Counted from the first letter of the stretch, positions 1 to 51,691 are shown. The stretch: DNA of 51,691 nucleotides from Actinomycetota bacterium (GCA_021324595.1 JAJPIV010000011.1:1-51691), one strand, 5' to 3'. Notes: generated by a model from the letters alone, not told the origin. A program made the numbers and translations.

Positions 1-416
1 GCCCGGTCCGGTGCCCGCACGGGAATGTCATTCCCGGGCTCGGCGAGCTCGGCGTGCCGGCGGCGGTGCTGGAGGCATCCCGGGCCGCGGCGCGGGATGC
101 CGGGTCCGCCATGCCGGCGCTGGCCACGCCGGCGCCGGCCCGGATGATCGTCCACCGGATCGGCGAACAGCTGCAAAGCGATGTCGCCCTGATGCTTAAA
201 CTAAAGGACATCGGCATACAGCCTGGCCGTGAGGTGATCCTGGCGGCCGAAAGCCATGATGTGCGGGTGACGGGTGCGGGCAGGGTCGGTGATCCGGGCG
301 TCGTGCTGCCGCGTGCCGTCGCCCAGCACCTGTTCGTCATGGCGTCCCCGCGGCCTGAGGTCACGGATCGGCCGGCCGGTCCTGAGGTGCTTGCCGTTCC
401 CGGCCCGGCGTCCTGA
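1..416 (+). CDS. DtxR/IdeR-family metal-dependent repressor, C-terminal part (5' end outside window)
   Basis: The reading frame is open from base 3 and contains the motif CPHGNVIPG, a hallmark of the DtxR/IdeR/MntR family located at the dimerisation/metal-binding domain. The last ~70 residues look like the SH3-like FeoA-type domain (LKDIGIQPGREVIL followed by a beta-rich stretch ending VAQHLFVMA). Proteins of this family bind Fe(II) or Mn(II) and repress uptake and storage genes. The N-terminal winged helix lies upstream of the window, so the metal specificity and true start cannot be judged. An internal ATG at 54 is not the start because the conserved motif lies before it. The tail after VMA is proline/alanine-rich and probably disordered. 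Confidence 0.85.
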   Translation, partial: PVRCPHGNVIPGLGELGVPAAVLEASRAAARDAGSAMPALATPAPARMIVHRIGEQLQSDVALMLKLKDIGIQPGREVILAAESHDVRVTGAGRVGDPGVVLPRAVAQHLFVMASPRPEVTDRPAGPEVLAVPGPAS

Positions 417-434
417 GCCCTGAGCGGAAGCGCG

Positions 435-2885
435 ATGAGACCGAGGATGTGGGCGGCCAGGCGCAGGGGCGTAGCTGGCCGTGCGCCCGCCGGCGAGGTG
501 CCTGCGGCCGAGGTGACGCGGGCCGGGATGGCTGCGGGTGAGGTGCCGCTGGCCGGGATGGCTGGGGGCGGGGGCATGGCCGCCGCCGGCGCCGCCCGAA
601 ACGCCGGCGCCGGCCCGAGCGCCGGCGACATTCTGGCGAACGTCGCCGCCGGCGTGATCGTGGTCGACCACGACGGCCTCCTGAAGTACGCGAACGCGTT
701 CGCCGCCCAGCTGTTCGGGTACCCCGACGCCGAGCACCTCACCAGGAAGGCCTTCCGGGAGCTCGGCTTCGAGCCAGACGACCTCGGCAAGGTGGAGCAC
801 CTGGAGCGCCAGGCCTGCCGGGGCAGGGACTGGGAGGGCACGCTCTCGGTCCGCCGCCCGGACGGCTCGGGCGTCTTCCTCCGCATGACGGCCTCGGCGC
901 TGCGCGCCGAGGCCGGCGAGGTCGCCGGGACCGTCATCATGGCCCGCCAGGCGGTTCAGCTCGGCGGCCTCCGGGCCGACGCGGAGCGCGTCGGGCTGCT
1001 TGACCGGATCGGGGCGCGGCTGTCCGCCTCGCTCGAGCTGGATGCCACCCTGCGCCAGGTCGCCGAGACACTGGTGCCGCAGTTCGCCGATCACTGCTTC
1101 ATCGACCTGTACGAGGCCAAGCAGCGCGGGAGCGGGCGCGTGCTGGTCAGGAAGGTCCAGGTGAACGCCTGGGGCTGGGAGCCCCCGGAGGGGACCTGGG
1201 CGCCCGTCGGCGCGGTCGCCAGGTATCCCGCCGGCCACTTCTGCCGCCAGGCGATCGACCAGCGCGACACGATCCTCGTCGAGGACGTGCGCGAGAGCCA
1301 GTTCCCGGCTCCCAGCGACGAGAGCATGCGCGCCAGCGCGGAGGTCGGGATCCGGTCGGTGATCGCGGCGCCGCTGCGGGTCCGCGGGGAGGACCTGGGG
1401 GTCCTGTGCCTGGCCCTGTCCAGCCTCACCGAGCGCGAGGCCGGGCACTACGTCAGCGACGACCGGGACCTGGTCGCCGCGATCGCGAGCCGGGTGGCGA
1501 TCGCGATCGACAACGCCCTGCTGTTCCAGGAGGAGCGGGCGACGGCGGTGGCGTTCCAGGACAGCCTGCTGCCAGGCAGGCCGCCGGCGCTCGACGGGAT
1601 CGAGGTTGCCTACCGGTACGTGCCCGCCAAGCCGCTGGAGTCCCACGGCCAGGGCATCCAGACCCAGGTGGGCGGTGACTGGTACGACATCATCTCGCTG
1701 TCTGCCGGGCGCATCGGCATCGTGATCGGCGACGTCGTGGGACGCGGCGCGAGGGCGGCCGCGATCATGGGCCAGCTGCGCTCGGCGCTGCGCGCGTTCG
1801 CCCAGGACGACAAGTCGCCCGCGGAGATCCTGCGGCGGCTGGACGAGTGGTGCCGGGCGATGACCGACGAGCGCGACGAGGCGTCGATCGACGCCCTGAT
1901 CGTGACCTGCACCTACCTGATCTACGATCCGTGGTTCCGCCGGCTCACGATCGCCAACGCCGGGCACCTTCCGCCGCTGATGATCACCCGCGAAGGGGTC
2001 CGGCCGCTCGACGTCCCCGAGGACGTCGTGCTGGGCGCGGGGCTGCCGACCTACCGCGAGGTCACCAGGGAGCTGCCGGCGGGCGCCACCTTGATCTTCT
2101 ACACCGACGGGCTGGTCGACCGGCGCCGCCGCGCCGACGGGCCCGGGCTCTACGACGACCACGAGGTCCTTCAGATGCTGGGCGATGCCGTCCTGTCGGT
2201 GGCCCGGGAGAGCGTGCACAAGATCGCCGTGGCCGCGGAGGAGGCCGTCCCCGGCAAGATCGACGACGACATGGCCATCCTGGTGGTCAGGACCTCGCCT
2301 GACGACCTGCCGTACTGGGACCACAAGTTCCCCGCGCTGCCGGTGAAGGTCTCCGAGGCGCGCAGGATCGCCTTCAAGACGTTCATGGCCTGCGGGATGG
2401 ACGAGGACCAGGCCGACCTGGCCTGCCTTCTGGTCTCCGAGGTGGTCACCAACGTGGTGCTGCACACATCGGCACTGCCGGCGCCCCGGCACGAGCTCGC
2501 CCTTGAGGCGGTCGGGGCCGCCTCGCCCGGCGCGCCCGGCCCGGCTGCCGCAGGGGGCGCCGCGCTGCCGTACCCGGATCCGGGCGAGGTCGCGGTCGCC
2601 GGCGAGTGGGCCGGGCCGTACCGCGCCGGGCGGCCCGCCGCCGCGATCCAGGAGTTCACGCTGCGCATCCGCAAGGGCGCCGAGGTCGTCTGGGTGGAGG
2701 TCTTCGATTCAGACCTGCGCCTGCCGCAGATCCGCATGGCCGGGGAGAACGACGAGGGCGGGCGGGGCCTGTACCTGGTCGACCAGCTGGCGTCGCGGTG
2801 GGGGTCCAGGCCGACCGAGGAGGGCAAGGCCGTCTGGTTCATGATGCCGATCCGGCGGGACGGTCACGGCACCTCGTGGCAGTGA
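435..2885 (+). CDS. PAS-GAF-SpoIIE phosphatase-HATPase multidomain regulator (RsbU/RsbW-like)
   Basis: An 816-residue soluble signalling protein. A low-complexity N-terminus (1-65) is followed by a PAS domain (about 66-175, ILANVAAGVIVVDHDG), a GAF domain (about 185-375), a PP2C/SpoIIE phosphatase domain (about 375-625, with GGDWYD, NAGHLPPLM, FYTDGLVDRR and DDDMAILVVR) and an RsbW-like HATPase (about 640-810, N-box SEVVTNVVLH and G-box GGRGLYLVDQL). In the family, the phosphatase dephosphorylates anti-anti-sigma factors and the HATPase acts as an anti-sigma kinase, so the protein carries both arms of a partner switch. No partner STAS gene is seen nearby. The start at 435 follows GGAAG at 426-430; ATGs at 528, 558 and 576 are possible alternatives because the first 50 residues are repetitive. 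Confidence 0.9.
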   Translation: MRPRMWAARRRGVAGRAPAGEVPAAEVTRAGMAAGEVPLAGMAGGGGMAAAGAARNAGAGPSAGDILANVAAGVIVVDHDGLLKYANAFAAQLFGYPDAEHLTRKAFRELGFEPDDLGKVEHLERQACRGRDWEGTLSVRRPDGSGVFLRMTASALRAEAGEVAGTVIMARQAVQLGGLRADAERVGLLDRIGARLSASLELDATLRQVAETLVPQFADHCFIDLYEAKQRGSGRVLVRKVQVNAWGWEPPEGTWAPVGAVARYPAGHFCRQAIDQRDTILVEDVRESQFPAPSDESMRASAEVGIRSVIAAPLRVRGEDLGVLCLALSSLTEREAGHYVSDDRDLVAAIASRVAIAIDNALLFQEERATAVAFQDSLLPGRPPALDGIEVAYRYVPAKPLESHGQGIQTQVGGDWYDIISLSAGRIGIVIGDVVGRGARAAAIMGQLRSALRAFAQDDKSPAEILRRLDEWCRAMTDERDEASIDALIVTCTYLIYDPWFRRLTIANAGHLPPLMITREGVRPLDVPEDVVLGAGLPTYREVTRELPAGATLIFYTDGLVDRRRRADGPGLYDDHEVLQMLGDAVLSVARESVHKIAVAAEEAVPGKIDDDMAILVVRTSPDDLPYWDHKFPALPVKVSEARRIAFKTFMACGMDEDQADLACLLVSEVVTNVVLHTSALPAPRHELALEAVGAASPGAPGPAAAGGAALPYPDPGEVAVAGEWAGPYRAGRPAAAIQEFTLRIRKGAEVVWVEVFDSDLRLPQIRMAGENDEGGRGLYLVDQLASRWGSRPTEEGKAVWFMMPIRRDGHGTSWQ

Positions 2886-2921
2886 CAGGGCCGCGGTGCG
2901 GCGCGCCGGGCGCAAAGCTCG

Positions 2922-3086
2922 TCAGCGGCCGGACGCCCACATCAGCAGGACGGTGATCGCGAGGGCGGCCGCCGCCGCCGCGAGCGCCCGGCCCGTGACC
3001 GGCAGGCCGATCCTGCGGCGGAGCCTGGCCACGCCGAGGGCGAACAGCAGCGCCAGCAGGCCGAGCAGGATCAGGCCATCCGCCAT
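2922..3086 (-). CDS. small two-helix membrane protein, unknown function
   Basis: A 54-residue open frame opening MADGLILLGLLALLFALG and ending LAITVLLMWASGR. It has two hydrophobic segments (about 3-20 and 33-51) separated by a basic loop (RLRRR), which predicts a hairpin with a cytoplasmic loop. A good ribosome binding site, GGAGG, lies five bases before the ATG. It sits alone between the convergent end of the SpoIIE-type regulator and the divergent thiolase. I do not recognise a family. The coding call rests on hydrophobic pattern plus ribosome binding site only. A similar-sized two-helix protein occurs at 44023-44193 but the sequences are not obviously homologous. Confidence 0.6.
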   Translation of the reverse strand: MADGLILLGLLALLFALGVARLRRRIGLPVTGRALAAAAAALAITVLLMWASGR

Positions 3087-3210
3087 CCGCGCCTCCGCTG
3101 TCCGCAGCGCCCGTGACGAAGCATAGCCGCCGCCCCTGTCGCCGCCGGCCTACCAGGCGGTAACCTCGGTGCAGGCCGTAAGGCCGCCGGTCGCGCCGCA
3201 GGAGGTTGAG

Positions 3211-4356
<1,146 letters not shown>

Positions 4357-4465
4357 CCGGCGCCGCCGTCGTGCGCCGCTGCCCGGGCTGGGTGGCGGCG
4401 CACGACTGTCGGGGCCCCCCGCCCGCCGCCGCATGACCTGTTCCCCCGGAAGGAGCAAAGCTATA

Positions 4466-4496
4466 ACTTGACAAGTAAGTTTGCTGAAGCTATAAG
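4466..4496 (+). promoter_or_regulatory. near-consensus sigma-70-type promoter with overlapping palindrome, upstream of hsp20
   Basis: A -35 TTGACA (4468-4473) is separated by exactly 17 bases from a -10 TATAAG (4491-4496), predicting a start near 4503 and a ~50-base leader to the GTG at 4552. The -35 lies inside a perfect inverted repeat, ACTTG-A-CAAGT (4466-4476), and AACTT/AAGTT arms overlap it (4465-4481). AAGCTATAA occurs twice (4458-4466 and 4487-4495). This AT-rich patch stands out in a ~72% GC background. The CTTGA core resembles half of an HspR-type HAIR element but does not match the full consensus. I infer tight repression of an otherwise very strong promoter. Confidence 0.8.
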
Positions 4497-4551
4497 TAGA
4501 GGTAGCTGGGGTCCGGGCAGGGACCCGGGACATGGACTGGAGGTGTTCACG

Positions 4552-4989
4552 GTGCTGCTGACAACGTTCGACCCGTTCGTGCAGGAGTTCGACCGCATGG
4601 TCCAGCGGGCCTTCGGGTGGGCCGAGTGGAACGGGGCCGGTGGCTCGGTCCTGCCGATGGACGTGGTCAGGCGAGATGGTGACGTCTTCCTGCGGCTCGA
4701 CCTGCCGGGCGTTGACCCGGCGAGCATCGAGGTCACGGCCGATGGCGGAGTACTGACCGTCTCCGCCCGCCGCGACGAGCAGTACGCCGAGCAGGACCGG
4801 CCGGTCCTGCGCGAGCGGCTGATGGGCTCGTTCACCCGCAGGATCCGGCTGGCCGAGACCATCGACGCCGACAAGATCGAGGCCAGCTACGACAATGGTG
4901 TCCTGAGCATCAGGCTGCCGCTGCACGAAGCGGCCAAGCCGAGGAAGATCGAGATCAAGGGCGCCGCTCCCCGGCAGCTCACCGCCTGA
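4552..4989 (+). CDS. Hsp20/alpha-crystallin family small heat-shock protein
   Basis: A 145-residue ATP-independent chaperone that binds unfolding proteins. The alpha-crystallin domain covers about residues 40-130, with VFLRLDLPGVDPASIEV and DNGVLSIRLPL, the latter followed by the typical strand ending KIEIKG. The start is the GTG at 4552, with GGAGG at 4539-4543. An upstream TTG at 4468 in the same frame is rejected because it lies inside the -35 box. The gene is followed at 5067 by a MerR-type regulator in the same direction, a common pairing in actinobacteria. Regulation is probably by a repressor acting on the palindrome over the -35 element. Confidence 0.93.
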   Translation: MLLTTFDPFVQEFDRMVQRAFGWAEWNGAGGSVLPMDVVRRDGDVFLRLDLPGVDPASIEVTADGGVLTVSARRDEQYAEQDRPVLRERLMGSFTRRIRLAETIDADKIEASYDNGVLSIRLPLHEAAKPRKIEIKGAAPRQLTA

Positions 4990-5066
4990 GGGCGGCGCCG
5001 GCCACGGGCCGGGCAGGCGGCTCGGACCGCTTGCCCGGCCCGTCTCCATGCTGGAGTGTGTGAACC

Positions 5067-5450
5067 GTGCTTCCGTTTGAGGACGAGAACCTGCCGCTGT
5101 TCACGGTCGGCCAGGTCGCGCAGATGCTGCAGGTGCAGCAGGCGTTCCTGCGGCGGCTGGACGAGCACGGCGTGGTGCGGCCGTCGCGGTCCTCGGGCGG
5201 CCAGAGGCGCTACTCGCGCAGCGAGGTGACGGTCGTCCGGTATGTGGCCCAGCTCTGCGATGAGGGGATGACCCTCGCGGCGATCCGCCGTGTCCTGGAG
5301 CTTGAGCGGCGCGTCCGCGACCTGGAGGCTGAGCGGGACGCGCTGCTGGCCGCCCTGGCCGACCGGGACCGCCGGCTCGCCGGCCTGGCCGGGGAAGCGG
5401 TGGCCGGCCCGCGTTCCGGGCGGGTCAGACCTTCGCCCGGTAGAAGCTGA
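5067..5450 (+). CDS. MerR-family regulator, HspR-like
   Basis: A 127-residue protein. The MerR winged helix-turn-helix spans about residues 10-80 ([20 protein letters not shown], then the wing [11 protein letters not shown]), followed by a coiled coil (about 85-115, [19 protein letters not shown]) and a short basic tail. There is no cysteine-containing effector domain, as in HspR, which senses through DnaK rather than metals. Its position 77 bases after hsp20 suggests that it controls the upstream promoter. The recognition helix differs from classical HspR (no HPQTLR), so the assignment to HspR proper is by context. The 3' end overlaps the convergent dcd gene by 26 bases. Confidence 0.82.
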
Positions 5451-6000
5451 GGTACGAGCGGGACGGCGTGGGTCCCCGCTGATCCTGGTACCGCGAGCCG
5501 TACACGGGTGACCCGTACGGATGCTCGGCGGGGGAACTGCACTGGAACAGGCAGAGCTGGCCGATCTTCATTCCCGGCCAGAGCTTGATCGGCAAGGTGG
5601 CCACGTTCGACAGCTCAAGCGTCACGTGACCGGAGAAGCCCGGATCTATCCAGCCAGCCGTGGAATGCGTGAGCAGGCCGAGCCTGCCCAGCGAGCTCTT
5701 GCCCTCCAGCCGCCCGGCGATGTCATCGGGCAGCGTCACCACCTCGTAGGTCGAGCCGAGCACGAATTCCCCCGGGTGCAGGACGAACGGCTCGTCCCCC
5801 TCGGTCTCGACCAGGCGGGTCAGGTCGGGCTGCTCCACCGCGGGGTCGATGTGGGGGTACCGGTGATTCTCGAACACCCGGAAATAGCGGTCGAGGCGGA
5901 TGTCCACGCTGGAGGGCTGGATGAGCTCGGGGGCGAAGGGGTCGATCGCCACCCGCCCGGATTCGATCTGCGTCCGGATGTCCCGGTCGGAGAGCAGCAC
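5425..6000 (-). CDS. dcd: dCTP deaminase
   Basis: A 191-residue enzyme of pyrimidine deoxynucleotide metabolism that deaminates dCTP to dUTP (or, in bifunctional forms, to dUMP). Recognisable elements are the N-terminus [17 protein letters not shown], the catalytic region [19 protein letters not shown] with the family Glu in [10 protein letters not shown], and the C-terminal tail [17 protein letters not shown], which closes over the nucleotide. The length matches the family. Translation appears to start at a GTG (complement of 5998-6000) with only a weak ribosome binding site. Its 3' end overlaps the convergent MerR gene. Confidence 0.95.
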
Positions 6001-6285
6001 GCTGGCAACCTACCCGGTCGCATCGCTCATCGCGCTCGCTCGCGTGCTCCCGCCCCGGCGCCCTGGGCCGCCTGGGGCCGCCCGGAGGCTGGCTGGGAAG
6101 GAAGATGAGGGCGGAACCCGCCCGAGCTCGCCGGAGCATTTGACATCTCACCCATCCGGACCAGATCGTCCGATCGTAAACTTCCGGTGCCATCGTGTAG
6201 TCATATTCCAGGCCTGATGCGTCTACCTAGTGTTCGATGTGCGTCACCCCGCAGGGTGCGTGACCCGAGCAGTGAGGCGCGATCA

Positions 6286-7074
6286 GTGGATGCGAGCACC
6301 CCGCGGAGGACCGGGCGGCTGACCGATGATCCTGCGGTGGCGTGGTCGCTGCGCGAGCTGTGCCACGACCTGATCGGCCCCGCCGCGACGATCAAGGTGC
6401 TCGCCGCGGCCGCGGCCGCCGAGGCCGAGGCCGGGGCGCTGCAGGCGGTCCAGGGGCGGCTGGAGCTGATCCTCACCGAGGCGACGCAGATCAGCGACAT
6501 GTGCGCCCACGTGCTCGGCCGGCCGGGCCGTCCCGGCCCGGCGCGGCTCGACCGGATCGCCGTCGCCGAGGCGGAGAGCGCCCGCGTGCGCTGCCGCACC
6601 CGCATCGAGGTGGACGCGGCGGCGGTGAGCGCCTGGGCCCATCCGGTCGTGCTGACCCGGATCATCGGGAACCTGCTGGCCAATGCCTGCCAGGCCGCCG
6701 GGCCCCATGGCCAGGTTCGCGTCTTCGTCGCCGAGGAGAACGGCCGGGCGCGCCTGACCGTCGAGGATTCCGGGCCGGGCTTCACCGGCAGGCGCGGCCG
6801 GTGGACCTCGCTGGGCATGGACATCGTCTGGTCCCTCGTCCTCGACTCGGGCGGGACGATCCAGGTCACCTCCGGCGGCCTCGGCGGGCTGCTGGTCTCC
6901 GTCCTGTTCCCGGCGGGCCGGGAGGCCGACGGGAAGCCCATGGCGCCCCGGCAGGGCGATGACCGGGCCGACGGGCCGGACGGCCGCGGGCACGGCGACG
7001 CGGCATGGCCGCACGATCCCGTGGCCGCCGCGGCTTCCGATGCCCGGCACGGCGAAATGGGCGCGGTGGCATGA
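6286..7074 (+). CDS. soluble sensor histidine kinase lacking an obvious sensor domain
   Basis: About 262 residues. A dimerisation/phosphoacceptor segment LCHDLIGPAATIKVL (His in CHD) is followed by a HATPase with N-box NLLANACQAAG, G1 box EDSGPGF and G2 region LGMDIVWSLVLDSGG. No transmembrane helix or PAS/GAF domain is visible, so the input is unknown and may come from a partner protein. The C-terminal ~45 residues are charged and low in complexity. The start at GTG 6286 is tentative; an in-frame ATG at 6217 would add 23 residues. The stop overlaps the next gene start (ATGA at 7071-7074), so it is translationally coupled to the response regulator. The 285-base gap upstream, divergent from dcd, should hold its promoter. 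Confidence 0.82.
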   Translation: MDASTPRRTGRLTDDPAVAWSLRELCHDLIGPAATIKVLAAAAAAEAEAGALQAVQGRLELILTEATQISDMCAHVLGRPGRPGPARLDRIAVAEAESARVRCRTRIEVDAAAVSAWAHPVVLTRIIGNLLANACQAAGPHGQVRVFVAEENGRARLTVEDSGPGFTGRRGRWTSLGMDIVWSLVLDSGGTIQVTSGGLGGLLVSVLFPAGREADGKPMAPRQGDDRADGPDGRGHGDAAWPHDPVAAAASDARHGEMGAVA

Positions 7075-7796
7075 AGATCGTCATCGCCGACGGCAGGCGA
7101 GTCTTCGCCGAGGTGCTCACCCTGCTGCTGGAGAAGGCCGGCCACGACATCGTCGGCTGGGCGACCGACCTGGACGGCGTGCTCGCCGTCACCGATCCCG
7201 AGCAAGTCGACGCCTGCGTCATCGACCTGGACCTGCCGGGGTGCGAGCGGGCGGACGCCCTGGCCGGCGCCGTCGCCCGCTCCCCCCGGACCGCGTTCAT
7301 GGTGCTGGCCGAGTCCGTAGATCCCGAGCGCTTCAGCGCCGCGATCACCGCCGGGGTGAGCGGGATCGCGCTGAAGAGCGATGACCTGGTGGAGATCCTG
7401 CGAGTGCTGCAGGGCGCGGTGGCCAGCCGGACCGGGCACCGCGCCCGCGGCAATGCCACGCTCTCGATGTCGGCGCGGTCGGGCCGCGCGCCGCGTGCCT
7501 GGCGGGCCGCCCGGATCGAGCCCGGCCAGTTCCTGACCCAGCGGGAGCGCGAGGTGCTCGCCCGCCTCGTCCGGGGGGAGAGCACGGTGATCATCTCCCG
7601 CGCGATGGGCGTGAAGGTGTCGACGGCCCGCTCCCACATCGACGCGGTCCTCACCAAGCTCGGCGTCCACACCAGGATCGAGGCGGTCGCCTACGCGGTG
7701 CGGGCGGGACTGGTGGACGTGGCCCGGCCCGCCGTGGCCGCGGACATCGGTGATCTCGCGCGCGTGCTCACCCGGTTATGGCTACCACGGTTCTGA
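7071..7796 (+). CDS. NarL/LuxR-type response regulator (first of two)
   Basis: A 241-residue regulator with a receiver domain (1-~120) and a C-terminal LuxR helix-turn-helix (about 165-225, FLTQREREVLARLVRG and STARSHIDAVLTKLGV). The phosphoacceptor Asp is in CVIDLDLPG and the conserved Lys in ALKSDD. The acidic pocket is incomplete: the usual Asp-Asp pair reads ADG, so one Mg ligand is replaced by Gly. Phosphorylation may therefore be weak or altered. A basic linker (about 125-160) separates the domains, and a ~25-residue tail follows the DNA-binding domain. It is coupled to the upstream kinase by an ATGA overlap and overlaps the second regulator by 19 bases. Confidence 0.9.
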   Translation: MKIVIADGRRVFAEVLTLLLEKAGHDIVGWATDLDGVLAVTDPEQVDACVIDLDLPGCERADALAGAVARSPRTAFMVLAESVDPERFSAAITAGVSGIALKSDDLVEILRVLQGAVASRTGHRARGNATLSMSARSGRAPRAWRAARIEPGQFLTQREREVLARLVRGESTVIISRAMGVKVSTARSHIDAVLTKLGVHTRIEAVAYAVRAGLVDVARPAVAADIGDLARVLTRLWLPRF

Positions 7797-8422
7797 TCGT
7801 CGATGACCACCGGGTCTTCGGCCAGGGCCTGGAGGCGGTGCTGGGCGCCCAGCCCGGCTTCGAGGCGATCTCGGTCGGTTCCCCGGACCGGGTGGCGGAC
7901 GCGGTCGCCGGGCACCGTCCCGACGTCGTGATCATGGACATGCGCCTGGGCGACGTCAGCGGGCTCGACCTGGTCAGGGACCTGATGGCACTGGCCTTCC
8001 CGCCCCGCGTGGTCGTGCTGACCGCCTACGCCGACCTGCCGGCGATGATCGAGGCGATCCGGGCGGGCGCGGTCGGCTTCGTGGCCAAGGACGCCTCGGT
8101 CGAGCAGCTCGTCTGCGCGATCCGGGCGGCGATGGCCCACGGGTGCTGGCTGCCGGCGGACTTGCTCGCCGAGCTCTCCGCGTCGTTGTCCGGGCTCGCG
8201 CCGGAGCCGCGCCCTCGGTCGCTGCGCCAGCTGACCGCACGGGAGCTCGAGGTCCTCAGGCTGATGGTCAGCGGGCTGGACAAGAACGGCATCGCGGTGC
8301 GGCTCGGCCAGTCGCCGAACACGGTGCGCACGCACATCCGCAACGTCACAGCCAAGCTCGGCTGCCACAGCGCGCTGGAGGTGGTCGCGGTGGCGCTCAG
8401 GGCAGGGCTGCGTCCGGAGTAG
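7778..8422 (+). CDS. NarL/LuxR-type response regulator (second of two)
   Basis: A 214-residue canonical regulator. The receiver has the Asp pair in LIVDDHRVFGQGL, phosphoacceptor Asp in VVIMDMRLGD, and Lys in FVAKDAS. The LuxR helix-turn-helix is at about 150-210 (QLTARELEVLRLMVSG, NTVRTHIRNVTAKLG). It overlaps the preceding regulator by 19 bases, so kinase and both regulators are one transcript. It ends convergent with, and overlapping by 26 bases, the exopolysaccharide operon. That adjacency makes the operon a candidate target, which is inference only. Confidence 0.93.
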   Translation: MATTVLIVDDHRVFGQGLEAVLGAQPGFEAISVGSPDRVADAVAGHRPDVVIMDMRLGDVSGLDLVRDLMALAFPPRVVVLTAYADLPAMIEAIRAGAVGFVAKDASVEQLVCAIRAAMAHGCWLPADLLAELSASLSGLAPEPRPRSLRQLTARELEVLRLMVSGLDKNGIAVRLGQSPNTVRTHIRNVTAKLGCHSALEVVAVALRAGLRPE

Positions 8423-11400
8423 CGCCCGGGGGCACCTCGCGCGGCGTGCGCGGCCCCGGATCGCGGGGGCCGGCGCTCGGGTGCCCGTCCCGCGGCGCCG
8501 GCCGGCCCGCCGGCCCGGCCGTGGCAGCGCGCGAGGCCCGCGTCGCCAGGCCCAGCGCGAGCGCTAGCGTGCGCGCGAGCACGCGCAGGTCGAGCCGCAG
8601 GCCGCGGCCGCGCAGGTACTCCAGGTCGATCGCCAGCTTCGGGTGCAGCTGCGCGCGGACGTAGTGCTCCTCCGGGTCCAAGCCGGCCGCCCCGTCGTTC
8701 TCCTGGGCCTTCGTGTAGAAGATCTGGCCCGGCCCGGTGAGCCCCGGCCGCACGCGCAGGATCTCCAGCTCGCCGGGGCTGTACCAGGCGAGGAACCGCG
8801 GCACCTCCGGCCGCGGGCCGATCAGCGTCATCTCGCCGCGCACGATGTTCCACAGCTGGGGCAGCTCGTCCAGCTTGCTCGCCCGCAGCAGCGCGCCGAC
8901 CCTGGTGACCCGCGGGTCGGCCGGGCCGGTGACCAGCGATCCGGCGGTGTCGGCGCCGTCGGTCATGGTGCGGAACTTCAGCATGCGGAACGGGCGGCCG
9001 TCCCGGCCGGCGCGGACCTGCCGGTAGATGGCCGGACCGCGGCTAGTGAGCTTGACCACGGCCGCGATGAGGGCAAGCAACGGAGCGGTGACGGCCAGCA
9101 GCCCTCCGGCGATGACCAGGTCGGCGGCGCGCCGCAGCCGGGTGTCGGGGCGGCAGGCGCCCGGGGCCCGGACGGCGGCCGCCGAGCCGGCCCGGGCGGG
9201 CCCCGGGCCGGGCGGCGCGAGCGGCGCGCGGTGCCGGCGGCCCGTTCCCGCCGCGATGCAGGCCAGCGTCGCGGTGGTGGCCAGGTAGGTCACCGCCGAC
9301 GTGATCGCGCCGCCGAGGGCGCCGTACCTGGGGATCAGCAGGATGTCCATGGTCACCGTGATCACCGCGCCGACGCCCATCGCCGCCGAGTTCAGGCCTG
9401 GCCGGCCGCTGCCGAGCAGGAACGCCGACGAGACCGCCGCGGCGCCCTCGACGGACAGCCCGGCGATGATGATCTCGGCGGGCAGGACGGCCCCGCGGAA
9501 GGCCGCGCCGTAGATCACCGGCAGGAGCACGGCGGACGCGACCGCGAGCGCGGGCGCCAGGACGAGCGTCAGCGCCGTCGCCTGCGGCGTCATGCGGCGC
9601 GCCTCGTCGGCCGCGCGCGCCCGCGCCATGCTGGCGAAGCGCGGGTAGAGCACGTAGTTGAGGGCGGTCGGGGCGAGCCGCATCAGCTCGGCGAACTTCG
9701 AGGCGACCGCGTACACGCCGAGCACGGCCGGCCCGGCGAGCGCGCCGAGCAGCACGAAGTCGAAGCGCAAGTTCGTCAGCCAGAGCAGGTTGCCAAGCTG
9801 GCCCCGCGCGCCGAAGGCGGCGATCCGGCGGCCGAGGCGCGCCGACGGGCGGCCCCAGTGCCGGAAGAAGCCCCGGCTGGCCAGCCGGATCAGGCCCGTC
9901 GCGGTGGCCAGGATCCCCGAGGCGATCAGCGCGATCACGACGGCGGTGATCCCCCGGCCGAAGTGGGCCAGCAGCACCGCCGGGTAGCACGCGACGAACC
10001 AGAGCTCCTCGGCGACGATCACCAGGTTGGCGCCGGCGATGTCGCCGCTCCCCTGGCAGCAGCCCTTCGCCGTGACCGTGGCGAGCTGGGTGACCGTGAC
10101 CGCGGCCATGACCGCCACGAGCGAGACCGGCGTGTGGCGGAAGAACAGCGCGTGCAGCGGCCACGAGCAGGCCAGCCACGCGGCAGCGGCGGCGGCGCAG
10201 CCGGCCGCGGTCATCGCGGCGAGCGTGGGTCGCAGCCTGGGGTCGCCGCCGTGCCGCCCGGCGAGGAAGAAGGCCGAGGCGGTCGGCAGGCCGCTGGACA
10301 GGACCACGCCAAGCAGCCAGGGCAGGACCCGCAGCAGCGCGTAGTCACCGACGACCGCCGGGCCGCCCGCCCTGGCGACCATGAGGCTGGCCGCGGACAC
10401 GGCGGCGAGGGCCCCGCCCTGGGCGAGCAGGTTGGAGAGGGAGGCGCGCGAGACCAGCCCGCTCCCTGCGCGCGGCCGGGAGGGGGGCCGGGCCGGCGGA
10501 TCCGGCGCGGCGGCCGGGCCAGGTGCGGCGCGGGCCGCCGGCGGCGCCGGGCTGGCGGGGACCGGCCGGGCCGGGCCGGCCCCGGCCGGGAGGGGCCGGG
10601 ACAGCGTGAGCGCGGGCGAGGGCGGCAGGGCCGCAGGCCGCACCTGCAGCGCCGCGCCCAATGTGCGCCGCCCCGGCCGGGTCACCGAGCGGCGCCTGGC
10701 GTCCCGGCCGAGCACCGCGACGATGCCGAGGAGCGCCCAGAGGAAACGGAAGTGCAGCACCTCCTCGTACAGCGAGTTGGTCACCAGCGCGATCAGCCCG
10801 GCGACGACCGCGACGGGGGCCGGCACCGCCGAGGCGAACCGGGCGGACAGCGGGCGCCTGAGGACCGGGTAGGCCCAGTAGGCCGCCGTGCCGAGCAGCA
10901 GCAGCAGGCCGAGCAGGGCCACCGGGCCGCGCTCGACCAGCATCGCCAGGAAGTCGTTGTGCGCCTCGTTCGCGTACGGGTACAGCCAGGTGGTCAGCAG
11001 CGGCTTGGTGCTCGCCGGGCCGAGCCCGAGCACGCCGGCGCTGCGCTCGTACAACTGCGCCAGCTCCATGATCAGCGTCGTGCGCTCGCTGCTGCTCTGC
11101 CCGCTGCGGCCGATCGAGTTCACCAGCAGCGGCTGCCCGCTCATCAGCGCCCATTGCCGGATCGCGCTGAGCGGGACGGAGGCGAGGAGCACTCCCGCCG
11201 CGGTCGCGGTCGCCAGCACCACCGCCAGCACGCCGGCGAGCCCATGCCGGCGGTGGAGGCGCACCAGCAGCATGAAGAAGATCGCCACGCACAGCGCCAG
11301 CACCCCGCCGTTCGACTCGGTGAGCGCGAGCGCCCAGGCGAGCAGGAGATAGGCGGTGACCCGCATCCAGCGGGCTGACGGGGTGCGCGCCGCGCAGACC

Positions 11401-11993
11401 ACGAAGATCGTCGAGTCCCAGTAGGTTGATGCGTAATTGGGATCGCCGAAGGTGAACATCACGCGGTTGCCCTCGGCGGGCGTCAGGCCCTCGATGACGG
11501 CCACGTGGCCGAGCCACGCGGCGACCACCACGATCGCCCAGAAGATCCCCGACCAGCTCCAGGCGACGAGCACCCAGCGCAGCACGCGCGGCGTGCCGGC
11601 CACGTTCACCACGGTGACGCACCACAGGAAGAGCAGCACGTCGATGGCCAGGGTCAGCAGCGCCAGGCTGGGCAGCGGGCTGACCAGCCCAGACGCCGCC
11701 CCGGCCGCGATCATCAGGCCGACCGGGATGGCGTAGGGCGCCCGGATCTTGCGGTGGCTCGCGGCGACCCAGATCGCCGCGGTCACGATCGCCCCGACCG
11801 TGAGGATGTCGACCGGCGAGCTGTTCCCCGGCCCGGCCGGGTGCAGGATGGGCTGGAAGATGAACGCTAGGACGAGCGTGATCGCGGCGGTGCGCTGGGC
11901 GGTGCGGCGCCGCGGCGCGGCACCGCCGGCCGGCGGCGGGGCCGGCCGGCGGTGCGGCTGCCGGAGCAGGGCCCGGTCCAGCGTCACGGTCAT
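8397..11993 (-). CDS. tripartite exopolysaccharide protein: Wzy-like polymerase - Wzx-like flippase - priming sugar-phosphate transferase
   Basis: One uninterrupted 1198-residue frame encodes three proteins normally made separately. Residues 1-437 are a multi-helix O-antigen ligase/polymerase-like membrane domain with the Wzy_C signature EAHNDFLAMLVERG. Residues about 438-515 are a Pro/Ala-rich linker. Residues about 516-915 are a MOP-type oligosaccharide flippase (LVSRASLSNLLAQGGALAAV and following helices). After a second Pro-rich linker, residues about 955-1150 are a polyprenyl-phosphate sugar-phosphate transferase (YRQVRAGRDGRPFRMLKFRT, DELPQLWNIVRGEMTLIGPR, RPGLTG). The start ATG at 11993 has an AGGAGG site seven bases upstream and overlaps the preceding gene (ATGA). 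No stop codon or frame change separates the domains. Internal initiation cannot be excluded. It is last in the operon. Confidence 0.88.
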   Translation of the reverse strand: MTVTLDRALLRQPHRRPAPPPAGGAAPRRRTAQRTAAITLVLAFIFQPILHPAGPGNSSPVDILTVGAIVTAAIWVAASHRKIRAPYAIPVGLMIAAGAASGLVSPLPSLALLTLAIDVLLFLWCVTVVNVAGTPRVLRWVLVAWSWSGIFWAIVVVAAWLGHVAVIEGLTPAEGNRVMFTFGDPNYASTYWDSTIFVVCAARTPSARWMRVTAYLLLAWALALTESNGGVLALCVAIFFMLLVRLHRRHGLAGVLAVVLATATAAGVLLASVPLSAIRQWALMSGQPLLVNSIGRSGQSSSERTTLIMELAQLYERSAGVLGLGPASTKPLLTTWLYPYANEAHNDFLAMLVERGPVALLGLLLLLGTAAYWAYPVLRRPLSARFASAVPAPVAVVAGLIALVTNSLYEEVLHFRFLWALLGIVAVLGRDARRRSVTRPGRRTLGAALQVRPAALPPSPALTLSRPLPAGAGPARPVPASPAPPAARAAPGPAAAPDPPARPPSRPRAGSGLVSRASLSNLLAQGGALAAVSAASLMVARAGGPAVVGDYALLRVLPWLLGVVLSSGLPTASAFFLAGRHGGDPRLRPTLAAMTAAGCAAAAAAWLACSWPLHALFFRHTPVSLVAVMAAVTVTQLATVTAKGCCQGSGDIAGANLVIVAEELWFVACYPAVLLAHFGRGITAVVIALIASGILATATGLIRLASRGFFRHWGRPSARLGRRIAAFGARGQLGNLLWLTNLRFDFVLLGALAGPAVLGVYAVASKFAELMRLAPTALNYVLYPRFASMARARAADEARRMTPQATALTLVLAPALAVASAVLLPVIYGAAFRGAVLPAEIIIAGLSVEGAAAVSSAFLLGSGRPGLNSAAMGVGAVITVTMDILLIPRYGALGGAITSAVTYLATTATLACIAAGTGRRHRAPLAPPGPGPARAGSAAAVRAPGACRPDTRLRRAADLVIAGGLLAVTAPLLALIAAVVKLTSRGPAIYRQVRAGRDGRPFRMLKFRTMTDGADTAGSLVTGPADPRVTRVGALLRASKLDELPQLWNIVRGEMTLIGPRPEVPRFLAWYSPGELEILRVRPGLTGPGQIFYTKAQENDGAAGLDPEEHYVRAQLHPKLAIDLEYLRGRGLRLDLRVLARTLALALGLATRASRAATAGPAGRPAPRDGHPSAGPRDPGPRTPREVPPGATPDAALP

Positions 11994-13057
11994 CGTGGTG
12001 CCTCCTGCCAGGTCCTGCCGCGCCGGGCGGCGGGGGGCCGGGGCCGTCCGGCGGGGGGCCGGCCGGGGCACAGCGCCCGGAACGCGAGCAGGTGGTTCCG
12101 CGCGAAGCCGGGATGATCCGCCTGGGCGGCGATGCCGGCCAGCTCGGCGAGGAGCACGTCCCGCCCCAGCGCGGCGGGCACGCCCAGCCTGGCCAGGCCG
12201 GAGCCGATGAACTCCCGGACCAGGTCCGGGTACCACCCGGTGCCGTCGATGGCGTAGCGAAGGCCCGCGCCCCACCCGTCGCGCCGCAGGCCGCGATGGC
12301 CGGGCACGCGCCGTCCCGGACGGGCATGCCGGTCCAGGTAGAGGGAGTAGCTGAGCGCGAACCGGGCCAGGTCGCACGCCGGCGGCCCGGACGGGCGCGC
12401 GCCTTCCCAGTCGATCACCCCGCTCACCCGGCCTCCGGCGAGCAGCAGGTTTCCCGGCCAGAAGTCGCCGTGGCACAGGACCAGCGGGACCGGGTGGCCG
12501 GACAGGCGCCCGGCCAGGGCGTCCAGCGCGGCGAGGTCGGCGGCGGTGCTGTCATCGGCGAACCTCGCCGCTATCGCCGTGGCGGTGCCCTCGAGCATGC
12601 CCGCCAGGTCGCCGCTGCCATGCGCGGTGCGCTCCTGGACCCCGGCCAGCCACCGCCCGGCCGCGGCGAAGTCGGCTCGCACCGCCCCGGGGCGGGCGGT
12701 GTGCCGCCAGGAGTGGTAGCCGGCCAGCATGAGGCGCCCCGGGAGGGCGTTCATCACCAGCACGGGCCATCCTTCGTGCTCGGCCACCGCCGTCACGCGC
12801 GGAATCGTGGCCGCGAGCGGGCCGAGGGAGCGGCGGTCGATCCGGCTCAGCGCCGCGATCTCGGCCTCCACGCTGCGCGCCGCCACGTCGCTGCCTGGCA
12901 CCTTGGCGACCAGCTCGGGCACCTCCCCGGCGGGCGGGAAGAGCAGCAGCGAGACCTTGCCGTGGGGATCCTTGGACAGGGCCAGGCAGGCCGACCGCCC
13001 GCCGGCCCTGGCCACGAGGTCGGCCAGCGCCGGGCGCGGCGCCTGCGGGCCGTTCAT
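11990..13057 (-). CDS. APH-family phosphotransferase (small-molecule kinase fold)
   Basis: A 355-residue protein of the aminoglycoside phosphotransferase/choline kinase fold. The catalytic loop LCHGDFWPGNLL lies near residue 195 and the metal-binding VIDWEGA near 215. The N-lobe contains VSLLLFPPAGEVPELVAKVP with the ATP-binding Lys. Substrates in this superfamily include sugars, choline, antibiotics and macrolides. Inside a polysaccharide operon a sugar or lipid-linked intermediate is plausible, but the sequence does not show which. ATG at 13057 overlaps the upstream stop and its own stop overlaps the tripartite gene (ATGA at both ends), so translation is coupled on both sides. Confidence 0.85.
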   Translation of the reverse strand: MNGPQAPRPALADLVARAGGRSACLALSKDPHGKVSLLLFPPAGEVPELVAKVPGSDVAARSVEAEIAALSRIDRRSLGPLAATIPRVTAVAEHEGWPVLVMNALPGRLMLAGYHSWRHTARPGAVRADFAAAGRWLAGVQERTAHGSGDLAGMLEGTATAIAARFADDSTAADLAALDALAGRLSGHPVPLVLCHGDFWPGNLLLAGGRVSGVIDWEGARPSGPPACDLARFALSYSLYLDRHARPGRRVPGHRGLRRDGWGAGLRYAIDGTGWYPDLVREFIGSGLARLGVPAALGRDVLLAELAGIAAQADHPGFARNHLLAFRALCPGRPPAGRPRPPAARRGRTWQEAPR

Positions 13058-13569
13058 CCCCCCGCTCCGATGAGGACGATCCGGCACGCGCGCACGACGG
13101 CGGCGAGGCTCCAGGCCAGCGGGACGCGGAGCAGGCGGAGCCCGGCAGTGGCGAGCAGGCTGGCCGCCGGCCCGGCGCTGGGCGGTGCCGACAGCACCGA
13201 TCCGGTGACATAGCGGAGCACCGCGCGGTCCCAGCTCGCGACCAGCACGGGGCGCTCGGCGGACGGGAACGCGACGTAACAGCGGGCTCCCGCGCCCCGG
13301 CCGGACCGGGCGAGCAGCGGCGCGGTCCACGGCCCGGCCGCGATCGCCGCGCTCGCGCCGTCACCAGCGGCGCCCAGCGCCCGGCGCAGCCGCCCGGCCG
13401 ATGGCCAGCGCGGGCAGGCCTGCCAGGATGGCGGCGCGGCCAGCAGCACGGACCAGGCCGGGAGGCACCCGGCGCCCGCGCTCGTCCCGGCGCCCGCGCT
13501 CGTCCCGGCGCCCGCGCTCGTCCCGGCGCCCGCGCTCGTCACGGCGCAGCCCGGTTCGGCCCCGCTCAC
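13054..13569 (-). CDS. unknown protein with N-terminal TSAGAG repeats, exopolysaccharide operon
   Basis: A 171-residue protein I cannot assign. Residues about 11-34 are four tandem copies of a six-residue repeat (TSAGAG) encoded by the 18-bp array at 13470-13541. The rest is Ala/Arg-rich with a short conserved-looking core (CYVAFPSAERPVLVASWDRA) and an amphipathic to hydrophobic C-terminus (LRLLRVPLAWSLAAVVRACR). It lies between the RtcB-like gene, 19 bases downstream of its stop, and the APH-type kinase, with which it shares an ATGA overlap. Conserved position suggests a role with the kinase. A later start beyond the repeats is possible. Confidence 0.6.
   Translation of the reverse strand: MSGAEPGCAVTSAGAGTSAGAGTSAGAGTSAGAGCLPAWSVLLAAPPSWQACPRWPSAGRLRRALGAAGDGASAAIAAGPWTAPLLARSGRGAGARCYVAFPSAERPVLVASWDRAVLRYVTGSVLSAPPSAGPAASLLATAGLRLLRVPLAWSLAAVVRACRIVLIGAGG
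13470..13541. repeat. 4 x 18-bp tandem repeat inside a coding region
   Basis: Four head-to-tail copies of cggcgcccgcgctcgtcc, the last with one change at its end. The unit is a multiple of three, so copy-number change keeps the minus-strand frame and adds or removes one TSAGAG unit. Confidence 0.95.
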
Positions 13570-13588
13570 GTCGCCGCCCTCGGGTGAT

Positions 13589-15055
13589 TCACGTCAGGAC
13601 GGCGAACGGCCTCATCCGCGCCACGGGCCTGACCAGGCCGTGGCCCACGAGGATGCCGAGGGCCTCGTGGACGCCGTTGTCGTCCAGGTGCGGCACCTGC
13701 TCCGGGGCCGCGCCGTCGTAACGGAACCGGGCCGTGGTGCGGCCGAGCGGGTCGGGACCTGACCGGCCGGACCGCTCGAACTTGGAGATGATGCTGCCCG
13801 AGCCGTGGCAGGCCGTGTACAGGCTGCGGTGCGCGCCCGCGGCGGGCACGCACAGGTAGGACGACGTCCGGTTGGTGCCCGGCAGCAGCAGTGGCTGGCC
13901 GGTGGCGGCGAACGCCGGATGCCCGGCCATCAGCTCCGCAGGGTAGGCGCGGCAGGCATTGTGCCGGTGCACGAGCGCGGGCTTCCCGCCCACCTGCTCC
14001 TCGTAGACCGAGTTGTGCGGGGAGTCCACGATCAGCCGGGTTCCGGCGCCGAGTACCGACCGGGCCATGTCGCGCAGCGCCGCGTAGGTGGCCAAGCGGT
14101 AGGCGAAGCCGTAGTTCATCGCCATCCGGGTCGCGAGCAGCACCCGCTGGCCATCCGCGCCGCTGGTGGGTATCGACGGGCAGCCAGCGGTGAAGTAGGC
14201 GGCCAGCCTGCTCGACAGCTGGTCGCGGGAGCGCGCGGTGAGCAGGTGGCTGATCGGCTTCTGCACGCTCATCTCGGCGCGGAGCATCCGGGAGGCGCTC
14301 TTGCGCTTGGCGTACAGCGCGCCGAGCTGGCCGGTGAGCACGCCGCCCCCGTTGTGGAACTGGAGCGTGACCTGGCCCTTGGCGATCCCCAGGTGATCGG
14401 CCGCCCGCTGGTCGAAGATCTCCTCGACCTCCTGGAACTCCAGGAAGTGCGTGCTCGGCCCGATCGAGCCGAAACGCAGCCGGCTGATCTGGACCACCAG
14501 CCACGGCAGGTCACGCCTGGCCCGCCCGGGCCCACCGTATGGCTCCAGGTCGAGCCGCCCCCGCTCCTCGATCCGGTCCAGCTCGGCCTGGCCCAGGCCG
14601 TAGCGCTCGGCGGCGAAATCCGCCCCCTCGGCCGCCGCCCGCAGCACCTCGCGGGAGGTCAGGTCCCGCCGCCAGGTCGGCGGGCTGGGGAACCGGGAGA
14701 TCACCTGGCGGTAGAACGCGCCGACGGCGTCGATGGCCGGCCGCCCGATGTCGAGCGTCATCAGGGCCATGCCGCAGTTCAGGGCCGCGTCGGTGAGGGC
14801 CGGGCGGATCGTGTTCCTGGTGGCCACGGCGATCGAGGACGGCATCTCGGACTTGGCCTTGTGGCAGAAGTCGGGCAGCACCACCGGCGGGGCGGCCAGG
14901 TCGATGCCCGCCGTTCCCTCGTCCAGCCGGCGGATCAGATCCGCCTCGGCGGGCGCAGCCTGGCTGTCGAAGACGGTGAACCGGGAGCCGGCCTTCTGGT
15001 CGGCCGCGCCGGTCAGAACCTTGATGTCCACGCGGGTCCTCCGGAGTGAGGTCAT
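13589..15055 (-). CDS. divergent RtcB-like protein in exopolysaccharide operon
   Basis: A 488-residue protein with the RtcB RNA-ligase fold signature spread along its length: LNCGM (Cys94), THFLEFQE (His203), LQFHNGGG (His234), DSPHNSVYEE (His347), then VHRHNACRA, LPGTNRTSSY and ACHGSGS (His417, the position that carries GMP in RtcB). Bona fide RtcB joins 2',3'-cyclic phosphate or 3'-phosphate RNA to 5'-OH RNA using GTP and Mn. Here the Asp normally three residues before the Cys is Ala91, and HGAGR is HGSGS, so ligase activity is doubtful. ATG at 15055 overlaps the upstream stop (ATGA). Its presence in a polysaccharide operon is unusual; no RNA-repair gene is nearby. Confidence 0.82.
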   Translation of the reverse strand: MTSLRRTRVDIKVLTGAADQKAGSRFTVFDSQAAPAEADLIRRLDEGTAGIDLAAPPVVLPDFCHKAKSEMPSSIAVATRNTIRPALTDAALNCGMALMTLDIGRPAIDAVGAFYRQVISRFPSPPTWRRDLTSREVLRAAAEGADFAAERYGLGQAELDRIEERGRLDLEPYGGPGRARRDLPWLVVQISRLRFGSIGPSTHFLEFQEVEEIFDQRAADHLGIAKGQVTLQFHNGGGVLTGQLGALYAKRKSASRMLRAEMSVQKPISHLLTARSRDQLSSRLAAYFTAGCPSIPTSGADGQRVLLATRMAMNYGFAYRLATYAALRDMARSVLGAGTRLIVDSPHNSVYEEQVGGKPALVHRHNACRAYPAELMAGHPAFAATGQPLLLPGTNRTSSYLCVPAAGAHRSLYTACHGSGSIISKFERSGRSGPDPLGRTTARFRYDGAAPEQVPHLDDNGVHEALGILVGHGLVRPVARMRPFAVLT

Positions 15056-16263
15056 CGTGAGCCGGCCAGCGCCGCCAGCGCGCCGCAGACCGCGTCGACG
15101 TCGGCGTCCGGCAGGCCGGGGTGCAGGGGAAGGGACAGGAGCTGGGGGAACACCCGGTCGGCCACGGGCAGGTTCGCGCAGGCGTCAGCGCCGAGCAGGT
15201 CACGGAAGTACGGCTGGTGGTGGACGGGGATGAAGTGCACCGAGGTTCCGATCCCGCGGGCGGCGAGCGCATCGACCACCGCGTCCCGGTCTGGGCCGAA
15301 CTCGGGGCCGATCCGGACGACGTACAGGTGCCAGGCATGAGTGCCGCCCTCGGGACGGGGCGGGAGGATGAGCCCGGGGATCTCGCCGAGCCGCGCGTCG
15401 TAGCGCGCGGCCAGCTCCGCGCGGCGGCGCTGCCACCGGGTCAGGTGCGCCAGCTGCGCCCGCCCGATCGCCGCCTGGACGTCGGTGAAGTTCGCCTTCA
15501 TGCCGCTGTCGGCGACCGTGTACCGCCAGGTGCCCGACCGGTGGTACCGCCGCCACGCGTCGCCGCTCATCCCGTGCAGCCGCATCCGCCGGAACCGCTC
15601 CGCGAGGTCGGAATCGACTGTCGTGATCGCGCCGCCCTCGCCGATGGGCAGGTTCTTGGTGGCGTAGAAGCTGAAGCAGGCGGCCCGGCCGTCCGAGCCC
15701 ACGGCCCGGCCGCCGAGCGCGGCGCCCAGGCCGTGCGCGGCGTCCTCGACGACCCGGCCGGGCGGTATCCCCGCCGCCTCGGCGAGCTCAGCGCAGTCCA
15801 GCGGATGGCCGGCCATGTGCTGGACGACCATGGCCGCGCCGCCGCCGCGCGCGGCGGCGGCGGCCACGGCCTCCGGCGACACCCCCAGCGTGCGCTCGTC
15901 GGCGTCGACCAGTACCGGCCTGAGACGGGCGTGAACGATCGCCTGGACGGCGCCGCAGAACGTCAGCGTGGGCGTCAGCACCGGCGAGCCGGGCGGCAGG
16001 TCGAGGGCGGTGAGGGCCATCTGGATCGCCGCGGTGCACGAGCTGACCGCCACGGCGTGCCGGGCGCCGACCCATGCGGCGAACTCCTCCTCGAACGCGG
16101 CGGACTGCGCGCCCAGCGTGACCCAGCCGCTGGCGAGCACCTGCAGCACGGCCTGCTGCGCCTCGGGCGTGATCTCGGTGCGGCAGAACGGGATCTCGGC
16201 GGGCGGGCCAGGCGGCGCCTCCGCCATGCCCGCGATCGCCCCCCCGGGCACGGTCGTGGTCAC
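15052..16263 (-). CDS. DegT/DnrJ/EryC1/StrS-family PLP sugar aminotransferase
   Basis: A 403-residue nucleotide-sugar aminotransferase. The PLP lysine is Lys203 in SFYATKNLPIGEGG; other family motifs are GWVTLGAQSAAFEEEFA, VSSCTAAIQMAL and VVEDAAHGLGA, with the C-terminal HFIPVHHQPYF substrate region. It transfers an amino group from glutamate to a keto sugar, typically the 4-keto product of a dehydratase such as the one encoded four genes upstream in transcription order (18436-19965). GTG at 16263 is set by the GTGA overlap with the preceding glycosyltransferase stop. The first ~25 residues are Pro/Ala-rich and may be extra. Confidence 0.93.
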   Translation of the reverse strand: MTTTVPGGAIAGMAEAPPGPPAEIPFCRTEITPEAQQAVLQVLASGWVTLGAQSAAFEEEFAAWVGARHAVAVSSCTAAIQMALTALDLPPGSPVLTPTLTFCGAVQAIVHARLRPVLVDADERTLGVSPEAVAAAAARGGGAAMVVQHMAGHPLDCAELAEAAGIPPGRVVEDAAHGLGAALGGRAVGSDGRAACFSFYATKNLPIGEGGAITTVDSDLAERFRRMRLHGMSGDAWRRYHRSGTWRYTVADSGMKANFTDVQAAIGRAQLAHLTRWQRRRAELAARYDARLGEIPGLILPPRPEGGTHAWHLYVVRIGPEFGPDRDAVVDALAARGIGTSVHFIPVHHQPYFRDLLGADACANLPVADRVFPQLLSLPLHPGLPDADVDAVCGALAALAGSR

Positions 16264-17432
16264 GCCACCTCCAGAGCCGGCTGCAGGCCAGGTGCGGACC
16301 CGGCTCCGGGGCCGCGGTAGGTCTCGTCGAGGACCGCGCCGAGGGCTGCCGGGGTGAGCTCCGCGCCCAGGCTCGCCCGGGCCGCCCGCCCGAGCCGGGA
16401 CGCCAGCGCGGGGTTGTCGATCAGGTGCCCGATGGCCCGGGCCAGCAGGACGGGCATGCCGGGCGGGACGAGCAGGCCCGTCTCCCCGGCGATGACGATG
16501 TTGGGCACGGCGTTGACGGCGGTGGCCACCACGGGCCGGGCCGCTCCCATCGCCTCCACGATCGCGCACGGCAGGCCCTCGTAACGGCTGGCCATCGCGA
16601 ACACGTCGAACCCTGGCAGGAGCGCAGCCACGTCGGGCCGCTCCCCGGTGAACACCATTCGCCCGGCCAGGCCGCGCCGTGCCGCGAGGCGCTCGGTCCG
16701 CGCGCGCAGCGGGCCGTCCCCGACCCAGATCCCCAGGACGTCCTGGCGGCCGACCGCGGCGAGCGCGGTCACGAAGTCGTCAGGCGCCTTCTGGAAGTCG
16801 AGCCTGCCGACCGTGCCGACCACGTGCATCCCCGGGGGCACGCCGAGCAGCCTGCGCGCCTCCGCCCGGTCCGTGGCGCCGGGCTCGGGGCCCGAGCTGA
16901 CCGCGACGCCGATCGTGCGGACTCGCTCGGGCGGCACCAGCTTGCGCCTGATCGCCTCGGCGGCCACGGCCGGGCCGACCGCGAGCACGGCGTCAGTGAT
17001 CTTGCCAAGTGCCCGCTCGAGCGCGATGTAGGTCGTCCGCCGCGGGCGCGACTGGAACTCGTGGAACGGGAAGCCGTGGTAGGTGTGCACCACCCGGGGC
17101 ACCCCGGCGTCCCGTGCGGCGAGCCTGCCCAGCGCGCCCGCCTTGGCGCTGTGCGTGTGAACGACGTCGAAGCTCCCCGAGGACAGCACTGCCCGCAGGT
17201 CGGCCCGCGCGCGCCAGTCGTCCAGCGGGGCGATCTCACTGCGCAGCCGCTCGGCGACGACCACCTCGTACCCGGCGTCGCGGGCCTCCTGCACCAGGCG
17301 GTTGCCGCTGCCGATGATGAACACCACCTCGTACGCCGCAGGGTCGAGCGACATCGCCCCGCGCAGGGCCACGTGCCCGGCGCCGGCCATCAGCCGCGTG
17401 ACCACCTGGGCCACGCGCAGCCGCGAAGTCAT
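16260..17432 (-). CDS. GT4-family glycosyltransferase
   Basis: A 390-residue GT-B glycosyltransferase. The N-terminal Rossmann half begins RLRVAQVVTRLMAGAG and contains VVHTHSAKAGALGRLAA and TYHGFPFH; the C-terminal half has VGTVGRLDFQKAP and the E-x7-E signature YEGLPCAIVEAMG followed by GLLVPPG. Enzymes of this type transfer a sugar from a nucleotide donor to a lipid-linked acceptor on the cytoplasmic face, retaining configuration. It is the only dedicated glycosyltransferase in the operon, so further sugars must come from enzymes elsewhere or the repeat unit is short. The start is fixed by the one-base TGATG overlap with the upstream gene. Confidence 0.94.
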   Translation of the reverse strand: MTSRLRVAQVVTRLMAGAGHVALRGAMSLDPAAYEVVFIIGSGNRLVQEARDAGYEVVVAERLRSEIAPLDDWRARADLRAVLSSGSFDVVHTHSAKAGALGRLAARDAGVPRVVHTYHGFPFHEFQSRPRRTTYIALERALGKITDAVLAVGPAVAAEAIRRKLVPPERVRTIGVAVSSGPEPGATDRAEARRLLGVPPGMHVVGTVGRLDFQKAPDDFVTALAAVGRQDVLGIWVGDGPLRARTERLAARRGLAGRMVFTGERPDVAALLPGFDVFAMASRYEGLPCAIVEAMGAARPVVATAVNAVPNIVIAGETGLLVPPGMPVLLARAIGHLIDNPALASRLGRAARASLGAELTPAALGAVLDETYRGPGAGSAPGLQPALEVA

Positions 17433-18436
17433 CAGGTCACCTCCAGTCCGATGCCGGACCCGAGCAGGTCGCTGAGGGTCGCTCCCGGCCGGCGGGCGAG
17501 CACCACGCGCCGGGCGGGCAGGAGGGCGCTGAGCACGCCGGCGGCCTCGCCGATGGCCGGGTGGGCCTCGCCGATCCCGGTTCCGAGGGCGAGCGTGGCA
17601 GCGAACGCCCAGTACCGCCGCAGTTCGCCGGCCATGTAGGTCCCTGCCGCCAGGGACAGGGCGGCGGCGCCGGAGTCGCACGGGGCCACCGACGGGGTCG
17701 CCCCGTGCCCCCGCCCGAGCACCACGAGCATGGCGGGAACCTGGCTGTCGGCCCGGTCCGGCCAGGGCGCCTCCCGGCGCCCGTGTGGCATGCGCCGCCC
17801 CGGCCCGCGCGCTCCGCCGTCCGCCGGCAGCCGCCTGGGCTCCAGCAGGCCCCACACCCGCCGGCCATCGGTGACGCACAGGTTGTCGCCGGTGGACCTG
17901 CCCCCGGCGGCGAGCTCGGCGCTGACCAGAGTCGACTTGCCGAGGCCGCCGGGCCCGGCGAGCAGGACCGACGGGCCGCCCGGCCCGCCGATGGTGCACA
18001 CGGAGGCGTGCAGCGGGACGCGGCCCGCGCGCTGCGCCCACCACAGCGCCGGGTACTGCAGCAGCACCGCGCGGATGAGCAGGCGCGCCCGGGCCCGCAG
18101 CACCCCCGTCGCCGCGCGGACGGCCGGCGGGGGCCGCCACCGCGCTATCACGTTCAGCGCGGGCCGCCGGGCGCTGACCTTGAGGTCAAGGCCGGAGGAG
18201 CACGCGTTGCGCAGGACGACCTCGCCGGGCCGCCGCCAGGCTCCCCTGGTCAGCACCTCCCAGCCGGCGACGTCGAACGGTGCCCGGTCCGGCTCGACGG
18301 TGACGAGCACGTCGGCCTCGCCCTGGGCCGCCTGGCGGCCCTGGCCCGCCAGGCCCTCGGCGAGCACGCGGGACAGCCAGGGGCGGGAGCAGGCCACCTC
18401 GACGGTCAGGCCCGCCGTGCGCGCGACCGCCCGCAT
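17432..18436 (-). CDS. HprK-like P-loop kinase of unknown substrate
   Basis: A 334-residue protein whose C-terminal half resembles the HPr kinase/phosphorylase catalytic domain: VPLHASVCTIGG, Walker A GPGGLGKST (around residues 160-170), then AGGRSTGDNLCVTDG with the downstream Asp typical of the family. The N-terminal ~130 residues have no recognisable domain. True HprK phosphorylates Ser46 of HPr. No HPr gene is seen here, and HprK-like kinases in other cell-surface and peptide clusters act on other substrates. It starts on a TGATG overlap after the dehydratase and ends on a TGATG overlap with the glycosyltransferase, so it is firmly part of the operon. Confidence 0.82.
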   Translation of the reverse strand: MRAVARTAGLTVEVACSRPWLSRVLAEGLAGQGRQAAQGEADVLVTVEPDRAPFDVAGWEVLTRGAWRRPGEVVLRNACSSGLDLKVSARRPALNVIARWRPPPAVRAATGVLRARARLLIRAVLLQYPALWWAQRAGRVPLHASVCTIGGPGGPSVLLAGPGGLGKSTLVSAELAAGGRSTGDNLCVTDGRRVWGLLEPRRLPADGGARGPGRRMPHGRREAPWPDRADSQVPAMLVVLGRGHGATPSVAPCDSGAAALSLAAGTYMAGELRRYWAFAATLALGTGIGEAHPAIGEAAGVLSALLPARRVVLARRPGATLSDLLGSGIGLEVT

Positions 18437-19965
18437 CAGAACTCGTCCGCGTAGTGGGTGAGCGAGGCGAGCGCGAGCTCGTCGTCGCTGGCCGCCGCCG
18501 GCTGGTACTCGGGGAGGAGATCGTCGAGCAGCGCCCGGACCTGGTCGTCGCGCCCCTGCCCGGCGGCCTCGTACAGCCTCGCGAGCCGGCTGGCGAAGTC
18601 GCCGGGCAGCCGGGCCGGGCGCGTGGCCCAGATCGCGGGATGGATGGTCGGCAGCCGCTCCTCGCCGTCGGCGAACAGCGCCTCGTGCAGCTTCTCGCCC
18701 GGGCGCAGGCCGGTGAACCTGATCGGCACGTCGGGCAGGTGCAGCTGGCGGGCGTACCGGCGGACAAGGTCCACGATCTTAATCGGCTCGCCCATGTCGA
18801 GTACGAACGTCTCCCCGTACTCGGCCATCGGGGCGGCCGAGAGCACCAGCCCCACGGCCTCCTCGATCGTCATGAAGAAGCGGGTGACCTCCGGGTCCGT
18901 GACGGTCACCGGCTCACCGCGCCCGATCTGCTCGGCGACGGTGGTCAGGAACGAGCCGCGGCTGCCGAGCACGTTGCCGAAGCGAACCGAGCACACCCTG
19001 GTGCGGTCGCTGGCGTGCGCCTGCACGACCATCTCCGCGAGCCGCTTGGTGGCGCCCAGGATCGAGCGGGGGTTGGCCGCCTTGTCGGTCGAGATGAGGA
19101 CGAAGCGGTCGACCCCGGCCGCGAGCGCGGCCCGGACGACGTTCTGCGTGCCGAGCACGTTGGACTTCACGCCCTCGCAGGGGTGCCGCTCCAGCAGCGG
19201 CAGGTGCTTGTGCGCGGCGGCATGGAAGATCATGTCGGGCCGCGTGGCGCGCACGACCTGCTCGATGCGCAGCTGGTCACGGATGTCGGCGATGATCGCC
19301 TCCGGGCTGTCGAGCAGCGCAGCGCCGTCGAGATCCAGCTGGAGGCCGTGCAGGTTGGACTCGTCGTGGTCGAGCATGTGCAGCGACGCGGGCCGGCAGC
19401 CGCGGATCTGCCGGCACAGCTCCCGGCCGATCGAACCTCCTGCCCCGGTCACCAGCACCCGGGCGCCGCGCAGCCGGGCGCGCGCGGCGTCTGGCAGGTT
19501 CCGCCGCTCCGGCCTGCCGAGCAGCGCGGCGAAGCTGAGCGCTCGCATGTCGGCGGCGTGGGCCACCCGCTCCACCGCCGCGAGGAAGGACGGCAGGTAC
19601 CGTACGTGCGCGCCCGTCTCGGCGGCATCACGGACCAGCGCGCTGAGCGCGGCGGCCGACAGCGACGGGATCGCCACCACGACCGCCTCGATGTTCCGGT
19701 CGCGGACGGTCCGGCCCAGGTCGGCGAGCCTGCCGAGCACCGGGACGCCGGAGACCGAGCGGATCCTGGGATCGTCGTCTAGCGCGCCGACCGGGCGCAG
19801 GCCGTAGTCCGGGGAGCGCCGCAGGTCCCTGATCAGCGTCCGGGCCGCCGCGCCGCCACCCACGATCAGCGTGGCCAGCCCGACGGCCTCGCGGTCGCGG
19901 AACCACGGCGGGATGGCCCGCCGGCGCTCCCGGACCGGGCCGTCGGCGATCGTCACATCGCTCAT
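18436..19965 (-). CDS. CapD/WbpM/PglF-type nucleotide-sugar 4,6-dehydratase/epimerase
   Basis: A 509-residue protein with two Rossmann parts. Residues about 30-140 form a CoA-binding-like domain (LATLIVGGGAAARTLIRDL, VEAIPSL-type core). Residues about 165-440 are the extended SDR domain with GAGGSIGRELCRQI, FHAAAHKHLPLLE, STDKAANPRSILGATKR (catalytic Thr/Asp/Lys, with Leu where the family often has Met) and TGLRPGEKLHEALF. It lacks the four N-terminal transmembrane helices of full WbpM. The family converts UDP-GlcNAc to the 4-keto-6-deoxy sugar. With the aminotransferase it would give a 4-amino-4,6-dideoxy sugar. ATG at 19965 overlaps the upstream stop (ATGA). Confidence 0.93.
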   Translation of the reverse strand: MSDVTIADGPVRERRRAIPPWFRDREAVGLATLIVGGGAAARTLIRDLRRSPDYGLRPVGALDDDPRIRSVSGVPVLGRLADLGRTVRDRNIEAVVVAIPSLSAAALSALVRDAAETGAHVRYLPSFLAAVERVAHAADMRALSFAALLGRPERRNLPDAARARLRGARVLVTGAGGSIGRELCRQIRGCRPASLHMLDHDESNLHGLQLDLDGAALLDSPEAIIADIRDQLRIEQVVRATRPDMIFHAAAHKHLPLLERHPCEGVKSNVLGTQNVVRAALAAGVDRFVLISTDKAANPRSILGATKRLAEMVVQAHASDRTRVCSVRFGNVLGSRGSFLTTVAEQIGRGEPVTVTDPEVTRFFMTIEEAVGLVLSAAPMAEYGETFVLDMGEPIKIVDLVRRYARQLHLPDVPIRFTGLRPGEKLHEALFADGEERLPTIHPAIWATRPARLPGDFASRLARLYEAAGQGRDDQVRALLDDLLPEYQPAAASDDELALASLTHYADEF

Positions 19966-21428
19966 AGGGTGGAATCCACCTGACTGGCCCGCGGCTCGGC
20001 GGCGGGAACATCGGCAGGGGAGGCGGGCGTCTCCTCGGTGCCCGCAGCCGTCGCCGGGCTCCGCGCCGCCCCGGCCGTGCCCGGCTTCCCCGGCGCGGAG
20101 CGCCGGCGGCCTCGCCGCCGGCGGATCCCGATGACGCCGAGCATCGGCCACCCGGTCGTCACGCCGAGGTCCACGGCCTGGTCCAGGGCCGTGCGCGGCG
20201 CGAAGGCGGGGAGCACGAGGACCAGGGCCGGGCTCGCCGGGCAGCTACGCAAGGTGAGGTCGGACAGGGCGGTCACGGTCAGCGAGCCGGGCTGGCCGTG
20301 GCTGGCGCCATTCGGCTCGGCGTCGCCGCGGCTCCCGTCGGCGGCCGGCGAGAAGGCGGTGAGCGCGGTGACGCCGGACAGGCGGCTCCCGGCCGGCCCG
20401 GCGCCGTTGCCGCCGGACGGGCGGTGGATCGCCGGCACCATGCCATCCAGGTGCGCGGCGAGGATGCTCAGCTGGGCGGCGGGAACGGGGCCGGTGAGCA
20501 CCAGGGTCCGCGCGTCCAGCCGCTGGGCGGCGAGGTCGAGCCGGAGCGGCAGCTCGGGGTCGGTCATCGGCCGTTCCCCGCCGCCCGTGCTCGCGCTGCC
20601 GAGCAGGACCAGGCTGAGTTCCCGGGCGCCCGCCGCCGGGCCGCCGATCGTCGGCCGGACGAGCTCGCGGATCGTGGCGATCAGCAGCGCGATCACCAGG
20701 CCGAGCAGCGCGGCGAGTGCGGAGTAGACCGCGACGTGCCGGGATGTCGCCTTGGCCGTGGACGGATCGGCGAGGATGCCCGCGCCCTGGTTCGCGCTGC
20801 TGGCGGAGAGGATCTGCTGGACCGCCGCCTGATTGGCGGACAGCTGGGCCTCGACGCCGGCGAGCTGGGTGATCAGGCCCTGCACCGCGGCGCTGGTCGC
20901 GCTCTCGTTCCTGGCCTGAGCCTTCGCGAGCTTGCTGACCAGGCTGTCCCTGGCGGCGACGAGCTGGGCGCGCTGCCGGGAAAGGGTGGCCAGCTCGGCG
21001 CTCGGCTGCTCGCCGACGGTGTTCAGGGCGGTCACGATCAGCGCGGCCAGCGAGCGGGCCAGCCTGACCGCGACCGGCCGGCTCGGGTCGGTCACCGTCA
21101 CCGCGACCACCGCCGAGCTGCCCAGCGAGGTGGCGGAGACCTCGTGCCGCGCCACGTAGAGCGGGTTCCGTCCGGCCTTGGCCTGAGTGATCGCGGACCC
21201 CACGAGCTGCGGGCTGGTCGCGAGCGCGGTCACCTTGCTGAGGATCGCGAGCACCTGGGTGTCGGCGTCGGGGGCGGCAGCCTGCGCCTGAACGTCGGCC
21301 GTCGCCGCGTAGGTGACCGGCTGAGCCAGGCGCCAGGGCGCGACCAGCATGACGGGCACCAAGGTCAGCACGACGATCAGCCAGCGGTGTCGCCAGAAGA
21401 TGCGCCGGACCGCCTCGCTCGCTTCCAT
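19962..21428 (-). CDS. Wzz-like chain-length/polysaccharide co-polymerase with degenerate cytoplasmic domain
   Basis: A 488-residue protein, first in the operon. Transmembrane segment 1 is at about 17-36 (HRWLIVVLTLVPVMLVAPW). An extracytoplasmic helical region follows, including the coiled coil LSRQRAQLVAARDSLVSKLA, and segment 2 is at about 232-257 (VYSALAALLGLVIALLIATI). The remaining ~220 residues resemble the position of a CpsD/BY-kinase domain (LVLTGPVPAAQLSILAAHLD), but there is no Walker A lysine and no tyrosine-rich tail, so it is probably a non-catalytic version. The protein would set chain length together with the polymerase domain of the last gene. The start at 21428 has a purine-rich site (GGTGAAGGGGGG) upstream. 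Confidence 0.87.
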   Translation of the reverse strand: MEASEAVRRIFWRHRWLIVVLTLVPVMLVAPWRLAQPVTYAATADVQAQAAAPDADTQVLAILSKVTALATSPQLVGSAITQAKAGRNPLYVARHEVSATSLGSSAVVAVTVTDPSRPVAVRLARSLAALIVTALNTVGEQPSAELATLSRQRAQLVAARDSLVSKLAKAQARNESATSAAVQGLITQLAGVEAQLSANQAAVQQILSASSANQGAGILADPSTAKATSRHVAVYSALAALLGLVIALLIATIRELVRPTIGGPAAGARELSLVLLGSASTGGGERPMTDPELPLRLDLAAQRLDARTLVLTGPVPAAQLSILAAHLDGMVPAIHRPSGGNGAGPAGSRLSGVTALTAFSPAADGSRGDAEPNGASHGQPGSLTVTALSDLTLRSCPASPALVLVLPAFAPRTALDQAVDLGVTTGWPMLGVIGIRRRRGRRRSAPGKPGTAGAARSPATAAGTEETPASPADVPAAEPRASQVDSTL

Positions 21429-21567
21429 GCCGGATCGCCCCCCTTCACCTCGTGACGGGCAATCACGGTAAGTTGCCGGCCGGTTGCGCGCATCGGCCAA
21501 CTGGCGGGCATTGCCTACGTAATATTTATGAGTGGGGCGTCCGGACCGATTGCCTAAGCTCGGTGGG
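21429..21567. promoter_or_regulatory. divergent intergenic control region between the two polysaccharide blocks
   Basis: This 139-base gap must carry promoters for both directions. It contains an AT-rich core, TACGTAATATTTATGAG (21516-21532), and a direct repeat ATTGCCTA at 21510-21517 and 21549-21556. An inverted copy of its first six bases (GGCAAT) occurs at about 21459-21464. I do not see a clear -35/-10 pair. The repeats are candidate operator half-sites, possibly for the response regulators at 7071-8422 (inference). Confidence 0.5.
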
Positions 21568-22644
21568 ATGCTGAACCTGACCCGCGCGACGTGCGGCCGG
21601 GACCTGCTGGCCGCGCTGGCGCTGAGTTCCTGCGCGCTCGGCTCGTGCGCGCTGGCCGCCGGCTGCGGCCACCCGTCCCAGCCCGCCTCGGCCGGCCGGC
21701 CGGCGACGTCGGCGTCCCGCGGCACGCCGCTATCGGCCGGGACGTCGCCGTCCCCCGGCACGCCTTCGGCCCGTCCGGCGTCCTCCCCCTCCCGCTCGGC
21801 GGCGACGGGCACGCCGCGGCCGTCTCGGACCCGGCCCGGCTCGCACCGGGCGGGCCGGGTCTCGAAGATCCTGGTGATCATGGAGGAGAACCACAGCCTC
21901 GGCCAGGTCTTCCCGTCCCGGATGCCCTACCTGTGGAGCCTGGCCACCAGGTTCGGCTGGGCCACCCACTGGAGCGACATCGGCCACCCGAGCCTGCCGA
22001 ACTACCTGGCGATCTTCGGCGGCTCCGCGTTCGGCGAGCCGCAGGACTGCTTCCCCGGACGCGGCTGCGACTATCCGGGCCCGTCGGTCTTCGGGCAGGC
22101 GATCGCGGCCGGGCGGACCGCCCGCGCGTACGAGGAGTCGATGCCGGCGCCGTGCGACCGCGGCAACGGCGGCAACTACGACGTCAACCACAACCCGTGG
22201 GCGTACTTCCCCGGCGAGGCGGCCATCTGCCGGGCGGGGGACGTCCCCTCCGGCACGCCGCGGTCCGGTCGGCTGGAGGCGGACGCGCGGTCCGGGCGGC
22301 TGCCGAGCGTCGGGCTCGTCACGCCGAATCTGATCCACGACGGCCACGACGGCACGCTGGCCCAGGCGGACGCCTGGCTGCGGGCGTGGATCCCCGTCCT
22401 CCAGTCCGGTCCCGACTGGCGGTCCGGGCGGCTCGCGATCGTCGTCGTGTTCGACGAGGGGGAGACCACCGAGCAGGTCCCGTTCGTGATCATGGCACCC
22501 GGGATCAGCCACGTCGTGGTCCGCCAGCCCCTGAACCAGTACGCGCTGACCAGGCTGATCGACGAGGTGGCCGGGCTGCGCCCGCTGCGCAGCGCCGCCA
22601 CGGCTCCGGCGGACATCGCCGCGCTCTTCCACCTGCGGACCTGA
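21568..22644 (+). CDS. phosphoesterase-family (PF04185-type) lipoprotein
   Basis: A 358-residue secreted protein. The signal peptide ends in a lipobox LAAGC with the lipidated Cys at 33. A Ser/Pro/Thr-rich spacer (about 34-95) would hold the enzyme off the membrane. The catalytic domain has ILVIMEENHSLGQVF, DIGHPSLPNYLAIFGG and VVVFDEGETTEQ, the pattern of the acid phosphatase/phospholipase C family. Substrates in this family are phospholipids or phosphomonoesters; none can be chosen here. It is the first gene of the rightward block, divergent from the Wzz-like gene. Its stop codon is the first three bases of a tandem repeat array. Confidence 0.88.
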   Translation: MLNLTRATCGRDLLAALALSSCALGSCALAAGCGHPSQPASAGRPATSASRGTPLSAGTSPSPGTPSARPASSPSRSAATGTPRPSRTRPGSHRAGRVSKILVIMEENHSLGQVFPSRMPYLWSLATRFGWATHWSDIGHPSLPNYLAIFGGSAFGEPQDCFPGRGCDYPGPSVFGQAIAAGRTARAYEESMPAPCDRGNGGNYDVNHNPWAYFPGEAAICRAGDVPSGTPRSGRLEADARSGRLPSVGLVTPNLIHDGHDGTLAQADAWLRAWIPVLQSGPDWRSGRLAIVVVFDEGETTEQVPFVIMAPGISHVVVRQPLNQYALTRLIDEVAGLRPLRSAATAPADIAALFHLRT

Positions 22645-22731
22645 CCGGAGCCAGCGTGACCGGAGCCAGCGTGACCGGAGCCAGCGTGACCGGAGCCACC
22701 GTGACCGGAGCCACCGTGACCGGAGCCGGGC
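22642..22731. repeat. 6 x 15-bp tandem repeat starting at a stop codon
   Basis: Six units of tgaccggagccagcg, with C for G in the fourth and fifth copies and a divergent last copy. The first TGA is the stop of the phosphoesterase gene. Because the unit is 15 bases, every copy presents TGA again in that frame. Each unit also carries GGAG, a Shine-Dalgarno-like sequence, ahead of the formyltransferase start at 22764. Confidence 0.95.
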
Positions 22732-22763
22732 CAGCCGCAGGCTGGACCGAGGAAGGGGTGGCG

Positions 22764-23819
22764 ATGACCCGGCCGCCCGGCGGCCGCGTCCTGTTCGTCG
22801 GAGCGGTTCATGAGGCGCTGCCCGCCCTCGAGGCGCTGCTCGCGTCGACGGCCCAGGTCGTCGAGGTGATCACCGTGCCGGCTGCGGGCGGCCGGGTGCC
22901 CTCCGGCTACGTGGACCTGCAGCCGGTCGCCGCGGCCCGCGGGATCCCGGTGCGGCGCACTGCCAACCTCAATGAGGCCGGCGAGGTCGGTCATGTCCGG
23001 GCTCTCGCGCCCGACCTGATCGTGGTCGTCGGCTGGACCCGGCTGCTCGGCCCCCAGCTGCTGGCGATCCCGCCCCGGGGCTGCGTGGGATTCCACGCCT
23101 CGCTGCTTCCCAGGCACCGCGGCCGCGCCCCGGTCAACTGGGCGATCATCCTCGGCGAGGAGGAGACGGGCAACACGATGATGTTCCTGGACGCGACCGC
23201 CGACACCGGCGACATCATCGACCAGCGGCGGGTGCGGATCGAGCCCGCCGACACCTGCGCGAGCGTGTACGACAAGGTCGCCCGGGCCGGCGCGGCGATG
23301 CTGGCCGAGCACCTGCCGGCGCTGCTCTCGGGGACCGCGCCGCGGCGCCCGCAGGGGCCGCCGGCCGGCGACGCCCTGCCCAAGCGGACCCCCGACATGG
23401 GGATCACCGACTGGTCACGCCCGCGCCGGGCGGTCCACGACTGGATCCGGGCGCTCACCAGCCCGTACCCGGGGGCGTTCACGTCCTGGTCCGGGCGCCG
23501 GGTGATGCTCTGGGCCGCGGCGCGGCCGCCGGACGGCCCCGCCCGTCCCGGCCGCGCCCAGCCGGGCGAGATCCTGCGGTGCGGCCCCGAGGGCGTGCAG
23601 GTCGCGGCCGGCGACGGGCCGCTGCTGGTCACCTCCATGTCCTGGCCGGGGCAGGCCCCCGAGCCCGCCGGGCGGTGGGCGCGGGATCACCGGCTGGCGC
23701 CCGGCGGGCGGTTCGACGAGGTCGACGAGGCCACCTCGCGCTGGGCGCTCGGCCTGGGCCCCGCGCCAGGCTCAGGCGGGCCGCCGGGCCCCGGGAGCGG
23801 CCGCGGGAACGGGGGCTGA
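22764..23819 (+). CDS. formyltransferase-family protein, probable sugar N-formyltransferase
   Basis: A 351-residue protein with the tetrahydrofolate-dependent formyltransferase core: GFHASLLPRHRGRAPVNWAI, GEEETGNTMMF and DTGDII. The RGRAPxNW and GExETG pattern is closer to ArnA-type sugar formyltransferases than to methionyl-tRNA formyltransferase. The His and Asp of the Asn-His-Asp catalytic set are present, but the Asn position two before the His is Gly. The C-terminal ~120 residues (ITDWSRPRRAVHDWIRAL onward) form the second domain. The start ATG at 22764 follows GGAAGGGG. Next to a dehydratase/aminotransferase operon, formylation of a 4-amino sugar is the natural inference. Confidence 0.86.
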   Translation: MTRPPGGRVLFVGAVHEALPALEALLASTAQVVEVITVPAAGGRVPSGYVDLQPVAAARGIPVRRTANLNEAGEVGHVRALAPDLIVVVGWTRLLGPQLLAIPPRGCVGFHASLLPRHRGRAPVNWAIILGEEETGNTMMFLDATADTGDIIDQRRVRIEPADTCASVYDKVARAGAAMLAEHLPALLSGTAPRRPQGPPAGDALPKRTPDMGITDWSRPRRAVHDWIRALTSPYPGAFTSWSGRRVMLWAAARPPDGPARPGRAQPGEILRCGPEGVQVAAGDGPLLVTSMSWPGQAPEPAGRWARDHRLAPGGRFDEVDEATSRWALGLGPAPGSGGPPGPGSGRGNGG

Positions 23820-23823
23820 ACCG

Positions 23824-24495
23824 GTGCCGGCCAGCAGGGTCGTCGTGGTCGGCGCCCACCCCGACGACGAGATCCTTGGTGCCGGGGGCACGCTCGCCCG
23901 GCATGTCAGGGAAGGGGACGAGGTTCACGCGCTCGTCGTCGCCGACGGCGCGGCCAGCCGGTACCCACGAGAGATGATGGCCGCCCTCGGCAAGGACGCG
24001 CAGCGCGCGGCCGAGGCGATCGGATTCGCCTCGATCAAGCTCGCCGCCCTGCCCGACCAGCGCCTGGACACGGTGCCGCTGATCGAGCTGACCCAGCTGC
24101 TGGAGTCACTGCTCGGCGAGATCGGCCCGCACGTCGTCTACACGCACTTCCCGTCCGACGTGAACTCCGACCATGGCATCGTCGCCCGCGCCACCTGGAC
24201 GGCCTGCCGGCCCTACTCCCAGCCGCGGCTGCGACGGTTCGCGGTGTTCGAGACTCCCTCTTCCACCGAGTGGGCCTGGCCGGTCGGGGACGCCAGCCTG
24301 GCGCCGAATCACTTCGTGGACATCGCCGCCACGCTCGACACGAAGATCGCGGCGATGGAGTGCTACGAGAGCGAGCTCCGCGACTACCCCCATCCGCGGT
24401 CCAGCCGGGCGCTGCGCGAGCGGGCCGCGTACTGGGGGAGCCTGGTCGGCCGGGCCGCGGCGGAGCCGTTCCGGATCCTGCGGGAGGTGACGTGA
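23824..24495 (+). CDS. PIG-L/LmbE-family deacetylase
   Basis: A 223-residue zinc-dependent N-deacetylase. The signature AHPDDE is at residues 11-16 and the second metal-binding stretch is THFPSDVNSDHGIVARA. Members remove acetyl groups from GlcNAc-type substrates such as GlcNAc-PI, GlcNAc-Ins in mycothiol synthesis, or glycopeptide sugars. In this setting an N-acetyl sugar of the polysaccharide, or its nucleotide or lipid precursor, is the likely substrate (inference). The GTG start lies four bases after the formyltransferase stop, and the stop overlaps the next start as GTGA, so the three genes are co-translated. Confidence 0.92.
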   Translation: MPASRVVVVGAHPDDEILGAGGTLARHVREGDEVHALVVADGAASRYPREMMAALGKDAQRAAEAIGFASIKLAALPDQRLDTVPLIELTQLLESLLGEIGPHVVYTHFPSDVNSDHGIVARATWTACRPYSQPRLRRFAVFETPSSTEWAWPVGDASLAPNHFVDIAATLDTKIAAMECYESELRDYPHPRSSRALRERAAYWGSLVGRAAAEPFRILREVT

Positions 24496-25490
24496 GGAAG
24501 GGAGGGGGCCGGTGGCCGGCCGCTTCCCGGTGCCCGCCGGCCGCGCGGCGGGCGGTCGCCGCAGTCCTGCTCGCCGGCACGGCCGCGGCCCTCGGGGCCT
24601 GCGGGGGCCCGCCGCCGCGCGGCGGGACGGCCGCGCCACCTGTGCCGGCGCCGCCCGCGCGGCCCTCCACGGGCGGGCGGTCGCCGTCGCGGGCCGCGGG
24701 CCCGTCAGGGCCGGGCCCCTTCAGGCCGGGCCCGTCCCGGCCAGGCCGGCCCCGCGCGGCGCGCCGCGCGCTGGCGTACCGGTACATGACCGACGACGGC
24801 AACGGCCGGCAGACCGCGCCCTACGGGTACGACCTGGTGGACCTCGGCCCGTACCGCAGCCTGATCGACGCGCTCCCGCGCGGCCAGCGCGCGCTGGTGT
24901 GGATCGGCGGCTACTCCCTGGCGAGCTGCTCGTTCGCCATGTCGGACGCCGCCGTCCGGCGGGCGCTGGCCCCGCTCGCCGGCGATCCCAAGGTGGCCGG
25001 CTACTACATCGCTGACGAGGCCGACGACGCCCTGCCCGCCTACGGCGGCCACTGCCCGCGCGTGGTCGCGCAGGTGACCGCGCGCAGCCGGCTGGTGCAC
25101 CGGCTGGCGCCGGGCGCGTTCACCTACGAGGTCGTCACCGAGCCGGGCAACTTCGCGGCGTTCGCGCACGCCACCGATGTGCTCGGCGCCGATCCCTACC
25201 CGTGCCTGAGCGGCCGTGCCTGCGACTGGTCGATGATCCCCCGCTACATCGCGGCGCTGCGCGCCGCCCGCATCCGCCGGTACTGGGGCGTGCTGCAGGC
25301 GTTCTCGGACGGGCACTGGCGGTACCCGACCCCGGCCGAGCTGCGGGCGATGATCAGGCAGTGGGAGCGGTCAGGGTGGTCGGGCGAGCAGACCTTCGCC
25401 TGGAGCTACGCCGGGAGCTCGCTGGCCGGCCATCCGGCGCTGCTGGCCGTGCTCCGCTGGCTGAACGGCGGACCGCTGGGCCGGGGCTGA
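24492..25490 (+). CDS. secreted lipoprotein, possible TIM-barrel glycoside-hydrolase-like domain
   Basis: A 332-residue protein. The signal peptide ends at a lipobox LGAC (Cys37), followed by a Pro/Gly/Arg-rich spacer to about residue 90. The folded part begins AYRYMTDDGNG and contains VWIGGYSLASCSFAM, KVAGYYIADEADDALPAYGG, DVLGADPYPCLSG and YWGVLQAFSDGHWRYPT. The spacing of DEADD and DPYPC is reminiscent of putative TIM-barrel glycosidases, where a late-strand acid is catalytic, but I cannot name a family. It is coupled to the deacetylase by a GTGA overlap, which points to a role in trimming or handling the surface polysaccharide (inference). Confidence 0.75.
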   Translation: MRKGGGRWPAASRCPPAARRAVAAVLLAGTAAALGACGGPPPRGGTAAPPVPAPPARPSTGGRSPSRAAGPSGPGPFRPGPSRPGRPRAARRALAYRYMTDDGNGRQTAPYGYDLVDLGPYRSLIDALPRGQRALVWIGGYSLASCSFAMSDAAVRRALAPLAGDPKVAGYYIADEADDALPAYGGHCPRVVAQVTARSRLVHRLAPGAFTYEVVTEPGNFAAFAHATDVLGADPYPCLSGRACDWSMIPRYIAALRAARIRRYWGVLQAFSDGHWRYPTPAELRAMIRQWERSGWSGEQTFAWSYAGSSLAGHPALLAVLRWLNGGPLGRG

Positions 25491-25520
25491 CCGGCCGGCC
25501 GCGGGTCCGGCTGATCAGAA

Positions 25521-25537
25521 CGGCGTAGCCCGGCTAC
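25521..25537. promoter_or_regulatory. conserved palindromic motif upstream of first beta-helix protein
   Basis: CGGCGTAGCCCGGCTAC contains the inverted repeat GTAG-N5-CTAC. The same motif with two changes lies at 28842-28858, before the paralogous gene, and at nearly the same distance from the start codon (113 versus 105 bases). Conservation of the motif and spacing between paralogues suggests a shared operator or unusual promoter element. Confidence 0.6.
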
Positions 25538-25650
25538 CTCATCTGCCAGATGCCACGGTAAAGGAATCGTCAATAAGGTATACCGCCGTCGTCACGCGGC
25601 GGCCACGCTTGGGCGTGGCCGCCGCTGGCATTCAGGGGAGGGGCCTTGCG

Positions 25651-28600
25651 GTGGGCAGTGCCTTCGGTGACCGGGCAGCCGCGGTCAGGCGGGCCAGGGC
25701 TCCCGGCCGGCCGGCCACCGCGGGCGCCGCGCTTGCCCTCGCCGTAACCGGGTACCTGGCGGCGCCCCCGGCGGCGCTCGCCTCGACGGTGTCCTGCGGT
25801 GCCTCGGCGCTGATCTCGGCGATCAAGACCGCGAACGGCACCCCCGGCGGGGCGACGGTCTCGCTGGCCAGCGGCTGCACCTACACGCTCACGGCGGTCA
25901 ACAACTCCGCCGACGGCGGCACCGGCCTGCCGGTGATCACCGGGAACGTGACGATCGCGGGGAACGGCGCGACGATCGCCCGGTCGGCGGCCAGCGGCAC
26001 GCCCGCGTTCCGCCTCCTGGACGTCTCCTCCGGCGGCACCCTGGCGATCTCGTCCCTGACGCTGGCGAACGGGCTGGCGAACAACGGCGTGGCGGGCGGC
26101 GGCGCGATCTACAACCACGGCACGCTCACCGTGAGCGCCAGCGCGTTCAGGGGGAACTCCTCGCCCGCGGCCACCGGCACGTCGGGCGGGGCGATCAACA
26201 ACAGCGGGACGCTGGCCGTCACCGCGAGCACGTTCACGGGCAACACGGCGCAGGAGGGCGGCGGGATCTTCAACCAGAAGACCGCCACGATCTCCACCTC
26301 CACGTTCACCGGCAACAAGGCGACGATCTACGGGGGCGGCGCCCTGCTCAACGCCGCCGGGACCGAGGCGCTGAACGGCGACACGTTCAGCGGGAACACC
26401 GGGCCCGGCGGCGGCGCGATCGACAACGACGCCGCGCTGAGGATCAGCGACTCGACCTTCTACGGCAACGCCGGCGGCAGCAATGGCGGCGGGGCCGTCG
26501 AGAACTTCGGCACGACGACCATCACCAGCTCCACGTTCTCCGGGAACAGCTCGCCCTACGGGGCGGACCTGTACAACTACACCGGGTTCTCCATGTCGGT
26601 GGGCATGACCATCGTGGCCAACGGGATCACGGGCAGCAACTGCGGCGGGCAGGCGCCGGTCACCGACGCGGGCTACAACATCGACACCGGCTCCTCGTGC
26701 GGGTTCTCCTCGGCCAGCCATTCGCAGGTCAACACCCAGCCGCAGCTGGACGCGCCCGCCGCGAACGGCGGGCCGACTCAGACCATGGCCCTGCCGGCGG
26801 GCAGCCCCGCGGTGGACGCGATCCCGTCCGCGACCCCGGGCTGCTCGGGCACGACCGACCAGCGCGGCATCTCGCGGCCCCAGGGCGGCGGCTGCGACGT
26901 CGGCGCCTACGAGCTCGTGGTCACCACCGGCGACACCCAGCCGCCGACCGTCCCGGCCGGCCTGGCGGTCACCGCGGTGACCGCCAACACGGTCGGGCTG
27001 ACCTGGCAGGCCTCGACCGACGACGTCGGCGTCACGGGCTACACCATCTACCGCGACGGCAAGCCCGTGGGCAGCACCGGCGGCGCGACCTCGTTCACCG
27101 ACCTGACCGCGGCCCCGGGGACCAGCTACCAGTACACGGTGGATGCCTTCGACGGCAGCGGCAACCACTCGGCGCAGTCCGCCGCGGTCACCGCGGCCAC
27201 GCCGGCGCCGGCGGCGATCACCGCCGTGCACAGCGCGGCGGTGAGCACGGCCAGCCGGGTGACCAGCGTCACGATCACGCTGCCCGGCCCGGTCTACGCG
27301 GGCGACCTGCTGGCCGGCTGGTTCGGCCAGTACGACTCCGCCGGCCAGGTGAGCGTCTCGGACAACGTCAACGGCGCGTGGACCCGGGTGGCGTCCTCGG
27401 CGCAGACCTTCTCCGGCGGCAGCGGCGACCTCGCGCTGTACTACCTGCAGGACACCGCCCCGGCGCCGGACGGGCTCACGATCACGATCTCCGTCGCGAG
27501 CGCCACCTACCTGCAGGGGGCGGCCGGCGAGTACGGCGGCGTCGCCACGGCGGGCGCCCTCGACCAGGCCGTCTCGGCCAGGGGGAACGGCGCCACCGTG
27601 GACTCCGGGCCGACCGCGCCGGTCGGCGCCGGGGAGCTGGTGATCGGGGGGATCATCACCGGCGGCTCGCCCGGGTCGGTGACCGCCGGATCCACCCAGG
27701 GCAAGGCGTTCACCCTGCGCGCGCAGACCAGCTCCGGGTCGGCCGACATCGAGGACGTGCTGTCCAGCGGCGCGGGAACCCAGGACGCGACGGCGACGCT
27801 CGGCTCGGCGACGGACTGGTACGCCGCCGCCGCGGTCTTCCACGGCTACGGCGGCGGCGACACCTCGCCACCGAGCGTGCCCTCCGGCCTGGCCGCCACC
27901 TCGGTCACGGCCAGCTCGGTCGGGCTGAGCTGGAACGCCTCCACCGACAACGTCGGCGTGGCCGGGTACACGGTGTACCGGAACGGGACGGCCATCGGGA
28001 CCACGTCCTCGACGACGTACACCGACCCGGCCGTCGCGCCGTCCACCGGTTACTCGTACACAGTGGACGCCTTCGACGCGGCCGGGAACCACTCGGCGCA
28101 GTCACCGGCGCTGGCGGTGACCACTCCGGCGGCCCCGCCGCCGAGCGCCGGCTGGGTCCAGGGGGCGGCGCAGGGAACCGGCAGCAAGGTCACCAGCATG
28201 ACGATCACGCTGGCCAAGCCAGTCGCGGCCGGCGCCCTGCTCGTCGGCTGGTTCGGCCAGTACGACTCCGGCGGCCAGGTGAGCGTCTCGGACAACGTCA
28301 ACGGCGCGTGGACGCGGGTGGCGTCCTCGGCGGAGGCGTTCTCCAACGGCGGCGGCGACCTCGCGCTGTACTACGTGCAGAACGCGGCCGCCGCGCCGAA
28401 CGGGCTGACGGTCACGGTCAGCGCGGCCAGCGCCACCTACCTGGAGGCGGCGCTGGCCGAGTATTCCGGCATGGCCACCTCGGGGGCGCTCGATCAGGTG
28501 GCCGTGGCCAAGGGGAACGGCACGTCTCCCGACTCGGGCCCCACCGCGGCGATCAGCGCGGGCGAGGTGGTGGTCGGCGCGGTCATCACCGGCGGCTCGC

Positions 28601-28791
28601 CCGGGTCGGCCACGGCCGGCTCGACCCAGGGCCAGCCGTTCACCATGCGCAGCCAGGCCAGCTCCGGGTCGATCGACCTGGAGGACGTCCTGGTGAGCGC
28701 GGCCGGGGCGCAGGACGCCCGGGCCTCCTTCACGTCGGCGACCGACTGGTATGCCGTGGTCGCCGTCTTCCACACGGCAGCCGGGCCGTGA
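25651..28791 (+). CDS. secreted beta-helix / FN3 / repeated beta-domain exoprotein
   Basis: About 1046 residues. A long signal peptide (1-~46) ends near PPAALAS. Residues ~47-430 form a right-handed parallel beta-helix of the polymorphic-membrane-protein/choice-of-anchor Q type, with repeated GGGAI-N and STFSGN rungs closing at DQRGISRPQGGGCDVGAYEL. Then come an FN3 domain (~428-520), a ~210-residue beta-rich module (~522-733, with WFGQYDSAGQVSVSDNVNGA), a second FN3 (~737-827) and a second copy of the module (~830-1046). No transmembrane or sortase signal ends the protein. The GTG at 25651 follows GGGGAGGGG. Such proteins usually bind or cleave polysaccharide; no catalytic triad could be identified. 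Confidence 0.85.
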   Translation: MGSAFGDRAAAVRRARAPGRPATAGAALALAVTGYLAAPPAALASTVSCGASALISAIKTANGTPGGATVSLASGCTYTLTAVNNSADGGTGLPVITGNVTIAGNGATIARSAASGTPAFRLLDVSSGGTLAISSLTLANGLANNGVAGGGAIYNHGTLTVSASAFRGNSSPAATGTSGGAINNSGTLAVTASTFTGNTAQEGGGIFNQKTATISTSTFTGNKATIYGGGALLNAAGTEALNGDTFSGNTGPGGGAIDNDAALRISDSTFYGNAGGSNGGGAVENFGTTTITSSTFSGNSSPYGADLYNYTGFSMSVGMTIVANGITGSNCGGQAPVTDAGYNIDTGSSCGFSSASHSQVNTQPQLDAPAANGGPTQTMALPAGSPAVDAIPSATPGCSGTTDQRGISRPQGGGCDVGAYELVVTTGDTQPPTVPAGLAVTAVTANTVGLTWQASTDDVGVTGYTIYRDGKPVGSTGGATSFTDLTAAPGTSYQYTVDAFDGSGNHSAQSAAVTAATPAPAAITAVHSAAVSTASRVTSVTITLPGPVYAGDLLAGWFGQYDSAGQVSVSDNVNGAWTRVASSAQTFSGGSGDLALYYLQDTAPAPDGLTITISVASATYLQGAAGEYGGVATAGALDQAVSARGNGATVDSGPTAPVGAGELVIGGIITGGSPGSVTAGSTQGKAFTLRAQTSSGSADIEDVLSSGAGTQDATATLGSATDWYAAAAVFHGYGGGDTSPPSVPSGLAATSVTASSVGLSWNASTDNVGVAGYTVYRNGTAIGTTSSTTYTDPAVAPSTGYSYTVDAFDAAGNHSAQSPALAVTTPAAPPPSAGWVQGAAQGTGSKVTSMTITLAKPVAAGALLVGWFGQYDSGGQVSVSDNVNGAWTRVASSAEAFSNGGGDLALYYVQNAAAAPNGLTVTVSAASATYLEAALAEYSGMATSGALDQVAVAKGNGTSPDSGPTAAISAGEVVVGAVITGGSPGSATAGSTQGQPFTMRSQASSGSIDLEDVLVSAAGAQDARASFTSATDWYAVVAVFHTAAGP

Positions 28792-28808
28792 GGCGGCCCG
28801 GCGCGCCC

Positions 28809-28825
28809 GCCCCGGTCACCGGGGC
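28809..28825 (+). terminator. short GC hairpin after first beta-helix gene
   Basis: GCCCCGG-TCA-CCGGGGC forms a 7-bp perfect stem 18 bases after the stop at 28791. There is no T-tract, as is usual for high-GC actinobacteria, so termination is plausible but unproven. Confidence 0.4.
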
Positions 28826-28841
28826 CTCATGGCCCGGCATT

Positions 28842-28858
28842 CGGCGTAGTCCGCCTAC
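28842..28858. promoter_or_regulatory. conserved palindromic motif upstream of second beta-helix protein
   Basis: CGGCGTAGTCCGCCTAC matches the motif at 25521-25537 at 15 of 17 positions and keeps the GTAG-N5-CTAC arms. It sits 105 bases before the GTG start at 28964. Confidence 0.6.
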
Positions 28859-28963
28859 ACCAGGCGCGGGTTGCCGGAAATCCTGGCCGCGCTAGGTTCT
28901 CGCGACGGGAGCGCGGGGGCGCCGGGGGCCGACCGACATCGACAGACTCCGAGAGGTGTCCAC

Positions 28964-31111
28964 GTGAAGCTTCAGATCCGAAGCCTCGCCGCGGCGGCTG
29001 CCGTGGCGGGGCCGCTGCTCGCCGGCCTGGCGGCGGCCCCGCCGGCCCTGGCGGCCACGGTGCCCTGCGGCGTGTCCAGCCTGATCTCCGCGATCAATTC
29101 GGTCGCCAGCGGCGGCACGATCACGCTGACCAGCGGATGCACCTACACGCTGACCGCGGTGAACAACAGCGCCGACGGGGGCACCGGCCTGCCGGTGATC
29201 GGCAAGAAGATGACGATCGCGGGGAACGGGGCCACGATCGCCCGGTCGGCGGCCAGCGGCACCAAGGCGTTCCGCATCTTCGACGTGTCTTCCGCCGGCA
29301 ACCTCACGCTCAGGTCGCTGACCCTGCGCAACGGGCTGGCGGACAACGGGGTGGCGGGCGGCGGGGCGATCTTCAGCCACGGCACGCTCACGGTCGTCAG
29401 CTGCCATTTCATCGGGAACTCCTCGCCGTCGGCGACCGGGACCTCGGGCGGGGCGATCAACAACAGCGGCACGCTCACGGTGTCGTCGAGCACGTTCAGC
29501 AGGAACGTCGCCCAGGAGGGCGGCGGGATCTTCAACCAGAAGACGGCCACGGTCTCCACGTCGACGTTCACCGGCAACACCGCGACCATCTTCGGCGGCG
29601 GCGCGGTCGTCGACGGCGCGGGCACGCTCACGCTGAACCGGGACACCTTCGCTGGCAACAGCGGCCCGGGCGGGGGCGCGATCGACAATGACGCGATCAC
29701 CCACGTGACGGACAGCACGTTCTACGGCAATTCGGCCGGCGTCAACGGCGGCGGCGCCGTCGTGAACTTCGGGACGATCACGATCGGCCAGTCGACGCTC
29801 TCCGGGAACTCCTCTCCCTACGGCGCGGACGTGTTCAACTACACCGGATTCTCGATGACGATCTCCTCCAGCATCCTGGGCGGCGGCCTGGGCGGCGGCG
29901 GCAACTGCGGCGGCCAGTCGCCGATCACCGACGGCGGGTACAACATCGACACCGGGTACTCGTGCGGGTTCACCGCGGCCGCCCATTCGATGCCGGGCAC
30001 CCAGCCGATGCTGGAGGCGCTGGCCTCGAACGGGGGGCCCACCCAGACGATGGGCCTGCCCCCGAACAGCCCGGCGCTCAACAAGATCCCCTCGGGGACG
30101 CCTGGCTGCACCAAGACGACCGATCAGCGCGGCATCGCGCGGCCGCAGGGCGGCGCGTGCGACGTCGGCGCGTACGAGTTCGTCGTCACCTCCGGTGACA
30201 CCACCAAGCCCAGCCAGCCGACCGGGCTGACCGTCACCGGCAAGACCGCGAACAGCGTCACGCTGCGCTGGAATCCGTCGACCGACAACGTCGGCGTCAC
30301 CGGCTATGTGATCTTCCGGGCGGGCAAGGTCGTCGGCTACACCGGCGGGCCGAAGGCGACGACCTTTACCGACATCACCGACGCGCCGTCCACCTCATAC
30401 AAGTACCAGGTGGCCGCGTTCGACGGGAGCGGCAACGTGTCGACCTGGTCCGCGCCGGTGACCACCACGACGCTGGCCCCGGCCGGGATCGCCGCCGAGC
30501 AGAGCGCCGCGGTGAGCACGGCCAGCCCGGTGAGCAGCGTCACGATCACGCTGCCCGGCCCGATCGACGCCGGCGACCTGCTGGTCGGCTGGTTCGGCCA
30601 GTACAACGCGACCGGGCAGGTCTCGGTCTCCGACAACGTGAACGGAGCCTGGACCCGCAGCACCGCGGCGACCACATTCACCGGCGGCACCGGCGACATC
30701 GCGATGTACTACGTGCAGAACTCGGCGGCCGCGCCGTGGGGCCTGACGATCACGATCACGGCCCCCAGTCCGACCTACCTGCTCGGCGTGGCCGACCAGT
30801 ACCGCGGCATCGCGGTCTCCGGCGCGCTCGACCAGGCGGTCGCCGCCAGCGGCACGGGCACGGCGGTCGACTCGGGCCCGACCCCGTCGGTCGGGGCCGG
30901 GGAGCTGCTCTTCTCCGGCCTGCTGACCGGCTCCTCGCCGGGAACGGTGGCCGTCAACGGCGGCCTGACCATGCGGGCGCAGAACGGCGAGCTGTCGGCG
31001 GACTCCGCGGACGGGCTGACCGCCGCGGCCGGCCCGGCCGATGTGACCTGGACGCTGGGCAACTCGGTGGACTGGTACGTGGTCGCCGCCGTGTTCCACA
31101 AGGCGCCCTGA
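28964..31111 (+). CDS. secreted beta-helix / FN3 / beta-domain exoprotein (shorter paralogue)
   Basis: A 715-residue paralogue of the preceding gene product. Signal peptide (1-~36, VKLQIRSLAAAAAVAGPLLA), beta-helix domain (~37-405, with NNSADGGTGLPVIGKKMTI, GGGAI rungs and DQRGIARPQGGACDVGAYEF), one FN3 domain (~409-504) and one copy of the ~210-residue beta-rich module (~509-715). The second FN3-module pair of the larger paralogue is absent, so the pair arose by gene duplication plus gain or loss of one unit. The GTG at 28964 follows GAGAGG. It carries the same upstream palindrome and is likely co-regulated with its neighbour, though probably from its own promoter. Confidence 0.86.
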   Translation: MKLQIRSLAAAAAVAGPLLAGLAAAPPALAATVPCGVSSLISAINSVASGGTITLTSGCTYTLTAVNNSADGGTGLPVIGKKMTIAGNGATIARSAASGTKAFRIFDVSSAGNLTLRSLTLRNGLADNGVAGGGAIFSHGTLTVVSCHFIGNSSPSATGTSGGAINNSGTLTVSSSTFSRNVAQEGGGIFNQKTATVSTSTFTGNTATIFGGGAVVDGAGTLTLNRDTFAGNSGPGGGAIDNDAITHVTDSTFYGNSAGVNGGGAVVNFGTITIGQSTLSGNSSPYGADVFNYTGFSMTISSSILGGGLGGGGNCGGQSPITDGGYNIDTGYSCGFTAAAHSMPGTQPMLEALASNGGPTQTMGLPPNSPALNKIPSGTPGCTKTTDQRGIARPQGGACDVGAYEFVVTSGDTTKPSQPTGLTVTGKTANSVTLRWNPSTDNVGVTGYVIFRAGKVVGYTGGPKATTFTDITDAPSTSYKYQVAAFDGSGNVSTWSAPVTTTTLAPAGIAAEQSAAVSTASPVSSVTITLPGPIDAGDLLVGWFGQYNATGQVSVSDNVNGAWTRSTAATTFTGGTGDIAMYYVQNSAAAPWGLTITITAPSPTYLLGVADQYRGIAVSGALDQAVAASGTGTAVDSGPTPSVGAGELLFSGLLTGSSPGTVAVNGGLTMRAQNGELSADSADGLTAAAGPADVTWTLGNSVDWYVVAAVFHKAP

Positions 31112-31114
31112 CCG

Positions 31115-31167
31115 GCGCTCCGGCCGGGCGGGACGGGCTGGAAGGCTTGCCCGCCCGGCCGGAGCGC
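31115..31167 (+). terminator. strong hairpin after second beta-helix gene
   Basis: A perfect 18-bp stem (31115-31132 with 31150-31167) with a 17-base loop begins three bases after the stop codon at 31111. There is no T-run. It is the best candidate end for the rightward block. Confidence 0.75.
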
Positions 31168-31251
31168 GGGGGAGCGATCCGTCCGGTACGATTGCCGGAC
31201 AAGAGCAGGTCCCTCGCGTGCGGCAGCCGCGAGTCCAGCCGCGCTCCCGGT

Positions 31252-31325
31252 GCGGGTGTAGTTCAATGGCAGAACATCAGCTTCCCAAGCTGACGGTGCG
31301 GGTTCGATTCCCGTCACCCGCTCCA
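31252..31325 (+). tRNA. tRNA-Gly (anticodon CCC)
   Basis: A full cloverleaf can be drawn. The acceptor stem is GCGGGTG/CACCCGC, the D-arm GTTC/GAAC and the anticodon stem TCAGC/GCTGA with loop TTCCCAA, giving anticodon CCC, which reads GGG. The T-arm is GCGGG/CCCGT with loop TTCGATT. The mature body is 71 bases with discriminator T at 31322, and CCA is encoded at 31323-31325. A possible -10 TACGAT lies at 31187-31192. No integrase or duplicated attachment sequence is seen next to it. Confidence 0.96.
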
Positions 31326-31330
31326 CGGCG

Positions 31331-31368
31331 AAGGCCCAGGTCAGGGGACGTTCCCCTGCCTGGGCCTT
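31331..31368 (+). terminator. hairpin terminator after tRNA-Gly
   Basis: AAGGCCCAGG-T-CAGGGGA pairs with TCCCCTG-CCTGGGCCTT around a three-base loop, giving a 17-bp stem with one bulged T. It starts six bases after the tRNA CCA and ends in TT. Confidence 0.8.
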
Positions 31369-31716
31369 GATCGCCCCGGGGCCGCCGCCGATCTTCCAGG
31401 CCATTGACGGGCGTCAGCCCGTCGCGCGTGCCCGCGCGGCTTGGCTCCTCGTGCGGTAGGTCGCCGGCGATGCCCGAATGACGCCTTTGCGGCGGAACCG
31501 GAGCCGGGCCGCTGCCGTCATCCTGGCCACGGGCACACCGCCCGCGAGCGCCTGGCCTGCGGTGACATGCGGTCGCCTCGGGCCGCCGCTGAGCCGTCGT
31601 TCCCACGGGCCGCCGCGCGCAGGCCGACGGCGTCTGCCACGGGAGATGAGCATGCCACAGGCGGGCAAGCCGGGCGAGGTCCTCCCACAAGCCGGCTCGC
31701 GCTGACTTCCGGGCGC
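31369..31716. other. intergenic region without a supportable gene
   Basis: About 350 bases lie between the tRNA terminator and the end of the minus-strand gene at 31717. Short open frames exist on both strands but none has a convincing start site, domain or amino-acid pattern. A six-base inverted repeat (ACGGGC/GCCCGT, 31407-31422) is the only structure noticed. Confidence 0.5.
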
Positions 31717-32502
31717 TCAGAACGGCGTGTCGGCCAGCCAGCGCTCCAGCACGCCGAGGTCGCCGAGTACCTCCACGGCCGGATCGGATGGCGGCAGGCG
31801 GCGGGTGAGCACGAGCAGCAGGCTCACCGCTGGCCCGCGGAGGGCCATGTCGGCCTTCGCGTGGCCGTGCTCAGTCACCAAGCCGGCCGGGGTGCGGCGG
31901 GCCACCCACTCCCCGGTGCCATCCAGCCCTTCATCGGTCGCGTGGAAGTGGAGGGCCTGCCCGTCGCCGCGGAGCTGCCGTGATCGCGCGCGGATGGCGT
32001 CGGTGGCACCCGGCTCGTCCGCGGACAGCAACTCCAGCCACTCGCTGATCCCGTCGGCCGCCAGGTCCGCCGGCAGGCTGGCCGGCTGGCCGGCCGCCAG
32101 CAGGGCGTCCGCGAGGTGAACGGCCGTCTCGTGCGCACGGCGGCGCGTCCAGAACCGGGCGGGCCGCATCCCGGTGAACGTCCACACCGGGTCATTGCCT
32201 GCCGCGGACACCGCCTCGACGACCTGCTCGGCCCCGGCGCGCAGCCAGGCGCTCTGCGCCGGCGCGCCATCGGGCAGCCGGCCGTCCGCGACATCTCGCG
32301 GCGACAGCGGCTCGGTCGCGCGGGTGCCGACGATCTGCGCGGCCCAGCGGTGACCGCGGCCGACATGGGTCGCCAGCTCCCGGAAGGTCCACCCGGGACA
32401 GGTCGGGACCGGCCGCGCCGGGTCAGCGACGACGATTCCGGCCAGCCGTTCGGTCTGGCGGACGAGCTCGGCGCGCAGGCGCTCCTCGTTGATCACTGGC
32501 AT
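31717..32502 (-). CDS. maleylpyruvate isomerase family mycothiol-dependent enzyme (MDMPI/DinB-like)
   Basis: A 261-residue protein. The N-terminal MDMPI/DinB-like four-helix domain has CPGWTFRELATHVGRGHRW and the metal-binding RRRAHETAVHLADAL (the His-x3-Glu/His set typical of the fold). The C-terminal ~90 residues form the MDMPI C-terminal domain (HFHATDEGLDGTGEW). The family uses mycothiol, which supports an actinobacterial host, and many members are uncharacterised despite the isomerase name. It begins PVINEERLRAELVRQTERL, the standard N-terminus. It stands alone; the gap of ~190 bases upstream contains a tandem repeat. Confidence 0.87.
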   Translation of the reverse strand: MPVINEERLRAELVRQTERLAGIVVADPARPVPTCPGWTFRELATHVGRGHRWAAQIVGTRATEPLSPRDVADGRLPDGAPAQSAWLRAGAEQVVEAVSAAGNDPVWTFTGMRPARFWTRRRAHETAVHLADALLAAGQPASLPADLAADGISEWLELLSADEPGATDAIRARSRQLRGDGQALHFHATDEGLDGTGEWVARRTPAGLVTEHGHAKADMALRGPAVSLLLVLTRRLPPSDPAVEVLGDLGVLERWLADTPF

Positions 32503-32627
32503 CGGCTGCTCCCCACTCGCGTCGTGGCGCCATCGACCCTGGAGGGCCTGCGCCGGGGCGCCAAGATGATTCTCGCGCCCTTCCGGCCGTGCCGCACCCG
32601 GCGGCTGGCCTGAAGGGAGGCGGCGAG

Positions 32628-32717
32628 CTGGCCGGCCGGGACCGGCGGGCCGGCCGGGACCTGCGGGCCGGCCGGGACCTGCGGGCTGGCTGGGATCAGC
32701 GGGCTGGCCGGTATCCG
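32628..32717. repeat. 5 x 18-bp tandem repeat overlapping the sulfotransferase 3' end
   Basis: Five successive 18-base units related to cgggccggccgggacctg at 32628, 32646, 32664, 32682 and 32700. The second and third are identical and the others diverge. The minus-strand sulfotransferase stop codon (32696-32698) lies in the fourth unit, so the last residues of that protein (YRPAR) come from the fifth unit. Confidence 0.9.
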
Positions 32718-33664
32718 TACCGGGCCATCAGGGGCAGGCAGAGCGCCGTCACCGCCGCCCGGTCGATCCGGTGCAGGCCGGAGCGCCACTGGACGTCCTC
32801 GCTCAGTCGCACCGGCCCGGTGCGGAACCGGTTGTTGTTCCCGCCGACCGTGTGCGTCGGCCGCAGCACGACGGTGCCGGGATCGGCACCTGGGCCGGGG
32901 TCCGGCAGCCGGGCCGGCCAGCCCGCCAGTCCGGCGAGGCTCTCGATGGTCTCGCGCGGCCGCGCCACGAAGTCCTCGTACCGCAGCAGCGCCGAGCGGC
33001 CAGGTCCGGCCGCGCGCCGCACCGTGGCCCCGGCGAGGTTCCCGGCTGACCAGCTCAGCGCGGCGTAAGCGCTCTGCCGCCACCGGCTCCCGTCGATCCG
33101 CTCGCCGCGGGCCTGGAACCTCAGGACCGAGTAGACCAGCCCCCTCGGGTCGCGGACGATCTGGGCGATGCTCACGTCCACGTCCGGCATCGTCAGCAGC
33201 AGGGCCGCGTCGGTTGGTTCCTTCGACGAGTCGACGATCACCTGGGCGCCGGTCACCTCAGCCGCGCGCCGGTACACGCCCGCGAGCGCCCGGGCGTACC
33301 GGGCGGCCGGCGAGTCAGGGCGCAGGCCCTCGCGACGCCGGCGCAGCAGCGCCGGCACGAGCCGCCAGGTGTGGTGGTCTCCGAGCACCTGGCGCTGGAG
33401 GTGCCACAGTTCGCGGGCCCGCTCGGCGAGGACGTCGCCCTCGCCGAGCTCCGCGCTCAGCACCTTGTTCCAGACCGGGCAGTCCAGCAGCCCTTCCCCG
33501 CAGCCGCAGCGGTACCCGGGCAGCGTCAGCTTCGGCCACAGCGCCCTCAGCTCGCCCACGTGCAGGAAACCGTCGAGCTGGCCGAGCATGTTGCCGAGGA
33601 TCGTCGTCCCGCTGTGGTAGACGCCGAGCACATAGAGCACGCGAACGTGGGGGTGCGAAGCCAT
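32696..33664 (-). CDS. sulfotransferase-family protein
   Basis: A 322-residue PAPS-dependent sulfotransferase. The 5'-phosphosulfate loop is YVLGVYHSGTTILGNML near the N-terminus and the 3'-phosphate-binding motif is IVRDPRGLVYSVL near residue 175. The family moves sulfate from PAPS to hydroxyls or amines of sugars, lipids or secondary metabolites. The cysteine-rich CGCGEGLLDCPVW segment is typical of a bacterial subgroup. ATG at 33664 follows GAGG; the frame is open further upstream but that sequence is not protein-like. The small 33708-33980 gene precedes it by 43 bases, so the two may be cotranscribed. Confidence 0.87.
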   Translation of the reverse strand: MASHPHVRVLYVLGVYHSGTTILGNMLGQLDGFLHVGELRALWPKLTLPGYRCGCGEGLLDCPVWNKVLSAELGEGDVLAERARELWHLQRQVLGDHHTWRLVPALLRRRREGLRPDSPAARYARALAGVYRRAAEVTGAQVIVDSSKEPTDAALLLTMPDVDVSIAQIVRDPRGLVYSVLRFQARGERIDGSRWRQSAYAALSWSAGNLAGATVRRAAGPGRSALLRYEDFVARPRETIESLAGLAGWPARLPDPGPGADPGTVVLRPTHTVGGNNNRFRTGPVRLSEDVQWRSGLHRIDRAAVTALCLPLMARYGYRPAR

Positions 33665-33707
33665 GGTGGCGAGCCTCTGCGCGTCGTGACCTTGGGGCGT
33701 TCGCAGC

Positions 33708-33980
33708 CTACCGCCGCCGGGCTGGCGGCTGCCCCGCGATTCGGCCCCCTGCCTGGCTGATGTGCACGCGCGGGCTGAGCTCGTGCAGCGAGTGCAGGAG
33801 GTCGCCGAGCTCCGCCTCGTCGGCGATGTCCACCAGCACGTGGCCGGCCGCCTCGGAGTCACCCGGCCCGGGTGAGCCTGGGCTCGGCTCCCTCGCGCCG
33901 AACCGGGACAGCGCGAGATCGAGCGCCTGCCGCCCGGCCTGTCCTTCGGGTACGGTCAGTCGGATCCGCCATCGTGGCAT
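33708..33980 (-). CDS. small protein of unknown function upstream of sulfotransferase
   Basis: Ninety residues with a perfect AGGAGG site four bases before the ATG. The sequence alternates strand-like and helix-like stretches (MPRWRIRLTVPEG, AGHVLVDIADEAELGDLLHS, LSPRVHISQA), suggesting a ferredoxin-like beta-alpha-beta fold of the ACT/DUF type with a Pro/Gly-rich insert in the middle. I do not recognise the family. It could be a small regulatory domain for its downstream neighbour. Confidence 0.65.
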   Translation of the reverse strand: MPRWRIRLTVPEGQAGRQALDLALSRFGAREPSPGSPGPGDSEAAGHVLVDIADEAELGDLLHSLHELSPRVHISQAGGRIAGQPPARRR

Positions 33981-34106
33981 GCGTCCTCCTGGGTGGTCCG
34001 CGTTCCCTCGACGGTGCCGCGCCGCTGTTGCCGGGCCGCTTCGCGGGGATTACGGGACTGTGAACGTTCGCCCCCGGTCATGAGCCCGGTGGCCTCGCCG
34101 GGCGAG

Positions 34107-35282
34107 CTACCCGGTGACCAGTGCCGCCGCCATGGCCTCCACCATCTCGGCGAGCACCGGCCGGGGGGTCGCGAAGTTGAACCGGAAGCAGCCCTCCCCG
34201 CCCGCGCCGAACGCCGGGCCGTCCACCACGGTCACGCGCGCGCGCTCGCTGACCAGCTCGCCTGGCGACCCGGGCAGGCCCATCGCGGTGCAGTCGAGCC
34301 AGGCCAGGTAGGTGCCCTCCGGCGGCCGGTACCGCATCTGCGGCAGGTGGCGGGCCAGTAGGTCCGCGAGGAGCCGGCGGCTGCCGTCCAGATAGCCGAG
34401 GACCTCCTCCAGCCAGGGCCCTCCGTGGCGGAACGCGGCGATGTTGGCGACCACGCCCGGGTTGCTCGCGCCATGCGAGGCAAGCGGCCCCATCCGCTCC
34501 CACTGCTCGCGGTCGGCGTGGCTGGTGAGGATCATCTGAGCGCACTTCAGGCCGGGCAGGTTCCAGGCCTTCGACGCGGACGTCGCGGTGAGCGAGTGGG
34601 CGGCCGCGGCGTCTGAGGTCGAGGCATAGGGGATGTGGCGTGCGCCCGGGTAGGTGATCGGCGAGTGTATCTCGTCGGCGAAGACCCGGCCCCCGTGCCG
34701 CTCGACCACCGCGGTCAGGCCCGCGAGCTCGCCGCGCGAGAACACCCGGCCGAGCGGGTTGTACGGGTTGCAGAGGATGAGCAGGTGCCCGCCGGCCCGG
34801 AAGGCGGCGTCGATCGCGTCGAGGTCGAAGGTGAACAAGCCGGCGTCGCCCCGCATACGGACCTGGATGATCTGGCGGCCAAGCAGGCCGGGGACGATCA
34901 GGAAGGGCATGTAGGCCGGCGTCGGCACAATGACCGGCGAGCCGGGGCGCGAGAAGTGCGCGATGGCGATCTCCAGCGCCTTGACCACGTCGGGCACCGG
35001 CCGGATGTGCGCCGGGTCGACCTCCCAGCCGAAGCGGCGCCGCTGGAAGTGCGCGCACGCCTCGCCAAGCTCATCGGCGAGGCGCTGGGGCAGGTAGCCG
35101 AAGGCCGCCTCCTCGGTCAGCCGGGTGAGCGCCTCGGTGATCGGCGCGGCGGCTCCGAAGTCCATCTCCGCGACACCCGCGCCGTAGCCATCCGGCCCGG
35201 GTGCTGACCACTTCGCGCTGCCGCGGGCGCGCAGCGCCGCCGCGGTCGTCGAGTCGATGACCGCGCTGAGGCCTCCCGGCAC
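34107..35282 (-). CDS. MalY/PatB-family PLP aminotransferase (C-S lyase type)
   Basis: A 391-residue fold-type I PLP enzyme. The Schiff-base lysine is in TSASKAWNLPGLKCAQ; the LLILCNPYNPLGRVFSRGEL and VFADEIHSPITYPG motifs and the C-terminal GCFRFNFATPRPVL arginine region are those of cystathionine beta-lyase/MalY-PatB proteins. Members cleave cystathionine or cysteine conjugates, and some also act as aminotransferases or regulators. The start is the GTG at 35282 with GGAAGGGA upstream. It is monocistronic as far as can be seen; the 250 bases upstream hold no convincing gene. Confidence 0.92.
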   Translation of the reverse strand: MPGGLSAVIDSTTAAALRARGSAKWSAPGPDGYGAGVAEMDFGAAAPITEALTRLTEEAAFGYLPQRLADELGEACAHFQRRRFGWEVDPAHIRPVPDVVKALEIAIAHFSRPGSPVIVPTPAYMPFLIVPGLLGRQIIQVRMRGDAGLFTFDLDAIDAAFRAGGHLLILCNPYNPLGRVFSRGELAGLTAVVERHGGRVFADEIHSPITYPGARHIPYASTSDAAAAHSLTATSASKAWNLPGLKCAQMILTSHADREQWERMGPLASHGASNPGVVANIAAFRHGGPWLEEVLGYLDGSRRLLADLLARHLPQMRYRPPEGTYLAWLDCTAMGLPGSPGELVSERARVTVVDGPAFGAGGEGCFRFNFATPRPVLAEMVEAMAAALVTG

Positions 35283-35533
35283 GCTGGTGTCCCTTCCGTC
35301 GCTCCCATGCCGCCGCGCGGGAGACTGGCCCGAGGTCCCTTGCCGCTGTTCGTGGTGCTTCCCTAGCGTAGGTTCGCGTCGCCGGGGGCATCACGCCGCG
35401 TTCCGCGCGGGCCGGTCCAGGCGAGGAGATGGCGTGCCCGCGGTGCTCACGGCGCCGCGAGCCGGGCTGATCTGGACGCCCGTGGCGCTGATCCGGGACG
35501 CGCGGAAGGCCGGCGCATAACCAGATGCTGCGG

Positions 35534-36796
35534 TCACCCGGCCGCGAGCAGGCCGGTGAAACGGGTGGCGCGGGGTCGGCCGGAGGGCCTGCCGGCCAGC
35601 GGCCTACCCTGCCCGTTACGGGCCGGGCGCGGCCCCGTGGTCTGCTGGCTGGCCGGCGCCTCGCCGAAGCCCTGGCCGCCGGGAGAGCCGTCGGCCTGGC
35701 CCTGGCCCGGCCGGGGCGCGGGGCGCCGAACCAGCAGCATCGCCGCGTCATCCAGCAGCCGGTGGCCAACATGGCCGATCACGTCCGCGCAGAGCCGGTC
35801 GAGCGCCGCCTGCGGATCTGATCCCGTGAGCAGGCCGCCGCAGTCGCCGAGCCGGTAGAACGCCCCCGACCGGTTCCTCGCCTCGCTGATCCCGTCCGTG
35901 TAGAAGAGCAGCTGCTCACCCGGCGCAAGGGCGATCCGGTGAGCCCGGCGCTCGGGATCGGCCAGGTCGGACAGCCCGAACGGCAGCTCCCCGTCCGGCC
36001 AGCCGACCGGACGGGTACCCGCGCCGCTGACGAGCAGGGGCGGCGGGTGGCCGCAGTTGAGGATCTCGACGCTGCTGCCGTCGGCGCTGAGCTCCGCCAG
36101 GATCGCGGTCACGAATTCCTCCCCGGCCGCACGGCGCCGCAGGCTCAGCTCGATCCGGGCCGCTATCGCGCGCAGGTCGGGCGCGTCGGGCGCCGCTTCC
36201 CGGAAGGCGCCGAGGACCAGGGCGGCGGTCTGGACGGCGGGCAGGCCCTTGCCCTGGGCATCGCCGATCACCAGGCGCACCCTGCCGCCCGTCGTGATGA
36301 CGTCGTACAGGTCGCCACCGATCCGGGCCGAGGCGTTCGCCGAGACGAACCGGACCGCCACTTCGACCGGGCCGACCTGCGGCGGCACGGGGCGCAGCAG
36401 GACGCGCTGGGCGGCCTCCGCCACGGCGGTGACGTCCGCGAGCTCGCGCTCCCTGCGGTGACGGGCAGCGCTGGCCACCGAGCCGGTCAGGGTGATCCCG
36501 GCGATCGTGGTGAGGGCGATGATGTCCGGGCGCTCGCCCGCGACATGATCGTAGAAGGCGAGCGGGACGCACAGCAGCAGGGCCAGCCCCCCGACCAGGG
36601 CGGTGTGCGCCGGGCGGAAGACCACTGCGGCGAGGGCGGGCCCCAGCGACAGCAGCGGCAGGAAGCCCACTCGCGGGCCCGCCAGCAGGTCGACGGCCGC
36701 GACGATGGCCATGATGAGGAACGGCAGCAGCCGCAGCAGGAACTGCCCGCCGGGCCCCGGCCTGGCGGGCGCCTCCGGGCCACCCATCCTCATCAT
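35534..36796 (-). CDS. membrane-anchored SpoIIE-type PP2C phosphatase
   Basis: About 420 residues. Four N-terminal transmembrane helices (within ~10-110, LLRLLPFLIMAIVAAVDLL onward) are followed by a short helical linker and a PP2C/SpoIIE domain (~130-350, RIGGDLYDVI, GDAQGKGLPAV, NCGHPPPLLV, FYTDGISEARN, DDAAMLLV). A Pro/Gly/Arg-rich tail of ~60 residues follows. It is the common Streptomyces-type membrane phosphatase thought to dephosphorylate anti-anti-sigma factors. The start is uncertain: ATGs at 36796, 36793 and 36787 are close together, and a TTG at 36814 is less likely. It is divergent from rnz. Confidence 0.88.
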   Translation of the reverse strand: MMRMGGPEAPARPGPGGQFLLRLLPFLIMAIVAAVDLLAGPRVGFLPLLSLGPALAAVVFRPAHTALVGGLALLLCVPLAFYDHVAGERPDIIALTTIAGITLTGSVASAARHRRERELADVTAVAEAAQRVLLRPVPPQVGPVEVAVRFVSANASARIGGDLYDVITTGGRVRLVIGDAQGKGLPAVQTAALVLGAFREAAPDAPDLRAIAARIELSLRRRAAGEEFVTAILAELSADGSSVEILNCGHPPPLLVSGAGTRPVGWPDGELPFGLSDLADPERRAHRIALAPGEQLLFYTDGISEARNRSGAFYRLGDCGGLLTGSDPQAALDRLCADVIGHVGHRLLDDAAMLLVRRPAPRPGQGQADGSPGGQGFGEAPASQQTTGPRPARNGQGRPLAGRPSGRPRATRFTGLLAAG

Positions 36797-36938
36797 CTTC
36801 ACAGTATTTGCCAATCGCGAACCCCTCGCCGGCGTTTCGTGCCCCTCCTCGCGGGATGCGACGGCCGTGCCGCGCGGGCACGGCCGTCACCTGCCGGCCG
36901 GCATCCGGCCTCGCCGGCGGGGCGTAGGGTCTTGAGGC

Positions 36939-37871
36939 GTGTCCGATCGCGAGCTCGTCGTCCTGGGAACGGCCAGCCAGGTGCCAACCCGGCGCCGCAA
37001 CCACAACGGCTACGTGCTCCGCTGGGACGGGCACGGGATCCTGTTCGACCCTGGCGAGGGCACCCAGCGGCAGATGATCTTCGCCGGCGTGACGGCCAGC
37101 CAGGTCGGCCGGATCTGCGTGACCCACTTCCACGGGGACCACTGCCTCGGGCTGCCCGGCGTGCTGCAACGCATGTCGCTGGACCGGGTGCCGGACGAGG
37201 TGGACGTCTGCTTTCCCGGCGAGTGCCGGGACGTGTTCGCCAGGCTCCGCCACGCCGCCCTGTACGAGGACTTCCTGCGGGTGCGCGAGCGCCCGGTCGA
37301 TGCGAGCGGGGCGGTCTTGGCGGGCGGCTCGTTCGCCATCGAAGCGCGCGCGCTCTCCCACAGCGTGCCGGCCGTGGGCTACCGGCTGGCGGAACCCGAC
37401 CGCAGGCACATGATCCCCGAGCGGCTGGCGGCCGCGGGCATCGCCGGCCCGGACATCGGGCGGCTGGACCGCGAGGGGCGCGTCGTCGCGGGAGGCCGCG
37501 AGGTGACAGTCGAGGAGATGAGCGTGCCGCGGGCCGGCCAGCGGTTCGCGTTCATCATGGACACCCGCCTGTGCGACGGGGCATTCGAGCTGGCGGAGCG
37601 GGCTGACCTGCTGGTATGCGAGGCGACGTTCGCCGACGCCGATGCGCGCCTGGCGTGGGAGTTCGGGCATCTGACGGCTGGGCAGGCCGGACGGCTCGCA
37701 GCCGAGGCTGGCGCCCGGCGGCTCGTTCTCACGCACTTCTCCAGCCGTTACGAGAGCGAGGACGGCAGGCGGCTGGCCGGTGAGGCAGAGACGGCGTTCG
37801 GCGGGGAGGTCATCTTGGCCGAGGACCTGACCAGGATCGAGGTCCCGCCCCGGCGTCACGAGGCACTCTGA
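36939..37871 (+). CDS. rnz: ribonuclease Z
   Basis: A 310-residue metallo-beta-lactamase-fold endonuclease that trims tRNA 3' ends. The N-terminal [18 protein letters not shown], the zinc motif [14 protein letters not shown], the Asp in [11 protein letters not shown] and the late His in LTHFSSRYE are all present, and the length fits the short bacterial form. The GTG start gives the usual N-terminus ([11 protein letters not shown]). It overlaps convergently by 16 bases with the small gene at 37856. Confidence 0.94.
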
Positions 37872-38116
37872 CCGGACTGGCCGCCACGGGCCGGGGGCGG
37901 GTGCCCGGGGACCGGGGCGCCGCGGCGGTAGACGACGCGGGGTGCCCATCCGCCCGGGGGCGGCGTGGCGGTGCGATCGGCCCCGCAGGCCGGCCGGGCG
38001 GTCTGCGGGGTGAGAGCGGCGAATGCGGCGGCGCCGAAGGCCAGCCCGATCACGTAGGCGAACGCGGCGACCATCGTCAGCGCCAGCGCGAGGCGGGACT
38101 GGGTGATCTGCCGCAC
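37856..38116 (-). CDS. small single-pass membrane protein, unknown
   Basis: About 86 residues from a GTG at 38116. One clear transmembrane helix ([20 protein letters not shown]) follows a short basic/polar N-terminus ([10 protein letters not shown]), and a ~45-residue Pro/Arg/Gly-rich C-terminus lies after it. No family is recognised. The ribosome binding site is weak (GGGGGC), and longer in-frame starts exist. It overlaps the 3' end of rnz. Confidence 0.5.
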
Positions 38117-38422
38117 GACTGCCCCCGGCCGGCTCGGGCGCGGCGCCCGGTGCCACGGGCTCACGTGACAGAACGTGCCCGGCGTGACGGCCGGATGAAG
38201 CGCCCCGGCTCCGGCGGCGAGCCAGGCCGCTGGCAACCGGTTCCGGCGGATCCGCGTCTACCTGCCAGCGGGGCGCGCCAGGCGGGGTCGGCCGGCGCGC
38301 CCCCGCCCGGCTGAGTCTGCCTGCCAGCAAGGCCGGCCCGGCGGGGCCGGCCAGTCCGCCGGAGGGCCACGCGGCCGGACGGCGCTGAGTGGCCGGCTGA
38401 GGGAGGGCGGGTTGAAGGGGCG
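38117..38422. other. intergenic region with no supportable gene
   Basis: About 305 bases, very GC-rich. It contains two imperfect copies of a CTGCCAGC-centred stretch (about 38260 and 38320) but no convincing coding signal, RNA gene or promoter pair was found. Confidence 0.4.
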
Positions 38423-38822
38423 GTGAGCGCGATGTTCCCCGGCGAGCCCGGTCCCCTGGCCGATCAGGGGTTCGAGGCGCAGCTCGCGCATGCGCTGGCG
38501 CTGGGGCACGGCTATGCCGGGGAGTCCCGGTGCCTGCGCCGGATCGTCGAGCCAGGGTACCGGCACCGCGACGCCGACGCCGGGGGCATGCGGTGCCAGT
38601 TCGAGCTGCGCCTGGACCGGGCCCGAATGTGGCGGACCGCGGAGGGCGAGCTGTTCGCCACCGCCGACCCGCACGTCCTGGAGATCGAGGCCCTCGATGG
38701 GCTGCGCGCCATCGGCCGGGACCTCGGCCTCCGGATCAGGCTGAGCGGCAAGTCCGTGTACGACCCCGGCCGCGCGTTCACGGTCCTGATCACCCGGGCC
38801 GGCTCGTCGGTGCACTGGTTAG
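38423..38822 (+). pseudogene. unknown ~132-residue protein whose stop codon appears lost
   Basis: From GTG 38423 the frame gives a protein-like sequence of ~132 residues (MRCQFELRLDRARMWRTAEG, HVLEIEALDGLRAIGRDLGL, GKSVYDPGRAFTVLITRAGS, ending SSVHW). The frame then continues open for another ~1 kb entirely antisense to the dehydrogenase gene, which is unlikely to be real. At the point where the protein-like part ends the bases read TGG-T-TAG: a single extra T removes a TAG stop. This may be a true frameshift or a sequencing error. I recognise no family. Confidence 0.45.
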
Positions 38823-39733
38823 GTGCGCGCCTTCGTGCCCGCGCCGCCGGCGACGCCGGCGATCATCGCCTGCTGCTCGTACAGGGACAGGAAGTCGCGC
38901 TCGCGCAGGCCCAGGCCGATGGCCGCCTGGATGAGCTGGTAGACCGCCGATCCGACCGGCATCGGCACCTCAAGCGAGCGCGCCGCGCCGAGCGCGAGGT
39001 CGAAGTCCTTGCGCAGGAGCTCGGTGGTGAACGTGGGCGTCCAGTCCCTGGCCACCAGGTCCTTGGCCCTGGCCCGGGTCCAGTCCGAGCCGAGCACCGT
39101 CGCGTTGAGGAACTCCAGGAACGCGGCCCGGTCCGTCCCGCCCTTCTCCGCCAGGCTGGTCACCTCGACCAGCGCCTGCACGAGCATCCCGAGGTAGAGG
39201 TTGTGGCAGAGCTTGACCAGGCGTGCCTGCTCGCCCTCGCCGGCGTGGACGGCGACCCGGGCGATCTGCTCCAGGTGCGGCTTCACGCGCGCGAACGTGC
39301 CCGCCGGGCCCGAGGCGACGATGCAGGCGTCGCCTCGGGCCACCACGTGCGGATTCCCGCTCACCGGGGCGGCCAGGAACTCGGCCCCGGCGGCGGCCGC
39401 CGCAGCCCGCACCCGTGCCGAGGCGGCCGCCGAGACCGTCGAGCAGTCCACGATCACCTCGGGCCGGCGCTCGCCGGCCAGCAGCCCGCCCCCGCCGCAG
39501 ATCACCTGCTCCAGGTCGGCGTCCCCGCCCACGGTCACGAAGACGATCCCGCAGCCGGCGAGGTCAGCGATCCGCCCGGCCACGGACGCTCCCCTGGCCG
39601 CGAGCGGCTCGGTCTTGGCCGGGGTGCGGTTCCAGACCATCACCTGCTCCCCGGCATCCAGCAGGCGGGCGGCCATCGCCGCGCCCATCCGCCCCGTGCC
39701 GAGCCAGCCGAGCCTGGCGTTTCGCGCGGGCAT
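38819..39733 (-). CDS. beta-hydroxyacid dehydrogenase family (3-hydroxyisobutyrate dehydrogenase-like) oxidoreductase
   Basis: A 304-residue NAD(P)-dependent enzyme. The Rossmann glycine motif is WLGTGRMGAAMA, the cofactor-specificity region VMVWNRTPAKTE indicates an Arg-containing loop often linked to NADP, the substrate motif is DCSTVSAAAS, and the catalytic Lys is in KLCHNLYLG. Substrates are short 3-hydroxyacids such as 3-hydroxyisobutyrate, tartronate semialdehyde or sulfolactaldehyde. The ATG at 39733 has GGAGG six or seven bases upstream. It is the last gene of the operon with the M24 protein (13-base gap) and the split transketolase. The stop codon TAA overlaps the broken plus-strand frame. 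Confidence 0.92.
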   Translation of the reverse strand: MPARNARLGWLGTGRMGAAMAARLLDAGEQVMVWNRTPAKTEPLAARGASVAGRIADLAGCGIVFVTVGGDADLEQVICGGGGLLAGERRPEVIVDCSTVSAAASARVRAAAAAAGAEFLAAPVSGNPHVVARGDACIVASGPAGTFARVKPHLEQIARVAVHAGEGEQARLVKLCHNLYLGMLVQALVEVTSLAEKGGTDRAAFLEFLNATVLGSDWTRARAKDLVARDWTPTFTTELLRKDFDLALGAARSLEVPMPVGSAVYQLIQAAIGLGLRERDFLSLYEQQAMIAGVAGGAGTKART

Positions 39734-39746
39734 CCGGTCCCTCCCG

Positions 39747-41072
39747 TCAGTTGGTCTCGCCCGCCGGCGCCGGCAGGTCGGCGCCGGTCCAGTACCTGGT
39801 GCCCGCCACGTAGAGCTGGTCGGCGGGGAAGCGGGTGAGCAGCTGGCAGCCACCGGGCGTCACCACGACCTCCTCCTCGATCCGGGCCGCCGCCGAGCCG
39901 TCCGGCGTCGGCCAGTACGTCTCGATCGCGAACACCATTCCCTCGCGCAGCTCGACCGGGTGCTCGAACGAGTGGTACCGGCTCATCAGCGGTCGCTCCC
40001 AGTTGGACAGGCCGAGGCCATGACAGTACTGCAGGCCGAATGCCTCCTCCTCGCTGGCGAAGCCGAATTCCTGGGCGGCGGGGAAGTGGCGGACCACGTC
40101 CGCCGAGGTCGCGCCCGGGCGGATCTCGGCGATCGCGTTGTCCATGAACTCCCGCGCCCGGCGGTAGGCCTCTCGCTGGGCCGGCGTCGCGCCGCCGACG
40201 TTGAGCGTGCGGTAGTAGCACGTCCGGTACCCGTTGAACGCGTGGATGATGTCGAAGTAGGCCGTGTCGCCCGGCCGGATCAGGCGGTCGGAGAACACGT
40301 GCGGGTGCGGGCTGCACCGCTCGCCCGAGATCGAGTTCACCGCCTCGACTTCCTCCGAGCCGTTCGCGTACAGGTAGTTGTTGACGAGCGCCACCATGTC
40401 GTTCTCCCGGACTCCCGGCCGCAGCGCCCGGTAGAGCTCGTCGTAGGCGCCGTCCACGAGCGCGGCGGCGTGGTCGGGCAGCGCGATCTCGTCGGCGGTC
40501 TTGATCGCGCGGACATCCTGCATGAGGCCGTGGCCGTCCTCGACCCGCAGCCCCTCGCGCTCCAGCGCGCGCAGCACGGGGAGCTCGACCACGTCCACGC
40601 CCACCGGCTCGCCGGCCAGGCCCGCATCGCGCAGCAGGCCGGCCAGCCGGGCCGCGTTCCCCGCCTCGACGCCCACGTGCTCGGGGATGGACCCGCGCCA
40701 GCTGGAGATCCCGGCCCGCCAGTTGGCGGCGGCGTTCCACGGCGCGTGCCGCTGGTGCTGCCGGGCGGCCGAGCCGATGTCCCACAGGATCGGATCGTGG
40801 CCGCGCATCAGCAGCGCGCAGCGGAAGAACTTGTCCCTGGCCCAGTTCCCGATGTGGGTCGCGGTCGTGTAGCGGATGTTGTTCATGTCGAACAGGATCA
40901 GGGCGCCCAGGCCGGAGGCCTCCAGGGCGGCCCGGGCCCTGGTGATCCGGTCGCCGCGGAGCCTGGCGAAGTCCACGCGCTGCTCCCAGTCGACGCCCGT
41001 GACGGCGCCGGGAGAGGCGACCGGGACGGGCTGGACGGTGGCCGAGTAGAACGAGGTGGCGTAACGGGTCAT
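39747..41072 (-). CDS. M24-fold (aminopeptidase P/creatinase-like) protein with altered metal site
   Basis: A 441-residue protein. The creatinase N-terminal domain (about 40-190, LGALILFDMNNIRYTTATHI) precedes the pita-bread M24 domain. The expected ligands are Asp in TAYFDIIHAF, a second Asp in the GY-x-x-D motif, His in CHGLGLSNWERP, Glu in FAIETYWP and Glu in ARIEEEVVV. The second Asp is replaced by Cys (GYRTCYYRT), so a normal two-metal peptidase site is unlikely. M24 relatives without peptidase activity include creatinase and DMSP lyase DddP. Its operon position beside transketolase and dehydrogenase also suggests small-molecule catabolism rather than peptide cleavage (inference). Confidence 0.85.
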   Translation of the reverse strand: MTRYATSFYSATVQPVPVASPGAVTGVDWEQRVDFARLRGDRITRARAALEASGLGALILFDMNNIRYTTATHIGNWARDKFFRCALLMRGHDPILWDIGSAARQHQRHAPWNAAANWRAGISSWRGSIPEHVGVEAGNAARLAGLLRDAGLAGEPVGVDVVELPVLRALEREGLRVEDGHGLMQDVRAIKTADEIALPDHAAALVDGAYDELYRALRPGVRENDMVALVNNYLYANGSEEVEAVNSISGERCSPHPHVFSDRLIRPGDTAYFDIIHAFNGYRTCYYRTLNVGGATPAQREAYRRAREFMDNAIAEIRPGATSADVVRHFPAAQEFGFASEEEAFGLQYCHGLGLSNWERPLMSRYHSFEHPVELREGMVFAIETYWPTPDGSAAARIEEEVVVTPGGCQLLTRFPADQLYVAGTRYWTGADLPAPAGETN

Positions 41073-41073
41073 G

Positions 41074-41181
41074 GGGCTCGGTCTCCTTCGCGGGCTCGGT
41101 CTCCTTCGCGGGCTCGGTCTCCTTCGCGGGCTCGGTCTCCTTCGCGGGCTCGGTCTCCTTCGCGGGCTCGGTCTCCTTCGC
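41074..41181. repeat. 6 x 18-bp perfect tandem repeat carrying ribosome-binding-site-like sequence
   Basis: Six identical head-to-tail copies of gggctcggtctccttcgc. On the minus strand each unit reads GCGAAGGAGACCGAGCCC and so contains AAGGAG. The array ends one base before the ATG (41070-41072) of the M24 gene, so the nearest copy supplies its Shine-Dalgarno at about nine bases spacing and five more copies stand upstream. Confidence 0.97.
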
Positions 41182-41234
41182 GGGCGCTGGCCGGGCGGGG
41201 CTGGCCGTGATCGGCGGCCGGCGGGCAGGGCGGG

Positions 41235-42260
41235 TCAGACCGGGGCGTACTCCCCGCCCGGCGAGGCGGGGATGGCCGCCGCCGGGGGCGGGCCGGGCCT
41301 GCCGAGCGCGCGCCAGGCCGCGTCCGCGATCGCCTGGGCGGACAGGCCGTACTTGCCGAACAGGTACGGCCACGTCCGCGCTCCCTCGCCGAACGTGCCG
41401 TCCACCCCGATCCTGCGCAACGGCCTGCCCAGGCCCGCCTCGGCCAGCGCCTCGGCGACCGCGCTGCCCAGGCCGCCGGTGGTCAGGTGGTTCTCCGCGG
41501 TGATCACGACGTGGCACTGGCGCGCGGCCGCGAGCACGGTCTCGGCATCGAGCGGCGCGATCACGGGCACGTTCACCACCGCGGTCGTGACGCCGCGCCC
41601 GCGCAGCGCGGCGGCGGCGGCCAGCGCCGGGGCGAGCATCATGCCCGAGGCGACCAGCGCGACGTCCCGGCCATCCGTGAGCCGCTGCGCCCGGTCCAGG
41701 CTCAGCCGGTGGTGCTCGCCGAAGATCACCGGGATCTCGCCGCGCTTGAGGCGCACGTAGGCCGGCCCGGGCAGGTCCGCGATCGCCGCGACCACCTGGC
41801 GGGTCTCCACGGCGTCCGCCACGTCGATCACGGTCATGCCGGGGATCGCGCGCATCAGCGCGACGTCGTCGATCGCCTGGTGGCTTGGCCCGCCGGGGCT
41901 GGACAGGCCCGGCATGAAGCCGATGATCCGCACCGGCAGGCGCGGGTAGGCGACCGCGTTGACGATCTGGTCGAGCGGGCGCCGGGTGGCGAAGACGCCG
42001 AAGGTGTGGACGAACGGGACGTGCCCGCGGCGGGCGAGCGCGCCGGCGATCCCGATCATATTCGCCTCCGCCATGCCGCAGTGAACGAAGCGCCCCGGGA
42101 ACTCGGCCTGGAACAGGTCGATCTCGCACTGCCTGGTCAGGTCGCCGCTGAGGCAGACGATCTCCTCGCGTGAGCGGGCCAGCTCCACGAGCGCGCGCCC
42201 GTAGGGCTTCACCTCGACCGGGTACGGCGGCTCGCGGAGCTCGCCGGGGGGCTCAGGCAC
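41235..42260 (-). CDS. transketolase-family protein, C-terminal (pyrimidine + C) subunit
   Basis: A 341-residue protein with the pyrimidine-binding domain (GRALVELARSREEIVCLSGD, HCGMAEANMIGIAGALA with the catalytic Glu, GPSHQAIDD) and the C-terminal transketolase domain (DVALVASGMMLAPALAAA, ENHLTTGGLGSAVAEALAEA). It forms the second half of a split transketolase with the gene at 42253, overlapping it by eight bases. Split enzymes of this kind act in dedicated sugar-acid, apiose or sulfosugar pathways rather than in central metabolism. The C-terminal ~25 residues are Pro/Ala-rich. A 162-base gap filled mainly by the 18-bp array separates it from the M24 gene. Confidence 0.92.
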   Translation of the reverse strand: MPEPPGELREPPYPVEVKPYGRALVELARSREEIVCLSGDLTRQCEIDLFQAEFPGRFVHCGMAEANMIGIAGALARRGHVPFVHTFGVFATRRPLDQIVNAVAYPRLPVRIIGFMPGLSSPGGPSHQAIDDVALMRAIPGMTVIDVADAVETRQVVAAIADLPGPAYVRLKRGEIPVIFGEHHRLSLDRAQRLTDGRDVALVASGMMLAPALAAAAALRGRGVTTAVVNVPVIAPLDAETVLAAARQCHVVITAENHLTTGGLGSAVAEALAEAGLGRPLRRIGVDGTFGEGARTWPYLFGKYGLSAQAIADAAWRALGRPGPPPAAAIPASPGGEYAPV

Positions 42261-43104
42261 CGTCGCGCCCCAGCCGGGCGGCGATCTCGGCGGCCGCGCG
42301 GCTCGCCAGCTCCGGCGGCAGCTTGATGAAGTGCCCGTCGGAGTCGGCCGGCAGGCAGTCCAGGCCGTGCCGGACCGAGGTGCGGCAGATCAGCGCGGTC
42401 GGGCGGCTCGCGGCCGCCGCTCCGGCCAGCGCGCGGCAGAGCGCGGCGGCGTCGTGGCCGTTCAGGTCCTGAGCCGCCCAGCCGAAGCTCTCCCACTTGG
42501 CGGCGACCGGCTCGATCGTGGTGATCGTGTCAACCGGCCCGTCGACCTGCGAGTTGTTCGCGTCCACTAGCACGGTGAGCCGGGCCAGCCGGTGGTGGGC
42601 CGCGAACATCGCCGCCTCCCAGATCTGGCCTTCCTCCAGCTCGCCGTCGCTGACCAGGGCGAACGTCCGGGCGTCGCGGTCGCGGAGCCGGTCGGAGAGG
42701 GCGAAGCCGGCCGCCGCCGACAGTCCCTGGCCGAGCGACCCGCCGACGTGGTCGAGGACCGGCGATCGCTCCGTGCCGATCGCCTCGATGGCCGATCCGT
42801 CCTGGCCGTACCCGGCGAGGGCATCCGGCGTAAGCAGCCCGAGCTCGGCGGCGGCGGCGTAGAACGCGATCACGTAGTGGCCCGGGGAGCAGACCATCCG
42901 GTCGATGCCCGGGCGGGCGACGGTGAACAGCGCCGCGACCTGCTCGGCCGACGAGAGCGCCTGCCCGAGGTAGCCGAACCCGAGCGGTGCCACCATGCGG
43001 ACCGCTCGCAGCCGGATCGCGTCCGCCAGCACCGCCGGATCGGCGGCGGCCCAGCGTGTCCCGGGATCAGAAACCCGCAAGGCGGGCACATGTGGCATGG
43101 CCAC
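42253..43104 (-). CDS. transketolase-family protein, N-terminal (thiamine diphosphate-binding) subunit
   Basis: A 283-residue protein with the thiamine diphosphate/Mg-binding domain: GFGYLGQALSSAEQVAALF, HVGGSLGQGLSAAAGFA, and SDGELEEGQIWEAAMFAAHH ending in VDANNSQVDG. This corresponds to the first half of transketolase; the second half is the overlapping downstream gene. Start candidates are GTG 43104 and ATG 43098; both fall inside the palindrome at 43090-43106, so a bound repressor would also cover the start. It is first in the four-gene operon and divergent from the GntR regulator. Confidence 0.92.
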   Translation of the reverse strand: MAMPHVPALRVSDPGTRWAAADPAVLADAIRLRAVRMVAPLGFGYLGQALSSAEQVAALFTVARPGIDRMVCSPGHYVIAFYAAAAELGLLTPDALAGYGQDGSAIEAIGTERSPVLDHVGGSLGQGLSAAAGFALSDRLRDRDARTFALVSDGELEEGQIWEAAMFAAHHRLARLTVLVDANNSQVDGPVDTITTIEPVAAKWESFGWAAQDLNGHDAAALCRALAGAAAASRPTALICRTSVRHGLDCLPADSDGHFIKLPPELASRAAAEIAARLGRDGA

Positions 43105-43106
43105 AT
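43090..43106. promoter_or_regulatory. perfect palindrome, probable GntR operator
   Basis: ATGTGGC-ATG-GCCACAT is a perfect 7-3-7 inverted repeat at the junction between the transketolase operon and the divergent GntR gene. GntR/FadR-family operators are short palindromes of this kind next to the regulator gene, so autoregulation and control of the operon are likely. It overlaps the first codons of the transketolase gene. Confidence 0.7.
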
Positions 43107-43193
43107 TGTCACTTTGCCTTCATGTAACGTCAACGGTAGGTGGCAGGGCCTCGTGCGGGGCTCAGCGCGGGAGGGACGTTGCCGGGAAGTCAC

Positions 43194-43976
43194 ATGGCCG
43201 GTCCTGGCCGGACGCAGCGCCGGGAGCGCCGCAGGCCGGCGGCGGTGGACCTGACCGGCATCCCGCCGGTGCCGCCGCTCCGCCGCGCCGACCTCCTCGC
43301 CGAGCAGATCCGCCGCTTCATCGTGACCGCGGGGATCGCCGAGGGCGCGCGGCTGCCCGCCGAGCGGGACCTCGCGGAGCGGTTCGGCGCGAGCCGGCCG
43401 ACGGTCAGCCAGGCGCTGCGGACCCTGTCGCTGATGGGCCTGGTGGAGATCCGCCACGGGTCCGGTGCCTACGTGGTCCGCCGCCCAGAGGCGATGGTGG
43501 CGGCGTCGGTCGGCCTCATGCTCGACCTCGACCAGCGGTCGGTGGGCCACCTGATGCGGCTGCGCCTGTGGCTGGAGACGCTCGGCGTCACCGAGGCCGC
43601 GGGCCGCGAGCCCGCGCTGGCGGAGGCCGAGGCCGGGCAGATCGGCACCGCGCTCGCCCGGCTGCGCGACACCGCGGGCCGGACGTCGGAGTGGATCGCC
43701 GCCGACACCGTGTTCCACGCCACGGTGGTGCGCGCCGCAGGGAACCCGTACCTGACCGCCATGTACGAGAGCGTGCACGGCGCGGTGCTGTCCCACCAGC
43801 TGAGGGCATGGGTGGACGACGAGGCGGAGCCACGCTGGCTGCGCGAGTCGGGGCCGGAGCGGCACTGGGCGCTGCACGAGCCGATCGCCGGCGCGGTCCT
43901 GCGCCGCGACGCCGCCGCGGCGCAGGACGCCGTCCTGCGCCACCATCGGGTCATGACCGAGCACATGGAAGCCTAG
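43194..43976 (+). CDS. GntR-family regulator, FadR/FCD subfamily
   Basis: About 260 residues. The N-terminal winged helix (about 25-95) has LAEQIRRFIVTAGIAEGARL, PAERDLAERFGASRPTVSQA and LVEIRHGSGAYVV. The C-terminal ~150 residues form an all-helical FCD ligand domain (MRLRLWLETLGVTEAAG, DTVFHATVVRAAGNPYL, LHEPIAGAVLRRD) with the Asp/His metal-binding pattern usual for organic-acid sensing. The ATG at 43194 follows GGGAAG; a GTG at 43140 is a possible longer start. Being divergent from the transketolase operon with a palindrome between them, it very likely represses that operon and responds to its substrate or an intermediate. Confidence 0.9.
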   Translation: MAGPGRTQRRERRRPAAVDLTGIPPVPPLRRADLLAEQIRRFIVTAGIAEGARLPAERDLAERFGASRPTVSQALRTLSLMGLVEIRHGSGAYVVRRPEAMVAASVGLMLDLDQRSVGHLMRLRLWLETLGVTEAAGREPALAEAEAGQIGTALARLRDTAGRTSEWIAADTVFHATVVRAAGNPYLTAMYESVHGAVLSHQLRAWVDDEAEPRWLRESGPERHWALHEPIAGAVLRRDAAAAQDAVLRHHRVMTEHMEA

Positions 43977-44022
43977 GTGACGGCCCGCACGGGGGCCGGT
44001 GGCCCATCGCCGCCCCGGCCGC

Positions 44023-44193
44023 TCACCGGCCGATGCGCGTGCCCGTGATCGACGTGAACTGGCAGATCAGCGCCGCGGTGAGCAGGACGAGCCCGACCGC
44101 GATCTCGTTGAGGCGCCGCAGCTCCCGGCCGCTCGCGGCGAAGGCGAACATCACCAGGGCGCCGGCGGCGAGGATGAGGGCCAGGACGTCCAT
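44023..44193 (-). CDS. small two-helix membrane protein downstream of the P450 fusion
   Basis: A 56-residue open frame beginning MDVLALILAAGALVMFAFAA and ending ICQFTSITGTRIGR. Two hydrophobic helices (about 2-20 and 31-48) flank a charged loop (SGRELRRLNE). A GGGAGA site lies a few bases before the ATG. The start is only 16 bases after the stop of the FHA-P450 gene, so the two are almost certainly cotranscribed. No family is recognised. It might anchor or regulate the P450 at the membrane (inference). Confidence 0.65.
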   Translation of the reverse strand: MDVLALILAAGALVMFAFAASGRELRRLNEIAVGLVLLTAALICQFTSITGTRIGR

Positions 44194-44208
44194 GCGTTCT
44201 CCCGATGG

Positions 44209-47200
44209 TCAGCCCCACAAGTCGGGGCGGTAGCGTGCGGTCGCCTCAAGCTCGCGGACATAGGCCTCCGCGTGGTCCCCGGGCAGTCGCCCGTGCTGTG
44301 CTGCCACCTCCACGAACGCGGCGCGGACGGCATCGCGCATCGGCTGAGATCCGCAGACGTACACGTAGCCCCCGGCGGCGAGCATGCGCCAGGTCAGCGC
44401 GCCGTGTGCCCTGATCCGGTCCTGGACGTGCTCCCCGCGGCCGGGCGGCTCGCGCGAGGTCGCCACGTGCAAGTGGTCGAGCGCGCCCTCCGCGACGAGC
44501 CGTTCGATCTCGTCACGGTAGATGAAGTCCTGGCTCGCCGACCGGATGCCGTTGAACAGCAGCGCCTCGCCGAGGCGGGCACCCGCGCGCCGCATCGCCA
44601 GCCGCTCCCACAGGAACGCCCGCATCGGGGCGAAGCCCGTGCCGGCCGAGACGAAGATCATCGGCTTGGCCACGTCCTCCTGCAGGGTGAATCCCTCGGT
44701 GGTGTGCAGGAAGACATCCAGCAAGTCGCCCGGCCGGAGCCGGTGCAGGAAGCGCGAGGCGATCCCGGGCAGGACCCGTCCCGGTGCTCCCGGCGCCGGC
44801 ACCGCGTGCAGGCCGACGGTCAGGTGCACGGTCTGGTCGCCGTGGATCTTCGGGCTCGAGCTGGCCGAGTAGTAGCGCGGGCGAAGCGGCTGGGCGGCGC
44901 TGAGGAACTCGAAGATGTTGAGCCGGCACGACGTGAACGTGGCGAGGAGGCCGAGCACGTCGCAGCCATCCGCGGGCCCCGCGCCATCCGCGGGCCCCGC
45001 GTGATCGGGGTGCCCCGGGTGACCGGGATGCCCTGCGTGATCGGCAGGCCCGGCCGCGCCGGCGCGAGGCCTGGCGCCGGCCGGCGCGGTCAGCATCTCC
45101 TCGATCCGGCCGAGCGCGGCGCGCTCGGCCGGATCGGCGGCCCGCTCGCGCAGGAGGCCGGCGAGGGCGGCGGCCGGCCGGCCGGTGATGTCGACCAGGC
45201 TGGTGAGCACGTTCCGGACCTGCAGCACGACGCCCGTCGGCACGGCGCGCACGTCCATCGCCGACGGGACCGTGAACAGGCTTTCCGCGGGCGCGCCCAG
45301 GCGCCAGGCGAGCCAGGCGACCTGCTCCGGGTCGTTCCTCGGGCAGACGCCCAGATGATCGCCTGCCCGGTAGGTCACGCCCGCGGGGAGGGCGAGCTCC
45401 AGGTGACGGGTGCGCTTGGGCGACCCGGCTGCCTGGAGCTCGCGGGAGGCCAGCGTGCGCGCGACGATCGTGTCCAGGCCGACGGCGTTGGTGAGCAGCT
45501 CCGGGGCCAGCACCAGGCGGGACCGCCTGCTCCTGTCGCCCGTCGCCGAGCGGCGCCACGATCCGGACGACATGCGCCGGATCACCGAGGACATGCCGGA
45601 GGATGGCGGAGCTGGCGCGGCGTCCTCGCGCCGCAGTGACCTGTGCATGGCCGTCGTCGAGTCGGTCCTGGTCAGCTCCCCGGTCGCGGCTCCCTCGGCG
45701 GCGGCGCGATCCGCGGCTTCCTTCGTGGCGCGCGCCCCGGACAGCCGGAGCAGCAACGGCCAGACGCGGGCATTCCAGTCCGCGTGCGCGCGCTCCCATG
45801 CCGGCGTGCCCACGTCGCCATGGGCGAGGTCGGCGAGCGGGGTGGCGCCGATTTCGGCCAGCTTGCCGTGCACCCAGCGAGGGAACGCGAGGAACGCGTT
45901 CCACTGGCTGTTGCCCAGGCCCCAGACCAGGTAGCTGCACTGCCGCCAGGCGTCTGAGCCCGGCGGGGTGCGGTCGAGCCAGGCCTTGAACGCGGTCGCG
46001 TTCGACGGCGGATTGGAGGTGTACGTCGAGGTCATCACGACCAGCAGCCACGGCCCGCGGCGCGGCGGCGCCTGAGCGAGATCGTTGAGCGTGATCACGT
46101 CGCAGGTGTAGCCGTGGTGATGGCCGCGCCGCGCGAACCGCTCGGCGAGTTCCTTGTTCGCCCCGAAGTTGCTCCCGTAGGCGATCACCAGGTGCCGGTA
46201 GGCGCTTGCCTGGGGGATCTCGGTGGGCTCGCCCCACTCGGCCGGAACGGAGCGGGCGGACGCGGGGCGATCCGGCCCCTGGCCGCCCCGGACGGCGACC
46301 GGAGCGCCTGGCACGGGCGGAATGACGGGGGCCGGGGGAACGGCAGGGCGATCCAGGAACGCCGCCGGCCCGCCGCGCCGGCTGCTCTCCTCGCGGGGCA
46401 GCAGGACGACCGGGACCGACGTCGGCTTGGTCGTCACGACCGTGTTCTTCGCCACCGTCGCCCCGGGTGCCATCCGCAGCCGGTAGTGCTTGCAGATCTC
46501 GAACATGACGACGCGCAGCATCATGAACGTGACCTCTTGGGCCATGCACTGCCGCTTGCCGACCGAGAACGGGATGAACGCGTGGCGCGGCCGGCCGATG
46601 AGCCGGTCGGGCGCGAAATGCCCCGGGTCGAACCGGTCGGGATCGGGTCCCCAGTACCGCGGGTCCCGCTGGGCGGCGAGCGTGCCGACCAGGATGATGT
46701 CGCCCTTCCTGACGCGGTACCGGCCGAGCGTGCCGTCCTTCAGGCTGCGGCGGATGGTGACCGGCATCGGCGGGTAGACCCGCAGCGTCTCCTTGATCAC
46801 CTGAGTCAGGTACGGCAGCGCCGACAGGTCTTCGTACCGCAGGTCGTAGCCGGGATCGCCGCCGGTGATCCCGTCGACCTCGGCGAGCACCCGCTCCTCG
46901 ACGTCCGGGCGGGTGGCCAGGACGTGCGCGAGCCACGCCCCGGTGATCGACGGGCCGTTGAAGCCGTTCGACAGGTGCATGAGGATCTGGTCGCGCACGG
47001 TCGGCGCGTCGAGCAGGCTGCCGGTCTCCGGGTCCGGGGTGGTGACCAGGCGGGTCAGCAGGTCGTTCCGCTGCCCGGCCGATGCCGCGTGCGCCCGTGC
47101 GCGCACGAGCGCGCCGGCCGTCGCGTAGAGCTCGGCATTGTGGCGCCGGTACCGCCGCACCCGCTCCCGCTTGCGGCGCCCCGCCACCAGCGTGAAGTCG

Positions 47201-48261
47201 GGAAAAGGATCGGCGACCCGCCGGATGCTCTCCTTCGTGCTCTCCGGGACGGCCACGGCGAACGGGTGCGGCTGGCCGTCGCCGGCGAGCAGGGCGAAGT
47301 CATAGTCACAGGCGCCGCGGCCGGAGACCTCCAGCGCGTAGCGCTCCATCCAGGCCCGCGCGTCCAGTGGCTGGCCGGCGGGCAGCGCCGACCACGCGGT
47401 GACCAGCTTGCGCGCCTGCTCCTTCATCTGCTCTAGCTGAGTCCGCTGGTTCGCCGGCGAGTACCACGGCAGCATCACGCGCCGGATCCGCTCGTAGCCG
47501 GGGCCGTCGCTGATCACCGAGATCCCGTCGCCGCGCGAGTTGCGCAGCTGGGCGAAGAAGTTGATCTCCTCGACGAGCTTGCCGAACTGCTCCTCATCCG
47601 CTGCGACCTGATCGAGGAGCTCAGGGTCGGAAACGACGACCAGCCGCCACTTCTTCGTGGGGACCCCGACCGCGTAGATGTGCCCGAACCTGCGGAAGTA
47701 CTCCAGCTGGCTGTCGTTGTCGTTCAGGATGCGGAAGTTCGAGAAGCGCTCTCCTCGGGCCGCGAGCCAGCGGATCGCGTAAGGGATCTCGATCGGCTCC
47801 GTCCGCTCCGCCTCCCGCCCGCCGGCCGCGGATCGCGGCGCGGGCTCCGGCGGCCCGGGCCGCCGCCAGGCGCGGCTCGCCGGCTCGCCAGGCGAGCTGT
47901 GGCCGGCACCGGGCTCGCGGGTGGCGCCGGGCTCGCGGGTGGCGCAGGCCAGGCCCGGGCCGTCCGCCTGGTGGCCGAGCCGGACCAGGCACCGCTCGCC
48001 GAGCACGACCCGGTCGACCCGGGCCCCCCCGACGTAGGTGCCGTTCGTGCTGCCGGCGTCCAGCAGCACCCACTGGCCGTCCTCATGGCGCAGCAGGGCG
48101 TGGTGCCAGGACACCCTGGGGTCGCTGATCACGATGTCGCACGCAGGATCCCGGCCGACGAGGTAGGAGCGCCCGGCGGTGAGCGTCCGCTCGGAGCCGG
48201 CTGCGCTGACCACGAGGTCCGGCGCTGGCATAGGCCAAGGGTAGGGCAGCGTGCGCTGCAT
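44209..48261 (-). CDS. FHA domain - cytochrome P450 - FMN/FAD reductase fusion (self-sufficient P450, CYP102-like)
   Basis: A 1350-residue single polypeptide. FHA domain: ~12-100 (YLVGRDPACDIVISD, SWHHALL, STNGTYV), which binds phosphothreonine. Linker to ~150. P450 domain: ~153-640, with ExxR in KETLRVY (~489) and axial Cys ~571 in FSVGKRQCMAQEV. The I-helix reads NGFNGPSIT, lacking the usual acid-Thr pair. Flavodoxin domain: ~690-850 (VIAYGSNFGANKELA, GLGNSQWNAF). A basic Ser/Thr-rich linker follows (~850-950). FAD/NADPH reductase: ~950-1350 (RYYSASSSPK, SAGTGFAPMRAFL, YVCGSQPMRDAV, terminal Trp-Gly). Domain order after the FHA matches P450 BM3. The start may be ATG 48261 or 48231. A tiny membrane protein follows in the same transcript. 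Confidence 0.93.
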   Translation of the reverse strand: MQRTLPYPWPMPAPDLVVSAAGSERTLTAGRSYLVGRDPACDIVISDPRVSWHHALLRHEDGQWVLLDAGSTNGTYVGGARVDRVVLGERCLVRLGHQADGPGLACATREPGATREPGAGHSSPGEPASRAWRRPGPPEPAPRSAAGGREAERTEPIEIPYAIRWLAARGERFSNFRILNDNDSQLEYFRRFGHIYAVGVPTKKWRLVVVSDPELLDQVAADEEQFGKLVEEINFFAQLRNSRGDGISVISDGPGYERIRRVMLPWYSPANQRTQLEQMKEQARKLVTAWSALPAGQPLDARAWMERYALEVSGRGACDYDFALLAGDGQPHPFAVAVPESTKESIRRVADPFPDFTLVAGRRKRERVRRYRRHNAELYATAGALVRARAHAASAGQRNDLLTRLVTTPDPETGSLLDAPTVRDQILMHLSNGFNGPSITGAWLAHVLATRPDVEERVLAEVDGITGGDPGYDLRYEDLSALPYLTQVIKETLRVYPPMPVTIRRSLKDGTLGRYRVRKGDIILVGTLAAQRDPRYWGPDPDRFDPGHFAPDRLIGRPRHAFIPFSVGKRQCMAQEVTFMMLRVVMFEICKHYRLRMAPGATVAKNTVVTTKPTSVPVVLLPREESSRRGGPAAFLDRPAVPPAPVIPPVPGAPVAVRGGQGPDRPASARSVPAEWGEPTEIPQASAYRHLVIAYGSNFGANKELAERFARRGHHHGYTCDVITLNDLAQAPPRRGPWLLVVMTSTYTSNPPSNATAFKAWLDRTPPGSDAWRQCSYLVWGLGNSQWNAFLAFPRWVHGKLAEIGATPLADLAHGDVGTPAWERAHADWNARVWPLLLRLSGARATKEAADRAAAEGAATGELTRTDSTTAMHRSLRREDAAPAPPSSGMSSVIRRMSSGSWRRSATGDRSRRSRLVLAPELLTNAVGLDTIVARTLASRELQAAGSPKRTRHLELALPAGVTYRAGDHLGVCPRNDPEQVAWLAWRLGAPAESLFTVPSAMDVRAVPTGVVLQVRNVLTSLVDITGRPAAALAGLLRERAADPAERAALGRIEEMLTAPAGARPRAGAAGPADHAGHPGHPGHPDHAGPADGAGPADGCDVLGLLATFTSCRLNIFEFLSAAQPLRPRYYSASSSPKIHGDQTVHLTVGLHAVPAPGAPGRVLPGIASRFLHRLRPGDLLDVFLHTTEGFTLQEDVAKPMIFVSAGTGFAPMRAFLWERLAMRRAGARLGEALLFNGIRSASQDFIYRDEIERLVAEGALDHLHVATSREPPGRGEHVQDRIRAHGALTWRMLAAGGYVYVCGSQPMRDAVRAAFVEVAAQHGRLPGDHAEAYVRELEATARYRPDLWG
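44965..45054. repeat. degenerate 5 x 18-bp tandem repeat inside the reductase domain
   Basis: Two identical 18-base units (gccatccgcgggccccgc at 44965 and 44983) are followed by three degenerate units at 45001, 45019 and 45037. On the coding (minus) strand they encode a Gly/Pro/His/Asp-rich insert (GHPGHPGHPDHAGPADG) within the FAD domain that BM3-type enzymes lack. Confidence 0.85.
47909..47944. repeat. 2 x 18-bp tandem repeat in the FHA-P450 linker
   Basis: Two identical copies of ccgggctcgcgggtggcg encode a duplicated ATREPG segment in the linker between the FHA and P450 domains. The Thr next to Arg could be a phosphorylation site, which is speculation. Confidence 0.85.
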
Positions 48262-48405
48262 GGACAGGGGAGACGGCCCGCGAAACGCCCGCCCGCCCGG
48301 GCAGGGCGCTTGGCGGGCCCGGCCGGGACGAAGGGCTTTTCTTCCGGAGCCGGGGGGAGTTAGCTAGCGTCAGCGGCGAGTCAATGGACGCGTGGAAGGA
48401 GCGCT

Positions 48406-48954
48406 GTGGTGTCCGGCATCGGCCGGGTCATCGTCGGCGCGAGCGGTTCACCGGGCAGCCTGCGGGCGCTGCGGTACGCGGAGGAGCTGGCCCGCGCCCA
48501 TGATGCCATCCTGATTCCCGTGCTCGCGTGGGTGCCGCCTGGCGGCGAGGCCGCCGACCTGCAGTACCCCTCCGATCACCTGCGCCGCGTCTGGGCCGAG
48601 GACGCGCAGCACAGGCTGCGCGACGTGCTGCTCGCGGTCTGGGGGGAGGTCCCGGCCGACGCGTCGGTCCAGCCGATCGCGCAGCGCGGCGAGGCCGGAC
48701 GCGTCCTGGTGGAGATCGCCTCCCGCCCCGGCGACCTGCTCGTGGTGGGTGCCGGGCGCCGCCGGCGGCGGCCCGGGTTCCGGGCCGGGAAGGTGAGCCG
48801 CTACTGCCTGGCCCACGCCGCGTGCCCGGTGCTGGCGGTGCCGCCGCCGGCGCTGGCCGGCGAGCTCGGGCACGGGCCGCTCGGCTGGGCGTTCTGGCGC
48901 CGGCAGCTCACGCCCGAGCAGGTGCTCGACGAGCGCGGCCCCGCGCCGGCCTAG
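48406..48954 (+). CDS. universal stress protein (UspA family)
   Basis: A 182-residue protein with one USP domain: RVIVGASGSPGSLRALRYA at the N-terminus, PVLAWVPPGGEA, and the nucleotide-binding end VVGAGRRRRRPGFRAGKVS leading into CPVLAVP. A ~30-residue tail (LGWAFWRRQLTPEQVLDE) is extra. Such proteins accumulate under starvation or low oxygen. Its location beside narHJI fits a hypoxia-type regulon, but no unambiguous DosR box was found. Start GTG 48406 (or the next GTG, 48409) has AAGGAG a few bases upstream. It is divergent from the P450 gene and convergent with the cupin. Confidence 0.88.
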   Translation: MVSGIGRVIVGASGSPGSLRALRYAEELARAHDAILIPVLAWVPPGGEAADLQYPSDHLRRVWAEDAQHRLRDVLLAVWGEVPADASVQPIAQRGEAGRVLVEIASRPGDLLVVGAGRRRRRPGFRAGKVSRYCLAHAACPVLAVPPPALAGELGHGPLGWAFWRRQLTPEQVLDERGPAPA

Positions 48955-48971
48955 CGTCCCGGCGCCGGCGC

Positions 48972-49304
48972 TCACGGGCTCTTGGCGACCGTGAGCAGGA
49001 GGGCAGCGTCCTCGACGGCCGCCAGGCCGTGCTGGGCGTCCGGCAGGATCAGCAGGTCGCCGGGCCGGCCCTCCCAGGACTGGCCGCCCGCGGTCAGGGT
49101 GACCCGGCCGCGCAGGACGAGCACGCTGCCCTCGCCCGGGCTGGCGTGCTCGGCCAGGGCCGAGCCGGCGGTCAGCGCCAGCACCGTCTGGCGGAGCACC
49201 CGCTCATGGCCGCCGAGCACGGTCTGCGCGGTCCGCCCGCCCGGGGCGGCGCCCGCGCGCTCCAGCAGCTCGCGGGCGAGCGCGTCGAGTGACAGCTTCT
49301 GCAT
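48972..49304 (-). CDS. small cupin-domain protein
   Basis: A 110-residue protein with a short N-terminal helix (LDALARELLERAG) and a single cupin barrel: LAEHASPGEGSVLVLRG, VTLTAGGQSWEGRPGDLLIL and PDAQHGLAAVEDAALLL. Metal-binding His/Glu residues are present in AEHASPGEGS and DAQHG. The function is unknown; cupins of this size often bind metal or small ligands. The ATG at 49304 follows GGGAG by five bases; an in-frame ATG at 49319 is an alternative. It lies ~65 bases downstream of narI in the same direction, so it may belong to the nitrate reductase transcript. Confidence 0.85.
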   Translation of the reverse strand: MQKLSLDALARELLERAGAAPGGRTAQTVLGGHERVLRQTVLALTAGSALAEHASPGEGSVLVLRGRVTLTAGGQSWEGRPGDLLILPDAQHGLAAVEDAALLLTVAKSP

Positions 49305-49369
49305 GTCCGCTCCCGTCATGATCCGCCGATTCGCATCCGCCGCCCGCCGCGCTCCGGGCCGCTCGCTGG

Positions 49370-50122
49370 TCAGTACGGCACCCCGATCCGGCGCCAGCGC
49401 CTGCCGCTCGTGCCCGGCTCGTCCGGCGCGGCGGCCCGGCGGCTGCGGTAGACGACGTACGGCCGCCACAGGTACCACAGCGGGTAGCTCCAGGCGTGCA
49501 CCAGCCTGCTGAACGGCCAGATCGCCCAGATCACCCACGCGGCTGTGGCGTGGACCTGGTAGACCACGGGGGCCGAGGCGATCGCCCGCGCGTCCGGGGA
49601 CGCGGAGAACAGCCCGCGGAACCACGGGGCCACCGAGTCGCGATAGTTGTACCCGTGCCCGAGCAAGTTCACGAAGACCGTCGGCACGACGCCGGTGAGG
49701 ATCACGATCAGCAGCAAGATCAGCGCGACCCAGTCGATCGGGCTGGTCGTGGCCCGCACCCGGGGCACGACCAGCCGGCGGCTGGCCAGCACCACTACGC
49801 CGGCGAGCACGAGGACCGCGGCGAGGGTGCCGGCGGCGGCAGAGAACCAGCGGTAGGCGTCCTCCGGGATGCCGATCGCCCGCGTCCACGCCGCCGGGAT
49901 GAGGATCCCGATCACGTGCCCGGCGATCGCGGCGAACGTGCCGTAGTGGAAGACCGGGGATCCCCACTTGAGCAGCCGCCGCTCCTGCAGCTGCGTGGAG
50001 CGGCTGGTCCAGCCGAACTGGTCGTAGCGCCACCGCCAGACGTGGCCGACCACGAAGATCGCGAGGGCCAGGTAGGGCAGGCCCACCCACCAGGTCACCT
50101 CGAGAGAGCTCACGCCGGTCAC
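49370..50122 (-). CDS. narI: respiratory nitrate reductase gamma subunit
   Basis: A 250-residue integral membrane cytochrome b subunit. It passes electrons from quinol to NarGH. It has five hydrophobic helices, beginning VTWWVGLPYLALAIFVVGHV, and the paired heme-ligating histidines typical of the family (FVVGHVWRWR, FHYGTFAAIAGHVIGIL, QVHATAAWVIWAIWPFSRLVH region). The RxxQLQERRLLKWGSPVFHYG block after helix 1 is a NarI signature. The start is a GTG overlapping the narJ stop (GTGA). The C-terminal ~30 residues are basic and cytoplasmic. Confidence 0.95.
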   Translation of the reverse strand: MTGVSSLEVTWWVGLPYLALAIFVVGHVWRWRYDQFGWTSRSTQLQERRLLKWGSPVFHYGTFAAIAGHVIGILIPAAWTRAIGIPEDAYRWFSAAAGTLAAVLVLAGVVVLASRRLVVPRVRATTSPIDWVALILLLIVILTGVVPTVFVNLLGHGYNYRDSVAPWFRGLFSASPDARAIASAPVVYQVHATAAWVIWAIWPFSRLVHAWSYPLWYLWRPYVVYRSRRAAAPDEPGTSGRRWRRIGVPY

Positions 50123-50781
50123 GGCCGGGCCTGCCGTGCGGGAAGGGCGGGCGGGATCGGCCGCGCGCCGGCCGGCGGCAGTGGCGGCCAGGGCGCCTCC
50201 AGGCCGACCCGCTCGCTCGGCGGGCCGCCCTCGGCCCGGAAGCGGCGCACGCGCGCCAGGTCGGCCCGGCGCAGCCCGGGGAGCTGGGCGCAGACCGCCT
50301 CCACCACGCTCGCGTAGGGCGAGGGGGCCCCGCGCAGTCCGTCCAGCAGCAGTTCCAGGTCGGCGCGGTGCGCGGCGAGCAGCCGCTCGCCGCGCGGCGC
50401 CAGCGCGGCGAACTCAAGCACCATCGGCAGGTAGTCGGGCAGCTCCGCCGGGTCCGGCTCGAACCCGGCCGCCCGGTAGGCCGCCGTGAACTGCAGCATC
50501 GCCATCCCCCGGGTGCGGGTGTCGCCGTGCCGGTACCAGGTGAGGTACAGCGCGCACCGCCGGTGCAGGTCGAACGTCGCGACGTAGTGCGCGGCGACCT
50601 GGCCGGGCGGGGTCGCCGCGAGCCAGTCGAGGAAGGTGCCGAGCGCTCCGGCCGCGGCCCGGGGGGAGACGCCGGCCGCCGCGGCGCGGAGCGTGCCGAG
50701 CCCGTCGAGCAGCGCGAGCGTGGGGTACTGGAGCAGAACCGAGGCCAGCTTGAACGGGCTGACCTGGTCCCGTGCCGTCAT
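50119..50781 (-). CDS. narJ: nitrate reductase assembly chaperone (delta subunit)
   Basis: A 220-residue all-helical chaperone that holds the NarG apoprotein during molybdenum cofactor insertion. It shows the family opening KLASVLLQYPTLALLDGL and the conserved YVATFDLHRRCALYLTWYRHGDTR block, followed by ELPDYLPMVLEFAAL. It overlaps narH (ATGA) at its start and narI at its stop, the standard narGHJI arrangement. The C-terminal ~30 residues are Pro-rich and variable. Confidence 0.95.
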   Translation of the reverse strand: MTARDQVSPFKLASVLLQYPTLALLDGLGTLRAAAAGVSPRAAAGALGTFLDWLAATPPGQVAAHYVATFDLHRRCALYLTWYRHGDTRTRGMAMLQFTAAYRAAGFEPDPAELPDYLPMVLEFAALAPRGERLLAAHRADLELLLDGLRGAPSPYASVVEAVCAQLPGLRRADLARVRRFRAEGGPPSERVGLEAPWPPLPPAGARPIPPALPARQARP

Positions 50782-51691
50782 GATCCGCTCCCTGGGAACA
50801 GGTGCGGGGCCGGGCCGGCGCCGTCCCAGCCGAGCAGGTTGAAGTGGACCCGGCCATCCGGCCCGCGGAACGTCTGCCCGGACGCCCCCCCGGCCGCCCC
50901 CCGGGCGGGCAGCGGGTGGAACGAGCCTCCCGCGTCCTCGCCCACCGGGCAGAACAGCTGCTCGTGCTGGGCCATCAGCGCCCCGGCGTCCTCCGCGTGC
51001 GCGGGCGGGATCACGTACCGGTCCTCGTACTTGGCGATCGCCAGCAGCCGGAACAGGTCCTCCAGGTCGGCCTGGGTCGCCCCGGCGGACCCGGCGAGCC
51101 CGGCGGGCGCCCGCGTGCCGAGCTGGGCGGCCCGCATGGCCGAGCGGACCGCGGCGAGCTTGCGCAGCGCCGCCCGGACCGGCTCGGGATCGCCCGCGGT
51201 GAACAGGTTCGCCAGGTACTCGGCCGGGACCCGCAGCGCCTCGATCGCGGCGAACACGCCGTCCGGGCCGGTGCCCCCCTGCTCGTAAGCGGCCGCCACG
51301 TCAGCGACGGGGGACAGCGGCGGGATGTACCAGACCATCGGCAGCGTGCGGTACTCCGGGTGCAGCGGCAGGGCCACCCGGTGCCGGACGGCGAGCGCGT
51401 AGACCGGGGAGCGGCGGGCCGCCTCGACCCAGTCCGCCGGGATCCCCTGCCGGAGCGCCTGCGCCGCCACCCGCGGGTCCGCCGGGTCGAGGAACACCGA
51501 CAGCTGCGCCTCGTAGAGCCCGCGCGGGTCGGGGATGGCCGCCGCGGGCAGCACCCGGTCGGCGTCGTAGAGGAACAGGCCCAGGTAGCGGAGCCGTCCG
51601 ACGCAGGTCTGGGAGCAGACCGTCGGCTGGCCGAGCTCGACCCGCGGGAAGCAGAACGTGCACTTCTCCGCCTTGCCGGTCCGGTGGTTGA
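50778..51691 (-). CDS. narH: respiratory nitrate reductase beta subunit, C-terminal part (gene runs off window)
   Basis: Minus-strand frame open to the window end, ~303 residues visible. The first visible residues contain cysteines of the iron-sulfur cluster region (KCTFCFPRVE, CSQTCVGRLRYLGL) and continue LYDADRVLPAAAIPD, then LPLHPEYRTLPMVWYIPPLS, KYEDRYVIPPAHAE and the C-terminal FNLLGWDG, all NarH hallmarks. NarH carries electrons from NarI to the NarG active site. The N-terminus and narG lie beyond the window. The stop overlaps narJ as ATGA. Confidence 0.95.
   Translation of the reverse strand, partial: NHRTGKAEKCTFCFPRVELGQPTVCSQTCVGRLRYLGLFLYDADRVLPAAAIPDPRGLYEAQLSVFLDPADPRVAAQALRQGIPADWVEAARRSPVYALAVRHRVALPLHPEYRTLPMVWYIPPLSPVADVAAAYEQGGTGPDGVFAAIEALRVPAEYLANLFTAGDPEPVRAALRKLAAVRSAMRAAQLGTRAPAGLAGSAGATQADLEDLFRLLAIAKYEDRYVIPPAHAEDAGALMAQHEQLFCPVGEDAGGSFHPLPARGAAGGASGQTFRGPDGRVHFNLLGWDGAGPAPHLFPGSGS

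Follow-up and report, generated by a model that had tools for sequence, protein, structure and literature searches.

A rare and apparently undescribed family of self-sufficient P450s, in two members of which an FHA domain, co-translated with the enzyme, may confer phosphothreonine-dependent control

What could a phosphothreonine-reading domain be doing at the head of a self-sufficient P450? The question is raised by a gene in the window (the whole stretch of 51,691 nucleotides analysed here), in which a sequence-only reading had recognized an FHA domain followed by P450, FMN and FAD/NADPH domains in one frame, with no strand given. Indeed, a single open reading frame (ORF) of 1350 amino acids on the minus strand (48261..44209) carries FHA, P450, FMN, FAD and NADPH domains, all five of which exceed their Pfam cut-offs, and GC content at the three codon positions (0.72/0.55/0.93) is as expected for a real gene. 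The plus-strand reading of 44209-48261 was rejected, as it contains stops. The window is the entire contig C118 of a 4.1-Mb genome in 168 contigs, the host being a soil actinobacterium. The features considered are the following:

44209..48261, minus strand: whole gene, FHA - P450 - FMN - FAD/NADPH, 1350 amino acids (ORF, Pfam, codon GC)
47974..48165, minus strand: FHA domain, residues 33-96 (Pfam PF00498, 67.3 bits against a cut-off of 20.7)
47794..47973, minus strand: FHA-to-P450 linker, residues 97-156, with no in-frame ATG, GTG or TTG
46450..47703, minus strand: P450 heme domain, residues 187-604 (Pfam PF00067, 180.6 bits)
46948..46974, minus strand: I-helix motif LSNGFNGPS, residues 430-438 (register set by profile alignment with CYP102 sequences)
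46537..46572, minus strand: heme-thiolate motif PFSVGKRQCMAQ, with Cys572 (motif, family alignment)
45802..46185, minus strand: FMN (flavodoxin) domain, Flavodoxin_1, residues 693-820 (Pfam)
45514..45645, minus strand: FMN-FAD hinge with Ser/Arg-rich insertion, residues 873-916 (family alignment)
45103..45465, minus strand: first part of the FAD-binding domain, FAD_binding_1, residues 933-1053 (Pfam)
44965..45069, minus strand: Ala/Gly/Pro/His low-complexity insertion in the FAD domain, residues 1065-1099 (alignment)
44851..44877, minus strand: FAD motif RYYSASSSP (family alignment)
44323..44655, minus strand: NADPH-binding domain, NAD_binding_1, residues 1203-1313 (Pfam)
48406..48954, plus strand: universal stress protein gene, divergent neighbour (PF00582, 67 bits)

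The point on which this architecture depends is the start of translation. The candidate starts of the window ORF (ATG1, ATG11 and GTG17) all precede the Pfam core of the FHA domain, and no in-frame ATG, GTG or TTG exists between codon 87 and the start of the P450. With no ordinary start codon separating the two, any P450 translated from such a codon must include the FHA region, and a start beyond the FHA domain, which the sequence-only reading had named as a refutation, was not found. The lack of a detectable Shine-Dalgarno sequence at the window ATG would fit an untranslated FHA region, or a fusion created by an assembly or annotation error. However, codon-position GC is coding-like already through the FHA domain and then onward, and FHA, P450, FMN and FAD/NADPH domains occur in the same order at locus L052, in a MAG which carries the label Nocardiopsis and stems from a different study, where a strong ribosome site, GGGGGAGG, lies directly upstream of the ATG preceding the FHA domain. 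Since this separately assembled MAG repeats the domain order, misassembly does not account for the fusion, and an artefactual or untranslated FHA region, already largely refuted, is very improbable indeed. The FHA domain is obligately co-translated with the P450. Identity between the window and L052 proteins reaches 71% over the core and 77% in the P450, with 49% in the FHA domain and 20% in the FHA-P450 linker.

The enzyme belongs to a small family. When 84,980 species genomes were scanned with conserved motifs of the window protein, ten loci emerged, nine of which hold family members, about 58–68% identical over the whole alignment. The nine further members comprise seven loci in six Thermoleophilia genomes, L049 (from a MAG labelled Proteobacteria) and L052. 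A direct survey of the Thermoleophilia-type class recovered the identical six genomes among 399; as no new genome was added, the family must be rare. Relatives were found neither in the surveyed class of f21 nor in the viral contigs searched, an order-level survey of 297 genomes, including two of the same genus, gave no match reaching 1e-50, and plasmids yielded only distant P450s (at most 33% identity in the heme domain), with no alignment to the FHA part among the matches listed. What varies within the family is the N-terminus: the slot is taken by an FHA domain in the window protein and L052 and by two cytochrome b5 domains in L049 (Pfam 141 bits, two stretches), and is empty in six Thermoleophilia members, which have a visible start close to the P450. 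As most members are devoid of it, the FHA domain is an add-on, outside the catalytic core. In a family tree built without distant outgroups, the two FHA members form one clade (support 97/95).

The heme domain itself is a P450 by its profile match and by its ExxR motif (E491/R494), heme Cys (C572) and C-helix Arg (R260), all three invariant wherever family sequence exists. More unusual is the I-helix. When profiles are aligned with CYP102L1 and a CYP102 from Bacillus, LSNGFNGPS falls on LxAGxETxx, and a separate short search gave the same register. In P450 BM3 numbering, Ala264, Glu267, Thr268 and Thr269 are replaced, by this alignment, with Asn432, Asn435, Gly436 and Pro437, respectively. The acid-alcohol pair (E267-T268 in BM3), which is usual in P450s without being universal and does not define them alone, is therefore absent, N435-G436 standing in its place in all ten family sequences, and the longer NGFNGPS is likewise invariant (10/10). 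This invariance is not just a product of selection by the search motifs, because L048, which reads MSNGFNGP, was reachable in the genome scan via the heme motif only. By the nomenclature rule, a CYP family unites sequences with identities above about 40%. Beyond its close relatives, the window P450 has best matches of at most 34% in 346 genomes of the phylum and of at most 33% in plasmids, and its identity to solved CYP102s is about 30%; in all three comparisons it thus falls outside CYP102 by this rule. These sequence comparisons suggest that the P450 represents a small, rare and apparently undescribed separate family rather than an ordinary BM3-like enzyme. The earlier description of a complete CYP102/BM3-like chain holds for the domain order and the reductase sites, and must be corrected for the acid-alcohol pair and the kinship with CYP102. 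An AlphaFold2 model of the FHA-P450 part, with nine near relatives in the alignment, was too poor for use (mean pLDDT 46).

The reductase is preserved throughout. The P450 is continued in the same chain by FMN and FAD/NADPH domains which keep their sites, the layout of a self-sufficient P450 with a CPR-type diflavin reductase, and the tested reductase residues (W787, R1129, Y1131, S1132, G1207, G1209 and W1349) are invariant in all members. Given that the ExxR, Cys and C-helix Arg are invariant together with the FMN, FAD and NADPH sites, the enzyme in all probability continues to depend on an electron supply. Among the family sequences compared, only the window member carries the Ala/Gly/Pro/His insertion in the FAD domain, after which FAD_binding_1 resumes as a second Pfam piece. 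A second insertion, of roughly 30 residues, lengthens the FMN-FAD hinge and is confined to the two FHA members: the hinge spans 44 residues in the window protein and 41 in L052, against 7–15 in the FHA-less members measured, and that of L048 is also short, judged by alignment. The two inserts have a weak pattern in common (MSSVIRRM and VTSIMRRL); their Ser/Thr positions are out of register, and the common motif presents Ser in the window protein, although FHA domains prefer phosphothreonine; both points speak against a switch acting through the hinge. In diflavin enzymes such as CPR and NOS, the FMN-FAD hinge controls domain motion. For this reason, the joint arrival of an FHA domain and an extended hinge suggests, without proving it, a phosphorylation-dependent switch. 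As both FHA members are sisters, this pairing may also reflect one evolutionary event.

The GR, SxxH and NG motifs reported by the sequence-only reading are indeed present, as G36-R37, S51-W-H-H54 and N73-G74, so that the five residues which recognize phosphothreonine (G36, R37, S51, H54 and N73) are in place. In FHA I of Rv1747, whose binding to a phosphothreonine-bearing partner has been demonstrated, the residues involved are G32, R33, S47, H50 and N69 (PMC5549992), and each window residue corresponds to one of these with a shift of exactly +4. All five are identical in the L052 FHA domain, despite only 49% identity between the domains, and both carry the signature VSW[HQ]HA. The best solved relative is Rv1747 FHA-1, both by sequence (3e-17) and by fold (Foldseek 2.4e-5, queried with a model of modest quality, pLDDT 62). 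Within the genome, the nearest FHA domain among the seven regions compared (L002 being excluded for its wrong frame) is the first FHA domain of a Rv1747-like ABC transporter (51% over 94 amino acids). FHA is matched 13 times in the genome, which also encodes at least one Ser/Thr kinase bearing HRDLKPGN, on contig C41; a phosphothreonine network in this cell is therefore likely. Judging from these residues, we infer that the window FHA domain binds phosphothreonine.

A candidate partner lies next to the gene. The P450 gene is preceded by narH, narJ, narI and a cupin gene in the same direction, and is adjoined by a divergently oriented universal stress protein gene, whose product has a sole Thr, T169, in its C-terminal tail (RRQLTPEQV). 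In Mycobacterium tuberculosis, FHA I of Rv1747, unlike its FHA II, binds a universal stress protein, Rv2623, in phosphorylated form (PMC5549992). From this analogy, the neighbouring universal stress protein is a possible phospho-partner of the FHA domain. The surroundings of L052 showed no universal stress protein gene, so that this partnership is a lead. Two further ideas on the locus were dropped: membership of a hypoxia regulon, for which the neighbours were the sole basis (DevR/DosR-type boxes are fewer than expected by chance, with none upstream of the gene), and a role as a defence system, PADLOC giving no match.

Taken together, we lean towards a self-sufficient P450 of atypical kind, whose FHA domain would be functional in phosphothreonine binding and would dock the enzyme either on a partner or on the hinge of the enzyme itself. 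In such an enzyme, electrons would pass from NADPH through FAD and FMN to the heme, like in other fused P450s, as the intact sites suggest. With the heme pocket being atypical in its I-helix residues Asn432, Asn435, Gly436 and Pro437, oxygen would probably be activated with the help of water or of the substrate in place of the acid-alcohol pair. The 77% identity of the P450 between classes points to one physiological substrate rather than to broad detoxification. Phosphothreonine would be made by a Ser/Thr kinase of the cell, and the FHA domain, of Rv1747 FHA I type, would most likely bind it. Two routes could follow: the domain may attach the P450 to another protein that is phosphorylated, one candidate being the adjacent universal stress protein, or it may fold back on the phosphorylated hinge of the enzyme itself and thereby brake electron transfer. 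We thus infer control by phosphorylation, exerted on place or on electron flow. That the FHA domain gates electron flow specifically is possible, albeit doubtful. The fullest form of the proposal, i.e. the first natural P450 in which Ser/Thr phosphorylation switches electron transfer, with an FHA domain reading the hinge or a docked stress protein and a heme working without the acid-alcohol pair, is put forward with similar reserve.

The FHA domain may instead be a passive passenger, or a solubility or oligomerization module acquired by recombination, with no signalling role. The core evidently does not need an FHA domain, since most members lack one and cytochrome b5 replaces it in another, and the FHA domains of the two carriers have diverged far more than their P450s. 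Nevertheless, a passenger should tend to lose its phosphate-binding residues, whereas all five, and the VSW[HQ]HA signature, were kept at this divergence; we therefore regard a passenger as unlikely, while still giving it serious weight.

Other explanations bear on the catalyst, and both would account for the I-helix. The resemblance of N-G-F-N-G-P to the I-helices of CYP74 and prostacyclin synthase (CYP8A1), where GFN or GxxGP takes the place of the acid-alcohol pair, could indicate a peroxide isomerase or lyase; our literature search found no comparison of an NGFNGP-type motif with these I-helices. Enzymes of this kind need no reductase, whereas here the tested reductase sites are invariant in every member, and CYP8B1, with a similar motif, is nonetheless a reductase-dependent hydroxylase, which renders an isomerase or lyase improbable. 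A nitric oxide reductase, or another role in NO handling within a denitrifying or hypoxic metabolism, would also explain the missing pair, and the narH-J-I and universal stress protein genes of the window, a NirK-like copper protein and cytochrome oxidase genes flanking L048, and cytochrome bc and oxidase genes flanking L049 are compatible with it. However, such respiratory or NirK-like neighbours were not found at L046, L047, L051 or L052, and the NirK-like match at L048 lies below its cut-off (188 versus 296 bits). Moreover, known P450nor enzymes have no reductase domain and take electrons directly from NAD(P)H, whereas a full diflavin reductase is fused here, unlike in CYP55; comparing names only, no CYP55 appears among the 60 best solved relatives listed for the heme domain. 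We consider an NO-related function quite improbable.

Its parts are known; the P450 family and the control architecture appear to be new. In the open literature (i.e. outside subscription papers and preprints), no paper was found which joins an FHA domain with a self-sufficient P450 or CYP102, and we know of no bacterial P450 wired to protein phosphorylation. With reader, catalyst and electron supply in a single chain, the phosphorylation question becomes directly testable. The family also offers an N-terminal slot which naturally takes FHA or cytochrome b5 modules, and its retention of a fused reductase while the acid-alcohol pair is missing bears on oxygen activation in P450s.

Compared with known systems, CYP102 (P450 BM3 and CYP102L1) is the closest in layout, with the P450-FMN-FAD/NADPH order in one chain, and its members are the closest solved structures to the heme domain; at about 30% identity, the window protein differs by its N435-G436, its Asn432, its N-terminal FHA domain and its hinge insertion. 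L049 belongs to the same P450/reductase family (58% identical to the window protein), but carries a pair of cytochrome b5 domains instead of an FHA domain, an arrangement ahead of P450 and reductase which is itself unusual. Rv1747 FHA I, the best FHA relative, with identical spacing of the five binding residues, is carried by an ABC transporter with a second FHA domain, whereas the window domain is carried by a P450. Finally, OdhI and GarA, both recovered by the sequence and fold searches, also link an FHA domain to metabolism: they are FHA proteins controlling a metabolic enzyme, with the binding of phosphothreonine in their own tail as the switch. However, they are separate small proteins acting in trans, whereas the FHA domain described here is fused to the enzyme.

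In two Thermoleophilia, the gene encoding the P450 is divergent from a regulator gene, found at the relatives' loci L046 and L054, respectively:

L046 7151-7972, minus strand: helix-turn-helix regulator with a cysteine cluster at the C-terminus (weak Pfam match)
L054 2625-3350, minus strand: helix-turn-helix regulator with a cysteine cluster at the C-terminus (weak Pfam match)

By eye, these regulators look SufR-like, their Pfam matches being weak. Within the same P450 family, the self-sufficient enzyme of L049 (7215-11339, plus strand), a locus from a MAG labelled Proteobacteria, is fused to two cytochrome b5 domains in tandem.

The FAD domain of the window protein contains a His/Gly/Pro/Ala low-complexity insertion (residues 1065-1099; window 44965-45069, minus strand), which none of the relatives has. 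At window 38819-43976, a GntR regulator is grouped with an M24 peptidase, a 3-hydroxyisobutyrate-dehydrogenase-like gene and a transketolase whose N and C halves are separate; these genes look like an unassigned catabolic cluster.

Elsewhere in the window, an RtcB-type RNA ligase gene (13589-15055, minus strand) sits within a polysaccharide biosynthesis region. We also detected a long ORF:

window 8397-12476, minus strand: 1359-aa ORF with domain matches to Wzy_C (O-antigen polymerase/ligase), Polysacc_synt_3 (Wzx-like flippase) and Bac_transf (first sugar transferase)

Judging from these domains, this ORF could represent a polysaccharide assembly line joined as a triple fusion.
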